Origin: a virus
Strand: one strand, 5' to 3'
DNA length: 40,286 nucleotides
IMG/VR virus record: IMGVR_UViG_3300031111_000018
Coordinates: 1-40,286 of that record
The notes below the pieces were generated by a model. It saw nothing but the letters and a program-made list of their open reading frames with translations. It had not been told where the DNA came from and searched no databases. Shown here one piece after another: positions 1 to 40,286 of this stretch (position 1 is its first letter; the number at the start of each line of letters is the position of its first letter). Position numbers and translations under genes: made by a program.

Positions 1-51
1 TTGGTCTTGACGGTCTCTTGAGCCTCGGCTATCAAGGGTTCCCTTCGATAG

Positions 52-127
52 GCCAGCGTAGCTCAGTTGGTAGAGCAGCTGATTCGTAATCAGCAGGTCA
101 GGAGTTCGAGTCTCCTCGCTGGCTCCA
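52..127 (+). tRNA. tRNA-Thr (anticodon CGT)
   Basis: The 7-bp acceptor stem GCCAGCG/CGCTGGC (52-58 with 117-123) is followed by discriminator T and an encoded CCA. The anticodon stem GCTGA/TCAGC encloses the loop TTCGTAA, giving anticodon CGT, which reads ACG threonine codons. The D-loop contains GTTGGTAGA and the T-loop TTCGAGT. All 76 positions fit a functional tRNA. Phage genes begin about 330 bp downstream, so the 3' half of this tRNA is the likely attachment site. The second att copy is not in the window. Confidence 0.97.
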
Positions 128-136
128 AGTAATTAC

Positions 137-183
137 AGCGGGTTACATCTGCTACAAGCGGCAGATGTAACCCGCTTTTTTTG
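137..183 (+). terminator. Rho-independent terminator after tRNA-Thr
   Basis: Perfect 16-bp arms lie at 137-152 and 161-176 (AGCGGGTTACATCTGC and its reverse complement) with an 8-nt loop. A run of T follows from 176 to 182. This is a very strong intrinsic terminator ending the tRNA transcript. It also insulates the prophage from host transcription. Confidence 0.93.
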
Positions 184-194
184 TGCTACTCACA

Positions 195-216
195 TCTGGT
201 CCCTATCTAGTCCCTA
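195..216. repeat. Tandem 11-bp repeat at the phage edge
   Basis: TCTGGTCCCTA (195-205) is followed directly by TCTAGTCCCTA (206-216), 10 of 11 bases identical. It lies 68 bp beyond the tRNA, just inside the presumed phage end. Short direct repeats in this position could be integrase arm-type sites; that role is inferred from position only. Confidence 0.5.
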
Positions 217-459
217 CCCCTCGCGTTTTTGCAAGGAAGGCCTCTCCCCGCACCCCTCTTTGATGTGTCAACGGAAAGGTCTAAAGATTCAAGTCCATTG
301 CGCGGGTCCTTCTGCCGTCTCAGAAAACAGGGGTCTCCCCGTGGCTCGGCCTCCGGCGCGCCGGATGGGAAATACTTTTTGGGAATTTGGGAAGTTTGTC
401 GAACTGCGTGCTTGTCATGCTACCGTTTCGCAAAACGGTAACACTCGGAGCGCGCAGTA
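217..459. other. Noncoding leader upstream of the replication operon
   Basis: No credible gene is present; short open frames here lack a ribosome binding site and run out of frame with the following gene. The stretch holds one copy of the 9-mer AAAGGTCTA (275-283), which recurs around the next intergenic region, and a hairpin at 421-440. It presumably carries the promoter of the helicase gene, but I could not identify clear -35 and -10 boxes. Confidence 0.6.
421..440. promoter_or_regulatory. Inverted repeat just upstream of the helicase gene
   Basis: TACCGTTT (421-428) and AAACGGTA (433-440) form a perfect 8-bp dyad with a 4-nt loop. It ends 6 bp before the GGAG ribosome binding site (447-450) of the gene starting at 460. 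It could be an operator or an mRNA hairpin controlling access to the ribosome. Confidence 0.5.
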
Positions 460-2232
460 ATGGGCTATAAAAACAGATACTTGTCTGCCGACAACCCCGC
501 CGTGCAGGGGGGAGGGCAAGCTGTTGGTTCGATGGTCTTGTTGCCCGACCCTGACGCGGCCCTGCGGGAGAGTATCCATATCGAGGTCGCCATTGAGCGG
601 GAATCAATGCTCATGGAGGCCGAGGAGGCCGCCAAGAGCACCAAGGGCAAGAAGGCCGCCGCTCATGGAAACGGAGGACCTGCCTCCTTCAGCAAGAAGC
701 GCCTGCTGTCCGCGTTGCACCGGAACCACTACGGGGACGCCGAGCTGCTTCAGGAGGCCTGCGGAGACCAGTTCGTTTTCGATCATACCTTGCGGCTCTG
801 GTACCGCTTCCAGGGGCATTGCTTCAAAGAGGACCAAGTGAACCAGGTGCACCGAGTGCTCCTGGATCTGGCCGATCACTATGACGACTTGGCCAGGAGG
901 CGAAGAAAGGAGATCAAGAAGGAGAATCCGGATTGGCAGGAACAGCCCATGGCCGTCCAGAACCGCCTTTTTGCCGAGCCCAAGGCCCTGGCAGGGCGAG
1001 CCCGGGAGATCCGGGGAACGCCCAACCGGCGCGAGAGCGTGTTCACGGCGGCCACGGCCGGCGATGACAGCATGGGCATCGACGGTTCGGGATGGAACGC
1101 CAACCCGACTTTACTGGCCTGCGCCAACGGCGTGGTTGATCTCGAAACCGGGAAGATACATCCGGGCACCCGGGACATGCTCATCAACAAGAGCTCCCCG
1201 GCAAAGTTCCACGGCCTGCACGTGGAGGCCCCGACGTGGATCGACGGTCTGTGGAAGGCGTTTTGCGGCGACGAGGAGATGGTTGACTACTTTGAGCGCC
1301 TTATCGGCTACGCGGCCACGGGCCTGGTTCTGGAGAAAGGCTTCTATTGCTTGCATGGGCCGTCAGCGGACAACTCCAAAAGCACCATCATGTCCACCGT
1401 CCAGGCCGTGCTCGGAGAGTATGCCGGCTCCATCCCGGTACGGGCCATGCTGGAGAGCGACAAGAAGGGCTCCGGGCCAGACCCTGAAATGGTCAAGGTC
1501 CGCGGCCTGCGCATGATCGTCACCAGCGAGGCCCCACAGGGGAGCAAATTCTCCATGGACATGCTCAAGCTGCTCACGGGGTCCGACGTGATTTCCGCGC
1601 GGACCCTGTTCAAGGACCTGGTGGAGTTCAAGAGCATAGCCAAGCTGTTTCTGCATACCAACGTCATCCCCGATGTCCGTGGCCATGATCCGGCCTTCTT
1701 CAATCGCCTGCGCATCATCCCCTTTGATGCGAGGTTCGTCGGCCCGGAGGATGCCCACCTTGTGGACCCGACCAGGCATATCTACCCGGCCATCGCCCCC
1801 TCGGTATTCGAGCGCATGCTGCAGCAGGAATGGTCGGGCATCCTGGCCTGGGTGGTGCGTTGCTCCAGGCGCTTCATTCATGATGGAGACCTGACGCCAC
1901 CGGCCCGGGTGCGCTTTGAGACAGACGACTATCGGGACGATCAGGACATTGTGGGTCAGTGGTTCGAGGTTGCCCTGGAGGAAGGTGTCGACCATGTGGA
2001 GCAGGCGCAGGATCTGTATTTCGCGTTCGTCAAGTGGTGCCGCAAGGAGCGTTCCATAAGTCGGCAGTACATCAAGAGCCAGAAGGCGGTGGCTGCGGAT
2101 CTCATGAGGCGGCTCAGGCGGGACAAGTCGGGCAACGTGGTCAAATATTACGGGGCCAAGATCAAGGACGAATGGTTCGTTTCGGACGACGAGCAGGAAG
2201 AAATCCGGCGCTTCCTGGGCTTGAAGAAATGA
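460..2232 (+). CDS. Phage replicative helicase, SF3 / D5-like (P4-type C-terminal half)
   Basis: The 590-aa protein resembles the phage/plasmid primase-helicase family with Pox D5-like domains. It has a divergent Walker A at residues 300-309 (GPSADNSKST in place of the usual GxGxNGKST), a Walker B-like strand near 352-357 (MIVTSE), and a sensor region with N401 and arginines in FFNRLRIIPF near 414-422. Such proteins unwind the origin as ring hexamers. The N-terminus lacks a primase domain; that activity is encoded by the gene at 2588. The 40-80 segment is charged and low-complexity. The ATG at 460 is preceded by GGAG. Codons are less GC-rich than in the head and tail genes. Confidence 0.85.
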   Translation: MGYKNRYLSADNPAVQGGGQAVGSMVLLPDPDAALRESIHIEVAIERESMLMEAEEAAKSTKGKKAAAHGNGGPASFSKKRLLSALHRNHYGDAELLQEACGDQFVFDHTLRLWYRFQGHCFKEDQVNQVHRVLLDLADHYDDLARRRRKEIKKENPDWQEQPMAVQNRLFAEPKALAGRAREIRGTPNRRESVFTAATAGDDSMGIDGSGWNANPTLLACANGVVDLETGKIHPGTRDMLINKSSPAKFHGLHVEAPTWIDGLWKAFCGDEEMVDYFERLIGYAATGLVLEKGFYCLHGPSADNSKSTIMSTVQAVLGEYAGSIPVRAMLESDKKGSGPDPEMVKVRGLRMIVTSEAPQGSKFSMDMLKLLTGSDVISARTLFKDLVEFKSIAKLFLHTNVIPDVRGHDPAFFNRLRIIPFDARFVGPEDAHLVDPTRHIYPAIAPSVFERMLQQEWSGILAWVVRCSRRFIHDGDLTPPARVRFETDDYRDDQDIVGQWFEVALEEGVDHVEQAQDLYFAFVKWCRKERSISRQYIKSQKAVAADLMRRLRRDKSGNVVKYYGAKIKDEWFVSDDEQEEIRRFLGLKK

Positions 2233-2250
2233 GGACCTTGCAGACGGTCC

Positions 2251-2277
2251 ACAGACCATGTTTCGGCAATGGTCTGT
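2251..2277. repeat. Inverted repeat after the helicase gene
   Basis: ACAGACCAT (2251-2259) and ATGGTCTGT (2269-2277) are perfect 9-bp arms with a 9-nt loop. No T-run follows, so it is not a standard terminator. It lies at the edge of the iteron region and may be part of the origin or an operator. Confidence 0.6.
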
Positions 2278-2319
2278 CTGGTTAAAGAGTAAACATGGCG
2301 GATTATTAGCCACCACCGG

Positions 2320-2337
2320 TAGACCTTTTAGACCTTT
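2320..2337. repeat. Tandem iteron-like 9-mers (TAGACCTTT x2)
   Basis: Two exact copies of TAGACCTTT lie head to tail. Other exact copies, on either strand, are at 275-283, 2417-2425 and 2556-2564. All five are noncoding and flank the helicase gene. Confidence 0.75.
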
Positions 2338-2587
2338 TTGGATGGGTAATGAGGTGTCGGATTAAACGAAAAGGACGCAAAACGGTTAACGCCTTGATGC
2401 GCATAAATGGCTCCGAAAAGGTCTAAACGGTCTGCGAGTAACAAGGAACACCCCGATATAATGAGGAGTTTGCGGCAGATGATCACAACGGTGAACAGTC
2501 TGGAATGGTCTATGGCTCCCGGCTACGGCGAATGCGGATCGGATTTTCGACCCTTTAGACCTTTGTTGCATTTTTGGAGGTAGGGGG

Positions 2588-3736
2588 GTGGGGGCCGCTC
2601 AGAACCACCTTTCGGCAGCCCGGCTGGCCAATATTGCCCGAGGCATTCTGGCCGGTGTGAATGACAGGCGTTGCCTGTCTCACGGCACGGGCGATCAGGT
2701 CGGGGCGTATTGTCCTTTCCCGGAGCATCCGGAAAAAACGCCTGGCGGGGCGTTTCTGTATGACCCGGACCGGGATTTGGGGCGCTGTTACGGTTGCGGC
2801 AATGCCACTGATATCATTGGGCTCTACAATCTGACCCAGGGCCGCGACGAGAATGATCCCGAAGGTTTCAAGGAGTTCATGACCAAACATGCGCCGGGGG
2901 CGAAGCTGTCTCGGCCCAAAGGACGTAGGCGCGTCGATACGCCGGCACCATCCTGGCTCGCCAGGACTTCGGAAGATCCCCCGAAGAAATGGATGCGCGA
3001 GGCCGAACAGGTGGTCCTAAGGTGCGCCCTGGCGCTACGGCAGGACGCGGCCGCCCTGGATCGTCTTGCCGCCTGGGGCATTCCTCCGGAAGCGGCCAAG
3101 GCATTCCGGCTCGGATGGTGTCACAAGCAGCAATTTTTCAAGGTGACAAGCTGGGGCCTGCCATACGCGGAGAACGAAAACGGAAACGAGAAATGCGTCT
3201 GGATTCCCCAGGGCCTGGTCATCCCGAATATTGTGAGCGGCAAGGTCGTGGGCATCAAGGTTCGGCAGGAGAATCCGCCGAAGCCCGAGGACAAATATCG
3301 CAACACATATGGCGGCAGCGTTCGTTACTTCGTCTACGGCCGCGAGACGTTCCGGGTGTGGATGATCATCGAGACCGAACGGGACGCGGCCATGGTGGCT
3401 TGGCTGGTCAATCCGTTAGGCATCGGAGTGATGGGCACGGGGTCTGCCTCGAATCGTCCGGACGCCCAGGCCGGAGCAATTCTGGCCAGGAGCGACTTGA
3501 TTCTGAACTGCCTGGACAACGACCGGGCCGGAGCATTGAACAGCTGGGACGTGGAGACCGACAAGCCCTGGAAATTCTCTTGGGAGGGCCAGTATCCCCA
3601 GGCCGTGCGCTGGATGGTGCCCACGCAATACGGCAAGGACCCGGGCGACATGGTGGGCAAGTATGACGTGCTGCGGTGGGTGGTCACTGGCCTGCCGGAT
3701 CATGTGAGGAGAAAGGTTTTGGCGAAGGCGTCGTAA
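2588..3736 (+). CDS. DNA primase with CHC2 zinc finger and TOPRIM domain
   Basis: The 382-aa protein primes phage DNA synthesis. The N-terminal CHC2-type zinc finger uses C42, H47, C67 and C70 (CPFPEH and RCYGCG). The TOPRIM-like catalytic core lies around residues 255-325, with the acidic strand MIIETERDAA and the metal-binding motif CLDNDRAG. It is shorter than cellular DnaG because the helicase is a separate upstream protein. The GTG start is chosen for the strong GGAGG 8 nt upstream (2575-2579) and because zinc-finger residues follow quickly. It probably works with the helicase at the iteron region between them. Confidence 0.85.
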   Translation: MGAAQNHLSAARLANIARGILAGVNDRRCLSHGTGDQVGAYCPFPEHPEKTPGGAFLYDPDRDLGRCYGCGNATDIIGLYNLTQGRDENDPEGFKEFMTKHAPGAKLSRPKGRRRVDTPAPSWLARTSEDPPKKWMREAEQVVLRCALALRQDAAALDRLAAWGIPPEAAKAFRLGWCHKQQFFKVTSWGLPYAENENGNEKCVWIPQGLVIPNIVSGKVVGIKVRQENPPKPEDKYRNTYGGSVRYFVYGRETFRVWMIIETERDAAMVAWLVNPLGIGVMGTGSASNRPDAQAGAILARSDLILNCLDNDRAGALNSWDVETDKPWKFSWEGQYPQAVRWMVPTQYGKDPGDMVGKYDVLRWVVTGLPDHVRRKVLAKAS

Positions 3737-3860
3737 GAGGCGAGGGCTGCGAGCCTGGGAGGGCGATCCCGACTCGCGGCCGGATGAACGAGCATCCGAC
3801 CAGGTGAAACACCCAACCCTCGGTCCGCGCGGACGGAAGAGGCATAGCACGGGTGGTCGG

Positions 3861-4610
3861 ATGAAGCCAGAAGAGGTCGAGGCACGGAATGCGGTTTTGG
3901 ATGAAGTCGGTAAGGCATTATTCAACGAATCGGCAACATTGCGGATTGTTCGGCCAAGCGAGGTGGTTTTGAGGGCCACAAACGCGAGATACATGAAGAA
4001 GGAGGTTTTCCAGCAGTTGGTGGCCAACCTGGAAGCGGACGGGCGCCTGTCCAGCGTCCCCCTCTGTCGCGAGTTGCCTGATGGACGCCTGGAGGTCCTG
4101 AGCGGCAACCATCGTATCCAGGCGGCAATGCGGGCGGATTTGGAGTGGGCCCTGGTGATGGTCTTACGGGGCGACATCGAGGAGTCCGCGGCCGTTGCCG
4201 TCCAGCTGTCCCACAACTCCCTGGCCGGCGACGATGACAAGCAGGTGCTGGCCGCGCTTTGGTCGAAAGTGGATAGCATCGCAGACCGCCTGTATGCCGG
4301 GTTGTCCTCCGACCTGGTGGGGGAATTGGAGGAGATCAAGCTGGTGAATTTCTCCACGCCCCAGCCGTTGACCAAGACCGTGACCTTCGCCTTTACGACT
4401 TCGGAGGCGGAGCGCGTGGAACAGATCGTCCGGGAGCTGGAGGCCTGCCAGGCCAGCAGGGAGATATACCTGTGCGAGATTGAGCAGTTTGCGAAGTTCT
4501 TTGACGTGCTCCAGCGAATCAAGAGGAAAGAGAACATCAAGAACGCCAGCCTGGCCATGGCATGTCTGATCGATCTGGCCGAACGCACCTTGCGGGAGGG
4601 GTCGTCATGA
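3861..4610 (+). CDS. ParB/sulfiredoxin-fold domain protein
   Basis: The 249-aa protein has a ParB N-terminal-like domain covering about residues 25-110, with the signature SGNHRIQAAMRA near 81-92 (the GxHR variant of the ParB box). In phages these domains often pair with DNA-modification or antirestriction proteins and may bind DNA or nucleotides. The stop codon overlaps the next start (ATGA), so the two genes are translationally coupled and likely cooperate. The start is uncertain: a GTG at 3804 would add 19 residues, and neither start has a strong ribosome binding site. A CGGATG/CATCCG dyad lies just upstream, around 3781-3798. Confidence 0.7.
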   Translation: MKPEEVEARNAVLDEVGKALFNESATLRIVRPSEVVLRATNARYMKKEVFQQLVANLEADGRLSSVPLCRELPDGRLEVLSGNHRIQAAMRADLEWALVMVLRGDIEESAAVAVQLSHNSLAGDDDKQVLAALWSKVDSIADRLYAGLSSDLVGELEEIKLVNFSTPQPLTKTVTFAFTTSEAERVEQIVRELEACQASREIYLCEIEQFAKFFDVLQRIKRKENIKNASLAMACLIDLAERTLREGSS

Positions 4611-5944
4611 GCTTCGTTGGAGCCGTGGCCGCGAGTGTGAGGCGGGTTCTGGCCACCTATGCCGGGTCCATCCAGGGGCCGGCTCTGATCGTCGGGGCCG
4701 GCAACTTTACGGTGCCCTCGGTCCTTCGTTCCGGGGGGTACGCCGGGGCCATCGAGGCGTGCGACGTGTCGCTGTATACCAGTGCGCTAGGGGCGTTTCT
4801 TTCCGACAAGAATCTGGCCGCCCAAGAGTCCGAGAGCTGCCCCGAGCATCTTCGGGGCCTGTTGCGCACGGAGACGTCCTTGGATCTTGCGGCCTCCGTG
4901 GCGTTGCTTCTCGATCTGCGGGAGTGCTGGCAACTCAAGAACCCGTTCCAGGAGCGGACCTTCAAAACCCATGTCCTCGAATGGGAGGGGCTTCTGAGCA
5001 AGACCCGGGACAAGCTGGAGACCTTCAAGGCGCATGTCTCCCCTGTCGACTACGTGCCCATGGACGGGTTCGATTTTCTGGTCGGGCGCGGGGGCGACGA
5101 GACGGTGTTCGCCTTCCCGCCGACGTACAAGCGCGGTTACGAAAAGCTGGAAAAGCTGTTCGGCGAAGTCGTGTCCTGGCATCCTCCGCAATATCGGGAG
5201 ATGACGGACAAGAGCCTTGAACTCTATGCGGCGGTCGCCGAGTTCAAATCCTATTTCGTGGTCCTGGAGAAGGACATGCCCGAGGTTCGGGCCATACTCG
5301 GCGAACCCGTGGCCGTGCTTCCGAGGGGGCGGGGAAAGACGACCTGGGTCCTGGCCAGGCGGGCGTCCCCAAAGATTATTCTGCGCCATACGGCAAAGAG
5401 CTCCCCCGTCGGGCCGATCTGGCCTGCGGATCGTCGCGTGGCCGGAACCGAGGACGTTTCATTGGTCCGCCTGACCTTGCCCCAAAGCCTGCGCCTGAAC
5501 GAGCTCTTTCTGTCCAAGCGGGTGGACTATTTCGAGGGAGGGGTCAGCCTGTCGTTGGGGTTCGCCCTGGACGGGCGGCTTGTGGGAAAGGCGGACTTCG
5601 CTCCCAGTTCTCATCAATGGAAGCTTCCCGAGGCCAGCCCCATGATCTACGTCATGTGCGACCTGGCCGTTCCTTCGTTGGAAAAGCGTTTGGCCAAGCT
5701 CGTGCTGTTCCTGTTGCTGTCGTGCGAGGTGGCCGACGTCCTGGCCGAGCGTTTCATGGAGCGCTTCGGTTGGGCGATCACCACCGCGTTTTCACAGCAT
5801 CCGGTCTCCATGAAGTATCGGGGAATATTCAAGCTGCACACAAGGAAAAAAGCCGAGAGCGGATTCTCGTTGAACTATTTTGCGGCCCTTGGCCAGCGCC
5901 CCCTTGCAACGGCGTTGGCAGAGTGGCGAAAAAGATTTAACTAG
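4607..5944 (+). CDS. Putative antirestriction DNA-modification protein (methyltransferase-like / Mom-like)
   Basis: The 445-aa protein resembles phage proteins annotated as putative antirestriction adenine methyltransferases. The N-terminal segment LIVGAGNFTVPS (about residues 26-37) looks like a nucleotide- or SAM-binding loop. The C-terminal third, with VSMKYRGIFKL, has the flavour of Mom/GNAT-like DNA-modifying proteins. It is coupled by an ATGA overlap to the ParB-fold gene, a pairing typical of phage modification cassettes. The likely role is to alter phage DNA so that host restriction enzymes do not cut it. I see no canonical DPPY methylase motif, so the chemistry is unknown. Confidence 0.5.
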   Translation: MSFVGAVAASVRRVLATYAGSIQGPALIVGAGNFTVPSVLRSGGYAGAIEACDVSLYTSALGAFLSDKNLAAQESESCPEHLRGLLRTETSLDLAASVALLLDLRECWQLKNPFQERTFKTHVLEWEGLLSKTRDKLETFKAHVSPVDYVPMDGFDFLVGRGGDETVFAFPPTYKRGYEKLEKLFGEVVSWHPPQYREMTDKSLELYAAVAEFKSYFVVLEKDMPEVRAILGEPVAVLPRGRGKTTWVLARRASPKIILRHTAKSSPVGPIWPADRRVAGTEDVSLVRLTLPQSLRLNELFLSKRVDYFEGGVSLSLGFALDGRLVGKADFAPSSHQWKLPEASPMIYVMCDLAVPSLEKRLAKLVLFLLLSCEVADVLAERFMERFGWAITTAFSQHPVSMKYRGIFKLHTRKKAESGFSLNYFAALGQRPLATALAEWRKRFN

Positions 5945-5965
5945 CTGTTATAATTGTAAATAAAC

Positions 5966-5993
5966 TTGACCAAGCAGGGCAATATGGTATGAT
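5966..5993 (+). promoter_or_regulatory. Strong sigma70-type promoter
   Basis: TTGACC (5966-5971), a 16-bp spacer, then TATGAT (5988-5993), in an AT-rich patch unusual for this window. It is the clearest promoter outside the CRISPR and immunity regions. It should drive the genes from 6030 through the terminase. Confidence 0.8.
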
Positions 5994-6018
5994 GATTACA
6001 AGATAAACCATCATACCA
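5985..6018. promoter_or_regulatory. 10-bp inverted repeat overlapping the promoter and 5' leader
   Basis: TGGTATGATG (5985-5994) and CATCATACCA (6009-6018) are perfect arms separated by 14 bp. The left arm covers the -10 box and the right arm abuts the AAGGAGG ribosome binding site (6018-6024). It fits a repressor operator. Confidence 0.65.
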
Positions 6019-6029
6019 AGGAGGTTTCC

Positions 6030-6377
6030 ATGCACGGCGCAAGGGATTGTGTTTCCCAAAGCCGGGCCCCGGTCCAAGGGGGGGGCGTTTTGCTGGACGT
6101 ATCCCCGGCGGCCAGGGCTTTTGGGATTCTGTGCCCTGTCCATTTGACTGAGGGGGCCTGGGCGGCGGCCGTAGGGTCGGTGTCCTCGGATGAACAACCC
6201 GCAAGGGTGAGACTGCTGCTGTGGGCGTACTTGGTCGCGGCTGCGGCCGATGGCCAAGACGAAACCCTTTTCAATGTCCGGAGCGGGTCGGGACTGACGT
6301 CCTTGAAGGCCGTGTCCGGTCGCGGCGGCGCAACAGGGTCTGCCATCATCGTCATGCTTCCAGGGGAAGGCCGATGA
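6030..6377 (+). CDS. DUF6573-like phage protein
   Basis: The 115-aa protein shows the pattern of the DUF6573 family: an opening GVLLDVSPAARAFGI, a central PVHLTEGAW, and the terminal SLKAVSG then AIIVMLPGE. Members are small phage and plasmid proteins of unknown function. It is the first gene after the 5966 promoter and has the best ribosome binding site of the region (AAGGAGG, 5 nt before ATG). The ATGA overlap with the following gene implies coupled translation. Confidence 0.65.
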   Translation: MHGARDCVSQSRAPVQGGGVLLDVSPAARAFGILCPVHLTEGAWAAAVGSVSSDEQPARVRLLLWAYLVAAAADGQDETLFNVRSGSGLTSLKAVSGRGGATGSAIIVMLPGEGR

Positions 6378-6568
6378 TCGCAGTCGACACGAGCCAGTAT
6401 GAAAAAGTCCATGGCAAACGGCCTTCCGGAGTGTCTCTCTGGGGGTTCGAGATCTCCGGCCATGGGGTGTTGTTTCGGGGAACCTGGCGCGAAGCGCGGG
6501 CTGCCGCCAGCGGCTTCGCAAGAAAAATCGTCGGGCTGCGACATGGCACCGTCCACGTGAAGCCCTAA
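6374..6568 (+). CDS. Small conserved-looking phage protein
   Basis: This is a 64-aa protein beginning MIAVDTSQYEKVHGKRP and ending in a basic tail. The ATG overlaps the upstream stop codon (ATGA), which fixes the start; longer versions of this frame run inside the preceding gene. No recognised domain. The aromatic and glycine pattern (GVSLWGFEISG) suggests a small beta-rich fold. Position in an early accessory operon suggests a regulatory or host-takeover role, which is inference only. Confidence 0.6.
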   Translation: MIAVDTSQYEKVHGKRPSGVSLWGFEISGHGVLFRGTWREARAAASGFARKIVGLRHGTVHVKP

Positions 6569-6581
6569 AAAGGAGAGCGAC

Positions 6582-7313
6582 ATGAGGAAATCATTGCTGA
6601 CCACAGGCGTTGAAGTCCCCCTGCGGGTGAACGCCGAATATGTGCATTTACTGGCCGATTTTACGAGCCCCGACCCGGAAATGGAGGCCCTGTCCTACAT
6701 TTCCGTGGAGCCGGCACCCAAGGGCGGCGTCTATCTGGTGGCCTTGAACGGCTACCAACTCGGCGTCTTTTTCGATGCCGAGGGCGAGGCCTCGCAGCCG
6801 GTCCTGCTTCGCCCGACCAAGGGGCTGGTCGCAGCGTGCAAGAAGCGCTGGAACGAGCGCGCCCGTTTCGTGACCATGCGTCAGGGGCGCGTCGTCGTTG
6901 AGAACGACGGCGAACTCGAACACTACATCGAGCCCTACACGGCCACCGCCAAGTGCGAGTTCCCCGAGTGGCAGGTCATGCTGGACCGGGCCTTCGGCAC
7001 GGCCACGGGGAGCGAGCCCGGACAGGTGGTGGGCTATAAGGCCCCGGACTTGGCCAAGTTCGATTTCAAGTCGGGCCGGGAAGCCCAGGCGCTGCGCTTT
7101 GTGAACGGCGGACCCTTCGACCCCGTCGTGGTCATCCACCACGCCTACCCGGAGTTTATCGGGCTGGTCATGCCGTTGCGCCTGCGCGAGGAAGAAGGCC
7201 GGGCCGTCCGGCCGGACTGGCTTCAGGTGGACCCGGAGGAGGCCTCGGAGGGGTTCGAGCCTGTGGATCAGTTCCTGTCGTCGGTGGGCGAAGAGCCTGC
7301 GTACATCCAGTAA
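6582..7313 (+). CDS. Phage protein, possibly sliding-clamp-like
   Basis: The 243-aa protein has a ribosome binding site AGGAG 5-6 nt before ATG. The segment GGVYLVALNGYQLGVFF (about residues 47-63) resembles the beta-clamp motif in which a strand is followed by a DGHRLA-type turn, and later segments (VVVENDGELEHYIEPY) fit alternating strands. This suggests a DNA-polymerase-processivity-like fold, but the protein is shorter than the 360-aa bacterial clamp and I cannot confirm it. It lies in the operon leading to the terminase. Confidence 0.45.
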   Translation: MRKSLLTTGVEVPLRVNAEYVHLLADFTSPDPEMEALSYISVEPAPKGGVYLVALNGYQLGVFFDAEGEASQPVLLRPTKGLVAACKKRWNERARFVTMRQGRVVVENDGELEHYIEPYTATAKCEFPEWQVMLDRAFGTATGSEPGQVVGYKAPDLAKFDFKSGREAQALRFVNGGPFDPVVVIHHAYPEFIGLVMPLRLREEEGRAVRPDWLQVDPEEASEGFEPVDQFLSSVGEEPAYIQ

Positions 7314-7364
7314 ACACCGGCCGGGGGCCTTGCGGTTCCCGGCCACAGTTATGTCGAGGTACGG

Positions 7365-7727
7365 ATGATTTATACGAGCTGTTTCGGGTCGCAGGCTCCG
7401 GCTGAAAGGAAGATATGCATCGCCCGCAAGTGCCCCAAGTCCTGGGGATGCCGGCCGCGTATCCTTGAACTGGCCCCTGAGAATCCATGGGCGAAAGGTG
7501 ACTGGCGGGCGCGTTACAGGGAGGAACTGGCCCTGCGTTTCCCGCGTCCGGAAGATTTGCGAAGCGTACTCGCCCGCGCCGAAAGCATGGCGAAGAACCC
7601 CATCCTGTGCTGCTACGAAGTCGAGTCGGATCAATGCCACCGAAGGGTGCTGGCGGAAGTGGTCATGGAGCGGATCGGTTTTGAACTGCCCGAGTGGACG
7701 GGAGTTGTCCAGGGGAGCTTGCTGTGA
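7365..7727 (+). CDS. DUF488-like protein
   Basis: The 120-aa protein carries the C-terminal signature of DUF488-type proteins: ILCCYEVESDQCHRRVLAEVV (roughly residues 85-105), where a hydrophobic strand ending in C or E is followed by CHR. Family function is not established. The N-terminal part has extra cysteines (C6, C18, C23, C29) that could bind metal. The 3' end overlaps the terminase small-subunit start (GTGA), so it sits in the packaging operon. Confidence 0.6.
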   Translation: MIYTSCFGSQAPAERKICIARKCPKSWGCRPRILELAPENPWAKGDWRARYREELALRFPRPEDLRSVLARAESMAKNPILCCYEVESDQCHRRVLAEVVMERIGFELPEWTGVVQGSLL

Positions 7728-8476
7728 CCGTGTCACGCGAGGATCTGATCCGCGCGCTGGACGAGTCGGACGCCCAATCGTTGGCCGTCTACACGCAGGC
7801 TGTGCAGGACGCCAAGCGCAGCCTGCTTGAGGGGGCCACGACTTCGCGCCTTGACGCCTTGAGGAAGGCCGAGGCCATGCTGAAAGAATTTTTCAGGGAG
7901 AAGGAGGGGGCTGTGGAGACCTTCAGGACCAGGGCGGACGTGTTGCGCCATCTTGAGTCGGAAGGGTGGAAGGTCTCCAAGTCCAAGCTATACCGCGACG
8001 TGGACGACAGGCTCCTGCAACCCGAGGCCGACGGTTGCTTCTCGCTCCGTTCGGTGGAGGCCTACGCCGAGTCCTATCTGCAATACGAGGGGGCGACCGA
8101 CGACGACAAGGCCGACGAGCGCGAGGCCCGGGAACTCCGGATGCGTCGGGAGAGGACGAAGGCCGACAACGAGGATTTGGATAACCGGCTCAAGCAGTTG
8201 AAGGTGGACAGGGAGGAAGGGCGCCTGATCGAGGTGGATACATACAACCAGAACATGGGGGCGGCAGCCTCCATCCTGCGCGATTCCCAGGTGACTTTTT
8301 TCGAGACCAGGACCAAGGAGATCATTTATCGCTGCGGGGGCGATCCTGCCAGGGAGCCCGAGGTCAAGGATTGGCTGCTGGACGTCAGCCTGGACTGGCT
8401 CCACGGGTTCAGCCAAAGGGTGAAGCACAAGATTCCCAATGCGCCGGAGGCCAAGGAGGCGGAAGCCGATGAGTGA
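7724..8476 (+). CDS. Terminase small subunit (Nu1-like)
   Basis: This 250-aa protein recognises the packaging site and recruits the large subunit. A helix-turn-helix-like segment lies around residues 70-105 (ADVLRHLESEGWKVSKSKLY), followed by a long charged coiled-coil-like region (about 120-170) that probably mediates assembly. The GTG at 7724 is preferred over the upstream ATG because GGGGAG precedes it and it overlaps the previous stop by 4 nt. The next gene is a clear gpA-type terminase, which supports the call. Confidence 0.75.
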   Translation: MTVSREDLIRALDESDAQSLAVYTQAVQDAKRSLLEGATTSRLDALRKAEAMLKEFFREKEGAVETFRTRADVLRHLESEGWKVSKSKLYRDVDDRLLQPEADGCFSLRSVEAYAESYLQYEGATDDDKADEREARELRMRRERTKADNEDLDNRLKQLKVDREEGRLIEVDTYNQNMGAAASILRDSQVTFFETRTKEIIYRCGGDPAREPEVKDWLLDVSLDWLHGFSQRVKHKIPNAPEAKEAEADE

Positions 8477-10409
8477 GGCGCTGTTCGAGTTCCCCTTGTC
8501 GGCCAGGCGAATTTTCCGCCGCCCCAGACGGGTCACGGTCAGCGAGTGGAACGAGGCCAACGAGCGGCATATTCCCGTGACCCACCGGGACAAGCGCTGG
8601 AAGAACGTCAACGCCCCGTATGCCGTCGGCCCCATGAATGCGGCTCTTTTTCCGAGTGTCCGTGAGGAGGTGATATGCGCACCGCCGCAGACCGCCAAGA
8701 CGGAGATCCTGTTCTCGGTCTTCGCGTATCTCATCGATCAGCGTCCCGGGCCCACGATGTACATCATGCAGGGCGAGAAGGACGCGCGGACCATGTGCCG
8801 GGACCGCATCCGGCCGATGATCAAGAAGACGCCTGTCCTGGCCGAATACCTGGCGGCGGAGGATGACGACAAGTCTCCTTTGAACCTGCGCCTGCAGCAC
8901 ATGCTTTTTTATCCGGGGTGGGGGTCGTCGGTGTCCGCCCTGGCCTCCAAGCCGATCCGGTATGTCATTTTTGACGAAGAAGACAAGATGCCGGAAACCT
9001 TCAAGAAAGAGACCGACCCCATCAGGCTCGGCAAGCTGCGGACGCGGACGTATTCCGGTTCGGAGCTGGTGTTGCGCGCGTGCTCCCCAACGGTGGAGGA
9101 GGGGTCAATCTGGCGAGGGTTGAACAGCTGCCAGGTCGTGTTCCGCTACGCCGTGCGTTGCCCTTTCTGCGGTCATTTCCAGGTCATGCGCTTCAAGCAG
9201 GTGAAGATACCGGCTGACGAACGGGATCCCGAAAAGATCGAGTCAAAGCGTTTGGCCTGGTATGAATGCGAGGCTCTGGGGTGTCGCTGGACGGACTTGG
9301 ACCGCGACCAGGCCGCCAGGGAAGGGAAGTGGATCACTGACGAAGGGGTGGAGCTGTTCACCTACCTGGACGCCGAACGCCCCAGCCGCATCGGTTTTCA
9401 CTATTCGGCGCTGATCGTGGAGACGGTCAGCATGTCGGCCGCGATCGCCGAACATTTGCGAGGGCTCAAGGACATCAACGCCCGCAAGAATTTTTCCAAC
9501 GCGTTCATGGCTGAGCCGTGGGTGATTTATTCCGTGTCCCGCAACGAAGACCAAGTGCTCGCCTTGCGGGATGCCCGGCCGCGTGGAGTCGTGCCCGGAC
9601 CCGAAGAAGATGGCCTGCCTGTGGTGGCGGCTCTGACCGCGGGAGTCGATACCCAGGACGAACGCCTGTTTTATTACGTCGTCCGCGCCTGGGCCTGGGG
9701 GATGGCGTGGACATCCTGGCTGGTGCAGGAAGGCACGTTGCAGCCCGGCATCGGCAGCGACAGCAGTGAGTGGGAATTGCTGGCACAGTTGCTTTGGGCG
9801 GCCCCGTTCAAGGACCCTGCAGGCAACGAGCACTGGGTGGAGTTGACCGTCCAGGACTCGCGTGGGCACCGGACCCTGGAGGTGTATGATTTCTGTCGGC
9901 GCTTTCCGCGTCGCATCCTGCCCTACGTGGGGCAACAGACCCAGGCCCAGCCGGTCATCTTTCGCAAGGTGGAGTATTACCCCGGCACGGACAAGCCCTA
10001 TCCGGCGGGGCTCAAGCGCATCAACGTGCACAGCAATTTCTTTAAGGACCGCTTGGCCACGCATCTGCAGATCCCGGCCGGCGACCCCGGGCATTTCGCC
10101 CTGCACAGCGAGGTGTCCGAGGACTATGCCCGGCATATGTGCGCCGAGTATGTGGATGAAAAGAGCGGCTTCTGGCGATGCCCCAACTACAAGCGGTCCG
10201 ACTACTGGGACGCCGAGGTCATGGCCATGGTGGGCTGGTACCTCATCCGTGACAGGTACCGGGAACGGCCTGGCCACGCTCCGGAAGCATTGGCGAAAAA
10301 AGATGTCGGGCCGAAGGACTCGACAACTGAGGCCCCGGCCGTGGCGGGCGGCCAGCGGCTTGCGGAAGCGTCGGGCAACGGGCTGCCCGGCTGGTTCATA
10401 GGGAAATAG
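8469..10409 (+). CDS. Terminase large subunit (lambda gpA family)
   Basis: The 646-aa protein is the ATP-driven packaging motor and cos-type nuclease. Motifs seen: a Walker A-like CAPPQTAKTE at 70-79, Walker B VIFDEED at 166-172, a zinc-binding cluster at C231, C234, C267 and C272 (CPFCGH and CEALGC), and the start of the RuvC-like nuclease domain at GVDTQDER with D394. Length matches lambda gpA (641 aa). The ATG at 8469 overlaps the small-subunit gene by 8 nt and follows AAGGAGG. GpA-family terminases usually mean cohesive-ended phages. Confidence 0.93.
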   Translation: MSEALFEFPLSARRIFRRPRRVTVSEWNEANERHIPVTHRDKRWKNVNAPYAVGPMNAALFPSVREEVICAPPQTAKTEILFSVFAYLIDQRPGPTMYIMQGEKDARTMCRDRIRPMIKKTPVLAEYLAAEDDDKSPLNLRLQHMLFYPGWGSSVSALASKPIRYVIFDEEDKMPETFKKETDPIRLGKLRTRTYSGSELVLRACSPTVEEGSIWRGLNSCQVVFRYAVRCPFCGHFQVMRFKQVKIPADERDPEKIESKRLAWYECEALGCRWTDLDRDQAAREGKWITDEGVELFTYLDAERPSRIGFHYSALIVETVSMSAAIAEHLRGLKDINARKNFSNAFMAEPWVIYSVSRNEDQVLALRDARPRGVVPGPEEDGLPVVAALTAGVDTQDERLFYYVVRAWAWGMAWTSWLVQEGTLQPGIGSDSSEWELLAQLLWAAPFKDPAGNEHWVELTVQDSRGHRTLEVYDFCRRFPRRILPYVGQQTQAQPVIFRKVEYYPGTDKPYPAGLKRINVHSNFFKDRLATHLQIPAGDPGHFALHSEVSEDYARHMCAEYVDEKSGFWRCPNYKRSDYWDAEVMAMVGWYLIRDRYRERPGHAPEALAKKDVGPKDSTTEAPAVAGGQRLAEASGNGLPGWFIGK

Positions 10410-10418
10410 GAGGGCGAT

Positions 10419-10610
10419 GTGTCGAAGAAGGGAAAGGGGAAAAAGCTCAACTGGCAACAGTGCTGCGAGCGCATCGGTTGTGGCAAGAGCCATTTCTATG
10501 CCCTGGTGAACGCCGGAACCATCCAGGCGGAGCGTTTCGGAACCCGAAAGGGCATTCGAGTGTACGAGGCGGATCTGGAGAACTATCTGAAGTCGATCAA
10601 GGAGGAGTAG
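10419..10610 (+). CDS. Small HTH (MerR/excisionase-type) DNA-binding protein
   Basis: The 63-aa protein looks like an HTH_17/excisionase-type winged helix: a GCGKSHFYALVNAGTI recognition region followed by a strand ending in VYEADLENYLKS. The GTG start follows AGGAGGGCGAT. Its placement between the terminase and gpW, where lambda has no gene, is odd. A perfect palindrome (10649-10661) lies just downstream and could be its target. It may be an excisionase, a transcription regulator or a packaging-associated factor. Confidence 0.65.
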   Translation: MSKKGKGKKLNWQQCCERIGCGKSHFYALVNAGTIQAERFGTRKGIRVYEADLENYLKSIKEE

Positions 10611-10761
10611 AAGAAAAATTCGACTTTTCGTTATTTCGGATGAGCAAAAATGTTCAACATTCCGATTTTCAAGACAAACGCATTTCATTTTTTGTCCACA
10701 TTCTCCGCAGCGTCCGTATCGTCCACGACAACGCCCCCGCTGATCGGCTACGCGGGCCGGC
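10611..10761. other. AT-rich spacer and compositional joint
   Basis: These 151 bp hold no gene. The first two thirds are much more AT-rich than any neighbour and contain the palindrome AATGTTCAACATT (10649-10661). The last 50 bp are GC-rich, like the downstream head genes. The position fits a recombination joint between two phage modules and possibly an operator or promoter for the morphogenesis operon. Confidence 0.55.
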
Positions 10762-10986
10762 ATGAGCGTATGGACCGAAGCGGAACTCCTTGAGCAGATC
10801 GCGTCCACCAAGGACACCATCAAGGCCGTCACGGGCATGAAGTCCGTTACGCGCGGCGACAATACGTTCACCTATCAGGACCTGCCCGAACTGCGGAAGC
10901 AGCTGAAGTGGCTGGAACGCGAGCTGCAGGCCCTGCAGGGCGCTGGCGGCCCCAGGACCGTCGCCGCCGTTGTGAGGCATACGTGA
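10762..10986 (+). CDS. Head-tail joining protein, gpW-like
   Basis: The 74-aa protein matches the size and helical layout of lambda gpW-type connectors: two helices flanking a short beta hairpin (TRGDNTFTYQDL). It sits directly before the portal gene, as gpW does in lambda. gpW-type proteins stabilise the filled head by closing the portal channel. No Shine-Dalgarno is evident before the ATG. The stop codon overlaps the portal start (TGATG). Confidence 0.7.
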   Translation: MSVWTEAELLEQIASTKDTIKAVTGMKSVTRGDNTFTYQDLPELRKQLKWLERELQALQGAGGPRTVAAVVRHT

Positions 10987-12551
10987 TGCCCAGTCGCGGC
11001 CGTCCCAGAAGGAGTGTGGCCCCGGTGGCCGTGCGTCGCGTGCGGACCACCTCGGGGCGCTACGCCAAGACCGTGCGCACCTGGCGGCCCGTTCGCGCCA
11101 GCCACGAGGATTCGCTGGCCGAGCGCGAACTGACCATGCGCCGCGCCGAGGACCTGGTGGCCAACGACGCCCATGCCGCGTCGGTGGTCGACACCATGGC
11201 CTTGAACGTCTCCGGCGGGTGCGGGCTCCTGCCCCAGTCCCAGATCAAGCACAAGGTCCTGGGCCTGGACCCCGAGCAGGCCAAGGAAATCCAGGCGCAG
11301 CTGGAGTGGGCCTACCATCTGTGGTGCGCCGAGGCGCACGTGAGGGGCATCGCCCCCTTCGGAGCCCTGCAGTACCTGGCCGTGCGTTCGATGCTCGGCA
11401 AGGGCGAGTATCTCTACCTGGTCCGCCAGATCAGGCAGCCCGGCCGCACCTTTTCCACGTGCCTGCTGGACGTCCATCCCGCCCGCCTGTGCACGCCCTC
11501 GGACAGAAAGCATGACGAGAGCCTGCTGGACGGCGTGGAGCAGGGGCCCAACGGCGAAGCCCTGGCGCACTGGATCGCCAACCCGGACCGCAACGAGTGG
11601 CTGGCCGGGCACATGGCGTCCTCGCGCTTCACCAGGGTGCCCACGCATCGCGGCCATCGCCCCCAGGTCCTGCACGGCTTCGACTACAAGGACGAGGAGA
11701 CCTCGCGCGGCCGCAGCATCCTCGGCCCGGCGGCCAAGCTGTTCCGGCACATGGACGATTCCCTGAGCTACGAGCTCATCGCCCAGATCGTCACGGCCTC
11801 GACGCCGTTCTTCATCGCCACGCAGAACCCGGCGGATGCCCAGGCAGGAATCGGGCGTTCCACCGAGGTTGGCCAGGACGGGGCCGTGGAGGTGGTCCGC
11901 CATCAGAACGTGCGTCCCGGGCAGTTTTTGTACGGCAACACCGGGGAGCGCCCCTATCCCCTGGAGTCCAACCGGCCCGGCAACAACTTCGACGCCTTCG
12001 CCTACCTCATCCTACGCGTCATGGCCGCCTCCACGGGCATGCCATACGAGATTCTGGCCAAGGACTTTTCCAAGACCAACTACAGCAGCGCCCGTGCCGC
12101 CCTGCTGGAAGCCTGGCGGGTCTTCAGCCGCTGGCGCTTCTGGCTGGAGTGGAACCTGTGCCAGCGCGTCTGGCGCCTGGTCCAGGAAGAGGCCTTCCTG
12201 CTGGGGTTGTGGACCATCCCCAAGGGCGCGCCCGACATCTACCTGAACGGCGGCCTGCATCCGGCCTGGTTCAGCGCCAGGTGGATCGGCCCCAAGCGCG
12301 GCTACGTGGACCCGGTCAAGGAGATCCAGGCCAACGTCGTGGCCCTGAACGCCGGCCTGACCACCTACGCGGATCTCATCGCCGAACAGGGCCAGGACTG
12401 GGAGGAGACCTGGGAGCAGCGGGCCCTGGAGGAGGAGGTCAAGCGGGAGCATGGCCTGGCCTTTTCCACGGACGTGGAGGTCCTGGAGGCCGTCACGGCC
12501 TCGGAGGAGCGCGAACGGGCCGCAGCCACAGCCGAAGGCAAGGAGGACTGA
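10986..12551 (+). CDS. Portal protein (lambda gpB family)
   Basis: The 521-aa protein forms the dodecameric portal through which DNA enters the head. Family features are the N-terminal basic arm, the segment AERELTMRRAEDLVANDAHA then VDTMALNVSG, and the long C-terminal region with GNNFDAFAYLILRVMAASTGMPYE typical of lambda-family portals. The length is close to lambda gpB (533 aa). The ATG at 10986 shares one base with the upstream stop. Base composition switches here to about two-thirds GC with strong C/G third-position bias, continuing to 30 kb. Confidence 0.93.
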   Translation: MPSRGRPRRSVAPVAVRRVRTTSGRYAKTVRTWRPVRASHEDSLAERELTMRRAEDLVANDAHAASVVDTMALNVSGGCGLLPQSQIKHKVLGLDPEQAKEIQAQLEWAYHLWCAEAHVRGIAPFGALQYLAVRSMLGKGEYLYLVRQIRQPGRTFSTCLLDVHPARLCTPSDRKHDESLLDGVEQGPNGEALAHWIANPDRNEWLAGHMASSRFTRVPTHRGHRPQVLHGFDYKDEETSRGRSILGPAAKLFRHMDDSLSYELIAQIVTASTPFFIATQNPADAQAGIGRSTEVGQDGAVEVVRHQNVRPGQFLYGNTGERPYPLESNRPGNNFDAFAYLILRVMAASTGMPYEILAKDFSKTNYSSARAALLEAWRVFSRWRFWLEWNLCQRVWRLVQEEAFLLGLWTIPKGAPDIYLNGGLHPAWFSARWIGPKRGYVDPVKEIQANVVALNAGLTTYADLIAEQGQDWEETWEQRALEEEVKREHGLAFSTDVEVLEAVTASEERERAAATAEGKED

Positions 12552-13847
12552 ATGGACCATTTCCGCCAGATGCTGCAGGAGCCCTGGGCCATCCTGCCCG
12601 AGAGCCTGGAGGCCCTGGTGGCCGAGTCGGCCCGGGTGGGCCGTTTCTACGAGGGACCGCCCCCCTTGCACATCCGTGCCGCACGCGGGGCGGCGCAGGC
12701 CGTGGCCGGGCTGTTCACCTCGGGCGGCGAGAAGGACGACGCGGCTTCGCGTCCCTACGCCGTGGAGGACGGCGTGGCCGTCATCGAGATCACCGGCGTC
12801 ATCGTTCGTCGCCAGCCCCGCTGGAGCTGGACGGCCGTGAGTTCCATGGAGCGCCTGCGCGAGGTGGTCAAGGCCGCCCTGGCCGACGGCTCGGCGCGAG
12901 CGATCCTGCTGGACTTCGACTCCCCGGGCGGTCCGGTCAGCGGCCTGGACGAGATGCACGCCTGGCTGGTCAAGGCCGCCAAGCAGAAGCCCATGTACGC
13001 CTACACCGCCGGGACCATGACCTCGGGCGCTTTCTGGCTGGCTTCGGCCTGCGGCGACGTCACGGCCACACCGGCGGCCCGTGTGGGGCACGTGGGCGTC
13101 TACACCGTCCATGAGGACTGGTCCAAATGGAACGAGAAGTACGGCATCGATCCCACCTGGCTTTCCTCGGGCAAGCTCAAGACCGCCGGGCATCCCGATG
13201 CCCCTCTGTCCGACCGCGACCGTGCGTATCTCCAGGAGCGGCTGGACCAGGTCTACGACCTTTTCACCAACGACGTGGCCAAGGCCTTGGGCCTGGACCC
13301 GGCCAAGCACGGCGAGTGGGCCGACGGCCAGTGGTTCCGCGGAGCGGCCGCGTTGGAGCTGGACTTGGTGGCCCGGAACATGGGCCGCGAGGACCTTATC
13401 TCATTCATCTCTCAGAAGGAGGACAAGGCGATGACGAAAGACACCGTGACCCCCGACGCCGCCTCGGCCGCCGGCGGGCAGGATGTGGCGGCCACGGCCG
13501 TCGCGACGGCGCCGGAAGAGGCCCTGGCCGCCGCCCGCAAGGAGGGCGTGCTGGCCGCCCGCGACAACGTCCTGGGCGTGGTCGCTGCCGTGCTCGGCGA
13601 CGAAGCCGCCTCGGCCGTGCGTCCGCTGGTGGAGAGCGGCCTTGACGCCGAGCAGGCCAAGGCCGTGGTCCAGGGCCTGGATCAGACCCACGGACAGGGA
13701 GCGGACCGCCAGGCCATCCTGGCCGCCATCGATCAGGATGGCGCTGCCGCCGACGTCAAGCCGGGCGGACACAAGCCCGGCAAGGAAAGCGCCGAAGCCA
13801 AGACCCAGGCCCTTATCGACCGCATCGCCAAGCATGGCGTGGAGTAA
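12552..13847 (+). CDS. S49-family head maturation protease (lambda gpC-like) with C-terminal scaffold
   Basis: The 431-aa protein has a signal-peptide-peptidase-like (ClpP-fold) domain at about residues 70-290. The nucleophile is probably S158 in TMTSGAFWLA, and a lysine near 208-210 (SGKLKTAG) is the likely base. The preceding FDSPGGPVSG (122-131) is the usual oxyanion-strand motif. The last 138 residues are alanine-rich and helical and match the scaffolding domain expressed separately from an internal start. It cuts scaffold and portal arms during prohead maturation. Confidence 0.9.
   Translation: MDHFRQMLQEPWAILPESLEALVAESARVGRFYEGPPPLHIRAARGAAQAVAGLFTSGGEKDDAASRPYAVEDGVAVIEITGVIVRRQPRWSWTAVSSMERLREVVKAALADGSARAILLDFDSPGGPVSGLDEMHAWLVKAAKQKPMYAYTAGTMTSGAFWLASACGDVTATPAARVGHVGVYTVHEDWSKWNEKYGIDPTWLSSGKLKTAGHPDAPLSDRDRAYLQERLDQVYDLFTNDVAKALGLDPAKHGEWADGQWFRGAAALELDLVARNMGREDLISFISQKEDKAMTKDTVTPDAASAAGGQDVAATAVATAPEEALAAARKEGVLAARDNVLGVVAAVLGDEAASAVRPLVESGLDAEQAKAVVQGLDQTHGQGADRQAILAAIDQDGAAADVKPGGHKPGKESAEAKTQALIDRIAKHGVE
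13431..13847 (+). CDS. Nested head scaffolding protein (lambda Nu3-like), internal in-frame start
   Basis: An ATG at codon 294 of the protease gene is preceded by a perfect AAGGAGG (13416-13422) with 8-nt spacing. This is stronger than the site of the full-length gene. The product would be 138 aa, acidic, alanine-rich and helical. This reproduces the lambda C/Nu3 arrangement, in which a separate scaffold is made from the 3' end of the protease gene. Inferred from the ribosome site and the known family pattern. Confidence 0.75.
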   Translation: MTKDTVTPDAASAAGGQDVAATAVATAPEEALAAARKEGVLAARDNVLGVVAAVLGDEAASAVRPLVESGLDAEQAKAVVQGLDQTHGQGADRQAILAAIDQDGAAADVKPGGHKPGKESAEAKTQALIDRIAKHGVE

Positions 13848-13859
13848 AGGAGGTTCGCC

Positions 13860-14246
13860 ATGACCAGAGACTTAGGATTCGCTTCCGAGACCAGGACCCC
13901 GGCGCAGTTCGTGGGCGGTCATCCCCCGATCATGAAGCCCGTCACCCTGGTTCAGACCGGGGCGGCGCAGGCCCTGGTGGCCGGTACCGTGCTCGGCATG
14001 GTCACCGCCACGGGCAAGCACGCCCCCTGGGTGCACGACGCCGAGGACGGCTCCGAGGACCCCGTGGCCATCCTCGTGGAGGACGTGGACGTGGCCGCCG
14101 ACGCCGACGAAAAGGCCACGGCCTACGTGCATGGCGAGTTCATCAAGGACGGCCTGACCTGGGACGCCACGGCCGAGGCCTCGGACATCGCCGACGCCGT
14201 GGCCGCCCTCGAGGCCCGGGGCATCCACGTCCTGACCCAGTTCTAA
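13860..14246 (+). CDS. Head decoration protein (lambda gpD-like)
   Basis: The 128-aa protein sits between the scaffold and the major capsid gene, exactly like lambda D, and has AAGGAGG before its ATG. The central ALVAGTVLGMVTATGK and later DPVAILVEDVD strands follow the gpD family pattern. gpD trimers cement the expanded capsid. The protein is acidic and valine- and alanine-rich. Confidence 0.85.
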   Translation: MTRDLGFASETRTPAQFVGGHPPIMKPVTLVQTGAAQALVAGTVLGMVTATGKHAPWVHDAEDGSEDPVAILVEDVDVAADADEKATAYVHGEFIKDGLTWDATAEASDIADAVAALEARGIHVLTQF

Positions 14247-14270
14247 CCCCAAGGACAAGGAGGTAACGCC

Positions 14271-15290
14271 ATGTCCATCGTGATCCCCGCCTTCGAGACC
14301 CGGGTCCTGACCGGGGTCATCAACAAGCGGCCGCGCGTGCACCGGCTCTTCGAGAGCCTGTTCTTCCGCCGCCGCACGCCCGTGGCCGCCAAGCACCTGG
14401 ACGTCGAGGTTCTGGTCCACGGCCGCCGCCTGCTGCCTTTCGTGGGCCCGGCCGACGCCGGCATCTACGTGGCCAAGGTGGGCCGCGAGGTCCAGTCCGT
14501 GCAGGCCCCGCGCCTGAGGCCCAAGCAGAAGTTCACGGCTCCCGAACTGCTGGACTTCACCCAGCCCGGCGAGGGCCTGCAGATGGCCGCCACCGCCACG
14601 GAGCGAGACATCGAAAAGACCATCGCCGAGAACCTGGACCTGCTCAGGGACAACTCCGACGTCACGGCCGAGTGGATGTGCTCCAAGGCCGTGTGCGGCG
14701 GTGTCTTGTCCGTGTCCCAGGAGAACATCGCCTTCACCATCGACTACCGCATGCCCAGCGAGCACAAGGTGGTCCTGGGGTCGGGCTCCAAGTGGACCGA
14801 CGACGGCGTGGATCCCGTGGACGACCTGGAGGGCTGGGGTGACCTGATCCTCGACAGCTGCGGCCTGTCACCCGACGTGGTGGTCATGGGCACCAACGCG
14901 TCCAAGGCCTTCCGCAACAACGATCGGGTCAAGGACGAGTTGGACACCCGCCGGGTCGAGGGCGCTTCCTGGAAGGTCGCTGTGGGCGAATACTACCGGG
15001 GCAACATCGGCGGCCTGGACATCTACCGCTACGGCGGCAGTGTGCCCGACGCCTACGGCATGGTCCAGACCTTCATGGATCCCGACTACATCCTCATGGG
15101 CTGCACCTCGGTCAACGGCCGGATCGACTACGGCCTGCCCGAGGACCTCGAGGCCGGCGGGCGCAAGATGGAGATCTTCACCAAGGCCCGCGTCGAGTGG
15201 GACCCCTCGTTCCTGGAGCTGCTGGCCGAGACCCGGCCCCTGCCCCAGCCCCTGCAGCCCGACGCGTTTTTCTACGCCAAAGTCGTCTAG
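14271..15290 (+). CDS. Major capsid protein (lambda gpE family)
   Basis: The 339-aa protein has the size of lambda E (341 aa) and the same neighbours. Recognisable family stretches are MQMAATATERDIEK-like KIAE (about 103-120), VSQENIAFTIDYRMP (145-159), and the C-terminal LLAETRPLPQP with FFYAKVV at the end. It has the HK97 fold by family knowledge and forms the shell. Strong GGAGG before the ATG. High expression is expected, and the codon bias is the most extreme GC3 of the window. Confidence 0.92.
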   Translation: MSIVIPAFETRVLTGVINKRPRVHRLFESLFFRRRTPVAAKHLDVEVLVHGRRLLPFVGPADAGIYVAKVGREVQSVQAPRLRPKQKFTAPELLDFTQPGEGLQMAATATERDIEKTIAENLDLLRDNSDVTAEWMCSKAVCGGVLSVSQENIAFTIDYRMPSEHKVVLGSGSKWTDDGVDPVDDLEGWGDLILDSCGLSPDVVVMGTNASKAFRNNDRVKDELDTRRVEGASWKVAVGEYYRGNIGGLDIYRYGGSVPDAYGMVQTFMDPDYILMGCTSVNGRIDYGLPEDLEAGGRKMEIFTKARVEWDPSFLELLAETRPLPQPLQPDAFFYAKVV

Positions 15291-15299
15291 GAGGTGGAT

Positions 15300-16115
15300 A
15301 TGTCTACCAGAAGCATCAAGATCAAGGGCTGCACCTACCGCCTGGGCGGCGAGAATCACGGCAACGGCGCCGTGGTCGGGGTGTCCGAGGCCGAGGCCAA
15401 GAGTCTGGTGGACGCCGGCCTGGCCGAGTACGCCGAGGACGGGGCCGAGCCCGAGGCCGTGGCCCCCTTTGTCCTGCCCCCGCTGCTGGCCAACGCCGAG
15501 CTGACCAAGGGCGACCTGGCCGACGCCCTGAAGCCCGCCGACGCCGTGCTGGTGTTGTGCCCCGTTGAGGGCGCGGCCGAGGACGCGGCCCGGTTTCTGG
15601 CCATGTGCGCACAGGAGGGCGTGACCGGCCACATCCTGGCCGTGAACTCGGCCCTGGCCGACTGCCCCGAGCACGTGGACCTGGCCGCCTCCCTGGAGAC
15701 CGGCGAGCTCTACAACTGGATGCGTTCCCGCAAGGGCGCCGACCTGAACGCGGACGACATCCAGGTCCACTCGGTCAAGGACATCAAGACCGCCGACTTC
15801 GCGTGGCGCTTTCGCACCAAGGTGGCGTCCAGCGCCATGCTCGGCTTGGCCGTGGCCCTGCTGCTGCGCTACCGCCTGGGCAGCGGCTACCAGGCCGTGT
15901 TCATCAACGCCCAGCTTTCGGAGGAGCGCTACGCCGAGTACCGGCCCGAGTGGCTCAAGGCCGCCGAGAACGGCCTGTTCGACCGGGTCTTTGCCTGGCA
16001 CTTCGGCTCCGAGCCCGGCTGGGTCGCCGAAAATGTGCTCACCGCCGTGTCCGAGGACAACCTGGACGACGTGCGGACCGCCCTTGTCTCATCCCCGATC
16101 CCCTCCGAGGGATGA
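15300..16115 (+). CDS. Hypothetical phage structural-operon protein
   Basis: The 271-aa protein is not recognised with confidence. The first 45 residues (IKGCTYRLGGENHGNGAVV and SEAEAKSLVDAGLAEY) resemble small head-completion proteins. The middle is acidic and alanine-rich. The C-terminal half contains an alpha/beta-like stretch (LGLAVALLLRYRLGSGYQAVFIN). It occupies the lambda FI position after the capsid, so a packaging or head-assembly role is plausible. The ATG at 15300 is set by AGGAGG 4 nt upstream. Confidence 0.6.
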   Translation: MSTRSIKIKGCTYRLGGENHGNGAVVGVSEAEAKSLVDAGLAEYAEDGAEPEAVAPFVLPPLLANAELTKGDLADALKPADAVLVLCPVEGAAEDAARFLAMCAQEGVTGHILAVNSALADCPEHVDLAASLETGELYNWMRSRKGADLNADDIQVHSVKDIKTADFAWRFRTKVASSAMLGLAVALLLRYRLGSGYQAVFINAQLSEERYAEYRPEWLKAAENGLFDRVFAWHFGSEPGWVAENVLTAVSEDNLDDVRTALVSSPIPSEG

Positions 16116-16126
16116 GGGTCCCCCCC

Positions 16127-16148
16127 GCCCGGGACTGCGGTCCCGGGC
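16127..16148. terminator. Strong stem-loop between capsid block and lysis genes
   Basis: GCCCGGGAC (16127-16135), loop TGCG, GTCCCGGGC (16140-16148): a 9-bp all-strong stem in the 100-bp gap. There is no T-run, so it is not a classic intrinsic terminator. It could be an mRNA stability element, an attenuator or a processing site that separates head-gene from lysis-gene expression. Confidence 0.4.
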
Positions 16149-16217
16149 TCCGGGGGAGCGGGGAACCATCCTCGTTGCCCCGGAAGGACAGGCCAAACGC
16201 GAGACAAGGAGGCGAGC

Positions 16218-16559
16218 GTGGAAGGACTCGACGGACTGCACCTGGCCCTGCTGGGTCTGCTGTTCACCATCCTGGGCGGCGTGATCGTGCACCTGGTGAC
16301 CAGGTCGAAATTCGTGACCAAGACGGCCTGCGACGCCAAGCACCAGAGCGACTGCAAGGCCGATGCCCTGCGCGAGAAGGGCATCAAGGCGTCCGTCGAG
16401 GATCTGCGCGCCGATTTTGCCGAGTTCAAGGAGGGCGAGAAGCAGTCCAAGAAAATCCTGTTTCAGATGGTGCGCAGCATCGCCGTGCGTCTGAACCTCA
16501 AGCCGGACGAGCTTGACAAGATCCTCAACGCCTCCGGCAACGGCAACGGGGGGAAGTGA
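16218..16559 (+). CDS. Single-span membrane protein of the lysis cassette
   Basis: The 113-aa protein has one N-terminal hydrophobic helix (about residues 7-28) followed by a charged, coiled-coil-like domain. The GTG start follows AAGGAGG. It precedes the endolysin and holin genes, so it may be an inner-membrane spanin or an XhlA-like lysis accessory. I see no lipoprotein partner, so the spanin idea is weak. The stop overlaps the endolysin start (TGATG). Confidence 0.6.
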   Translation: MEGLDGLHLALLGLLFTILGGVIVHLVTRSKFVTKTACDAKHQSDCKADALREKGIKASVEDLRADFAEFKEGEKQSKKILFQMVRSIAVRLNLKPDELDKILNASGNGNGGK

Positions 16560-17032
16560 TGTTCGTCCCCGAGCATTTCGAGATCCGCGAGTTGGTCTGG
16601 CCCGAGTTTTACGAGGCCAACAAGGACTACGGCGAGCGGCTGTTTCTGGCCCTGGACGCCCGGGCCCTGGTCTGCCTGGACGCCCTGCGCCGCCGCTTCG
16701 GCCCGCTCACGGTGAACGACTGGGCCTGGGGCGGCTCGTTCCGCCTGTCGGGGCTCAGGCCCATGGGGTCCGGCACCGGGGCCCGGCTCTCGCAGCACAT
16801 CTTCGGTCGGGCCTTCGACTGCAAGTTCCGCGACGTCACGGCCGACGAGGTGCGCGAGGACCTGCTGGCCTGGCAGGCGGCCGGGCGGCCCGAGCGCTCC
16901 GCGGCCGATGCCCGGGCCGAGGCCTATTCCCCCATCTGCCGCATCGAGCGGGTCCCGGACATGAGCTGGTTCCACTTCGACGTGGGCAACCACGACCCCG
17001 CGCGCGACGGGGTGCTCGTGGTCGGGCGTTGA
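16559..17032 (+). CDS. M15-type peptidoglycan peptidase (probable endolysin)
   Basis: The 157-aa protein carries the zinc-ligand motif of the M15 family: SQHIFGRAFD with H80 and D87, and the second histidine in SWFHFD (H139). These enzymes cut peptide bonds in peptidoglycan. Phage versions act as endolysins. It is preceded by a membrane protein and followed by a holin-like gene. No signal peptide is seen, so a holin would be needed for release. Confidence 0.85.
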   Translation: MFVPEHFEIRELVWPEFYEANKDYGERLFLALDARALVCLDALRRRFGPLTVNDWAWGGSFRLSGLRPMGSGTGARLSQHIFGRAFDCKFRDVTADEVREDLLAWQAAGRPERSAADARAEAYSPICRIERVPDMSWFHFDVGNHDPARDGVLVVGR

Positions 17033-17059
17033 GTGAAACGATCAACCAAGGAGGCGGGC

Positions 17060-17563
17060 ATGGGCATCTTTTCCAGCATCGCAAACCTGCTCGGCGGCGG
17101 CATGGTCAACGCCGTGTCCGAGACCATCCAGGCCTACTTTCCGCCCGACATGTCCGAGGCCGACAAGGCCAAGATGACCCAGGCCGTTCGCCAGGCCGAG
17201 ATGGAGCATGAGCGCAGGATCCTGGAGCTGGCCCATCAGGCCGAAGTCGAGTTCGACAAGCGCCTGGCCGAACATGAGGGCACGGCCGCCGACCTCCGGA
17301 CCCTGCCCATCCTGGGGCCGATCCTGATTTTTCTGCGCGGTTGCCAGCGTCCGGCCTGGGGCTTCGGGGCTCTGGCCGTGGACTGGATGGTTTTCTCGGG
17401 GGCCTGGAACGTGCCGTTGACGTTGCCCCAGGGCGGCTGGACCCCGCAGGGCATGGCCCTGGTGGCGATCAACGTCCTGGTCCTGGGCTTTTTGTTCGGT
17501 GAGCGGGCCGTGAAGAACGTCATGCCGCTCATCACCCGCATGCTTGACGCGAGGGCCAAGTGA
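17060..17563 (+). CDS. Holin-like membrane protein (3TM family)
   Basis: The 167-aa protein has a charged N-terminal half (about residues 28-80) that looks like a coiled coil. Hydrophobic segments follow around LPILGPILIFL, WGFGALAVDWMVFSG and MALVAINVLVLGFLFG, ending with GERAVKNVMPLI. This resembles the 3TM holin family of gene-transfer agents and phages. It would permeabilise the inner membrane at lysis. The ATG at 17060 is preceded by AAGGAGG. Confidence 0.75.
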   Translation: MGIFSSIANLLGGGMVNAVSETIQAYFPPDMSEADKAKMTQAVRQAEMEHERRILELAHQAEVEFDKRLAEHEGTAADLRTLPILGPILIFLRGCQRPAWGFGALAVDWMVFSGAWNVPLTLPQGGWTPQGMALVAINVLVLGFLFGERAVKNVMPLITRMLDARAK

Positions 17564-17913
17564 GCCTGGTCGACGACGCCCTGGCCCACGGCTTCGCTTG
17601 GATGCTCGCCATGGAGGGCGAGGCCCACGACATCGTCCTGGAGTCCCAGGAGGACATCCCCGCCCTGGTGGACGACATGGGCGTGGGGCGGCCGCCCTCG
17701 GAGGCCCTTGCCACCGTCGCTTCGGACCGGGCCAGGTGGGCCCGGTTCGGCGTTCTGGCCTCGGGCCTGACCGTGGAGCCCGCTCCGGGCCAGGTCATCG
17801 AGTTCGACGGCCTGGAGTGGTCCGTGCGCCACGTGAAGCCCCTGGGCGGCCCGCCGCCGGTGGCTTACGAGATCCTGGCCAGCACGGAGTCCCGAGGGAG
17901 GTTCGGCCGATGA
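17560..17913 (+). CDS. Head-tail joining protein (lambda gpFII-like)
   Basis: The 117-aa protein sits between the lysis block and the tail completion gene. Its C-terminal strands (FGVLASGLTVEPAPGQVIEFDGLEWSVR) follow the pattern of lambda FII-type head-tail attachment proteins. These form the collar between head and tail. The GTG start overlaps the holin stop by 4 nt, and the 3' end overlaps the next gene (ATGA). Confidence 0.55.
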   Translation: MSLVDDALAHGFAWMLAMEGEAHDIVLESQEDIPALVDDMGVGRPPSEALATVASDRARWARFGVLASGLTVEPAPGQVIEFDGLEWSVRHVKPLGGPPPVAYEILASTESRGRFGR

Positions 17914-18581
17914 GCGACTTCGGCCACGTCGCCACGGTCACCATGCGCGGCCGCTCGCACAAGCTGTACGGCGACCGCTCGGGCCTTTTGTCCATCGACG
18001 TCAGCGACTCCAGCGAGCCGTTTCTGGTCTGGCTGGCCAAGAAGTTCCCCAAGCAGTTCCGGCGCGCCCTGGCCTCGGTGGGCTGGTGGATGCGCGGCCG
18101 GATGCAGGAAGACATCTACCAGGGCGGTCCCCCGGGCGCGTCCTGGCCCGAGCTCTCGCGCCTGACCCGGCAGCGCTACCTGGACCAGGCCAAGGACGCC
18201 GCGGGCGCGTTTCACGGCAAGGAAGGCAAGGTGTTCCGGCTCAAGGACCCCACGCCCTGGCCCTACGGCCGCCTGGTCAAGGCCATCGGTTACGCCCGGT
18301 CCAAGGCCAAGGACGCCGTGCACGTGGGCTGGCTGTCCTGGAACGCGGCCCGGCTGGCCGAGCGGCTGCAGGAGGGGGAAAGCCTCAAGGTCACGCCCAG
18401 GATGCGCGGCCTGTTCGCCGGGGCCGATCGGCCCATCCCTTCCGGGACCATCGACATCCCGGCCAGGCCCGTGATGGCTCCGTTCCTGCGCGCCTACCGG
18501 CCGCAGATCCGCGACTACATGGAGAAGAAGATCGACGGTTACCTGCAACGCGGCGCGCGCCGCTACCGCAGGGCCGCCTAG
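17910..18581 (+). CDS. Tail completion / minor tail protein (gpZ-like)
   Basis: The 223-aa basic protein is rich in arginine and lysine, with VGWWMRGRMQEDIYQGGPPGASWPELS resembling virion-morphogenesis and tail-completion proteins of the gpZ or Mu gpG kind. These caps attach to the head-proximal end of the tail. The start at 17910 overlaps the preceding stop (ATGA). Order (FII-like, Z-like, U-like, tube) follows lambda. Confidence 0.6.
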   Translation: MSDFGHVATVTMRGRSHKLYGDRSGLLSIDVSDSSEPFLVWLAKKFPKQFRRALASVGWWMRGRMQEDIYQGGPPGASWPELSRLTRQRYLDQAKDAAGAFHGKEGKVFRLKDPTPWPYGRLVKAIGYARSKAKDAVHVGWLSWNAARLAERLQEGESLKVTPRMRGLFAGADRPIPSGTIDIPARPVMAPFLRAYRPQIRDYMEKKIDGYLQRGARRYRRAA

Positions 18582-18590
18582 GAGGACGGC

Positions 18591-19046
18591 ATGGAAAACG
18601 AATTTTTGACCGAGCTGGTGAAGTCCTGGGCGGACGCCCTGGAGTCGAGCCTGGCCGTAAGCGGGTGGTGCGAGGAGAACGCCGGGGCCGCCCCGGGCAT
18701 ATGGGAAGGCCTGAACGTGCACAACGCGCCCAGCCGGAACGACTGCCCGTTCATCGCCCTGGACCCCCTGGGCGGGGACGAGGGCGCGGAGAACGAGGTG
18801 GAGTCCTACACGGTCATGGTCTGCCTGGGCCTGTCCGACCGCACCGTGACCGAGACCGGGCGGAGGGTGGCCTACCAGGGACAGAAGCTCCTGATCGGCG
18901 GGTTCAAGCCCGTGGTCATGGGAGTGCTGGAGACCCTGGCCCAGGAGTACAGCATCGGCCGCAACAAGTTCAGCTGCGTGAATCCCGAGTCGGGTTTCTG
19001 GGAGCTGGACATGGAGATCACCGTCACGGTGGACAACCCCATCTGA
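18591..19046 (+). CDS. Tail terminator-like protein (gpU-like)
   Basis: This 151-aa protein is assigned mainly from position between the completion protein and the tube protein. It has an alpha/beta pattern with a final amphipathic strand (GFWELDMEITVTVDNPI) typical of tail terminators. Preceded by AGGAGG. gpU-type hexamers end tail-tube growth at the length set by the tape measure. Confidence 0.5.
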   Translation: MENEFLTELVKSWADALESSLAVSGWCEENAGAAPGIWEGLNVHNAPSRNDCPFIALDPLGGDEGAENEVESYTVMVCLGLSDRTVTETGRRVAYQGQKLLIGGFKPVVMGVLETLAQEYSIGRNKFSCVNPESGFWELDMEITVTVDNPI

Positions 19047-19056
19047 GGAGGACGAT

Positions 19057-20508
19057 ATGGCCAAGAACCAGAAAGGACTCGGCGCGTCGGTGGTGGTGGC
19101 CCGGGAGCAGAGCTTCGACGTCCTGCCCGAAACCCCGCAGCCCTACCGTATGCGCATCGAAAGCTACGAGGTGGCCGGGGGCGAGGACCTGAGCGACGAT
19201 CCCACCTTTACCGGCGACGGCGACCGCAACCCCTCGGAACCGGACGAAGGGCCGTTCGACGTCAACGGCTCGACCTCCGTGCCCGTGGACGCCCATATGT
19301 TCGGCTGGTGGCTGTTGATGCTGCTCGGCGACCCCGTGTCCCTGATCCGGGCCGAGGCCGCCGTGCTGACCAACGGCGGCGCGGCCGCGGACAAGGGCTC
19401 GGGCAAGGTTGGCCTGCCGTCGCCGGGCCACGGCTTGGCCGCCGGCCGCCAGGTGCGCGTCGACGGCACCGACAGCTACGACGGCGTGTATGTGGTGGAC
19501 ATCGACACCTCCGCCGACGAATTGGTCATCGTGGCCACCTACGTGTCCGAGAGCTTCGACGGCGACGAAATCGCCGAGCCCGTCCTGCAGGTCTCCCTGG
19601 ATGCCGAGGCCGACGCCCGCGACGCCGGCGACGGCAAGGTGGGCCTGCCCGCCACGGGTCACGGCCTGCCGCCCGGCGCCGAGATCACGGTGGCCGGCAC
19701 CACCAGCTACGACGCGACCTACATCGTGCTCGCGGGCACCACCGTCAACGAGCTGCTGGTCACGGCCACCTACGTGTCCGAGACCTTCGACGGCACCGAG
19801 ACCGCGACGGCCTTCTTCTGGGACAAGACGTACAACGTCCCCAGCGAGCAGCCCAGCTTCAGCCCGGAGCGTTGGTTCCCGACCCGGTCGCGGTTCTACC
19901 GCAACGGCGGTTGCAAGATCTCGGGCCTCAAGCTCGACGCCAACGCCGGGGCCGGCGGCTCCGTCATGGCCTCCATGGACGTCATGGGCGCGTCCGAGGA
20001 TCGGCGCGCCACGGCCCTGTACGGGAGCGAGGACACGGCCCCCGTGATCAGGCTCCCGTATCGCAAGTTTCTCCAGAAGCGCATCGCCGTGCAGGTGAAC
20101 GGCGCGGCCGTGGACGGCAAGATCAAGAGCTTCGGCGTCAACCTGAACCCCGATCTCGAGGGCGACGACTACACGTTCACGTCCACGCCCGGAGCCAAGG
20201 CCGTGCGCGGCTCCCTGGACGAAGGTCCGCTGATCCAGGAGGGCACCCTGAGCGCCCTGTTCAAGGATACGGTCCTGGCGGACATGGCCGAGACCGGCGC
20301 CAGGGGGAGCTTCAGGGCCGTCATGGATAACAGCCCGTGGCGGATCACCTGGTTCTGGCCCGAGGTGCGTTTCGCCACCAAAACCCCGCCCATCCGGGAC
20401 AAGAAGGGTGTGGTCCTGGATCTGGACTGGCGACCCTTCAACGACACCAACAGCGAGGGCACGTCCATGGTCGTGACCCTGCGCAACGAGATCAAGGAGT
20501 ACCTGTGA
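19057..20508 (+). CDS. Major tail tube protein with duplicated inserted domain
   Basis: The 483-aa protein is about twice the length of lambda gpV. Residues 1-105 and 250-483 form the presumed tube domain. Between them are two tandem copies of a domain of about 58-76 residues. Copy A is about 114-171 (starting GSGKVGLPSPGHGL, ending TYVSESFDG) and copy B about 191-246 (GDGKVGLPATGHGL to TYVSETFDG). The copies are surface-type beta modules, possibly decorating the tail. Preceded by AGGAGG. The stop overlaps the next ATG. Confidence 0.8.
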   Translation: MAKNQKGLGASVVVAREQSFDVLPETPQPYRMRIESYEVAGGEDLSDDPTFTGDGDRNPSEPDEGPFDVNGSTSVPVDAHMFGWWLLMLLGDPVSLIRAEAAVLTNGGAAADKGSGKVGLPSPGHGLAAGRQVRVDGTDSYDGVYVVDIDTSADELVIVATYVSESFDGDEIAEPVLQVSLDAEADARDAGDGKVGLPATGHGLPPGAEITVAGTTSYDATYIVLAGTTVNELLVTATYVSETFDGTETATAFFWDKTYNVPSEQPSFSPERWFPTRSRFYRNGGCKISGLKLDANAGAGGSVMASMDVMGASEDRRATALYGSEDTAPVIRLPYRKFLQKRIAVQVNGAAVDGKIKSFGVNLNPDLEGDDYTFTSTPGAKAVRGSLDEGPLIQEGTLSALFKDTVLADMAETGARGSFRAVMDNSPWRITWFWPEVRFATKTPPIRDKKGVVLDLDWRPFNDTNSEGTSMVVTLRNEIKEYL

Positions 20509-20810
20509 TGCCCAAGAACGACGTCACCAAGACCGGCGCGCCCAAGGTCCCCGTGAAGATTCCGGACGATTTCCCCGTCCGCGCCCTGGGCTGGGATGAG
20601 ATTTCCGACTTGCTGGACCAGGGCATCAACGTCGCCGAGGCCGAGGACGGCGCGATCCTGCTCAAGGCCATGCACAGCGTCTTCGACATGGTCTTCGAGC
20701 GCAAGGACGCGGACCTGGTCCGCAAGTTGCGTTCCTTGTCGTTCCGGGAGGCCCGCGACCTGTTCCTGTGCATCGTCACCAAGACCGCGGAGGCCGAACA
20801 GGGAAACTGA
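20508..20810 (+). CDS. Tail assembly chaperone, short form (gpG-like)
   Basis: This 100-aa protein is the unshifted product of the frameshift pair. It lies between the tube and tape-measure genes, the position of lambda G, and has the helical, acidic content of tail assembly chaperones. It ends two codons after the slippery site G GGA AAC (20801-20807) at the TGA 20808-20810. Confidence 0.85.
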   Translation: MPKNDVTKTGAPKVPVKIPDDFPVRALGWDEISDLLDQGINVAEAEDGAILLKAMHSVFDMVFERKDADLVRKLRSLSFREARDLFLCIVTKTAEAEQGN

Positions 20811-21184
20811 TCCGCGTCTGGCGCTGGTACCGGGACCCCGAGCGCCAGAAGGTCTGCGACTACTGCCGGGGGTGGGAGACGGGGGAGTGCGACGGATGCG
20901 AAAAGAACACCGCCCCCTTCCTCTGGCCCCCGAACCGGGAGGCCCTGGCGCTCTGGTTGGACGTCTTCACCCAGATGCGCGGCGCGGGCCTCGGGGTCAT
21001 CGGCCTGGACTACATGGCCCTGGACAAGGTGGCCGGATGGAGCGGCCTGGACATGAAGAAGCCCGGGCTCTTCGGCAAGATCCAGCTCCTGGAGATGGAG
21101 TGGACGGCCTACCTGAACGCCAAGAAGGACAAGGACGGGTTCCCCGCGACTGAGGACGAAGACGAGGACGAGGACGATGCCTAG
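20508..21184 (+). CDS. Tail assembly chaperone, frameshifted long form (gpGT-like)
   Basis: A -1 slip at 20801-20807 joins the 100-aa G-like part to the next frame (GKLIRVWRWYRDP and onward), giving about 225 aa. The slippery heptamer GGGAAAC is in phase (G_GGA_AAC). The T-like part contains cysteines (CDYCRGWETGECDGC) that may bind zinc and ends in a highly acidic tail. The stop (TAG 21182-21184) overlaps the tape-measure start. GT recruits the tape measure and tube protein in lambda. Confidence 0.85.
20801..20807 (+). promoter_or_regulatory. Programmed -1 ribosomal frameshift site (GGGAAAC)
   Basis: The X_XXY_YYZ heptamer G_GGA_AAC lies in the zero frame immediately before the TGA stop. 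The -1 frame stays open for 125 codons up to the next gene. Lambda uses the closely similar GGGAAAG at the same place. Confidence 0.85.
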
Positions 21185-23351
21185 CACCTTCATCACCGTT
21201 GGTCTGCGCGACCAGTTCTCCAAGGGCATGCGCCGCCTGCGCATGTCCGTGAAGGGTCTCTGGAGCGACCTGTTCTCCCTCAAGACGGCCCTGGGCGGCT
21301 TGGCCGGCGGGTTGTTCCTCAAGGGCCTGCTGGGCGCCTCGGACAGCGTGGAGTCCCTGGGCCGGGCCTTCAAGGCCGCCTCCGGAGGCATGGCCGAGGG
21401 CCGCGCCGAGATGGGCTTCGTGCGCGATGTGGCCGAGGACCTGGGCATGGTCTTCAAGGACACGGCCGAGTCCTACATGGGCGTGCTGGCCGCCGCCGAA
21501 AAGACCAACCTGGAAGGTCAGGCGGTCCGGGATATCTTCACGGGCATTGCCATCGGCGCGCGCGGCATGAACATGACCTCGGCCAACACCAACCGTGTGT
21601 TGCGGGCCACGGCCCAGATCATGTCCAAGGGCAAGGTCCAGGCAGAAGAGCTCCGGTTGCAGATGGGCGACGTCCTGCCCGGCGCGTTCCAGATCGCGGC
21701 CCGGGCCATGAACATGACCACGGAAGAGCTGGACGACGCCCTGGACAAGGGCGAGCTCTACGCCGACGTGTTCCTGCCCCGCTTCGCCGAGGAGCTGCGC
21801 CGCACCTTCGGCGGGGCGGCCGCCGAGGCCTCCGACCGTCTGCGGGCCAACCTGGCCAGGGTGCGCACCAGCCTTTTCGACCTTGAGCGCACCGCCGGCG
21901 ACCCCTTCCTGGAGGGGGTCAACGAGGGCCTCAAGGACGTCAACACGATGCTCAAGGACCCGGAGATGGCCAAGGCCGCCCGGGAGCTGGGTGTGGCTTT
22001 GGGCGATATGGCCGTCAAGGTGGCCTCTCTGGCCGATGACGGGGCCCGGTTCGCTGGGGGCGTGAACAGGGCGGCCGAGGCCCTGGGCAAGCTGCCGCCT
22101 GAGGTCCTGGGGGCCCTGGCAGGTGCGGCCGGCGGCGGCTTGGCGGCCGGCCGTTGGGGGGCCCTGGGTGGGGCCGCCTTCGGCGCGGGCATGGGCCTGG
22201 GCTACCGCCAGGACATGGAGCGACAGCGGGAGGCCTTGTTCGCCAGGGCCCAGGCCCGTGACGAGGCCATTTTGCGCGGCGGCGCCACCCTGGGCACGGT
22301 CCTGCCCGAGGGCGCCCTGGCGGGCGAGTACAACGCCCTGCGCCGCAAGGGGTCCATCTCAAGCAGCGGCGGCGGCGCCGAGCAGCAGGACCGCCTGGAC
22401 AAGGCTTTTCACGAGCAGCGCATGGCCCGGCTCAAGGAGGAGTTCGCCCAACTCAACGAGGGCCAGAAGATCCTCCGCGAGAATCTGGACGAGCGCGTGG
22501 CCCTGCAGGAGGAATTCGGCGAGGCCTGGCGGCGGCAGGTTGACGGCGAAACCTCGTTCGCCATCTCGGCCGTCCAGGAGCAAAAGCGGGTCTGGATCGA
22601 GGCCGGGGTGGACAAGACCAAGGCCGAGGCCTGGGCCGCCGCCGAGATCAAGAAAATCTGGGAGCCCGTCCTTGAGGAGCAACTGCGCGCCTCCGACGAC
22701 CTGGTCGCGGGCTGGTCCAGCGGCATGGACCGCATCCAGTCCGAGGTGGCCAGCGGCTTCGAGGTCATGGAGGGCCTGGCCGTGGAGACCAGCCAGGCCA
22801 TGGCCGGCGCGTTCGAGGACTTTTTTTACGACGCGGTCACGGGCCGGGTGTCCGACCTGACCGACTACGTGCGCCAGGCGGCCCTGGCCATGCTGCGCTA
22901 CGTGGCCAGCGTCACGGGCCAGCAACTCAGCGCCGGGCTCATGTCCTCCCTGAGCGGCCTGTTCAGCGCCTCCAGCGGCTCCATGACCTCCTCGCAACGG
23001 TCTCAGATGCTGGCGAACTACACGGCCACGGGCAGCATGGCCAGGGCCGGCGGCGGCGGCGTGTGGGCCGGCGGCGTCTACCTGGTGGGCGAGGACGGCC
23101 CCGAACTGTTGCGGATGTCCATGCCCGGCCGGGTGGTGTCCGCCGGGCAGACCCAGCGCACCCTGGCCAGCGCGGTCAGCGAGGTCCATCTCGGCCTGGA
23201 ACTGAAGAACGAGAGCGGCACGCCCCTGCAGGCCACCACGGGGACGCCGCGCATGGACGGCGAGCGCATCGTGGTGCCCGTGCTCCTGAGCGCCCTGCGA
23301 CGGGACGCCACGGTGCGCCGCCAGTTCAAGGAACTGGTTCTCAAGGGGTAG
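21177..23351 (+). CDS. Tail tape measure protein
   Basis: The 724-aa protein follows the chaperone pair and overlaps it by 8 nt. The N-terminal 230 residues contain the conserved tape-measure region (VLAAAEKTNLEGQAVRDIF, MGDVLPGAFQIAARAMN and ALDKGELYADVFLPRF). A glycine/alanine-rich stretch (about 290-345) and coiled-coil-like helices follow. A C-terminal segment reads VYLVGEDGPELLRM, common in phage tape measures. At about 1.5 angstrom per residue the tail would be roughly 110 nm, by family knowledge. Confidence 0.93.
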   Translation: MPSTFITVGLRDQFSKGMRRLRMSVKGLWSDLFSLKTALGGLAGGLFLKGLLGASDSVESLGRAFKAASGGMAEGRAEMGFVRDVAEDLGMVFKDTAESYMGVLAAAEKTNLEGQAVRDIFTGIAIGARGMNMTSANTNRVLRATAQIMSKGKVQAEELRLQMGDVLPGAFQIAARAMNMTTEELDDALDKGELYADVFLPRFAEELRRTFGGAAAEASDRLRANLARVRTSLFDLERTAGDPFLEGVNEGLKDVNTMLKDPEMAKAARELGVALGDMAVKVASLADDGARFAGGVNRAAEALGKLPPEVLGALAGAAGGGLAAGRWGALGGAAFGAGMGLGYRQDMERQREALFARAQARDEAILRGGATLGTVLPEGALAGEYNALRRKGSISSSGGGAEQQDRLDKAFHEQRMARLKEEFAQLNEGQKILRENLDERVALQEEFGEAWRRQVDGETSFAISAVQEQKRVWIEAGVDKTKAEAWAAAEIKKIWEPVLEEQLRASDDLVAGWSSGMDRIQSEVASGFEVMEGLAVETSQAMAGAFEDFFYDAVTGRVSDLTDYVRQAALAMLRYVASVTGQQLSAGLMSSLSGLFSASSGSMTSSQRSQMLANYTATGSMARAGGGGVWAGGVYLVGEDGPELLRMSMPGRVVSAGQTQRTLASAVSEVHLGLELKNESGTPLQATTGTPRMDGERIVVPVLLSALRRDATVRRQFKELVLKG

Positions 23352-23360
23352 GAGGCGGAC

Positions 23361-23720
23361 ATGTCTGACTTCCCGGCATGGGGCACACAGATCAAGACGC
23401 CCAACCGCATCAACGGCAAGGTGGTCAAGCCGCAGCACCGCTCCGAGAGCGAAGGCGGCTTCGTCAAGACCCGGGCCGCCGCCGCGCAGGCGCGCGAAGT
23501 GCCCGTGTCCTTCGAGTGGAACCTGCTTCCCGAGGCCCAGTGGCAGGTGCTCAAGGCGCACTACGCGGCCAACGTCGGCCTGACGTTCGAGGTCACGGAC
23601 CCCGAGACCGGCGCCGCGTTCACCGTGGGCTACACCACCGACGGCCTGACCTACTCCCGCGACGCCAAGCGGCCCCGCAAGCGGCGCGTCACCGTGACCC
23701 TGGAAGAGCGCCATGCCTGA
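23361..23720 (+). CDS. Minor tail protein (lambda gpM-like)
   Basis: This 119-aa protein starts the tail-tip block. It is beta-rich (VPVSFEWNLLPEAQWQVLKAHY, FTVGYTTDGLTYSR) and is followed by gpL-like and gpK-like genes, as M is in lambda. Starts after AGGAGG and overlaps the next gene by 8 nt. Confidence 0.7.
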   Translation: MSDFPAWGTQIKTPNRINGKVVKPQHRSESEGGFVKTRAAAAQAREVPVSFEWNLLPEAQWQVLKAHYAANVGLTFEVTDPETGAAFTVGYTTDGLTYSRDAKRPRKRRVTVTLEERHA

Positions 23721-24288
23721 CGTTCCGGCCTGGTTCGTCCCCATCAAGAACGCCCTGCAAAGCGACGGCGGGATCATCGTCCTGGTGGAGATCGACTACG
23801 AGGACACCAACCCCCTGCGCGTCGCGGACTGGGACGAGAACGTGGAGTGGCCCGAGGGATCGGGCCGGATCTGGCTGGCGGCCCCCCTTAAGCTGGGCAA
23901 GATCCGGCGCACGGGCACGCGTTCGGAGACCGGGCTGCAGGCCGAGGTGGAGAACGCCAGTCGGGCCATCGAGTCCTACCTGGAGGAGGCCGACGGCGGC
24001 GTGGGCGCCGAGGTCATCCTGTACGCCGTGCACTCCCAGAACCTGGACCGCGAGGACCCGGTCTTCGAGGAGCGCTACGAAAACCTGGAGACCGCCACGG
24101 ACTCCGAGTGGGCCGTGTTCGACCTGGGGTCCGAAGACCTCATGGGCCAGGACATCTCCCAGCAGCTGTCCAGGAATTTTTGCCGCTTCACCCGGCCCGA
24201 GCAGTGCGAACACGTGGCCGAGTGCGATCACACCAAGGCCTCTTGCCGGAAGTTCTGGGACGAAGCCAGCCAGTGGGGTGGAGCATGA
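23713..24288 (+). CDS. Minor tail protein L-like (iron-sulfur type)
   Basis: The 191-aa protein has four C-terminal cysteines, C157, C165, C171 and C178. This matches lambda gpL, which carries an iron-sulfur cluster in its C-terminal domain. The N-terminal domain is beta-rich (IIVLVEIDYED, VILYAVHSQN). It forms part of the tail-tip hub. The stop overlaps the following start (ATGA). Confidence 0.75.
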   Translation: MPDVPAWFVPIKNALQSDGGIIVLVEIDYEDTNPLRVADWDENVEWPEGSGRIWLAAPLKLGKIRRTGTRSETGLQAEVENASRAIESYLEEADGGVGAEVILYAVHSQNLDREDPVFEERYENLETATDSEWAVFDLGSEDLMGQDISQQLSRNFCRFTRPEQCEHVAECDHTKASCRKFWDEASQWGGA

Positions 24289-24737
24289 AACGCCGTCGGA
24301 AAGCTCCCAGATCGCGCGTCCTGGACGTGCAGGAGTTTCTGCAAGCGGAGTTCAGGTCCGATGCCAGGGGCGAGATCGACCCGGCCACGGGCCGCCCCTT
24401 CTTCGACTGCCTGGGCCTGGCCATGGCCGTGCACCGCAAGTACGGCCGCGATCTGCCCGACGTGGCCTGCGATGCCTTCGACACCGAGGCCAAGGACCGG
24501 GCGGCCCGTGGGTTGCGCCCGCAGTTCGCCCGTCTGGAGCGGCCAGATCCGCCCTGCATCGTGGCCTTTTGCCTCGACGAGAAGTGGCCCGAGGCCTACA
24601 GCCACTTCGGGACGTGCATCGGCGGCGGCCTGTTCGTGCACATCCTGCCGCGGGAGCGGGCCAAGGTGCAGGTGGAGCGCCTGGACTCGCCCCTGTGGCG
24701 CAAGGTTCAGGGAGGGTTCTGGCTGTGGAGCCTGTAA
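24285..24737 (+). CDS. NlpC/P60-like tail-tip peptidase (gpK-like)
   Basis: The 150-aa protein shows a cysteine-peptidase motif FDCLGLAMAV (C42) and a downstream SHFGTCIGG (H107) followed by FVHIL, the layout of NlpC/P60 domains. In lambda-like tails such a protein (gpK) helps penetrate peptidoglycan. It lacks the N-terminal Mov34-like half of lambda K. The end overlaps the tail-tip J gene. Confidence 0.75.
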   Translation: MKRRRKAPRSRVLDVQEFLQAEFRSDARGEIDPATGRPFFDCLGLAMAVHRKYGRDLPDVACDAFDTEAKDRAARGLRPQFARLERPDPPCIVAFCLDEKWPEAYSHFGTCIGGGLFVHILPRERAKVQVERLDSPLWRKVQGGFWLWSL

Positions 24738-27700
24738 CCCTCGTCGCGGTCCCGAACCATTTCGACATCGTCGGCTCGCGCACGGTTGACACCTACACCG
24801 CGCGGCCAAGCGCGCCCGTCATGGCCTACGTCAACGAGCGCTTTCCCGGCGCGGACCGCGAGATCGTGGCCGAGGACTGGATCGTCAAGATCGATGGCCG
24901 CCGCGTGCCCGTGGAGCTGCTGGACGATGTCTGCCCCATGCCCGGCAGCCTGGTGGAGATCAAGCGTCGGCCCCTGGGCGGCGGGGGCAGCGGAGGCGGA
25001 AAGAACGCTGCCCAGACCGTGGCCATGCTGGCCGTGGCCGTGGCCGCCGTGGCCGTGTCGGCCGGGGCTCTGGGGCCGGTGCTCGGTTCGTCCTTTGCCG
25101 CTGGGTCCTGGGGCGCTTCCCTGGGCGGCCTGGCCGTGGGCACCCTGGGCGGCCTGGCTGTCCAGTCCGTGTTCCCGACGGCGACCGCCGATGTGTCGCT
25201 GCCGTCCTTGTCCCTGTCTCCGGCCCTGGAGTCGTCGCCCACCTACTCGTGGGAGCGCCAGTCCAACCCCGACGTGGAAGGCAAGATGCTGCCGGTGATG
25301 TTCGGCGAGCGCGGCAACGTGGTGCCTCCGGAGCTCTACCGCTACGTGGACACGGACGGCGAGAATCAGATCCTCAACGTCTGCTACTGCATCGGCCACC
25401 CCGTGGATGCCGTCGAGGACTGCAAGCTGCAGGACTCGCCCTTGAGCTACTACTCGGACGCCGAACTGGAGATTCGCCTGGGCGCCTGGGACCAGGAGGC
25501 CATCCCCTGGTTCAGCCCACTGGTCGAGGATCAGGTGGTGTATCGGCTTCTGAAGGTGGACGACTGGACCACCGTGTCCGTGAGCGGCAACAACGTGCGG
25601 GGCCTGGGCGTGGGCATCCTGTTCAGCGAAGGCCTCTGGTATGTGCTCGGCAGCGGTTCCTTGTCCGAGATGACGGTGGAGATCGAGATCCAGATCCGCG
25701 AGGAGGACGGGGAGTGGCGGGCCTTCGGAGAGGGGACCTACGTGGTCACCGAGGCCACGCAGTCCGTGGTTCGCCGGGCCTGGAACGAGGTGGACCTGCC
25801 CGCGGGCTCCTACGAGATCCAGGCCCGCCTGGCCGCCGACCCGCATCGGCCGGGCAGCGAGGGGTCGCCCTCGGACACCAGGTTCCGGGCCACCTGCTAC
25901 ATCGAGTACGTCCAGACCATCACTCCCGACTCCCTGCGCCACCCGGGCATGGCCAAGGCCGCCGCGCGCACCGTGGCCACGGACGAGATCTCGGGCGACC
26001 TGCGGACCACGTTCACGCTGCGCCGCTCCACGGTGCCCGTGTACGACGGCGAGGCCTGGGTGGACCTGCCCGCCGACAACCCGGCCTGGGCCGCCTACTT
26101 CCTGCTCACGGACCCCGACGCCGGCAAGGGCTGGCCCGTGGACCTGGTGCGCTACGAGGAGTTCCTGGACGCCGCTGACTGGTGCGACGAGCTGGACATC
26201 ACCTGTTCGCTCTATCTGGACGAGCGCATGACCCTGGACAAGGCCCTGCAGTACCTGGAGACCCTGGGCCGCTTCACGGTCATCAAACGCGGCCGGGTCT
26301 ACGGCTGTGTCTCGGGCAGGCCCCGCCAGCCCAGCGGGTTCTACAGCGTGGGCTCCATCGTGGCCAAGAGCTTCAACAAGGTCTACCTGCGCAAGTCCGA
26401 GCGCTGCACGCACGTCGTGGTCACCTTCTGGGACCGCGAGAACGACTGGGAGCGGACCACGATCAAGGTCCCTTCGCCTTGGTTCAACCCCAACACGGAC
26501 CGCCGCCGCGAACTGTCCGTCACCCTCTACGCCTGTGACCGGCGCGAGGTGGCCGTGGCCCACGCCAACCTGATCCTGCGCCAGAACCACTACCTGTTGC
26601 GCACCATCTCCTTCCGCGAGGACGTCGAGGCCGTCGGTTCGCTGCCCGGCGACGTGATCTGGGTGCAGCACGACCTGCCCCAGTGGGGCTTTGGGGGCCG
26701 CGTGGCCGAGGCCTACACCAACGCCGTCGTCGTCTTCAACGACAACCTGGAGATGGACTGGAGCCGGACCTACTCGCTGCTCTTGCGCCATCAGGAGGAC
26801 GACCGGCTGGAGACCGTGTCCGTGTCCTGGATCGACCCCGCGACGAGCACGATCTACATCGACGGCGAGTGGCCCACGTCCGCGCCCACGCGCTTCACCG
26901 AGTTCAGCGTGGGGCCCACGACGTCCGTGGCCAAGAAGTTCCAGATCCTGGACGTGGAGATCGACGCCTCGGACCTGACCGCCGAGTTGCGTTGCCTGGA
27001 GTACCGCGACGAGATCAACCAGGGCGCGGACGTCATCCCCGACTACGAGAACGAGTCCCTGCTCGTGGGGGTGCGCGGTCTGGCGGCCAAGGAGTTCTGG
27101 CGCACCGGCCCCGACGGCACGGGCCGCAGCGTGGTGGAGCTGTCCTGGCGCGGCGCGGCCCTGACCTGGAGCGTGTGGCGCCGTCCGTCCGGCGGCTCGT
27201 GGACCCTGCGCGGTTCCACCTTGCAGCCGCGCTTCGAGTCCGTGGACCTGAACCAGACCACGGTCTGGGAGTTTTGCGTGACCACGGGTTCGCCGCCCTC
27301 GGCCTTGGACACCGTGGTCGAAGTGCAACTGCTGGGCAAGCGTCTGCGTCCCTCGGACGTGACCGGCCTGGTGGCCTGGCAGGAAGGCGACTCGGTGGTC
27401 GCTGTCTGGGACCAGATCGAGGACTCGGACCGCGACGGCTACGAGGTCCGCATCGGCGCCGACTGGGAAAACGCCGAGCCGGAATGCGGGCGGACCCGCA
27501 AGGAGCGCTATCGCTGGTATCCGCCCAAGTCCGGGACCTTCACCGTCCTGGTCAAGGCTTGGGACACGTCGAAGATGGATTCCGTGAACGCCGCCTCGGT
27601 GACGGTCAACGTGCGCCTGTCCACGGTGCCCAACCTGGTCCACGAGGCCGAGGAGGTGGACGCGACCGCCGCGGCCGGGGCCTCGGGGGCCTTCGTCTAC

Positions 27701-28402
27701 ATGGCCACCGGGCCCGTCACCGGCGAGCCCGCCCTGTGCCGCCTGACCCGCCTGACCTTCGGCGACCTGGCTGGGCACACCTTCGGCGATTTGGCCGGGC
27801 ACACCTTCGGCGACGGCTCCTCGCCCGAGCACGTGAGCGCCGTGCAGGACCTGGGCGCGGTGATGGACTTCGACCTGCGCGTGGAGTCCGAGGCCACGTC
27901 CGTGCGCTCCGGGGTCACCTTCGGCGACCTGGCCGGCAAGACCTTTCGGACCATGCGCGGCAGCACCTTCGACGTGGTGCTTTCCGACGCCCTGCGCACC
28001 CTGAGCTACCGCCTGGCCGACGGCGACCTGGTCTGGGGCGACTGGCAGCCCTACAAGGGGCCCGTGCGGCTGCGCGGCCGCGCCTACCGGCTGGCGGCGG
28101 CCTTCGCCCTGGAGGCCGCCAACACGCGCGTGGAGATCACCAGCATGCCCCATGAGGCCGACGTGCCCGAGATCACCGTGACCCTCCGCGACCAAGCCGT
28201 CCCCGTGGGCGGCAGCGAGTTTGTCCTGGCCGACATGGACCTGGCCAACCACGTGGGCTTCACCGTGGAAACCCTGGTCCAGGGCGCGTCGGCTACCCCG
28301 GTCCTGACCAAGCAGTCGGACCGGTTCAATCTGGAATTCATCGACGGCGGCACGGGCGTGGCCCGCACCGCCGACGTCACCGTGACCGCCTCGCCGGCCT
28401 AG
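24725..28402 (+). CDS. Central tail-tip / host-specificity protein (gpJ-like)
   Basis: The 1225-aa protein starts at a GTG preceded by GGAGGG and overlaps the K-like gene. Residues 1-80 look like a small beta domain, then comes a Gly-rich and hydrophobic stretch (about 80-150) typical of gpI/J N-termini. A large hub domain follows (containing VMFGERGNVVPPELY), and from about residue 770 fibronectin-type-III-like strands. Near the C-terminus an 8-residue motif TFGDLAGH repeats (DNA 27755-27814, again at 27917-27940). It forms the tail tip that binds the receptor. No separate gpI gene is seen. Confidence 0.88.
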   Translation: MEPVTLVAVPNHFDIVGSRTVDTYTARPSAPVMAYVNERFPGADREIVAEDWIVKIDGRRVPVELLDDVCPMPGSLVEIKRRPLGGGGSGGGKNAAQTVAMLAVAVAAVAVSAGALGPVLGSSFAAGSWGASLGGLAVGTLGGLAVQSVFPTATADVSLPSLSLSPALESSPTYSWERQSNPDVEGKMLPVMFGERGNVVPPELYRYVDTDGENQILNVCYCIGHPVDAVEDCKLQDSPLSYYSDAELEIRLGAWDQEAIPWFSPLVEDQVVYRLLKVDDWTTVSVSGNNVRGLGVGILFSEGLWYVLGSGSLSEMTVEIEIQIREEDGEWRAFGEGTYVVTEATQSVVRRAWNEVDLPAGSYEIQARLAADPHRPGSEGSPSDTRFRATCYIEYVQTITPDSLRHPGMAKAAARTVATDEISGDLRTTFTLRRSTVPVYDGEAWVDLPADNPAWAAYFLLTDPDAGKGWPVDLVRYEEFLDAADWCDELDITCSLYLDERMTLDKALQYLETLGRFTVIKRGRVYGCVSGRPRQPSGFYSVGSIVAKSFNKVYLRKSERCTHVVVTFWDRENDWERTTIKVPSPWFNPNTDRRRELSVTLYACDRREVAVAHANLILRQNHYLLRTISFREDVEAVGSLPGDVIWVQHDLPQWGFGGRVAEAYTNAVVVFNDNLEMDWSRTYSLLLRHQEDDRLETVSVSWIDPATSTIYIDGEWPTSAPTRFTEFSVGPTTSVAKKFQILDVEIDASDLTAELRCLEYRDEINQGADVIPDYENESLLVGVRGLAAKEFWRTGPDGTGRSVVELSWRGAALTWSVWRRPSGGSWTLRGSTLQPRFESVDLNQTTVWEFCVTTGSPPSALDTVVEVQLLGKRLRPSDVTGLVAWQEGDSVVAVWDQIEDSDRDGYEVRIGADWENAEPECGRTRKERYRWYPPKSGTFTVLVKAWDTSKMDSVNAASVTVNVRLSTVPNLVHEAEEVDATAAAGASGAFVYMATGPVTGEPALCRLTRLTFGDLAGHTFGDLAGHTFGDGSSPEHVSAVQDLGAVMDFDLRVESEATSVRSGVTFGDLAGKTFRTMRGSTFDVVLSDALRTLSYRLADGDLVWGDWQPYKGPVRLRGRAYRLAAAFALEAANTRVEITSMPHEADVPEITVTLRDQAVPVGGSEFVLADMDLANHVGFTVETLVQGASATPVLTKQSDRFNLEFIDGGTGVARTADVTVTASPA

Positions 28403-28414
28403 AAGGAGGCTCGT

Positions 28415-30481
28415 ATGGCCTGGGAAAGCATCACCACCGATACCGATCTGGGCGACGCGCCCGGCAAGATCTCCGGCAACCTGACCCTGTTGCGCAACCG
28501 GTTCCTGTCCAGCGGTTCGTGGCCCGACAACCCCGTGGCGGGGCAGTCCTGTGTGCGTTCCGATCGAGATTTTGCGGTGTACACCTACACCGACGACTCG
28601 GAACAGGGCGAGAACGGCTGGGTGGAGGACACGGCCCTGAGCGCCGTGTTCCAGGCCCTGGTCGCCGAGGTGGAGGATGCCCGTTTCGATGCGGCCAGCC
28701 TGGCCGCCTTCCTGGCCGTGGAGCACGACGCGGACGGCGGGCACAAGACAAGCATGGGCCGGGCCGACTGGATCGAGGAGACGGATACCTTGGCCAGGGT
28801 CGGGGACCAGCAGTTCAGCGTGGTCGGGGACCACACGTCCGTGGCCATCGTGGGCCGGGCCGTGGAGATCAACGACGCGGAGCATGGCCACGTGGCCGCC
28901 GCGAGCTACGAGTCGGGCACGGATCTGACCACGGTGACCGTCATGGGCTGCGCCGTGCCCGAAACCCTGAGCAAGGTCGAGTGGGGCCCGGACCCGCGCA
29001 CGGACGGGGTGCACGTGGGGGAAGAGATCGAGCTGACCATCGCTTCGGGCGAGATCTCGCCGCCAGCCGGCGTCGTCTTTATCCGGGTGGACACCGAGGG
29101 CGAGGCCTCGGCCGACGACCTGGAGACCATCGATCTGACCCATGTGCCCAAGGGGTGGCCCCTGGAGCTGCGTTGCGTCAGCGCGGCCCGGCCCGTGACG
29201 CTGAAGCACGGGACGGACGACATCGGGCTTGTCGGGGAGGCCGACGTTGTCCTGGACGATCCCGCCCGCCCCGTGCGCCTGGTGCGGATCGGAAGCGCCA
29301 TGGAGGAGCGCGTGCAGATGCACGGGCATGCCGTGGCCGAGGTGACGGGCCTCCAGGCCGCCCTGGACGCCAAGGCGGATGAAGCCGATCTGGGCACGGC
29401 CGCCGTGGTGGATACCGGCACCGGGGAGGGCGACGTGCCCGTGCTGGACGCGAACGGGCTGTTGCCGCAAACCATGCTGCCCGAGGTTGCCGACGCCACG
29501 GCCCGCCTGAACATCGCCCTGCTGTTGTTCAGGATGATGATCGAGCACGGTCTGAGCGTGCAAGACATGGTAGACGGCTTTGCGGACGAGTTCGAGGACG
29601 AAACCGGCATCGACGACTCGGCTAGCTCCAACTACCTCTACAATGCCGACGAACACCATTTCACGCGGTCGGTCACGCACACCCTGGAAAGCGAATACGC
29701 CCTGTCCAACCGCAACGACAATTGGGATATGTATGCCGGGAACAACGAACAGATCGGGCAAGCCCTCGACCTGTCCTCGGGCATCGACCTGTCCAAGGTC
29801 TGCGTGGCCCTCAAGCGCTACGGCTCGCCCACCGGCAACCTCTATTGCCGCATCTACGAGGCCACGGGCACGTTGGGCTCCTCTGCCGTGCCCACGGGCA
29901 ATGCCTTGGCCGTGTCCGAACCGGTGGACGTGTCCACCATTTCCGATTCGGCATGGGATTGGGTGGAATTCACGTTCCCTGAACTGCCCGCCATTGCCGC
30001 CGGGGACATCTGCGTCGGCATCGACTTCCAGGATGGCGGCGACTCGTCCAATTACATCATGTTCGGCATCGACACCTCGCCCAGCCATGCAGGCAACGCT
30101 TGGCTGACCGATAGCTTTGAAACGGCCTACAACGGCCAGTCCACCAGGGACATCCCCTTCCAGATTCATTCGGGCGTCGGTGACGCCATGACCCTGATTA
30201 CCGAGGCCGTCACCGCCGCGGCCCAGCCGGATGACGGCTGGGTAGTCGCCCTGGCCGAGGGCGGCGACGACCTGGCGTACTCCATGAGCCGCGACGGTGG
30301 AACCACCTGGACGGCCGCGACGCTCGAAGACCAGGGCATCAGCATTAACGGTTATGTAGTCCTTGCCGGGAGCGTGGATCTTTCCAGCCAGCCTTCGGGG
30401 ACGGATATGGTGCTCAAGGCAACGACAACCGGAGACGATTACGTGCGCCTTCATGCGCATGCAGGACAATGGAGCGACTAA
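28415..30481 (+). CDS. Tail fibre / receptor-binding protein
   Basis: The 688-aa protein starts 13 bp after the J-like gene with AAGGAGG before the ATG. The N-terminal half has strand-turn repeats. A segment AEVTGLQAALDAKADEADLG (around residues 308-327) is a typical fibre stalk motif. The region from about 440 to 580 looks like a carbohydrate-binding-type domain (GNLYCRIYEATG, DICVGIDFQDGG). Its 3' half is less GC-biased than the tail genes before it, suggesting exchange of the receptor-binding end. Confidence 0.78.
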   Translation: MAWESITTDTDLGDAPGKISGNLTLLRNRFLSSGSWPDNPVAGQSCVRSDRDFAVYTYTDDSEQGENGWVEDTALSAVFQALVAEVEDARFDAASLAAFLAVEHDADGGHKTSMGRADWIEETDTLARVGDQQFSVVGDHTSVAIVGRAVEINDAEHGHVAAASYESGTDLTTVTVMGCAVPETLSKVEWGPDPRTDGVHVGEEIELTIASGEISPPAGVVFIRVDTEGEASADDLETIDLTHVPKGWPLELRCVSAARPVTLKHGTDDIGLVGEADVVLDDPARPVRLVRIGSAMEERVQMHGHAVAEVTGLQAALDAKADEADLGTAAVVDTGTGEGDVPVLDANGLLPQTMLPEVADATARLNIALLLFRMMIEHGLSVQDMVDGFADEFEDETGIDDSASSNYLYNADEHHFTRSVTHTLESEYALSNRNDNWDMYAGNNEQIGQALDLSSGIDLSKVCVALKRYGSPTGNLYCRIYEATGTLGSSAVPTGNALAVSEPVDVSTISDSAWDWVEFTFPELPAIAAGDICVGIDFQDGGDSSNYIMFGIDTSPSHAGNAWLTDSFETAYNGQSTRDIPFQIHSGVGDAMTLITEAVTAAAQPDDGWVVALAEGGDDLAYSMSRDGGTTWTAATLEDQGISINGYVVLAGSVDLSSQPSGTDMVLKATTTGDDYVRLHAHAGQWSD

Positions 30482-30483
30482 CC

Positions 30484-30714
30484 ATGGCCATCAAGCGAAT
30501 TGGACCGGATGCGAACAAGGACGAGGCCGCCCGGATCAGGGCGATCCGGAACCGCAGGCTGGCCGAGTGTGACTGCTGTGGGCTGGCCGACGTGCGGGCC
30601 TCCATGAACGCCGAGGACGTGGCGGCCTGGGACGTCTACCGCCAAGCCCTGCGCGATCTGCCCGGACAGGCGGGCTTCCCGGACGCCGTGCAGTGGCCGG
30701 TGAAGCCGGAGTAG
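30484..30714 (+). CDS. Small tail-assembly-like protein
   Basis: The 76-aa protein has a CDCCGL motif and a C-terminal stretch YRQALRDLPGQAGFP then WPVKPE, which resembles the C-terminus of phage tail-assembly or fibre-chaperone proteins. It begins 2 bp after the fibre stop, so it is probably co-translated. It is the last gene of the late operon; the CRISPR array starts 48 bp later. Confidence 0.65.
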   Translation: MAIKRIGPDANKDEAARIRAIRNRRLAECDCCGLADVRASMNAEDVAAWDVYRQALRDLPGQAGFPDAVQWPVKPE

Positions 30715-30762
30715 GGGGGCGCAAAGGCCCCGGGGCGCGGCCTGGAGTGGCTACGAGAGCTG

Positions 30763-31854
30763 GTTGCGGCTTGACCCCATTTCCCCGTCTGCTACGCTCT
30801 ATTCCGCAGGCTCCATGCTGGCCGCCGGGTTGCGGCTTGACCCCATTTCCCCGTCTGCTACGCTGGACGACGGGGTTGGCCCGCCGCTTCGCCTGTTGCG
30901 GCTTGACCCCATTTCCCCGTCTGCTACGCTCTTTTCAGCATCGTATCCTTCGGGAAGCTCGTTGCGGCTTGACCCCATTTCCCCGTCTGCTACGCTAAAA
31001 CCATATCTGTCAGATTGGTGCATAAGGTTGCGGCTTGACCCCATTTCCCCGTCTGCTACGCTCGCCGATGTAGAGTATACTCAACGGCCCTTGTTGCGGC
31101 TTGACCCCATTTCCCCGTCTGCTACGCTAGACAAGGAATGCACGGAATGCGAATTTTAGTTGCGGCTTGACCCCATTTCCCCGTCTGCTACGCTCAGAAG
31201 AACAGCCATGCGGCCTCTGTGATCGTTGCGGCTTGACCCCATTTCCCCGTCTGCTACGCTCGTTACCGTCGCCTGCGCCAACGACCCCACGTTGCGGCTT
31301 GACCCCATTTCCCCGTCTGCTACGCTGATTTCGACACGCCCGAGCTTGCCGTGGTGGTTGCGGCTTGACCCCATTTCCCCGTCTGCTACGCTGAATTCCT
31401 CGTCCAGCCGCTTACCGCCGTCGTTGCGGCTTGACCCCATTTCCCCGTCTGCTACGCTAGGGACTTTGAGGGCATCACCCTACAGCGTGTTGCGGCTTGA
31501 CCCCATTTCCCCGTCTGCTACGCTCCATAGACACGATCCGCGAGGCTCCAAGCTGTTGCGGCTTGACCCCATTTCCCCGTCTGCTACGCTCGGGACACCG
31601 GAGGACGCGGAGCTTGTTGAGTTGCGGCTTGACCCCATTTCCCCGTCTGCTACGCTAAACTTTGCCGATGCTCGGTTGTCCTGTCCGTTGCGGCTTGACC
31701 CCATTTCCCCGTCTGCTACGCTACAGACGACCACGAGCGGCAGGCAGAAGCGGTTGCGGCTTGACCCCATTTCCCCGTCTGCTACGCTGCGCAGGGCGTT
31801 CATGCCCTCGCTGCCTTTGTTGCGGCTTGACCCCATTTCCCCGTCTGCTACGCT
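30763..31854 (+). CRISPR. Type II-C CRISPR array: 17 identical 36-bp repeats, 16 spacers of 30 bp
   Basis: The repeat begins GTTGCGGCTTGACCCC and ends GTCTGCTACGCT. It recurs with an exact 66-bp period from 30763 to 31819, last copy ending at 31854. I find no base differences among the copies, and every spacer is exactly 30 bp. The crRNA orientation is the + strand because the repeat pairs with the anti-repeat of the + strand tracrRNA at 35340. There is no AT-rich leader in the 48 bp before the first repeat, but each repeat carries its own promoter-like boxes. Several spacers read through as plausible protein fragments; no spacer obviously matches this prophage. Confidence 0.99.
30771..30798 (+). 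promoter_or_regulatory. Promoter-like boxes inside each CRISPR repeat (first copy given)
   Basis: TTGACC (repeat positions 9-14) is separated by 16 bp from TACGCT (31-36), preceded by TGC to give an extended -10. The same boxes occur in all 17 repeats, so each spacer could have its own transcript starting within it. Neisseria type II-C repeats end in a closely similar TGCTACAAT and are known to work this way. Confidence 0.7.
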
Positions 31855-31865
31855 CCACCTCCAGC

Positions 31866-31899
31866 AAACCCCCTGAAAAATAAGCTTTTCAGGGGGTTT
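31866..31899. terminator. Bidirectional intrinsic terminator between array and cas9
   Basis: Perfect 14-bp arms AAACCCCCTGAAAA (31866-31879) and its complement (31886-31899) flank a 6-nt loop, with A-rich and T-rich ends suited to both directions. It lies 11 bp past the last repeat. It would stop crRNA transcripts coming rightwards and cas9 transcripts coming leftwards. Confidence 0.88.
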
Positions 31900-31983
31900 G
31901 GCCGTTCAAAAACGGCATCCGGCAGCTAGAACAGGGCGAGTTGTCTTGGATTTTTCCGGCGGGTTTTGGCCCTGGAACGGAAC

Positions 31984-32091
31984 CAGAGGAATCCGTCCCA
32001 GCCTTTCCCCGCCGTCGTGGACGGCCAGGAAGCCGCGTTCCTTGCACAGGTGCCGGTTGTTACCGGCGATCTCCACCGCCTGGGGCAGCAT
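31984..32091 (-). pseudogene. cas1: cas1 5' remnant overlapping the cas9 stop
   Basis: On the minus strand an ATG at 32089-32091, inside the last codons of cas9, opens a frame whose first 36 residues follow the N-terminus of type II-C Cas1 proteins: a VEIAG strand, NNRHLCKERGFLAV, then DGGERLGRIPL. A good Shine-Dalgarno, GGAGGTG (32099-32105), stands 7 nt before this ATG. After LGRIPL the similarity ends, and the frame runs 25 unrelated codons to a stop at 31906. Cas1 is normally about 300 aa, so nearly all of cas1, and all of cas2, are gone. I identify it from memory of the family pattern, not a search. Confidence 0.7.
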
Positions 32092-35000
32092 GGCAGGGCA
32101 CCTCCGGGTAGAGCACCCTGCCGATGGGGTCCACGTAGATGGGCCTCGCGCCGGCCTTCTGCAACGCGACCGGGCTGCCCTTGTAGATTTTTGGGTCGGG
32201 CTTGCGCCGGTCAACGTCCGCCTCGCGGTGTTCGGCTAGGGCGATCTGCTTTTCGGACAGCTTGACTACATAGACGATCCTTCGCTCGCCGTTTTCGTTC
32301 AACTCCAGCATGTCATTGCTGAACAGCCGGGTGATCAGCGGATAGCCCTGTTCCTCGCACCGGGTCCTGAATCCGGGCCGGTGCGCGTCCAGCCGGGACA
32401 CGATGTCGCCGTCCCAGGTTCCGTCCGGACGTAGCCGGATTTCATAAAACGCATTGCTGCCGGTCTTGACCCCTTTGTATGCCAAGCGAGACTTGTCGCG
32501 GATCGGGGTCAGGGCCACCGTCTCGAGCAGCCGCACCCGGCGCATGCCCTTGCGGGCGGCGAACGCGGCCACTTGTTCTGTAAAGTCTGTATCGGCCATG
32601 CCGACGATGGAGTTTATCTCTGCCTTGGCCTCCTTTTTCTGCATGTCCTGCCATCTGTTGAAGTCCTGGATGCATTGGCCCACACTGCGGCCGGTGACCG
32701 CGCTCAACAGTTCGGCGCGCAGACGCCTGCCTTTTACTTTGAGGAGCTGGTCGGGCTTGGTCAGCTTGGAGATCGGGGCGTACTTTTGGGCGTTCCCGGG
32801 CGAGCCGTTGCCATCCAAGATGCCGAAGGGGTTTTCGTCATGCAGCTGGCCGCCGATGCCGTGGTCGGGCCGGTGTGAGACCACGACGCCCTCGGCCGCC
32901 TCCAGGACCTGGTCCCGGAATCCGGGCCAGGGCTCGGCCAAATCGGCCAGGAAGCGCTCCACCCCCTGGTCCACCTCCCGGGCGCGCAGGTCGGCCACGC
33001 GCTTGAGCAGGCCTCTGTCCGTGACCCCGATGAGCGCTGCGTCCACGGCGTGGTGGCGATGGTCGATGCGCTGCTTGCGGACGAATCCCTCCGGGGTGAG
33101 CACGAGGTGGCGGTACCGGCCGGGCTCGGGCGGAGCGCCTTGGCCGTGCGCCAGCCAGCGCGCGGCCAGCAGGGAGGTGAGCCTGCCCGGGGTGGCCCAG
33201 ACCGGCGCGGACCTTCTCGGCGCGTACAGGCAGGAGAGGTATTCCCGGGCCACCCGGGAGATGTACTGGGTGTCCACGAGCTGGCGGTCCAGGAAGTCGC
33301 CCTTCTCCATGAAGCGTTCCAGGGCGTCGGGCGCGAAACGCTTGCGCTTGTTCTGCGGCATGGCGTTGGCCCGCTCCAGGATGCCTTCCCAGTCGTATCC
33401 GTCCCTGGATCGGCCAAAGGCCTCGAACGGGGTGCGGTTTTCCTTGTAGCGGTTGGCCCGGCGCAGGCTGACGGTCATGTTGGCCGGGCTGTTGTCCAGG
33501 GTGCGGGCAAAGGGCAGGATGTGCTCCACCTCCACCTCGGCCGAGAACAGGCGGCGCATGGAAATCTGCTCCCCGGTGTAGGGGCAGCGGCGGGTGGCCG
33601 GGTCCTGGGCCAGTTCCTCCCACAGCCGCATCCGCAGGAGCGCGTCGCGGGTCACCGGGACGCCCAGTTCCTTGAGCTGTTGCTCCCGGCGTTCGTTGTC
33701 CTTGCGGTTCTCTGCCTGGCGTTTTTTGATCTCGCGCCGGGCCTGGGGCCCGTTCTTGAGGTCGCGGGCCACTTCCAGCACGATCTGCGCGGGGACGCCG
33801 TGGGCCTTGACGAGTTCGTTGACCACCCGGCGTACCTGGTTCAGGGCGATGTGCACCGTGGGGTTGGTGATCCGGCCGTAGCGCTCCTCGGCCCGGTCGG
33901 CGGGATGGCCGCTGCCGAAGGTCACGTGGCGCTGGAGCACGAGGCCGTAGAAGGGCAGGCGTTCAAAGACTTCGCCGGTGTCGAACTGGGAGTGGGAGCC
34001 GTAGCCGGCCCGGACCACGGCCTCGGCATAGGGCACGACCTCGGCGGCCAGTTCGCGGGTCACGGCGTGCAGGGCCTTGCGCGACAGGCGCGAGTAGCCC
34101 GTGGGCAGGGGGGCGTCGGCCACCTTGGCGGCCCGGGCCGGGTCCAGGCCCCAATCGGCAGTGAGCAGGCCGAGCAGCTCGGACTCGTCCTCGATGTCCA
34201 GGAGCAGGTCCGCCAGGCGCTCCTGGTCCTCGGGGGAGAAGCCATGCCAACGCGGGCCGAAGCGGCCCTTGTGGCCCAGGACCTTGGCCGTGCCGTCGCC
34301 CTTGATCTTGTCACGGTTCGCGGCCTCCAGGGAGAAGGTCCAGCCCTCGGGGAGCCTGAGCTTCTTGCGCACCTGGTCAAAGGTCAGGTCCCTGCCCTTG
34401 AGCAGGTGTCCGGCCAGGGTATCGCGCTCGGCCAAGGTCAGGGGCCGCTCCTCCAGTTCCGGGGACTGGGCGCGCAGGTGGTTGAGCTCCTGGAGGATGC
34501 GGAAGCGCTGGGCCACGGGCAGGGCCGCCGGTGCTCGCTGCTCCAAGGGCTCGAAGGTGCAGCGGCCCGGGTTCACGGGCTGGAGGGGCAGCTGGAAGAA
34601 GACGATGTCCCGGATCTCCTCCCGGGCCTCGTGGGTGAGTTCGGCGTGGTGCTCGGCCTGGGCCGACCACAGGGCGTCGAACTCCTCCTCCACCAGGGAC
34701 CGCTCGGGGTAGAAATCGTACCCGGCCTTGGCGCCCTTGCCCTGGAGCCTGGCGCGCACGGTGAGGCCTTTGCCGTGCCTGTGGTTCAGGAACTCGCCCA
34801 GGGTGCGGGTCCCGGAGTCGGCCATGAGACCCCGCAGTTTCTGGATGGCGGGCTTGATCTTGCCGGACTCCTCGTCCTTGTCCACCTTGCGGTTGCTGCG
34901 GAAGCCCCGGCGCTGGTTGAGATGGAACAGGGCCCGTCCCAGCTCGTGCAAGGTCAGCGGGGCGTCCAGGCCCCGGGCGCGCAGGGCATAGGGGTTCAGG

Positions 35001-35287
35001 GCTTCCAGGGACTTGCGCTCGGTCTCGGCCGCTGGCATGAGCCCGTGCCGGACCAGGGCGTCCATGAGCCGCCCGCGCCGACGCAGATAGCGGTCGCGCA
35101 TGCGGCGCATCTGGCGCTTGAGGCGGCGGTCGGCGGCCAGGGAGGCTTGGTTCTTGGGGTTGCGGCCGTCCTGGAAGATGCGCACGCCCATGCCCAGGAT
35201 GCCGCGGGGGCGATCCCGCGGGTCCAGGTCCAGCATGCACCAGCCGATGGAATTCGTGCCCAGGTCCAGGGCGAGTCTGTATGGCAT
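32060..35287 (-). CDS. cas9: CRISPR-associated endonuclease Cas9 (type II-C)
   Basis: The 1075-aa protein is close to N. meningitidis Cas9 in size. Order: RuvC-I LALDLGTNSIGW with D8; arginine-rich bridge helix about 48-78; REC lobe to about 490; RuvC-II IVLEVARDL with E505; HNH VEHILPF with H589 and N612; RuvC-III DHRHHAVDAALIG with H746 and D749; WED/PAM-interacting region about 840-1075. All catalytic residues are present, so it should cut both strands of crRNA-matched DNA. The ATG at 35287 (AAGGGGG upstream) is preferred over a TTG 42 nt earlier because RuvC-I begins at once. The 3' end overlaps the cas1 remnant. Its strand matches the SNase, OLD and repressor genes. Confidence 0.97.
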   Translation of the reverse strand: MPYRLALDLGTNSIGWCMLDLDPRDRPRGILGMGVRIFQDGRNPKNQASLAADRRLKRQMRRMRDRYLRRRGRLMDALVRHGLMPAAETERKSLEALNPYALRARGLDAPLTLHELGRALFHLNQRRGFRSNRKVDKDEESGKIKPAIQKLRGLMADSGTRTLGEFLNHRHGKGLTVRARLQGKGAKAGYDFYPERSLVEEEFDALWSAQAEHHAELTHEAREEIRDIVFFQLPLQPVNPGRCTFEPLEQRAPAALPVAQRFRILQELNHLRAQSPELEERPLTLAERDTLAGHLLKGRDLTFDQVRKKLRLPEGWTFSLEAANRDKIKGDGTAKVLGHKGRFGPRWHGFSPEDQERLADLLLDIEDESELLGLLTADWGLDPARAAKVADAPLPTGYSRLSRKALHAVTRELAAEVVPYAEAVVRAGYGSHSQFDTGEVFERLPFYGLVLQRHVTFGSGHPADRAEERYGRITNPTVHIALNQVRRVVNELVKAHGVPAQIVLEVARDLKNGPQARREIKKRQAENRKDNERREQQLKELGVPVTRDALLRMRLWEELAQDPATRRCPYTGEQISMRRLFSAEVEVEHILPFARTLDNSPANMTVSLRRANRYKENRTPFEAFGRSRDGYDWEGILERANAMPQNKRKRFAPDALERFMEKGDFLDRQLVDTQYISRVAREYLSCLYAPRRSAPVWATPGRLTSLLAARWLAHGQGAPPEPGRYRHLVLTPEGFVRKQRIDHRHHAVDAALIGVTDRGLLKRVADLRAREVDQGVERFLADLAEPWPGFRDQVLEAAEGVVVSHRPDHGIGGQLHDENPFGILDGNGSPGNAQKYAPISKLTKPDQLLKVKGRRLRAELLSAVTGRSVGQCIQDFNRWQDMQKKEAKAEINSIVGMADTDFTEQVAAFAARKGMRRVRLLETVALTPIRDKSRLAYKGVKTGSNAFYEIRLRPDGTWDGDIVSRLDAHRPGFRTRCEEQGYPLITRLFSNDMLELNENGERRIVYVVKLSEKQIALAEHREADVDRRKPDPKIYKGSPVALQKAGARPIYVDPIGRVLYPEVPCHAAPGGGDRR

Positions 35288-35297
35288 GGCAACCCCC

Positions 35298-35326
35298 TTG
35301 TCTTGCGTGCCGTTTTGGGCTACGGT
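35298..35326 (+). promoter_or_regulatory. Candidate tracrRNA promoter
   Basis: TTGTCT (35298-35303), a 17-bp spacer, and TACGGT (35321-35326) would start transcription near 35333, just before the anti-repeat. The boxes lie within the cas9 5' untranslated region on the opposite strand. Confidence 0.55.
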
Positions 35327-35332
35327 CAATGC

Positions 35333-35423
35333 ATCCTTTGTAGCAGAAGGAGAAATGGGGTCTTCAACAAGTCGTTAACAAGTTGAAGAACACCAGCAAG
35401 GCGGACCACGGTCCGCCTTTTGC
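35333..35423 (+). ncRNA. tracrRNA
   Basis: The anti-repeat at 35340-35362 begins GTAGCAGAAGG and ends AAATGGGGTC. It pairs with repeat positions 11-33, with only two internal mismatches in 23 positions. CAAC at 35365-35368 can pair with the GTTG that opens the repeat, leaving a 6/2-nt internal loop like the bulge of other tracrRNA:crRNA duplexes. The tail contains CTTCAAC/GTTGAAG (35362-35368 with 35382-35388) and ends in a terminator hairpin AAGGCGGAC/GTCCGCCTT (35398-35419) plus T-run. Length is about 90 nt; ends are estimates. Confidence 0.9.
35337..35345 (-). promoter_or_regulatory. Extended -10 element for cas9 within the anti-repeat
   Basis: Read on the minus strand, the anti-repeat contains TGCTACAAA, an extended -10 equivalent to the TGCTACGCT of the repeats. 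It is placed to start cas9 mRNA near 35330, about 42 nt before the ATG. The -35 region is poor (TTGAAG 19 bp upstream, or AAGACC at 16 bp). Confidence 0.55.
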
Positions 35424-35470
35424 TTTCCGGTCCTTCCGCTGCCTCGTCTCCTTCGTTACCGGGCAACGGC

Positions 35471-35947
35471 TCACTCACGGTGCCCTTCACGCGTTTCCGT
35501 TCCAAGCGACCAGAGTCCTTCCCCGTCAGTCCCGGCCTTGTTTCCGGCTTCCCTGATCTCGTCCACGTGGGCCACGTTGGGCGGGTAGGTGGCGGGCACG
35601 GCCAGCCCGGCCCGGACGAGCTCCAGGTTGAGCATGCGGCCGTCCACCCAGACATAGGCCAGGTTGCGGCCGTAGCGGTCCACCGGCTGGACATCCATCT
35701 CAAGGACCACGTCGCGCTCCAGCACGGCGCGGGACGTGAACGCCTTGGCCTCCTTGTAGCCCGGCTCCCCTCGCTCCGGGGTGTCCATGCCGATGAGGCG
35801 CACCGTGGACCGCAGGCCTCCGACCTCTACGGCGATGGTGTCGCCGTCCACCACGTAGACGCACCTGGCCTGGATGCGCTGGCCGGCCAGGGCGGGCAGG
35901 GCGGCCAGGACCACGGCCAGCAGGGCCAGGACGCGCAATTGGGTCAT
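35471..35947 (-). CDS. Exported thermonuclease (SNase family)
   Basis: The 158-aa protein starts with a signal-peptide-like stretch (residues 1-22, ending ALPALAG). The staphylococcal-nuclease fold follows, with YVVDGDTIAV, VRLIGMDTPERGEPGYKEAK and DRYGRNLAYVWVDG, the regions that carry the calcium ligands and the catalytic arginine and glutamate. It would degrade DNA or RNA outside the cytoplasm, probably in the periplasm. The start overlaps the upstream OB-fold gene by 4 nt. In a prophage moron position it could attack incoming phage DNA; that is inference. Confidence 0.85.
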   Translation of the reverse strand: MTQLRVLALLAVVLAALPALAGQRIQARCVYVVDGDTIAVEVGGLRSTVRLIGMDTPERGEPGYKEAKAFTSRAVLERDVVLEMDVQPVDRYGRNLAYVWVDGRMLNLELVRAGLAVPATYPPNVAHVDEIREAGNKAGTDGEGLWSLGTETREGHRE

Positions 35948-36351
35948 GGCAATTCGCACTCCTTGAGCCGGGGCATGCCCATGGACAGGCCCGCGCCCGT
36001 GCCCTGGACCGTGACGCTCTGGCCCTTGGCCAGGGCGGCGACCTGCCCCTCGCTCTTGCCGGGGAACTCGCATCGCACCGCGCCGCCCTGGCCGGTCAGG
36101 ATCAGGTAGGCCCCGCCGGCCAGGCCGCGGCCGATCTCGGCCACCATGCCGCTGACCATCACGGGCTGGTCGCGGTAGCGCTGGTCCGCGGCCACCTCGT
36201 TGCGCTGGTAGGCGTCGGCCAGGCCTCCCGGGCTGACGGCCATGACCCGGGCCGTGGTCCCGGCGTCCTTCCTGTCCGGGGCCGGGACAAGCAGGATCAC
36301 GCCCCACAACACGGCCGCGCACAGGGCCAGGATGGCGATGCCTCGTTTCAT
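35944..36351 (-). CDS. Membrane-anchored OB-fold (tRNA_anti-like) protein
   Basis: The 135-aa protein has an N-terminal hydrophobic anchor or signal (about residues 4-23). A small beta-barrel domain with PVMVSGMVAEIGRGLAGGAYLIL and SVTVQGTGAG strands follows, typical of OB-fold tRNA_anti-like domains. Its stop overlaps the SNase start (ATGA), so the two are made together and probably act together at the envelope. Binding partner unknown. Confidence 0.65.
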   Translation of the reverse strand: MKRGIAILALCAAVLWGVILLVPAPDRKDAGTTARVMAVSPGGLADAYQRNEVAADQRYRDQPVMVSGMVAEIGRGLAGGAYLILTGQGGAVRCEFPGKSEGQVAALAKGQSVTVQGTGAGLSMGMPRLKECELP

Positions 36352-36366
36352 GCGGGGCCTCCGTCG

Positions 36367-38079
36367 TCAGCTTGCTGCCCAGTCCAAAAAAGTCTTCACC
36401 GTGGTTTGGTCGGCAACGGCCGCCATGCCCGCAGCATCTAACTGGGCCTTGAACGCAGAATGGTTGCGCGGTTTCTTTCCGTCCAGACCGAGATGGTCCT
36501 CGATTGTTCCGCCCGGCCAAATCCAAATCCCGTCCGCCTTCAGGCTGTCGTGCAAGGCCTTGATGTTCTTTTCGACCATCGGGTCTTGGCACATGGCCTT
36601 GCATCCGTTTGCATTGCTGTTTTTATTCAAGCGGGCGAGGACCGCCTCGCAGGCTTGACGGTCCGGGTTGTCGGGGGAGCAAAAGCTTTCACCATTGAAA
36701 GCGGCGTCCAGGTCAACCAGAATCTTGGCCTCAATGCCCATGGCTCGAAGGATGGCCCGGGTCTTTGGTATGCTGTCCTTGCCCTCAACGATCACCAGGG
36801 CGAGGCGGTCGCCGCCCATGCCCCGGCCGTGGTGCAGTCGGTAAAGGGGAGGAAGAAGACGTTTTTCAGTCGGCCCCTCCGCGATCAGGGCACGCTCGCA
36901 GAACAGAATCTTACTGGCGTGATCCAGGGAGAAGAGAATCTCGGTCTGGGTCGGTCCATCCTTGCAGGCCTGCGCATAGTAGGCCTTCTCAAAGGACGTC
37001 CTGCACTTGGTCCCGCCGTCGTCGCCTTTGAAGACGACATGGGTGTTGGGGACGTCCTCGGCCTCCACGAACATGGGGGAGTGGGTGGAGAAAACCACTT
37101 GATAGTTCGCTTTGGACAGGCGCTTGAGGGACTCTCTGGCCTGCTCGATGGCCTGGGGGTGGAGGTAGAGCTCCGGCTCGTCCACCAGGAGCAGCGTGCA
37201 TGTCGAGGAGCCGCCGCCGTCGCGGTTCCGTTCGGCAAGGCACTGCACCAGGGACATCTGCACCGAGCGGAGCGCGCCGTGCCCGAGGGAATCAATGCCG
37301 CGCCAGCCGGGAAGGGCCTGGTCCTCGACCTGGATAGTGCCGCTCTTGAACATGACCTCCAGGGATGGTGCCGGGATGTGGGTGCGCAGCTTCAGGTCGG
37401 GGAAGTAGCCCTGGAGGATGCGGGTGGCGGCCTCGTCGATGTCCGTTAACTCCTGGGGCCTGGCCGCGCCGTCTGCGGATAAGATGTCCTTGAGTTCGTC
37501 CACGGCCTTTTTGAGTTCGGTTTCCCGTGCCGCCTGCACCGCACCCTGGATGGCGCCGAGCAGCTTGCCGATGGTTGTCCCGGCTTTGAACTTTCCGGAA
37601 TCCTCGACCGCGTCGACCATGGCCTCGATGTGGATAGGCTCCGGGAACAGGGCTTTCATGGCTGCGGGGATGCCAGCGGGATTTTTCCAGGAGTCGGCAT
37701 CGGTGGGGTCGCTGCCTGGGGTAAGGAGGGATACCGTTATTTGACTAGCTGGGGTCGTCGTGAGCTCTTGCTTTTGGCGAATCCAAAGCGTGCCGTTGTC
37801 AACATAGTCCTCGATCTTTTTCCGATTCTTGGCTTCCAGTTTATCGAGGATGTCCTCGGTGATGCCCTCGATGCGGCCCGTGGCCACCACCGGGCTGTTC
37901 GTGTCGAAGAAGTCCTTCTCGCCGAGGCCGCTCTTGTTCAGCAGCCAAATCAGGCCACGGATGACGTTGGACTTGCCTACGTTGTTGTGCCCGACCAGGG
38001 GCGTGTAGCGCCAGAGGTCGAATTCGATGTCTTTGCAGGAGCGGAAGTTTTGGAGTCGGAGCCAGGAGATGTGGTGCAT
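36367..38079 (-). CDS. OLD-family ATP-dependent nuclease (ABC ATPase plus TOPRIM)
   Basis: The 570-aa protein has Walker A GHNNVGKSN at 30-38, an ABC signature-like LGHGALRS at 265-272, Walker B LLLVDEPE at 296-303 and an H-loop STHSP with H333. A C-terminal TOPRIM domain has LIAEGPTE at 398-405 and DLD at 456-458. This is the architecture of P2 OLD and related anti-phage nucleases. No UvrD-like helicase is adjacent, so it is a single-gene OLD and not Gabija. AAGGAG precedes the ATG. It likely excludes other phages from the lysogen. Confidence 0.88.
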   Translation of the reverse strand: MHHISWLRLQNFRSCKDIEFDLWRYTPLVGHNNVGKSNVIRGLIWLLNKSGLGEKDFFDTNSPVVATGRIEGITEDILDKLEAKNRKKIEDYVDNGTLWIRQKQELTTTPASQITVSLLTPGSDPTDADSWKNPAGIPAAMKALFPEPIHIEAMVDAVEDSGKFKAGTTIGKLLGAIQGAVQAARETELKKAVDELKDILSADGAARPQELTDIDEAATRILQGYFPDLKLRTHIPAPSLEVMFKSGTIQVEDQALPGWRGIDSLGHGALRSVQMSLVQCLAERNRDGGGSSTCTLLLVDEPELYLHPQAIEQARESLKRLSKANYQVVFSTHSPMFVEAEDVPNTHVVFKGDDGGTKCRTSFEKAYYAQACKDGPTQTEILFSLDHASKILFCERALIAEGPTEKRLLPPLYRLHHGRGMGGDRLALVIVEGKDSIPKTRAILRAMGIEAKILVDLDAAFNGESFCSPDNPDRQACEAVLARLNKNSNANGCKAMCQDPMVEKNIKALHDSLKADGIWIWPGGTIEDHLGLDGKKPRNHSAFKAQLDAAGMAAVADQTTVKTFLDWAAS

Positions 38080-38105
38080 GAAGTCTCCTTGTCTGGTCGT
38101 CTGGT

Positions 38106-38119
38106 ATAGCCTAGGCTAT
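38106..38119. promoter_or_regulatory. Perfect 14-bp palindrome at the OLD promoter
   Basis: ATAGCCTAGGCTAT lies 27 bp before the OLD start. It overlaps a possible minus-strand -10 (TATACC on the minus strand), with an AT-rich tract 10-25 bp further upstream. It is a plausible operator for the OLD/OB/SNase genes. Confidence 0.55.
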
Positions 38120-38210
38120 TCGTCAGCGTAAAAAATTTTTGTGATTCCGTTGGTTTGGATGACCGCCAGGGGGTGTCTCCCCGGGCGGAATCCCATGCCG
38201 CCACCGGGGA

Positions 38211-38699
38211 TCACTCTGAGCCCCCGGCGGCCGTGTCCGGGGGGGTGTCGTCGGGGTCGCCGTAGGGGGCCCGTTCTTCCTGCACGGCTTCGTAGGGCAT
38301 CGCGGGCTCGGCCAGGGGCGAGCCGTAGCGGGCCGGGCCGCGCACCAGGTCCACCAGGGCGCGGCGGATGGTGGGCTCGTCGGCCCCGTTGTCCTTGAGC
38401 AGCTTGACCAGCGTCTCCATGCGCTGGGCCACGGGATCGACCAGGCCTTGCCCCGGCGCGGCCTCGGCCGCTGTCGCCGCTTCCTCCAGAAACATCGGTC
38501 CCATGCCCGTCAGCAGCCAGTTGGCGTTGACCCCGAAATTCAGCACCCAGGCCCCGACCACGTCGGCCGACGGCTGGCTCGTTCCCTTGAGGTAGCCCGT
38601 GATGGTGGACGGCCTGAGCTCGCCCGCCGCCGCCAGGGCCTTTTTTTCAAGCCCCGCTGTTTCGATAAATTCGCGTAGTCGTTTCGAGAAATCGGTCAT
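38211..38699 (-). CDS. CI-type prophage repressor without peptidase domain
   Basis: The 162-aa protein has an XRE-like helix-turn-helix around residues 17-45 (KKALAAAGELRPSTITGYLKG). It is followed by the VNANWLLTGMGPMF signature common in phage repressors. The C-terminal half is acidic and proline-rich, with no S24/LexA-type serine-lysine peptidase. The ATG at 38699 is selected because a promoter (TTGAAA, 17 bp, TATATC) would start mRNA only about 8 nt before it, as in lambda cI from PRM. Upstream in-frame starts at 38756 and 38858 are less likely. Confidence 0.8.
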   Translation of the reverse strand: MTDFSKRLREFIETAGLEKKALAAAGELRPSTITGYLKGTSQPSADVVGAWVLNFGVNANWLLTGMGPMFLEEAATAAEAAPGQGLVDPVAQRMETLVKLLKDNGADEPTIRRALVDLVRGPARYGSPLAEPAMPYEAVQEERAPYGDPDDTPPDTAAGGSE

Positions 38700-38711
38700 T
38701 TCGGGCCTGGC

Positions 38712-38740
38712 GATATAGTTTTCTTGCACTTTGGTTTCAA
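38712..38740 (-). promoter_or_regulatory. Repressor maintenance promoter (PRM-like)
   Basis: On the minus strand TTGAAA (38735-38740), a 17-bp spacer, then TATATC (38712-38717). The predicted start point is only a few bases from the repressor ATG, giving an almost leaderless mRNA. Confidence 0.65.
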
Positions 38741-38744
38741 CTTT

Positions 38745-38776
38745 ACTTGACTTCATTTCAAGTTTTATCGTAAACG
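38745..38776 (+). promoter_or_regulatory. Operator dyad and rightward early promoter (PR-like)
   Basis: ACTTGA (38745-38750) and TCAAGT (38758-38763) form a dyad with a 7-bp centre. TTGACT (38747-38752), inside the dyad, is a -35 box followed after 18 bp by TAAACG (38771-38776). Repressor binding would block rightward transcription and lie just upstream of the divergent repressor promoter. Confidence 0.6.
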
Positions 38777-38817
38777 TGGCTCCGTAATCTCGAAAACTCG
38801 AAACGGAGCAAGGCCTC

Positions 38818-39069
38818 ATGCCCAATGAAGGTTTAAAGCTAAACCTGCGTCCCCCCACCCGTCAAGACAGGCTGGCAGCGTTCTTTGCCCTCTACGGCAT
38901 CGAGAGGGGCGAGGTGGCCGCGGCCTTGGGCGTCTCTCCCCAGATGCTGTCCAAGATCTGCAAGAGCGATCGCGCCCCCGCCCGCCACCTTAAGGCCATG
39001 CAGCAGATGGGCTTCCCCGCGCATCTGCTGCCCGAGCCCAATTCCGGCAACGGGCGGGCGGCGGCCTAG
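38818..39069 (+). CDS. Cro-like small HTH protein
   Basis: The 83-aa protein is transcribed divergently from the repressor. It has a helix-turn-helix at about residues 30-50 (GEVAAALGVSPQMLSKICKS). GGAG and AAGG lie before the ATG. In this place it should compete with the repressor for the operators and commit the phage to lytic growth. Confidence 0.75.
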   Translation: MPNEGLKLNLRPPTRQDRLAAFFALYGIERGEVAAALGVSPQMLSKICKSDRAPARHLKAMQQMGFPAHLLPEPNSGNGRAAA

Positions 39070-39144
39070 AAAACTTTTAAGCATGACGCCTTTCTGCCCA
39101 CATGGGACCGGGCAGGCAAGGTGAACTTCAGGAGGGGACTCACC

Positions 39145-39705
39145 ATGGCCAAGGGCTTTTTCGATGGCCTGGAACAACTGCTTGGCGGACGTTGCCTGCC
39201 GTCGTGCTGCCTGGAGGACCTGGGGCGGCTCAATTTCCAGGCCGCCCTGGAACTGGCCAAGAGTCATGCCGTCGGCGACCACGAGGACTGGGCCGACGCC
39301 CTGAACATGGACGTGTCCACGATCCACCGGGCCATGGCCGCCAACCCGTCCGACCGCCGCTACTTCGTGACCTTCTCCAAGGTGCCGTCCCTGTCCGTGG
39401 CCATGGGCACTCCCTTGCTGCTGCTGTGGGCCTTGGCCCGTTATTTCCACCTGGCCGGGGCCAGCGACCTGGACCTGCCCGAGGCCGTGAATCCGGCCCG
39501 GGCCATGCGCTACCTGGCCAACGTGATCAAGGAGGCGGGCGAAGCCGTGGATGCCGTGGCCGACGGGGCCGCGGACGGAAGTTTCGACCTGGACGAGGTG
39601 CAAAAGGCCGAGAAGGAGGTCCTTGACCTGCTCATGCCCGTCTTCGCTCTGCTGACCGGCCTGGGCGCCGTGCGCGCCCGCCTGGAAACGGAACTGCAGC
39701 GGTGA
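39145..39705 (+). CDS. Phage early regulatory protein (CII-position)
   Basis: The 186-aa protein is second in the rightward early operon. Residues 45-75 (HEDWADALNMDVSTIHRAMAAN) look like a helix-turn-helix. A long acidic helix follows (about 130-175). The ATG at 39145 is chosen for AGGAGGGG upstream; an in-frame GTG at 39121 is less likely. Similar proteins in phages of this type are annotated as regulatory, without known target. Confidence 0.6.
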   Translation: MAKGFFDGLEQLLGGRCLPSCCLEDLGRLNFQAALELAKSHAVGDHEDWADALNMDVSTIHRAMAANPSDRRYFVTFSKVPSLSVAMGTPLLLLWALARYFHLAGASDLDLPEAVNPARAMRYLANVIKEAGEAVDAVADGAADGSFDLDEVQKAEKEVLDLLMPVFALLTGLGAVRARLETELQR

Positions 39706-39832
39706 GCGGGCCCGTATGCGGAGGGGCCGGGGGACTCCACACCGTAACCCCGTCGGTCTGCGCGGATCGGCAGAGACACCTCCATGCCCCGGTCCCTCCC
39801 CATACGGATCACCTCAACCCAAGGAGGCCGCC
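39706..39832. other. Short noncoding gap in the early operon
   Basis: 127 bp without a credible gene. It ends with AAGGAGG, the ribosome binding site of the next gene. No clear promoter is seen. Confidence 0.5.
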
Positions 39833-40078
39833 ATGGCCACGGAAGACGGCAAGGTCCTGACCAGGGTGATGTTCGGCAACTGTTTCCTGTTCATGCTCGT
39901 GAACTGCCTCAAGGGGGCCCGGCCCGTGGTCCTGCGGGCGCGGCCCGGCTCGGCCTGGCCCCTGTCCTTCGGCTGGCGCAGGCGCAACCGCACCTTCTCC
40001 TTCCGGCGCGAGGACGGGGCCGCCGGGCGGCTGCTGTTCCGCGGGCGCGTGGTGCGCGTGATGCGGGTGGCCGGATGA
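39833..40078 (+). CDS. Small basic phage protein
   Basis: This 81-aa arginine-rich protein has no recognised family. It has strands such as PVVLRARPGSAWPLSFGW and RLLFRGRVVRVMRV, suggesting a small beta fold that may bind nucleic acid. AAGGAGG precedes the ATG. The stop overlaps the next start (ATGA), so it belongs to the early operon. Confidence 0.6.
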   Translation: MATEDGKVLTRVMFGNCFLFMLVNCLKGARPVVLRARPGSAWPLSFGWRRRNRTFSFRREDGAAGRLLFRGRVVRVMRVAG

Positions 40079-40286
40079 AGGAAGCCCCGGTGACCAAGGA
40101 GCAGCGCCACAAGGCCCAGGTGGACGCCACGCGGTTCAACCGCGTCCACCAGCCCGGCGACCCCTGCGAGGTCACCGTGAGCAGCGGCCACGTGCGCCGG
40201 ACCACGTTGAAGAGCCGAGCCACGGTCTTCTCGGGCAGGGTCGCCCGCGCCTACGTGGACACCCTGCCGTATTCCCTGCCCCTGAC
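40075..40286 (+). CDS. Early phage protein, truncated by the window end
   Basis: The frame opens at an ATG that overlaps the preceding stop and remains open for 70 codons to the window edge. The visible part, starting MKEAPVTKEQRHKAQVDATR, has a short helical N-terminus followed by strands with CEVTVSSGHVRRTTLKS. No family recognised. The gene continues beyond the window. Confidence 0.65.
   Translation, partial: MKEAPVTKEQRHKAQVDATRFNRVHQPGDPCEVTVSSGHVRRTTLKSRATVFSGRVARAYVDTLPYSLPL

What the first reader, a model, noticed from the sequence alone, without database searches (positions are those of the whole stretch)
30763..35423. Prophage-borne minimal type II-C CRISPR-Cas9 system without adaptation genes
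Seen: array, complete Cas9 and tracrRNA in under 4.7 kb, placed 48 bp after the last tail gene and followed by nuclease morons and the phage immunity region. No tRNA 3'-end duplicate or integrase separates it from the phage modules on either side. Known: phage-encoded CRISPR systems exist (ICP1 type I-F, CRISPR in huge phages), but Cas9 with its own tracrRNA and array in a temperate lambda-like prophage is uncommon. Inference: the prophage uses stored spacers to exclude competing phages or plasmids from its lysogen, and the system could move with the phage.
Basis: partly seen in the sequence, partly recalled or inferred. Interest (0 to 1): 0.95.

Follow-up and report, generated by a model that had tools for sequence, protein, structure and literature searches.

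The report
Prophage carrying a deletion-frozen Cas9 system
A temperate virus, probably of a Desulfovibrio-like bacterium, carries a complete Cas9 DNA-cutting machine with 16 stored targets but has lost, through a still-visible deletion, the two genes needed to store new ones; a second, separately derived virus shows the same pattern in the same genome slot.

Summary
Observation confirmed: 17 identical 36-nt repeats with 16 unique 30-nt spacers (30763-31854), a full 1,075-aa Cas9 (32060-35287, -) with intact catalytic motifs, and a divergent tracrRNA (~35340-35422, +), between a tail module and a repressor/Cro/CII region. The IMG/VR record (40,286 bp) ends before any integrase, so its right boundary is unseen.

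Between cas9 and the array lies a two-sided scar, cas1 codons 1-36 joined (1 nt between) to the last 18 codons of cas2. A canonical cas9-cas1-cas2-array (type II-C) locus lost ~1.07 kb.

One other IMG/VR record (G001, 54 kb) has the same phage layout and the same CRISPR slot, with a repressor, clamp and tyrosine integrase beyond the CRISPR, so there it lies inside the prophage. It too lacks cas1-cas2, through a different deletion. The two Cas9s have different bacterial sisters; one shared clade is rejected (AU p=0.0002). Capture and loss therefore probably happened twice.

Best explanation: an interference-only, lysogen-protecting cassette beside an Old nuclease. No protospacer was found, so targets are unproven. 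Phage Cas9 without adaptation genes is already reported: a new member of a known kind.

The parts
52..127 (+). tRNA-Thr (CGT), probable attL end of the prophage
   Evidence: ARAGORN and Rfam. G001 has a different tRNA (Leu) in the same place just before the P4-type primase. att role inferred.
30469..30714 (+). tail assembly chaperone, last gene of the tail module
   Evidence: PF16778 E=7e-22
30763..31854 (+). CRISPR array: 17 identical 36-nt repeats GTTGCGGCTTGACCCCATTTCCCCGTCTGCTACGCT, 16 unique 30-nt spacers
   Evidence: crRNA strand set by complementarity to the tracrRNA
31857..31905 (.). inverted repeat AAACCCCCTGAAAA..TTTTCAGGGGGTTT, terminator-like, between the cas2 remnant and the array
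   Evidence: read directly from the sequence; a hairpin follows cas2 before the array in Desulfovibrio sp. DV too
31926..31982 (-). cas2 remnant: last 18 codons (FRSRAKTRRKNPRQLALF) plus stop
   Evidence: best of 1281 stop-anchored 18-mers in the window against five cas2 C-termini, score 44 versus 8.6 for the next; coordinates
31984..32091 (-). cas1 remnant: codons 1-36 (MLPQAVEIAGNNRHLCKERGFLAVHDGGERLGRIPL), overlapping the cas9 end by 29-32 nt as in the intact locus of Desulfovibrio sp. DV
   Evidence: tblastn of DV Cas1, 70% identity over 33 aa, E=5e-9
32060..35287 (-). cas9, 1075 aa
   Evidence: TIGR01865 E=3e-180, Pfam HNH_4 and RuvC_III, PADLOC Cas9, catalytic motifs
35340..35422 (+). 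tracrRNA: anti-repeat 35340-35362, hairpin, terminator hairpin ~35398-35419
35471..35947 (-). thermonuclease-like protein (SNase), 158 aa, hydrophobic N-terminus
   Evidence: PF00565 E=6e-20; start
35944..36351 (-). tRNA_anti-like protein, weakly like superinfection-exclusion Sie proteins
   Evidence: PF12869, phrog_8545 E=2e-8
36367..38079 (-). Old-family ATPase-TOPRIM nuclease
   Evidence: PADLOC Old E=2e-185 over 1-567; OLD-like TOPRIM
38211..38858 (-). phage repressor
   Evidence: phrog_2328 E=3e-13
38818..39069 (+). Cro-like regulator
   Evidence: HTH_3, phrog_2328
39121..39705 (+). CII-like activator
   Evidence: phrog_101 E=1e-7

Best explanation
A temperate phage, probably of a Desulfovibrio-like host, captured a bacterial type II-C locus (tracrRNA <- cas9 -> cas1 -> cas2, array) into the accessory-gene slot between its tail operon and its repressor-linked minus-strand genes. 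An internal deletion of about 1.07 kb then removed most of cas1 and cas2. What is left is an interference-only system: Cas9 (on the same strand as the repressor), tracrRNA and 16 crRNAs. In the lysogen it would cut incoming DNA matching the stored spacers and so protect prophage and host, beside an Old-type nuclease and probable exclusion genes. Shown: the parts, their order, the scar, intact catalytic motifs, an RNA scaffold shared with bacterial loci, and a second phage with the same slot and an independent deletion. Inferred: expression in the lysogen, RNA-guided cutting, targets, the selective reason for losing adaptation, and packaging in the virion.
For: Cas9, array and tracrRNA all intact. 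Scar with both ends identifiable: cas1 codons 1-36 then cas2 last 18 codons. Nearest Cas9 relatives in bacteria sit in cas9-cas1-cas2 loci. G001 carries the same kind of locus in the same slot: tail protein, array, cas9, tracrRNA, minus-strand accessory genes, repressor, Cro-like, CII-like, clamp, integrase. G001 deletion has other endpoints: the cas9 3' end runs into a repeat, whose TAG ends the reading frame. Cas9 tree: window with G340/G228 (95/96), G001 with Desulfovibrio sp. DV (100/100, 80% identity, same repeat); one phage clade rejected, AU p=0.0002. tracrRNA hairpin keeps pairing in the window through a double change G-C to A-U. Old-family nuclease next door.
Against: No protospacer found for any spacer in GenBank phages, plasmids or 345 genomes of the order, nor for four 20-nt spacer ends in IMG/VR. 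Both records are metagenome assemblies, so a chimeric join is not fully excluded. The window lacks attR and integrase. No sigma-70 consensus promoter was found in the repeats or before tracrRNA.
Confidence: 0.72

Rival explanations
1. The locus can still gain spacers in trans: a host Cas1-Cas2 of a related II-C system, together with the phage's Cas9 and tracrRNA, adds spacers to the phage array.
For: The stretch between the cas2 remnant and the array is retained in the window. All 17 repeats are identical, as expected of a young or recently active array. A plasmid type IV-A system borrowing host adaptation proteins is described in PMC11656645. The G001 repeat is identical to that of Desulfovibrio sp. 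DV, which has cas1-cas2.
Against: No genome of 345 in the order carries the window's exact repeat; the nearest are 2-3 mismatches away, in systems whose Cas9 is only 36% identical. In G001 the cas9-proximal flank of the array is deleted. Only one copy of each array is known, so no spacer gain has been seen.
Confidence: 0.12
2. A dying passenger: a host CRISPR locus swept into the prophage by recombination, already decaying (cas1-cas2 gone), with no benefit to the phage.
For: cas1-cas2 lost; no targets found; the scar is well preserved (26 of 36 cas1 codons match G340 by eye), so the loss may be recent and the rest may simply not have decayed yet.
Against: Cas9, 17 perfect repeats and tracrRNA are intact, whereas only the adaptation genes are lost, and the same selective loss occurred separately in G001, whose Cas9 is also open over 1051 aa.
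Confidence: 0.1
3. A phage weapon against its own host or host elements (as the ICP1 system is), not a lysogen shield.
For: Known for phage CRISPR systems; spacer targets here are unknown.
Against: cas9 lies in the repressor-side, minus-strand accessory block of a temperate phage, next to Old. No spacer matches any of 345 genomes of the order over its full length.
Confidence: 0.1
4. Assembly chimera or a host island between two prophage fragments.
For: Metagenome record; right end cut; arrays are prone to misassembly.
Against: G001, from another record, shows the same order on both sides of the CRISPR, with repressor, Cro-like, CII-like, clamp and integrase beyond it. GC is similar across the region.
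Confidence: 0.05

Closest known systems
CampyICE1 degenerate type II-C CRISPR-Cas9 (PMC8743540)
   Same: Lone Cas9 of type II-C on an integrated mobile element, with tracrRNA and arrays, no cas1 or cas2; spacers thought to exclude rival elements.
   Different: It is on a 70-129 kb ICE with three short scattered arrays and plasmid-matching spacers. Here a phage, one 16-spacer array beside cas9, no known targets, and a readable cas1/cas2 scar.
Type II (Cas9) and other CRISPR systems of huge phages (PMC7162821)
   Same: Phage-encoded Cas9; almost all phage systems reported there lack Cas1, Cas2 and Cas4; catalytic residues conserved.
   Different: Those are phage genomes over 200 kb. Here lambda-portal-type temperate prophages of about 40-54 kb, with the locus in a fixed slot next to the immunity region.
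Bacterial cas9-cas1-cas2 type II-C loci of Desulfovibrio sp. DV (L002) and of genomes G340, G228, G094, G183
   Same: Same tracrRNA architecture, similar repeats, Cas9 51-62% identical, same cas9/cas1 overlap in DV.
   Different: They keep full cas1 and cas2 and no phage structural genes were seen at the two checked (L061, L063).
P2 old and similar prophage defence genes
   Same: Old-family nuclease expressed by a prophage as defence; here it lies in the same accessory block.
   Different: P2 carries no CRISPR; the expression of this block is inferred only.

Membership tests
Type II CRISPR-Cas | Cas9 with RuvC and HNH domains and intact catalytic residues | tested here: met
Type II CRISPR-Cas | tracrRNA with anti-repeat complementary to the array repeat | tested here: met
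   21 of 23 positions complementary, structure conserved with bacterial loci
Subtype II-C | operon of cas9, cas1 and cas2 only (no csn2 or cas4) | tested here: not met
   The present locus has only remnants of cas1 and cas2. Its nearest relatives do have cas9-cas1-cas2, so it descends from II-C; no csn2 or cas4 in the flanking genes that were scanned.
Subtype II-C | Cas9 falls among Cas9s of cas9-cas1-cas2 loci | tested here: met
   tree
Adaptation-less CRISPR of mobile elements | located inside a mobile element | tested here: inconclusive
   Phage modules on both sides in the window, but no integrase or attR; met in the relative G001
Adaptation-less CRISPR of mobile elements | no functional cas1/cas2 on the element | tested here: met
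   the window record is incomplete at its right end
Adaptation-less CRISPR of mobile elements | spacers match competing mobile elements | tested here: inconclusive
   no full protospacer in the collections searched
Neisseria-type II-C arrays with a promoter in each repeat | extended -10 promoter at the repeat's 3' end | tested here: inconclusive
   repeat holds TTGACC-16-TACGCT preceded by TGC, read by eye; the sigma-70 scan did not call it; the Neisseria comparison is from memory

The most novel reading that the evidence does not exclude
A recurrent evolutionary route: small temperate phages repeatedly take up whole bacterial Cas9 loci in one slot between tail and immunity genes and then delete cas1-cas2, leaving a fixed spacer set, perhaps because a phage-borne adaptation module would be costly in genome space or would risk spacers against the phage itself.
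Probability: 0.35. Interest if true: 0.75.

Novelty: new member of a known kind. Interest (0 to 1): 0.62.

Why it matters
Phage CRISPR systems are known to lack spacer-acquisition genes, but usually one cannot see whether those genes were never there or were lost. Here the break points are readable, and two phages with separately derived Cas9s lost the same genes by different deletions in the same slot. That makes testable the question of why phages discard adaptation: genome size, self-targeting, or borrowing from the host. It also gives a compact (4.7 kb) interference cassette in an ordinary temperate phage.

Tried and rejected
Protospacers: whole array and spacers alone against GenBank phages and plasmids, spacers against 345 genomes of the order of Desulfovibrio sp. 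DV, four 20-nt spacer 3' ends against IMG/VR, local loci: nothing convincing. The 345-genome search scores only a few candidates per genome, so it can miss some. Spacer 8 and 10 near-matches (4-5 mismatches) fall in a VCBS-type repeat protein and a host signalling-type gene and were rejected as chance. Relatives of the phage by tail-tip and terminase proteins in IMG/VR: none, so the scans gave no empty-site comparison. Terminase relatives at about 33-45% identity are in 43 of 345 genomes; in none is a Cas9 hit within 60 kb on the same contig, read from the two tables. Exact window repeat in those genomes: none. Alcaligenaceae contig L004 (49% Cas9) was checked for phage genes: five of the six neighbours identified are ordinary metabolism or transport genes and one a TetR regulator. 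att search in window and G001: no second tRNA end. A whole host genome could not be examined: G000 is a virus record.

Full report
What is there. The window is a whole IMG/VR record of 40,286 bases, linear. From the left it holds a tRNA-Thr, a P4-type primase, a DnaG-like primase, a methylase/GNAT-like protein, GpA-type terminase, lambda-type portal, S49 protease, gpE-type capsid, tail tube, tape measure, tip protein and a tail chaperone ending at 30714. The CRISPR array begins 48 nt later: 17 identical 36-nt repeats and 16 unique 30-nt spacers, 30763-31854. Cas9 is on the minus strand (32060-35287, 1075 aa; TIGR01865 E=3e-180). A tracrRNA on the plus strand starts with an anti-repeat at 35340 and ends in a terminator hairpin near 35420. 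Then, all on the minus strand, come a thermonuclease-like gene, a tRNA_anti-like gene, an Old-family nuclease and the repressor, with Cro-like and CII-like genes divergent on the plus strand. The record ends there, with no integrase and no second tRNA end.

The scar. Searching the window with DV Cas1 gave an unexpected hit of 33 aa at 70% identity (E=5e-9): the first 36 codons of cas1 lie at 32091-31984 on the minus strand, overlapping the end of cas9 as in DV. One nucleotide further on come 18 codons ending at 31926 that match the C-terminus of cas2: FRSRAKTRRKNPRQLALF in the window, FQSRIRKRRKNPDQYALF in G340. Of 1281 stop-anchored 18-mers in the window this one scores 44 against five cas2 tails, the next best 8.6. 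Using G340 as yardstick, about 1.07 kb is missing. The system is thus a former complete II-C locus with an internal deletion. The remnants are still about as similar to their relatives as intact genes are, which suggests, but does not prove, a recent loss (inference).

A second case. A pattern search of IMG/VR found one relative, IMGVR_UViG_3300010381_000013 (G001), and a repeat-pattern scan found the same record and no other. I fetched all 54 kb. It has tRNA-Leu, P4-type primase, DnaG-like primase, GpA terminase, tape measure and tail proteins. An array of 15 repeats and 14 spacers, whose first repeat is degenerate, follows directly on the tail gene; then cas9 on the minus strand and a divergent tracrRNA. 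Beyond it lie an HNH/HIT-type gene (read from its translation), a methyltransferase, a GtrB-like gene, a phage endonuclease, a repressor, Cro-like and CII-like genes, a clamp-like protein and, at the very end, a tyrosine integrase (PF00589, E=5e-27) (Cro-like and CII-like by position and by eye). So in G001 the CRISPR locus lies between the tRNA end and the integrase, that is, within the prophage. It has no Cas1, and its cas9 runs straight into a repeat that supplies the stop codon: a different deletion from that in the window.

Two captures. In a tree of 16 Cas9s the window groups with G340 and G228 (95/96), G001 with Desulfovibrio sp. DV (100/100; 80% identity and the same repeat). Forcing the two phage Cas9s into one clade costs 291 log-likelihood units, AU p=0.0002. 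The simplest reading is two captures and two losses of cas1-cas2 at the same phage position. Exchange of the whole locus inside an older phage lineage is an alternative I cannot exclude. Of 345 genomes of the order, 43 carry a related terminase and none of these has a Cas9 hit within 60 kb on that contig.

Is it functional? Catalytic motifs are present. The tracrRNA fold is far more stable than shuffles (z=-4.6) and is shared with bacterial loci. In the window one hairpin pair has changed on both sides, G-C to A-U, keeping the pair. The predicted repeat:anti-repeat duplex is strong (-36.9 kcal/mol), although the window's anti-repeat pairs slightly better on paper with the DV repeat (-38.7), so the pair is not perfectly matched. 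The sigma-70 scan found no promoter in the repeats. Expression and cutting are therefore inferred.

Targets. No protospacer was found. One weak lead: 21 contiguous bases of spacer 16 are identical to a stretch of tyrosine-integrase genes in genomes G252 and G256, in the frame KGSEGMNALR versus WRSEGMNARL; the outer bases differ. The 14 spacers of G001 gave no match at E<=0.005 in the same genomes, so such hits are not common, but one partial match is not evidence of a target.

How it most likely works. Cas9 lies on the repressor's strand, next to an Old nuclease and probable exclusion genes, in a temperate phage. The best-supported model is an interference-only shield for the lysogen with a spacer set inherited from the captured locus. 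Rivals are acquisition in trans by host Cas1-Cas2, a decaying passenger, a weapon against host elements, and an assembly artefact.

Known or new. Cas9 systems in phages, almost all without Cas1, Cas2 or Cas4, were reported from huge phages (PMC7162821). A lone II-C Cas9 without cas1-cas2 on an ICE, with plasmid-matching spacers, is CampyICE1 (PMC8743540). A review lists further cases of CRISPR in mobile elements (PMC11656645). The kind is known; the readable, twice-arisen loss in one prophage slot is the new part. Literature coverage here is limited to open-licence papers, and the 2022 survey of virus-encoded CRISPR systems cited in that review could not be read.

Noticed in passing
window 35471-38079: Minus-strand accessory block between Cas9 and the repressor: thermonuclease-like, tRNA_anti-like (weakly Sie-like) and Old-family nuclease; looks like a lysogen defence cluster.
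   Followed up: partly
window 31789-31818 (spacer 16): 21-nt identical core with tyrosine-integrase genes of G252 (two places) and G256; outer bases differ. Possible integrase-directed spacer.
   Followed up: partly
window 4562-5944: Single protein joining a phage DAM-like domain (PF22555) and a phage GNAT-like domain (PF22559).
   Followed up: no
window 52-127 and G001 1828-1912: Two phages of the same layout start next to different tRNAs (Thr, Leu), directly before the P4-type primase, suggesting changed attachment sites with the same genome order.
   Followed up: partly
G001 39368-40423 (L021/L022): Protein next to the phage tracrRNA that by its translation joins an HNH-like and a HIT-like stretch; no family search was run on it.
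   Followed up: no
L061 (G228) 5867-10425: Two integrase genes beside a bacterial cas9-cas1-cas2 locus, so that locus may itself be on a mobile island.
   Followed up: no
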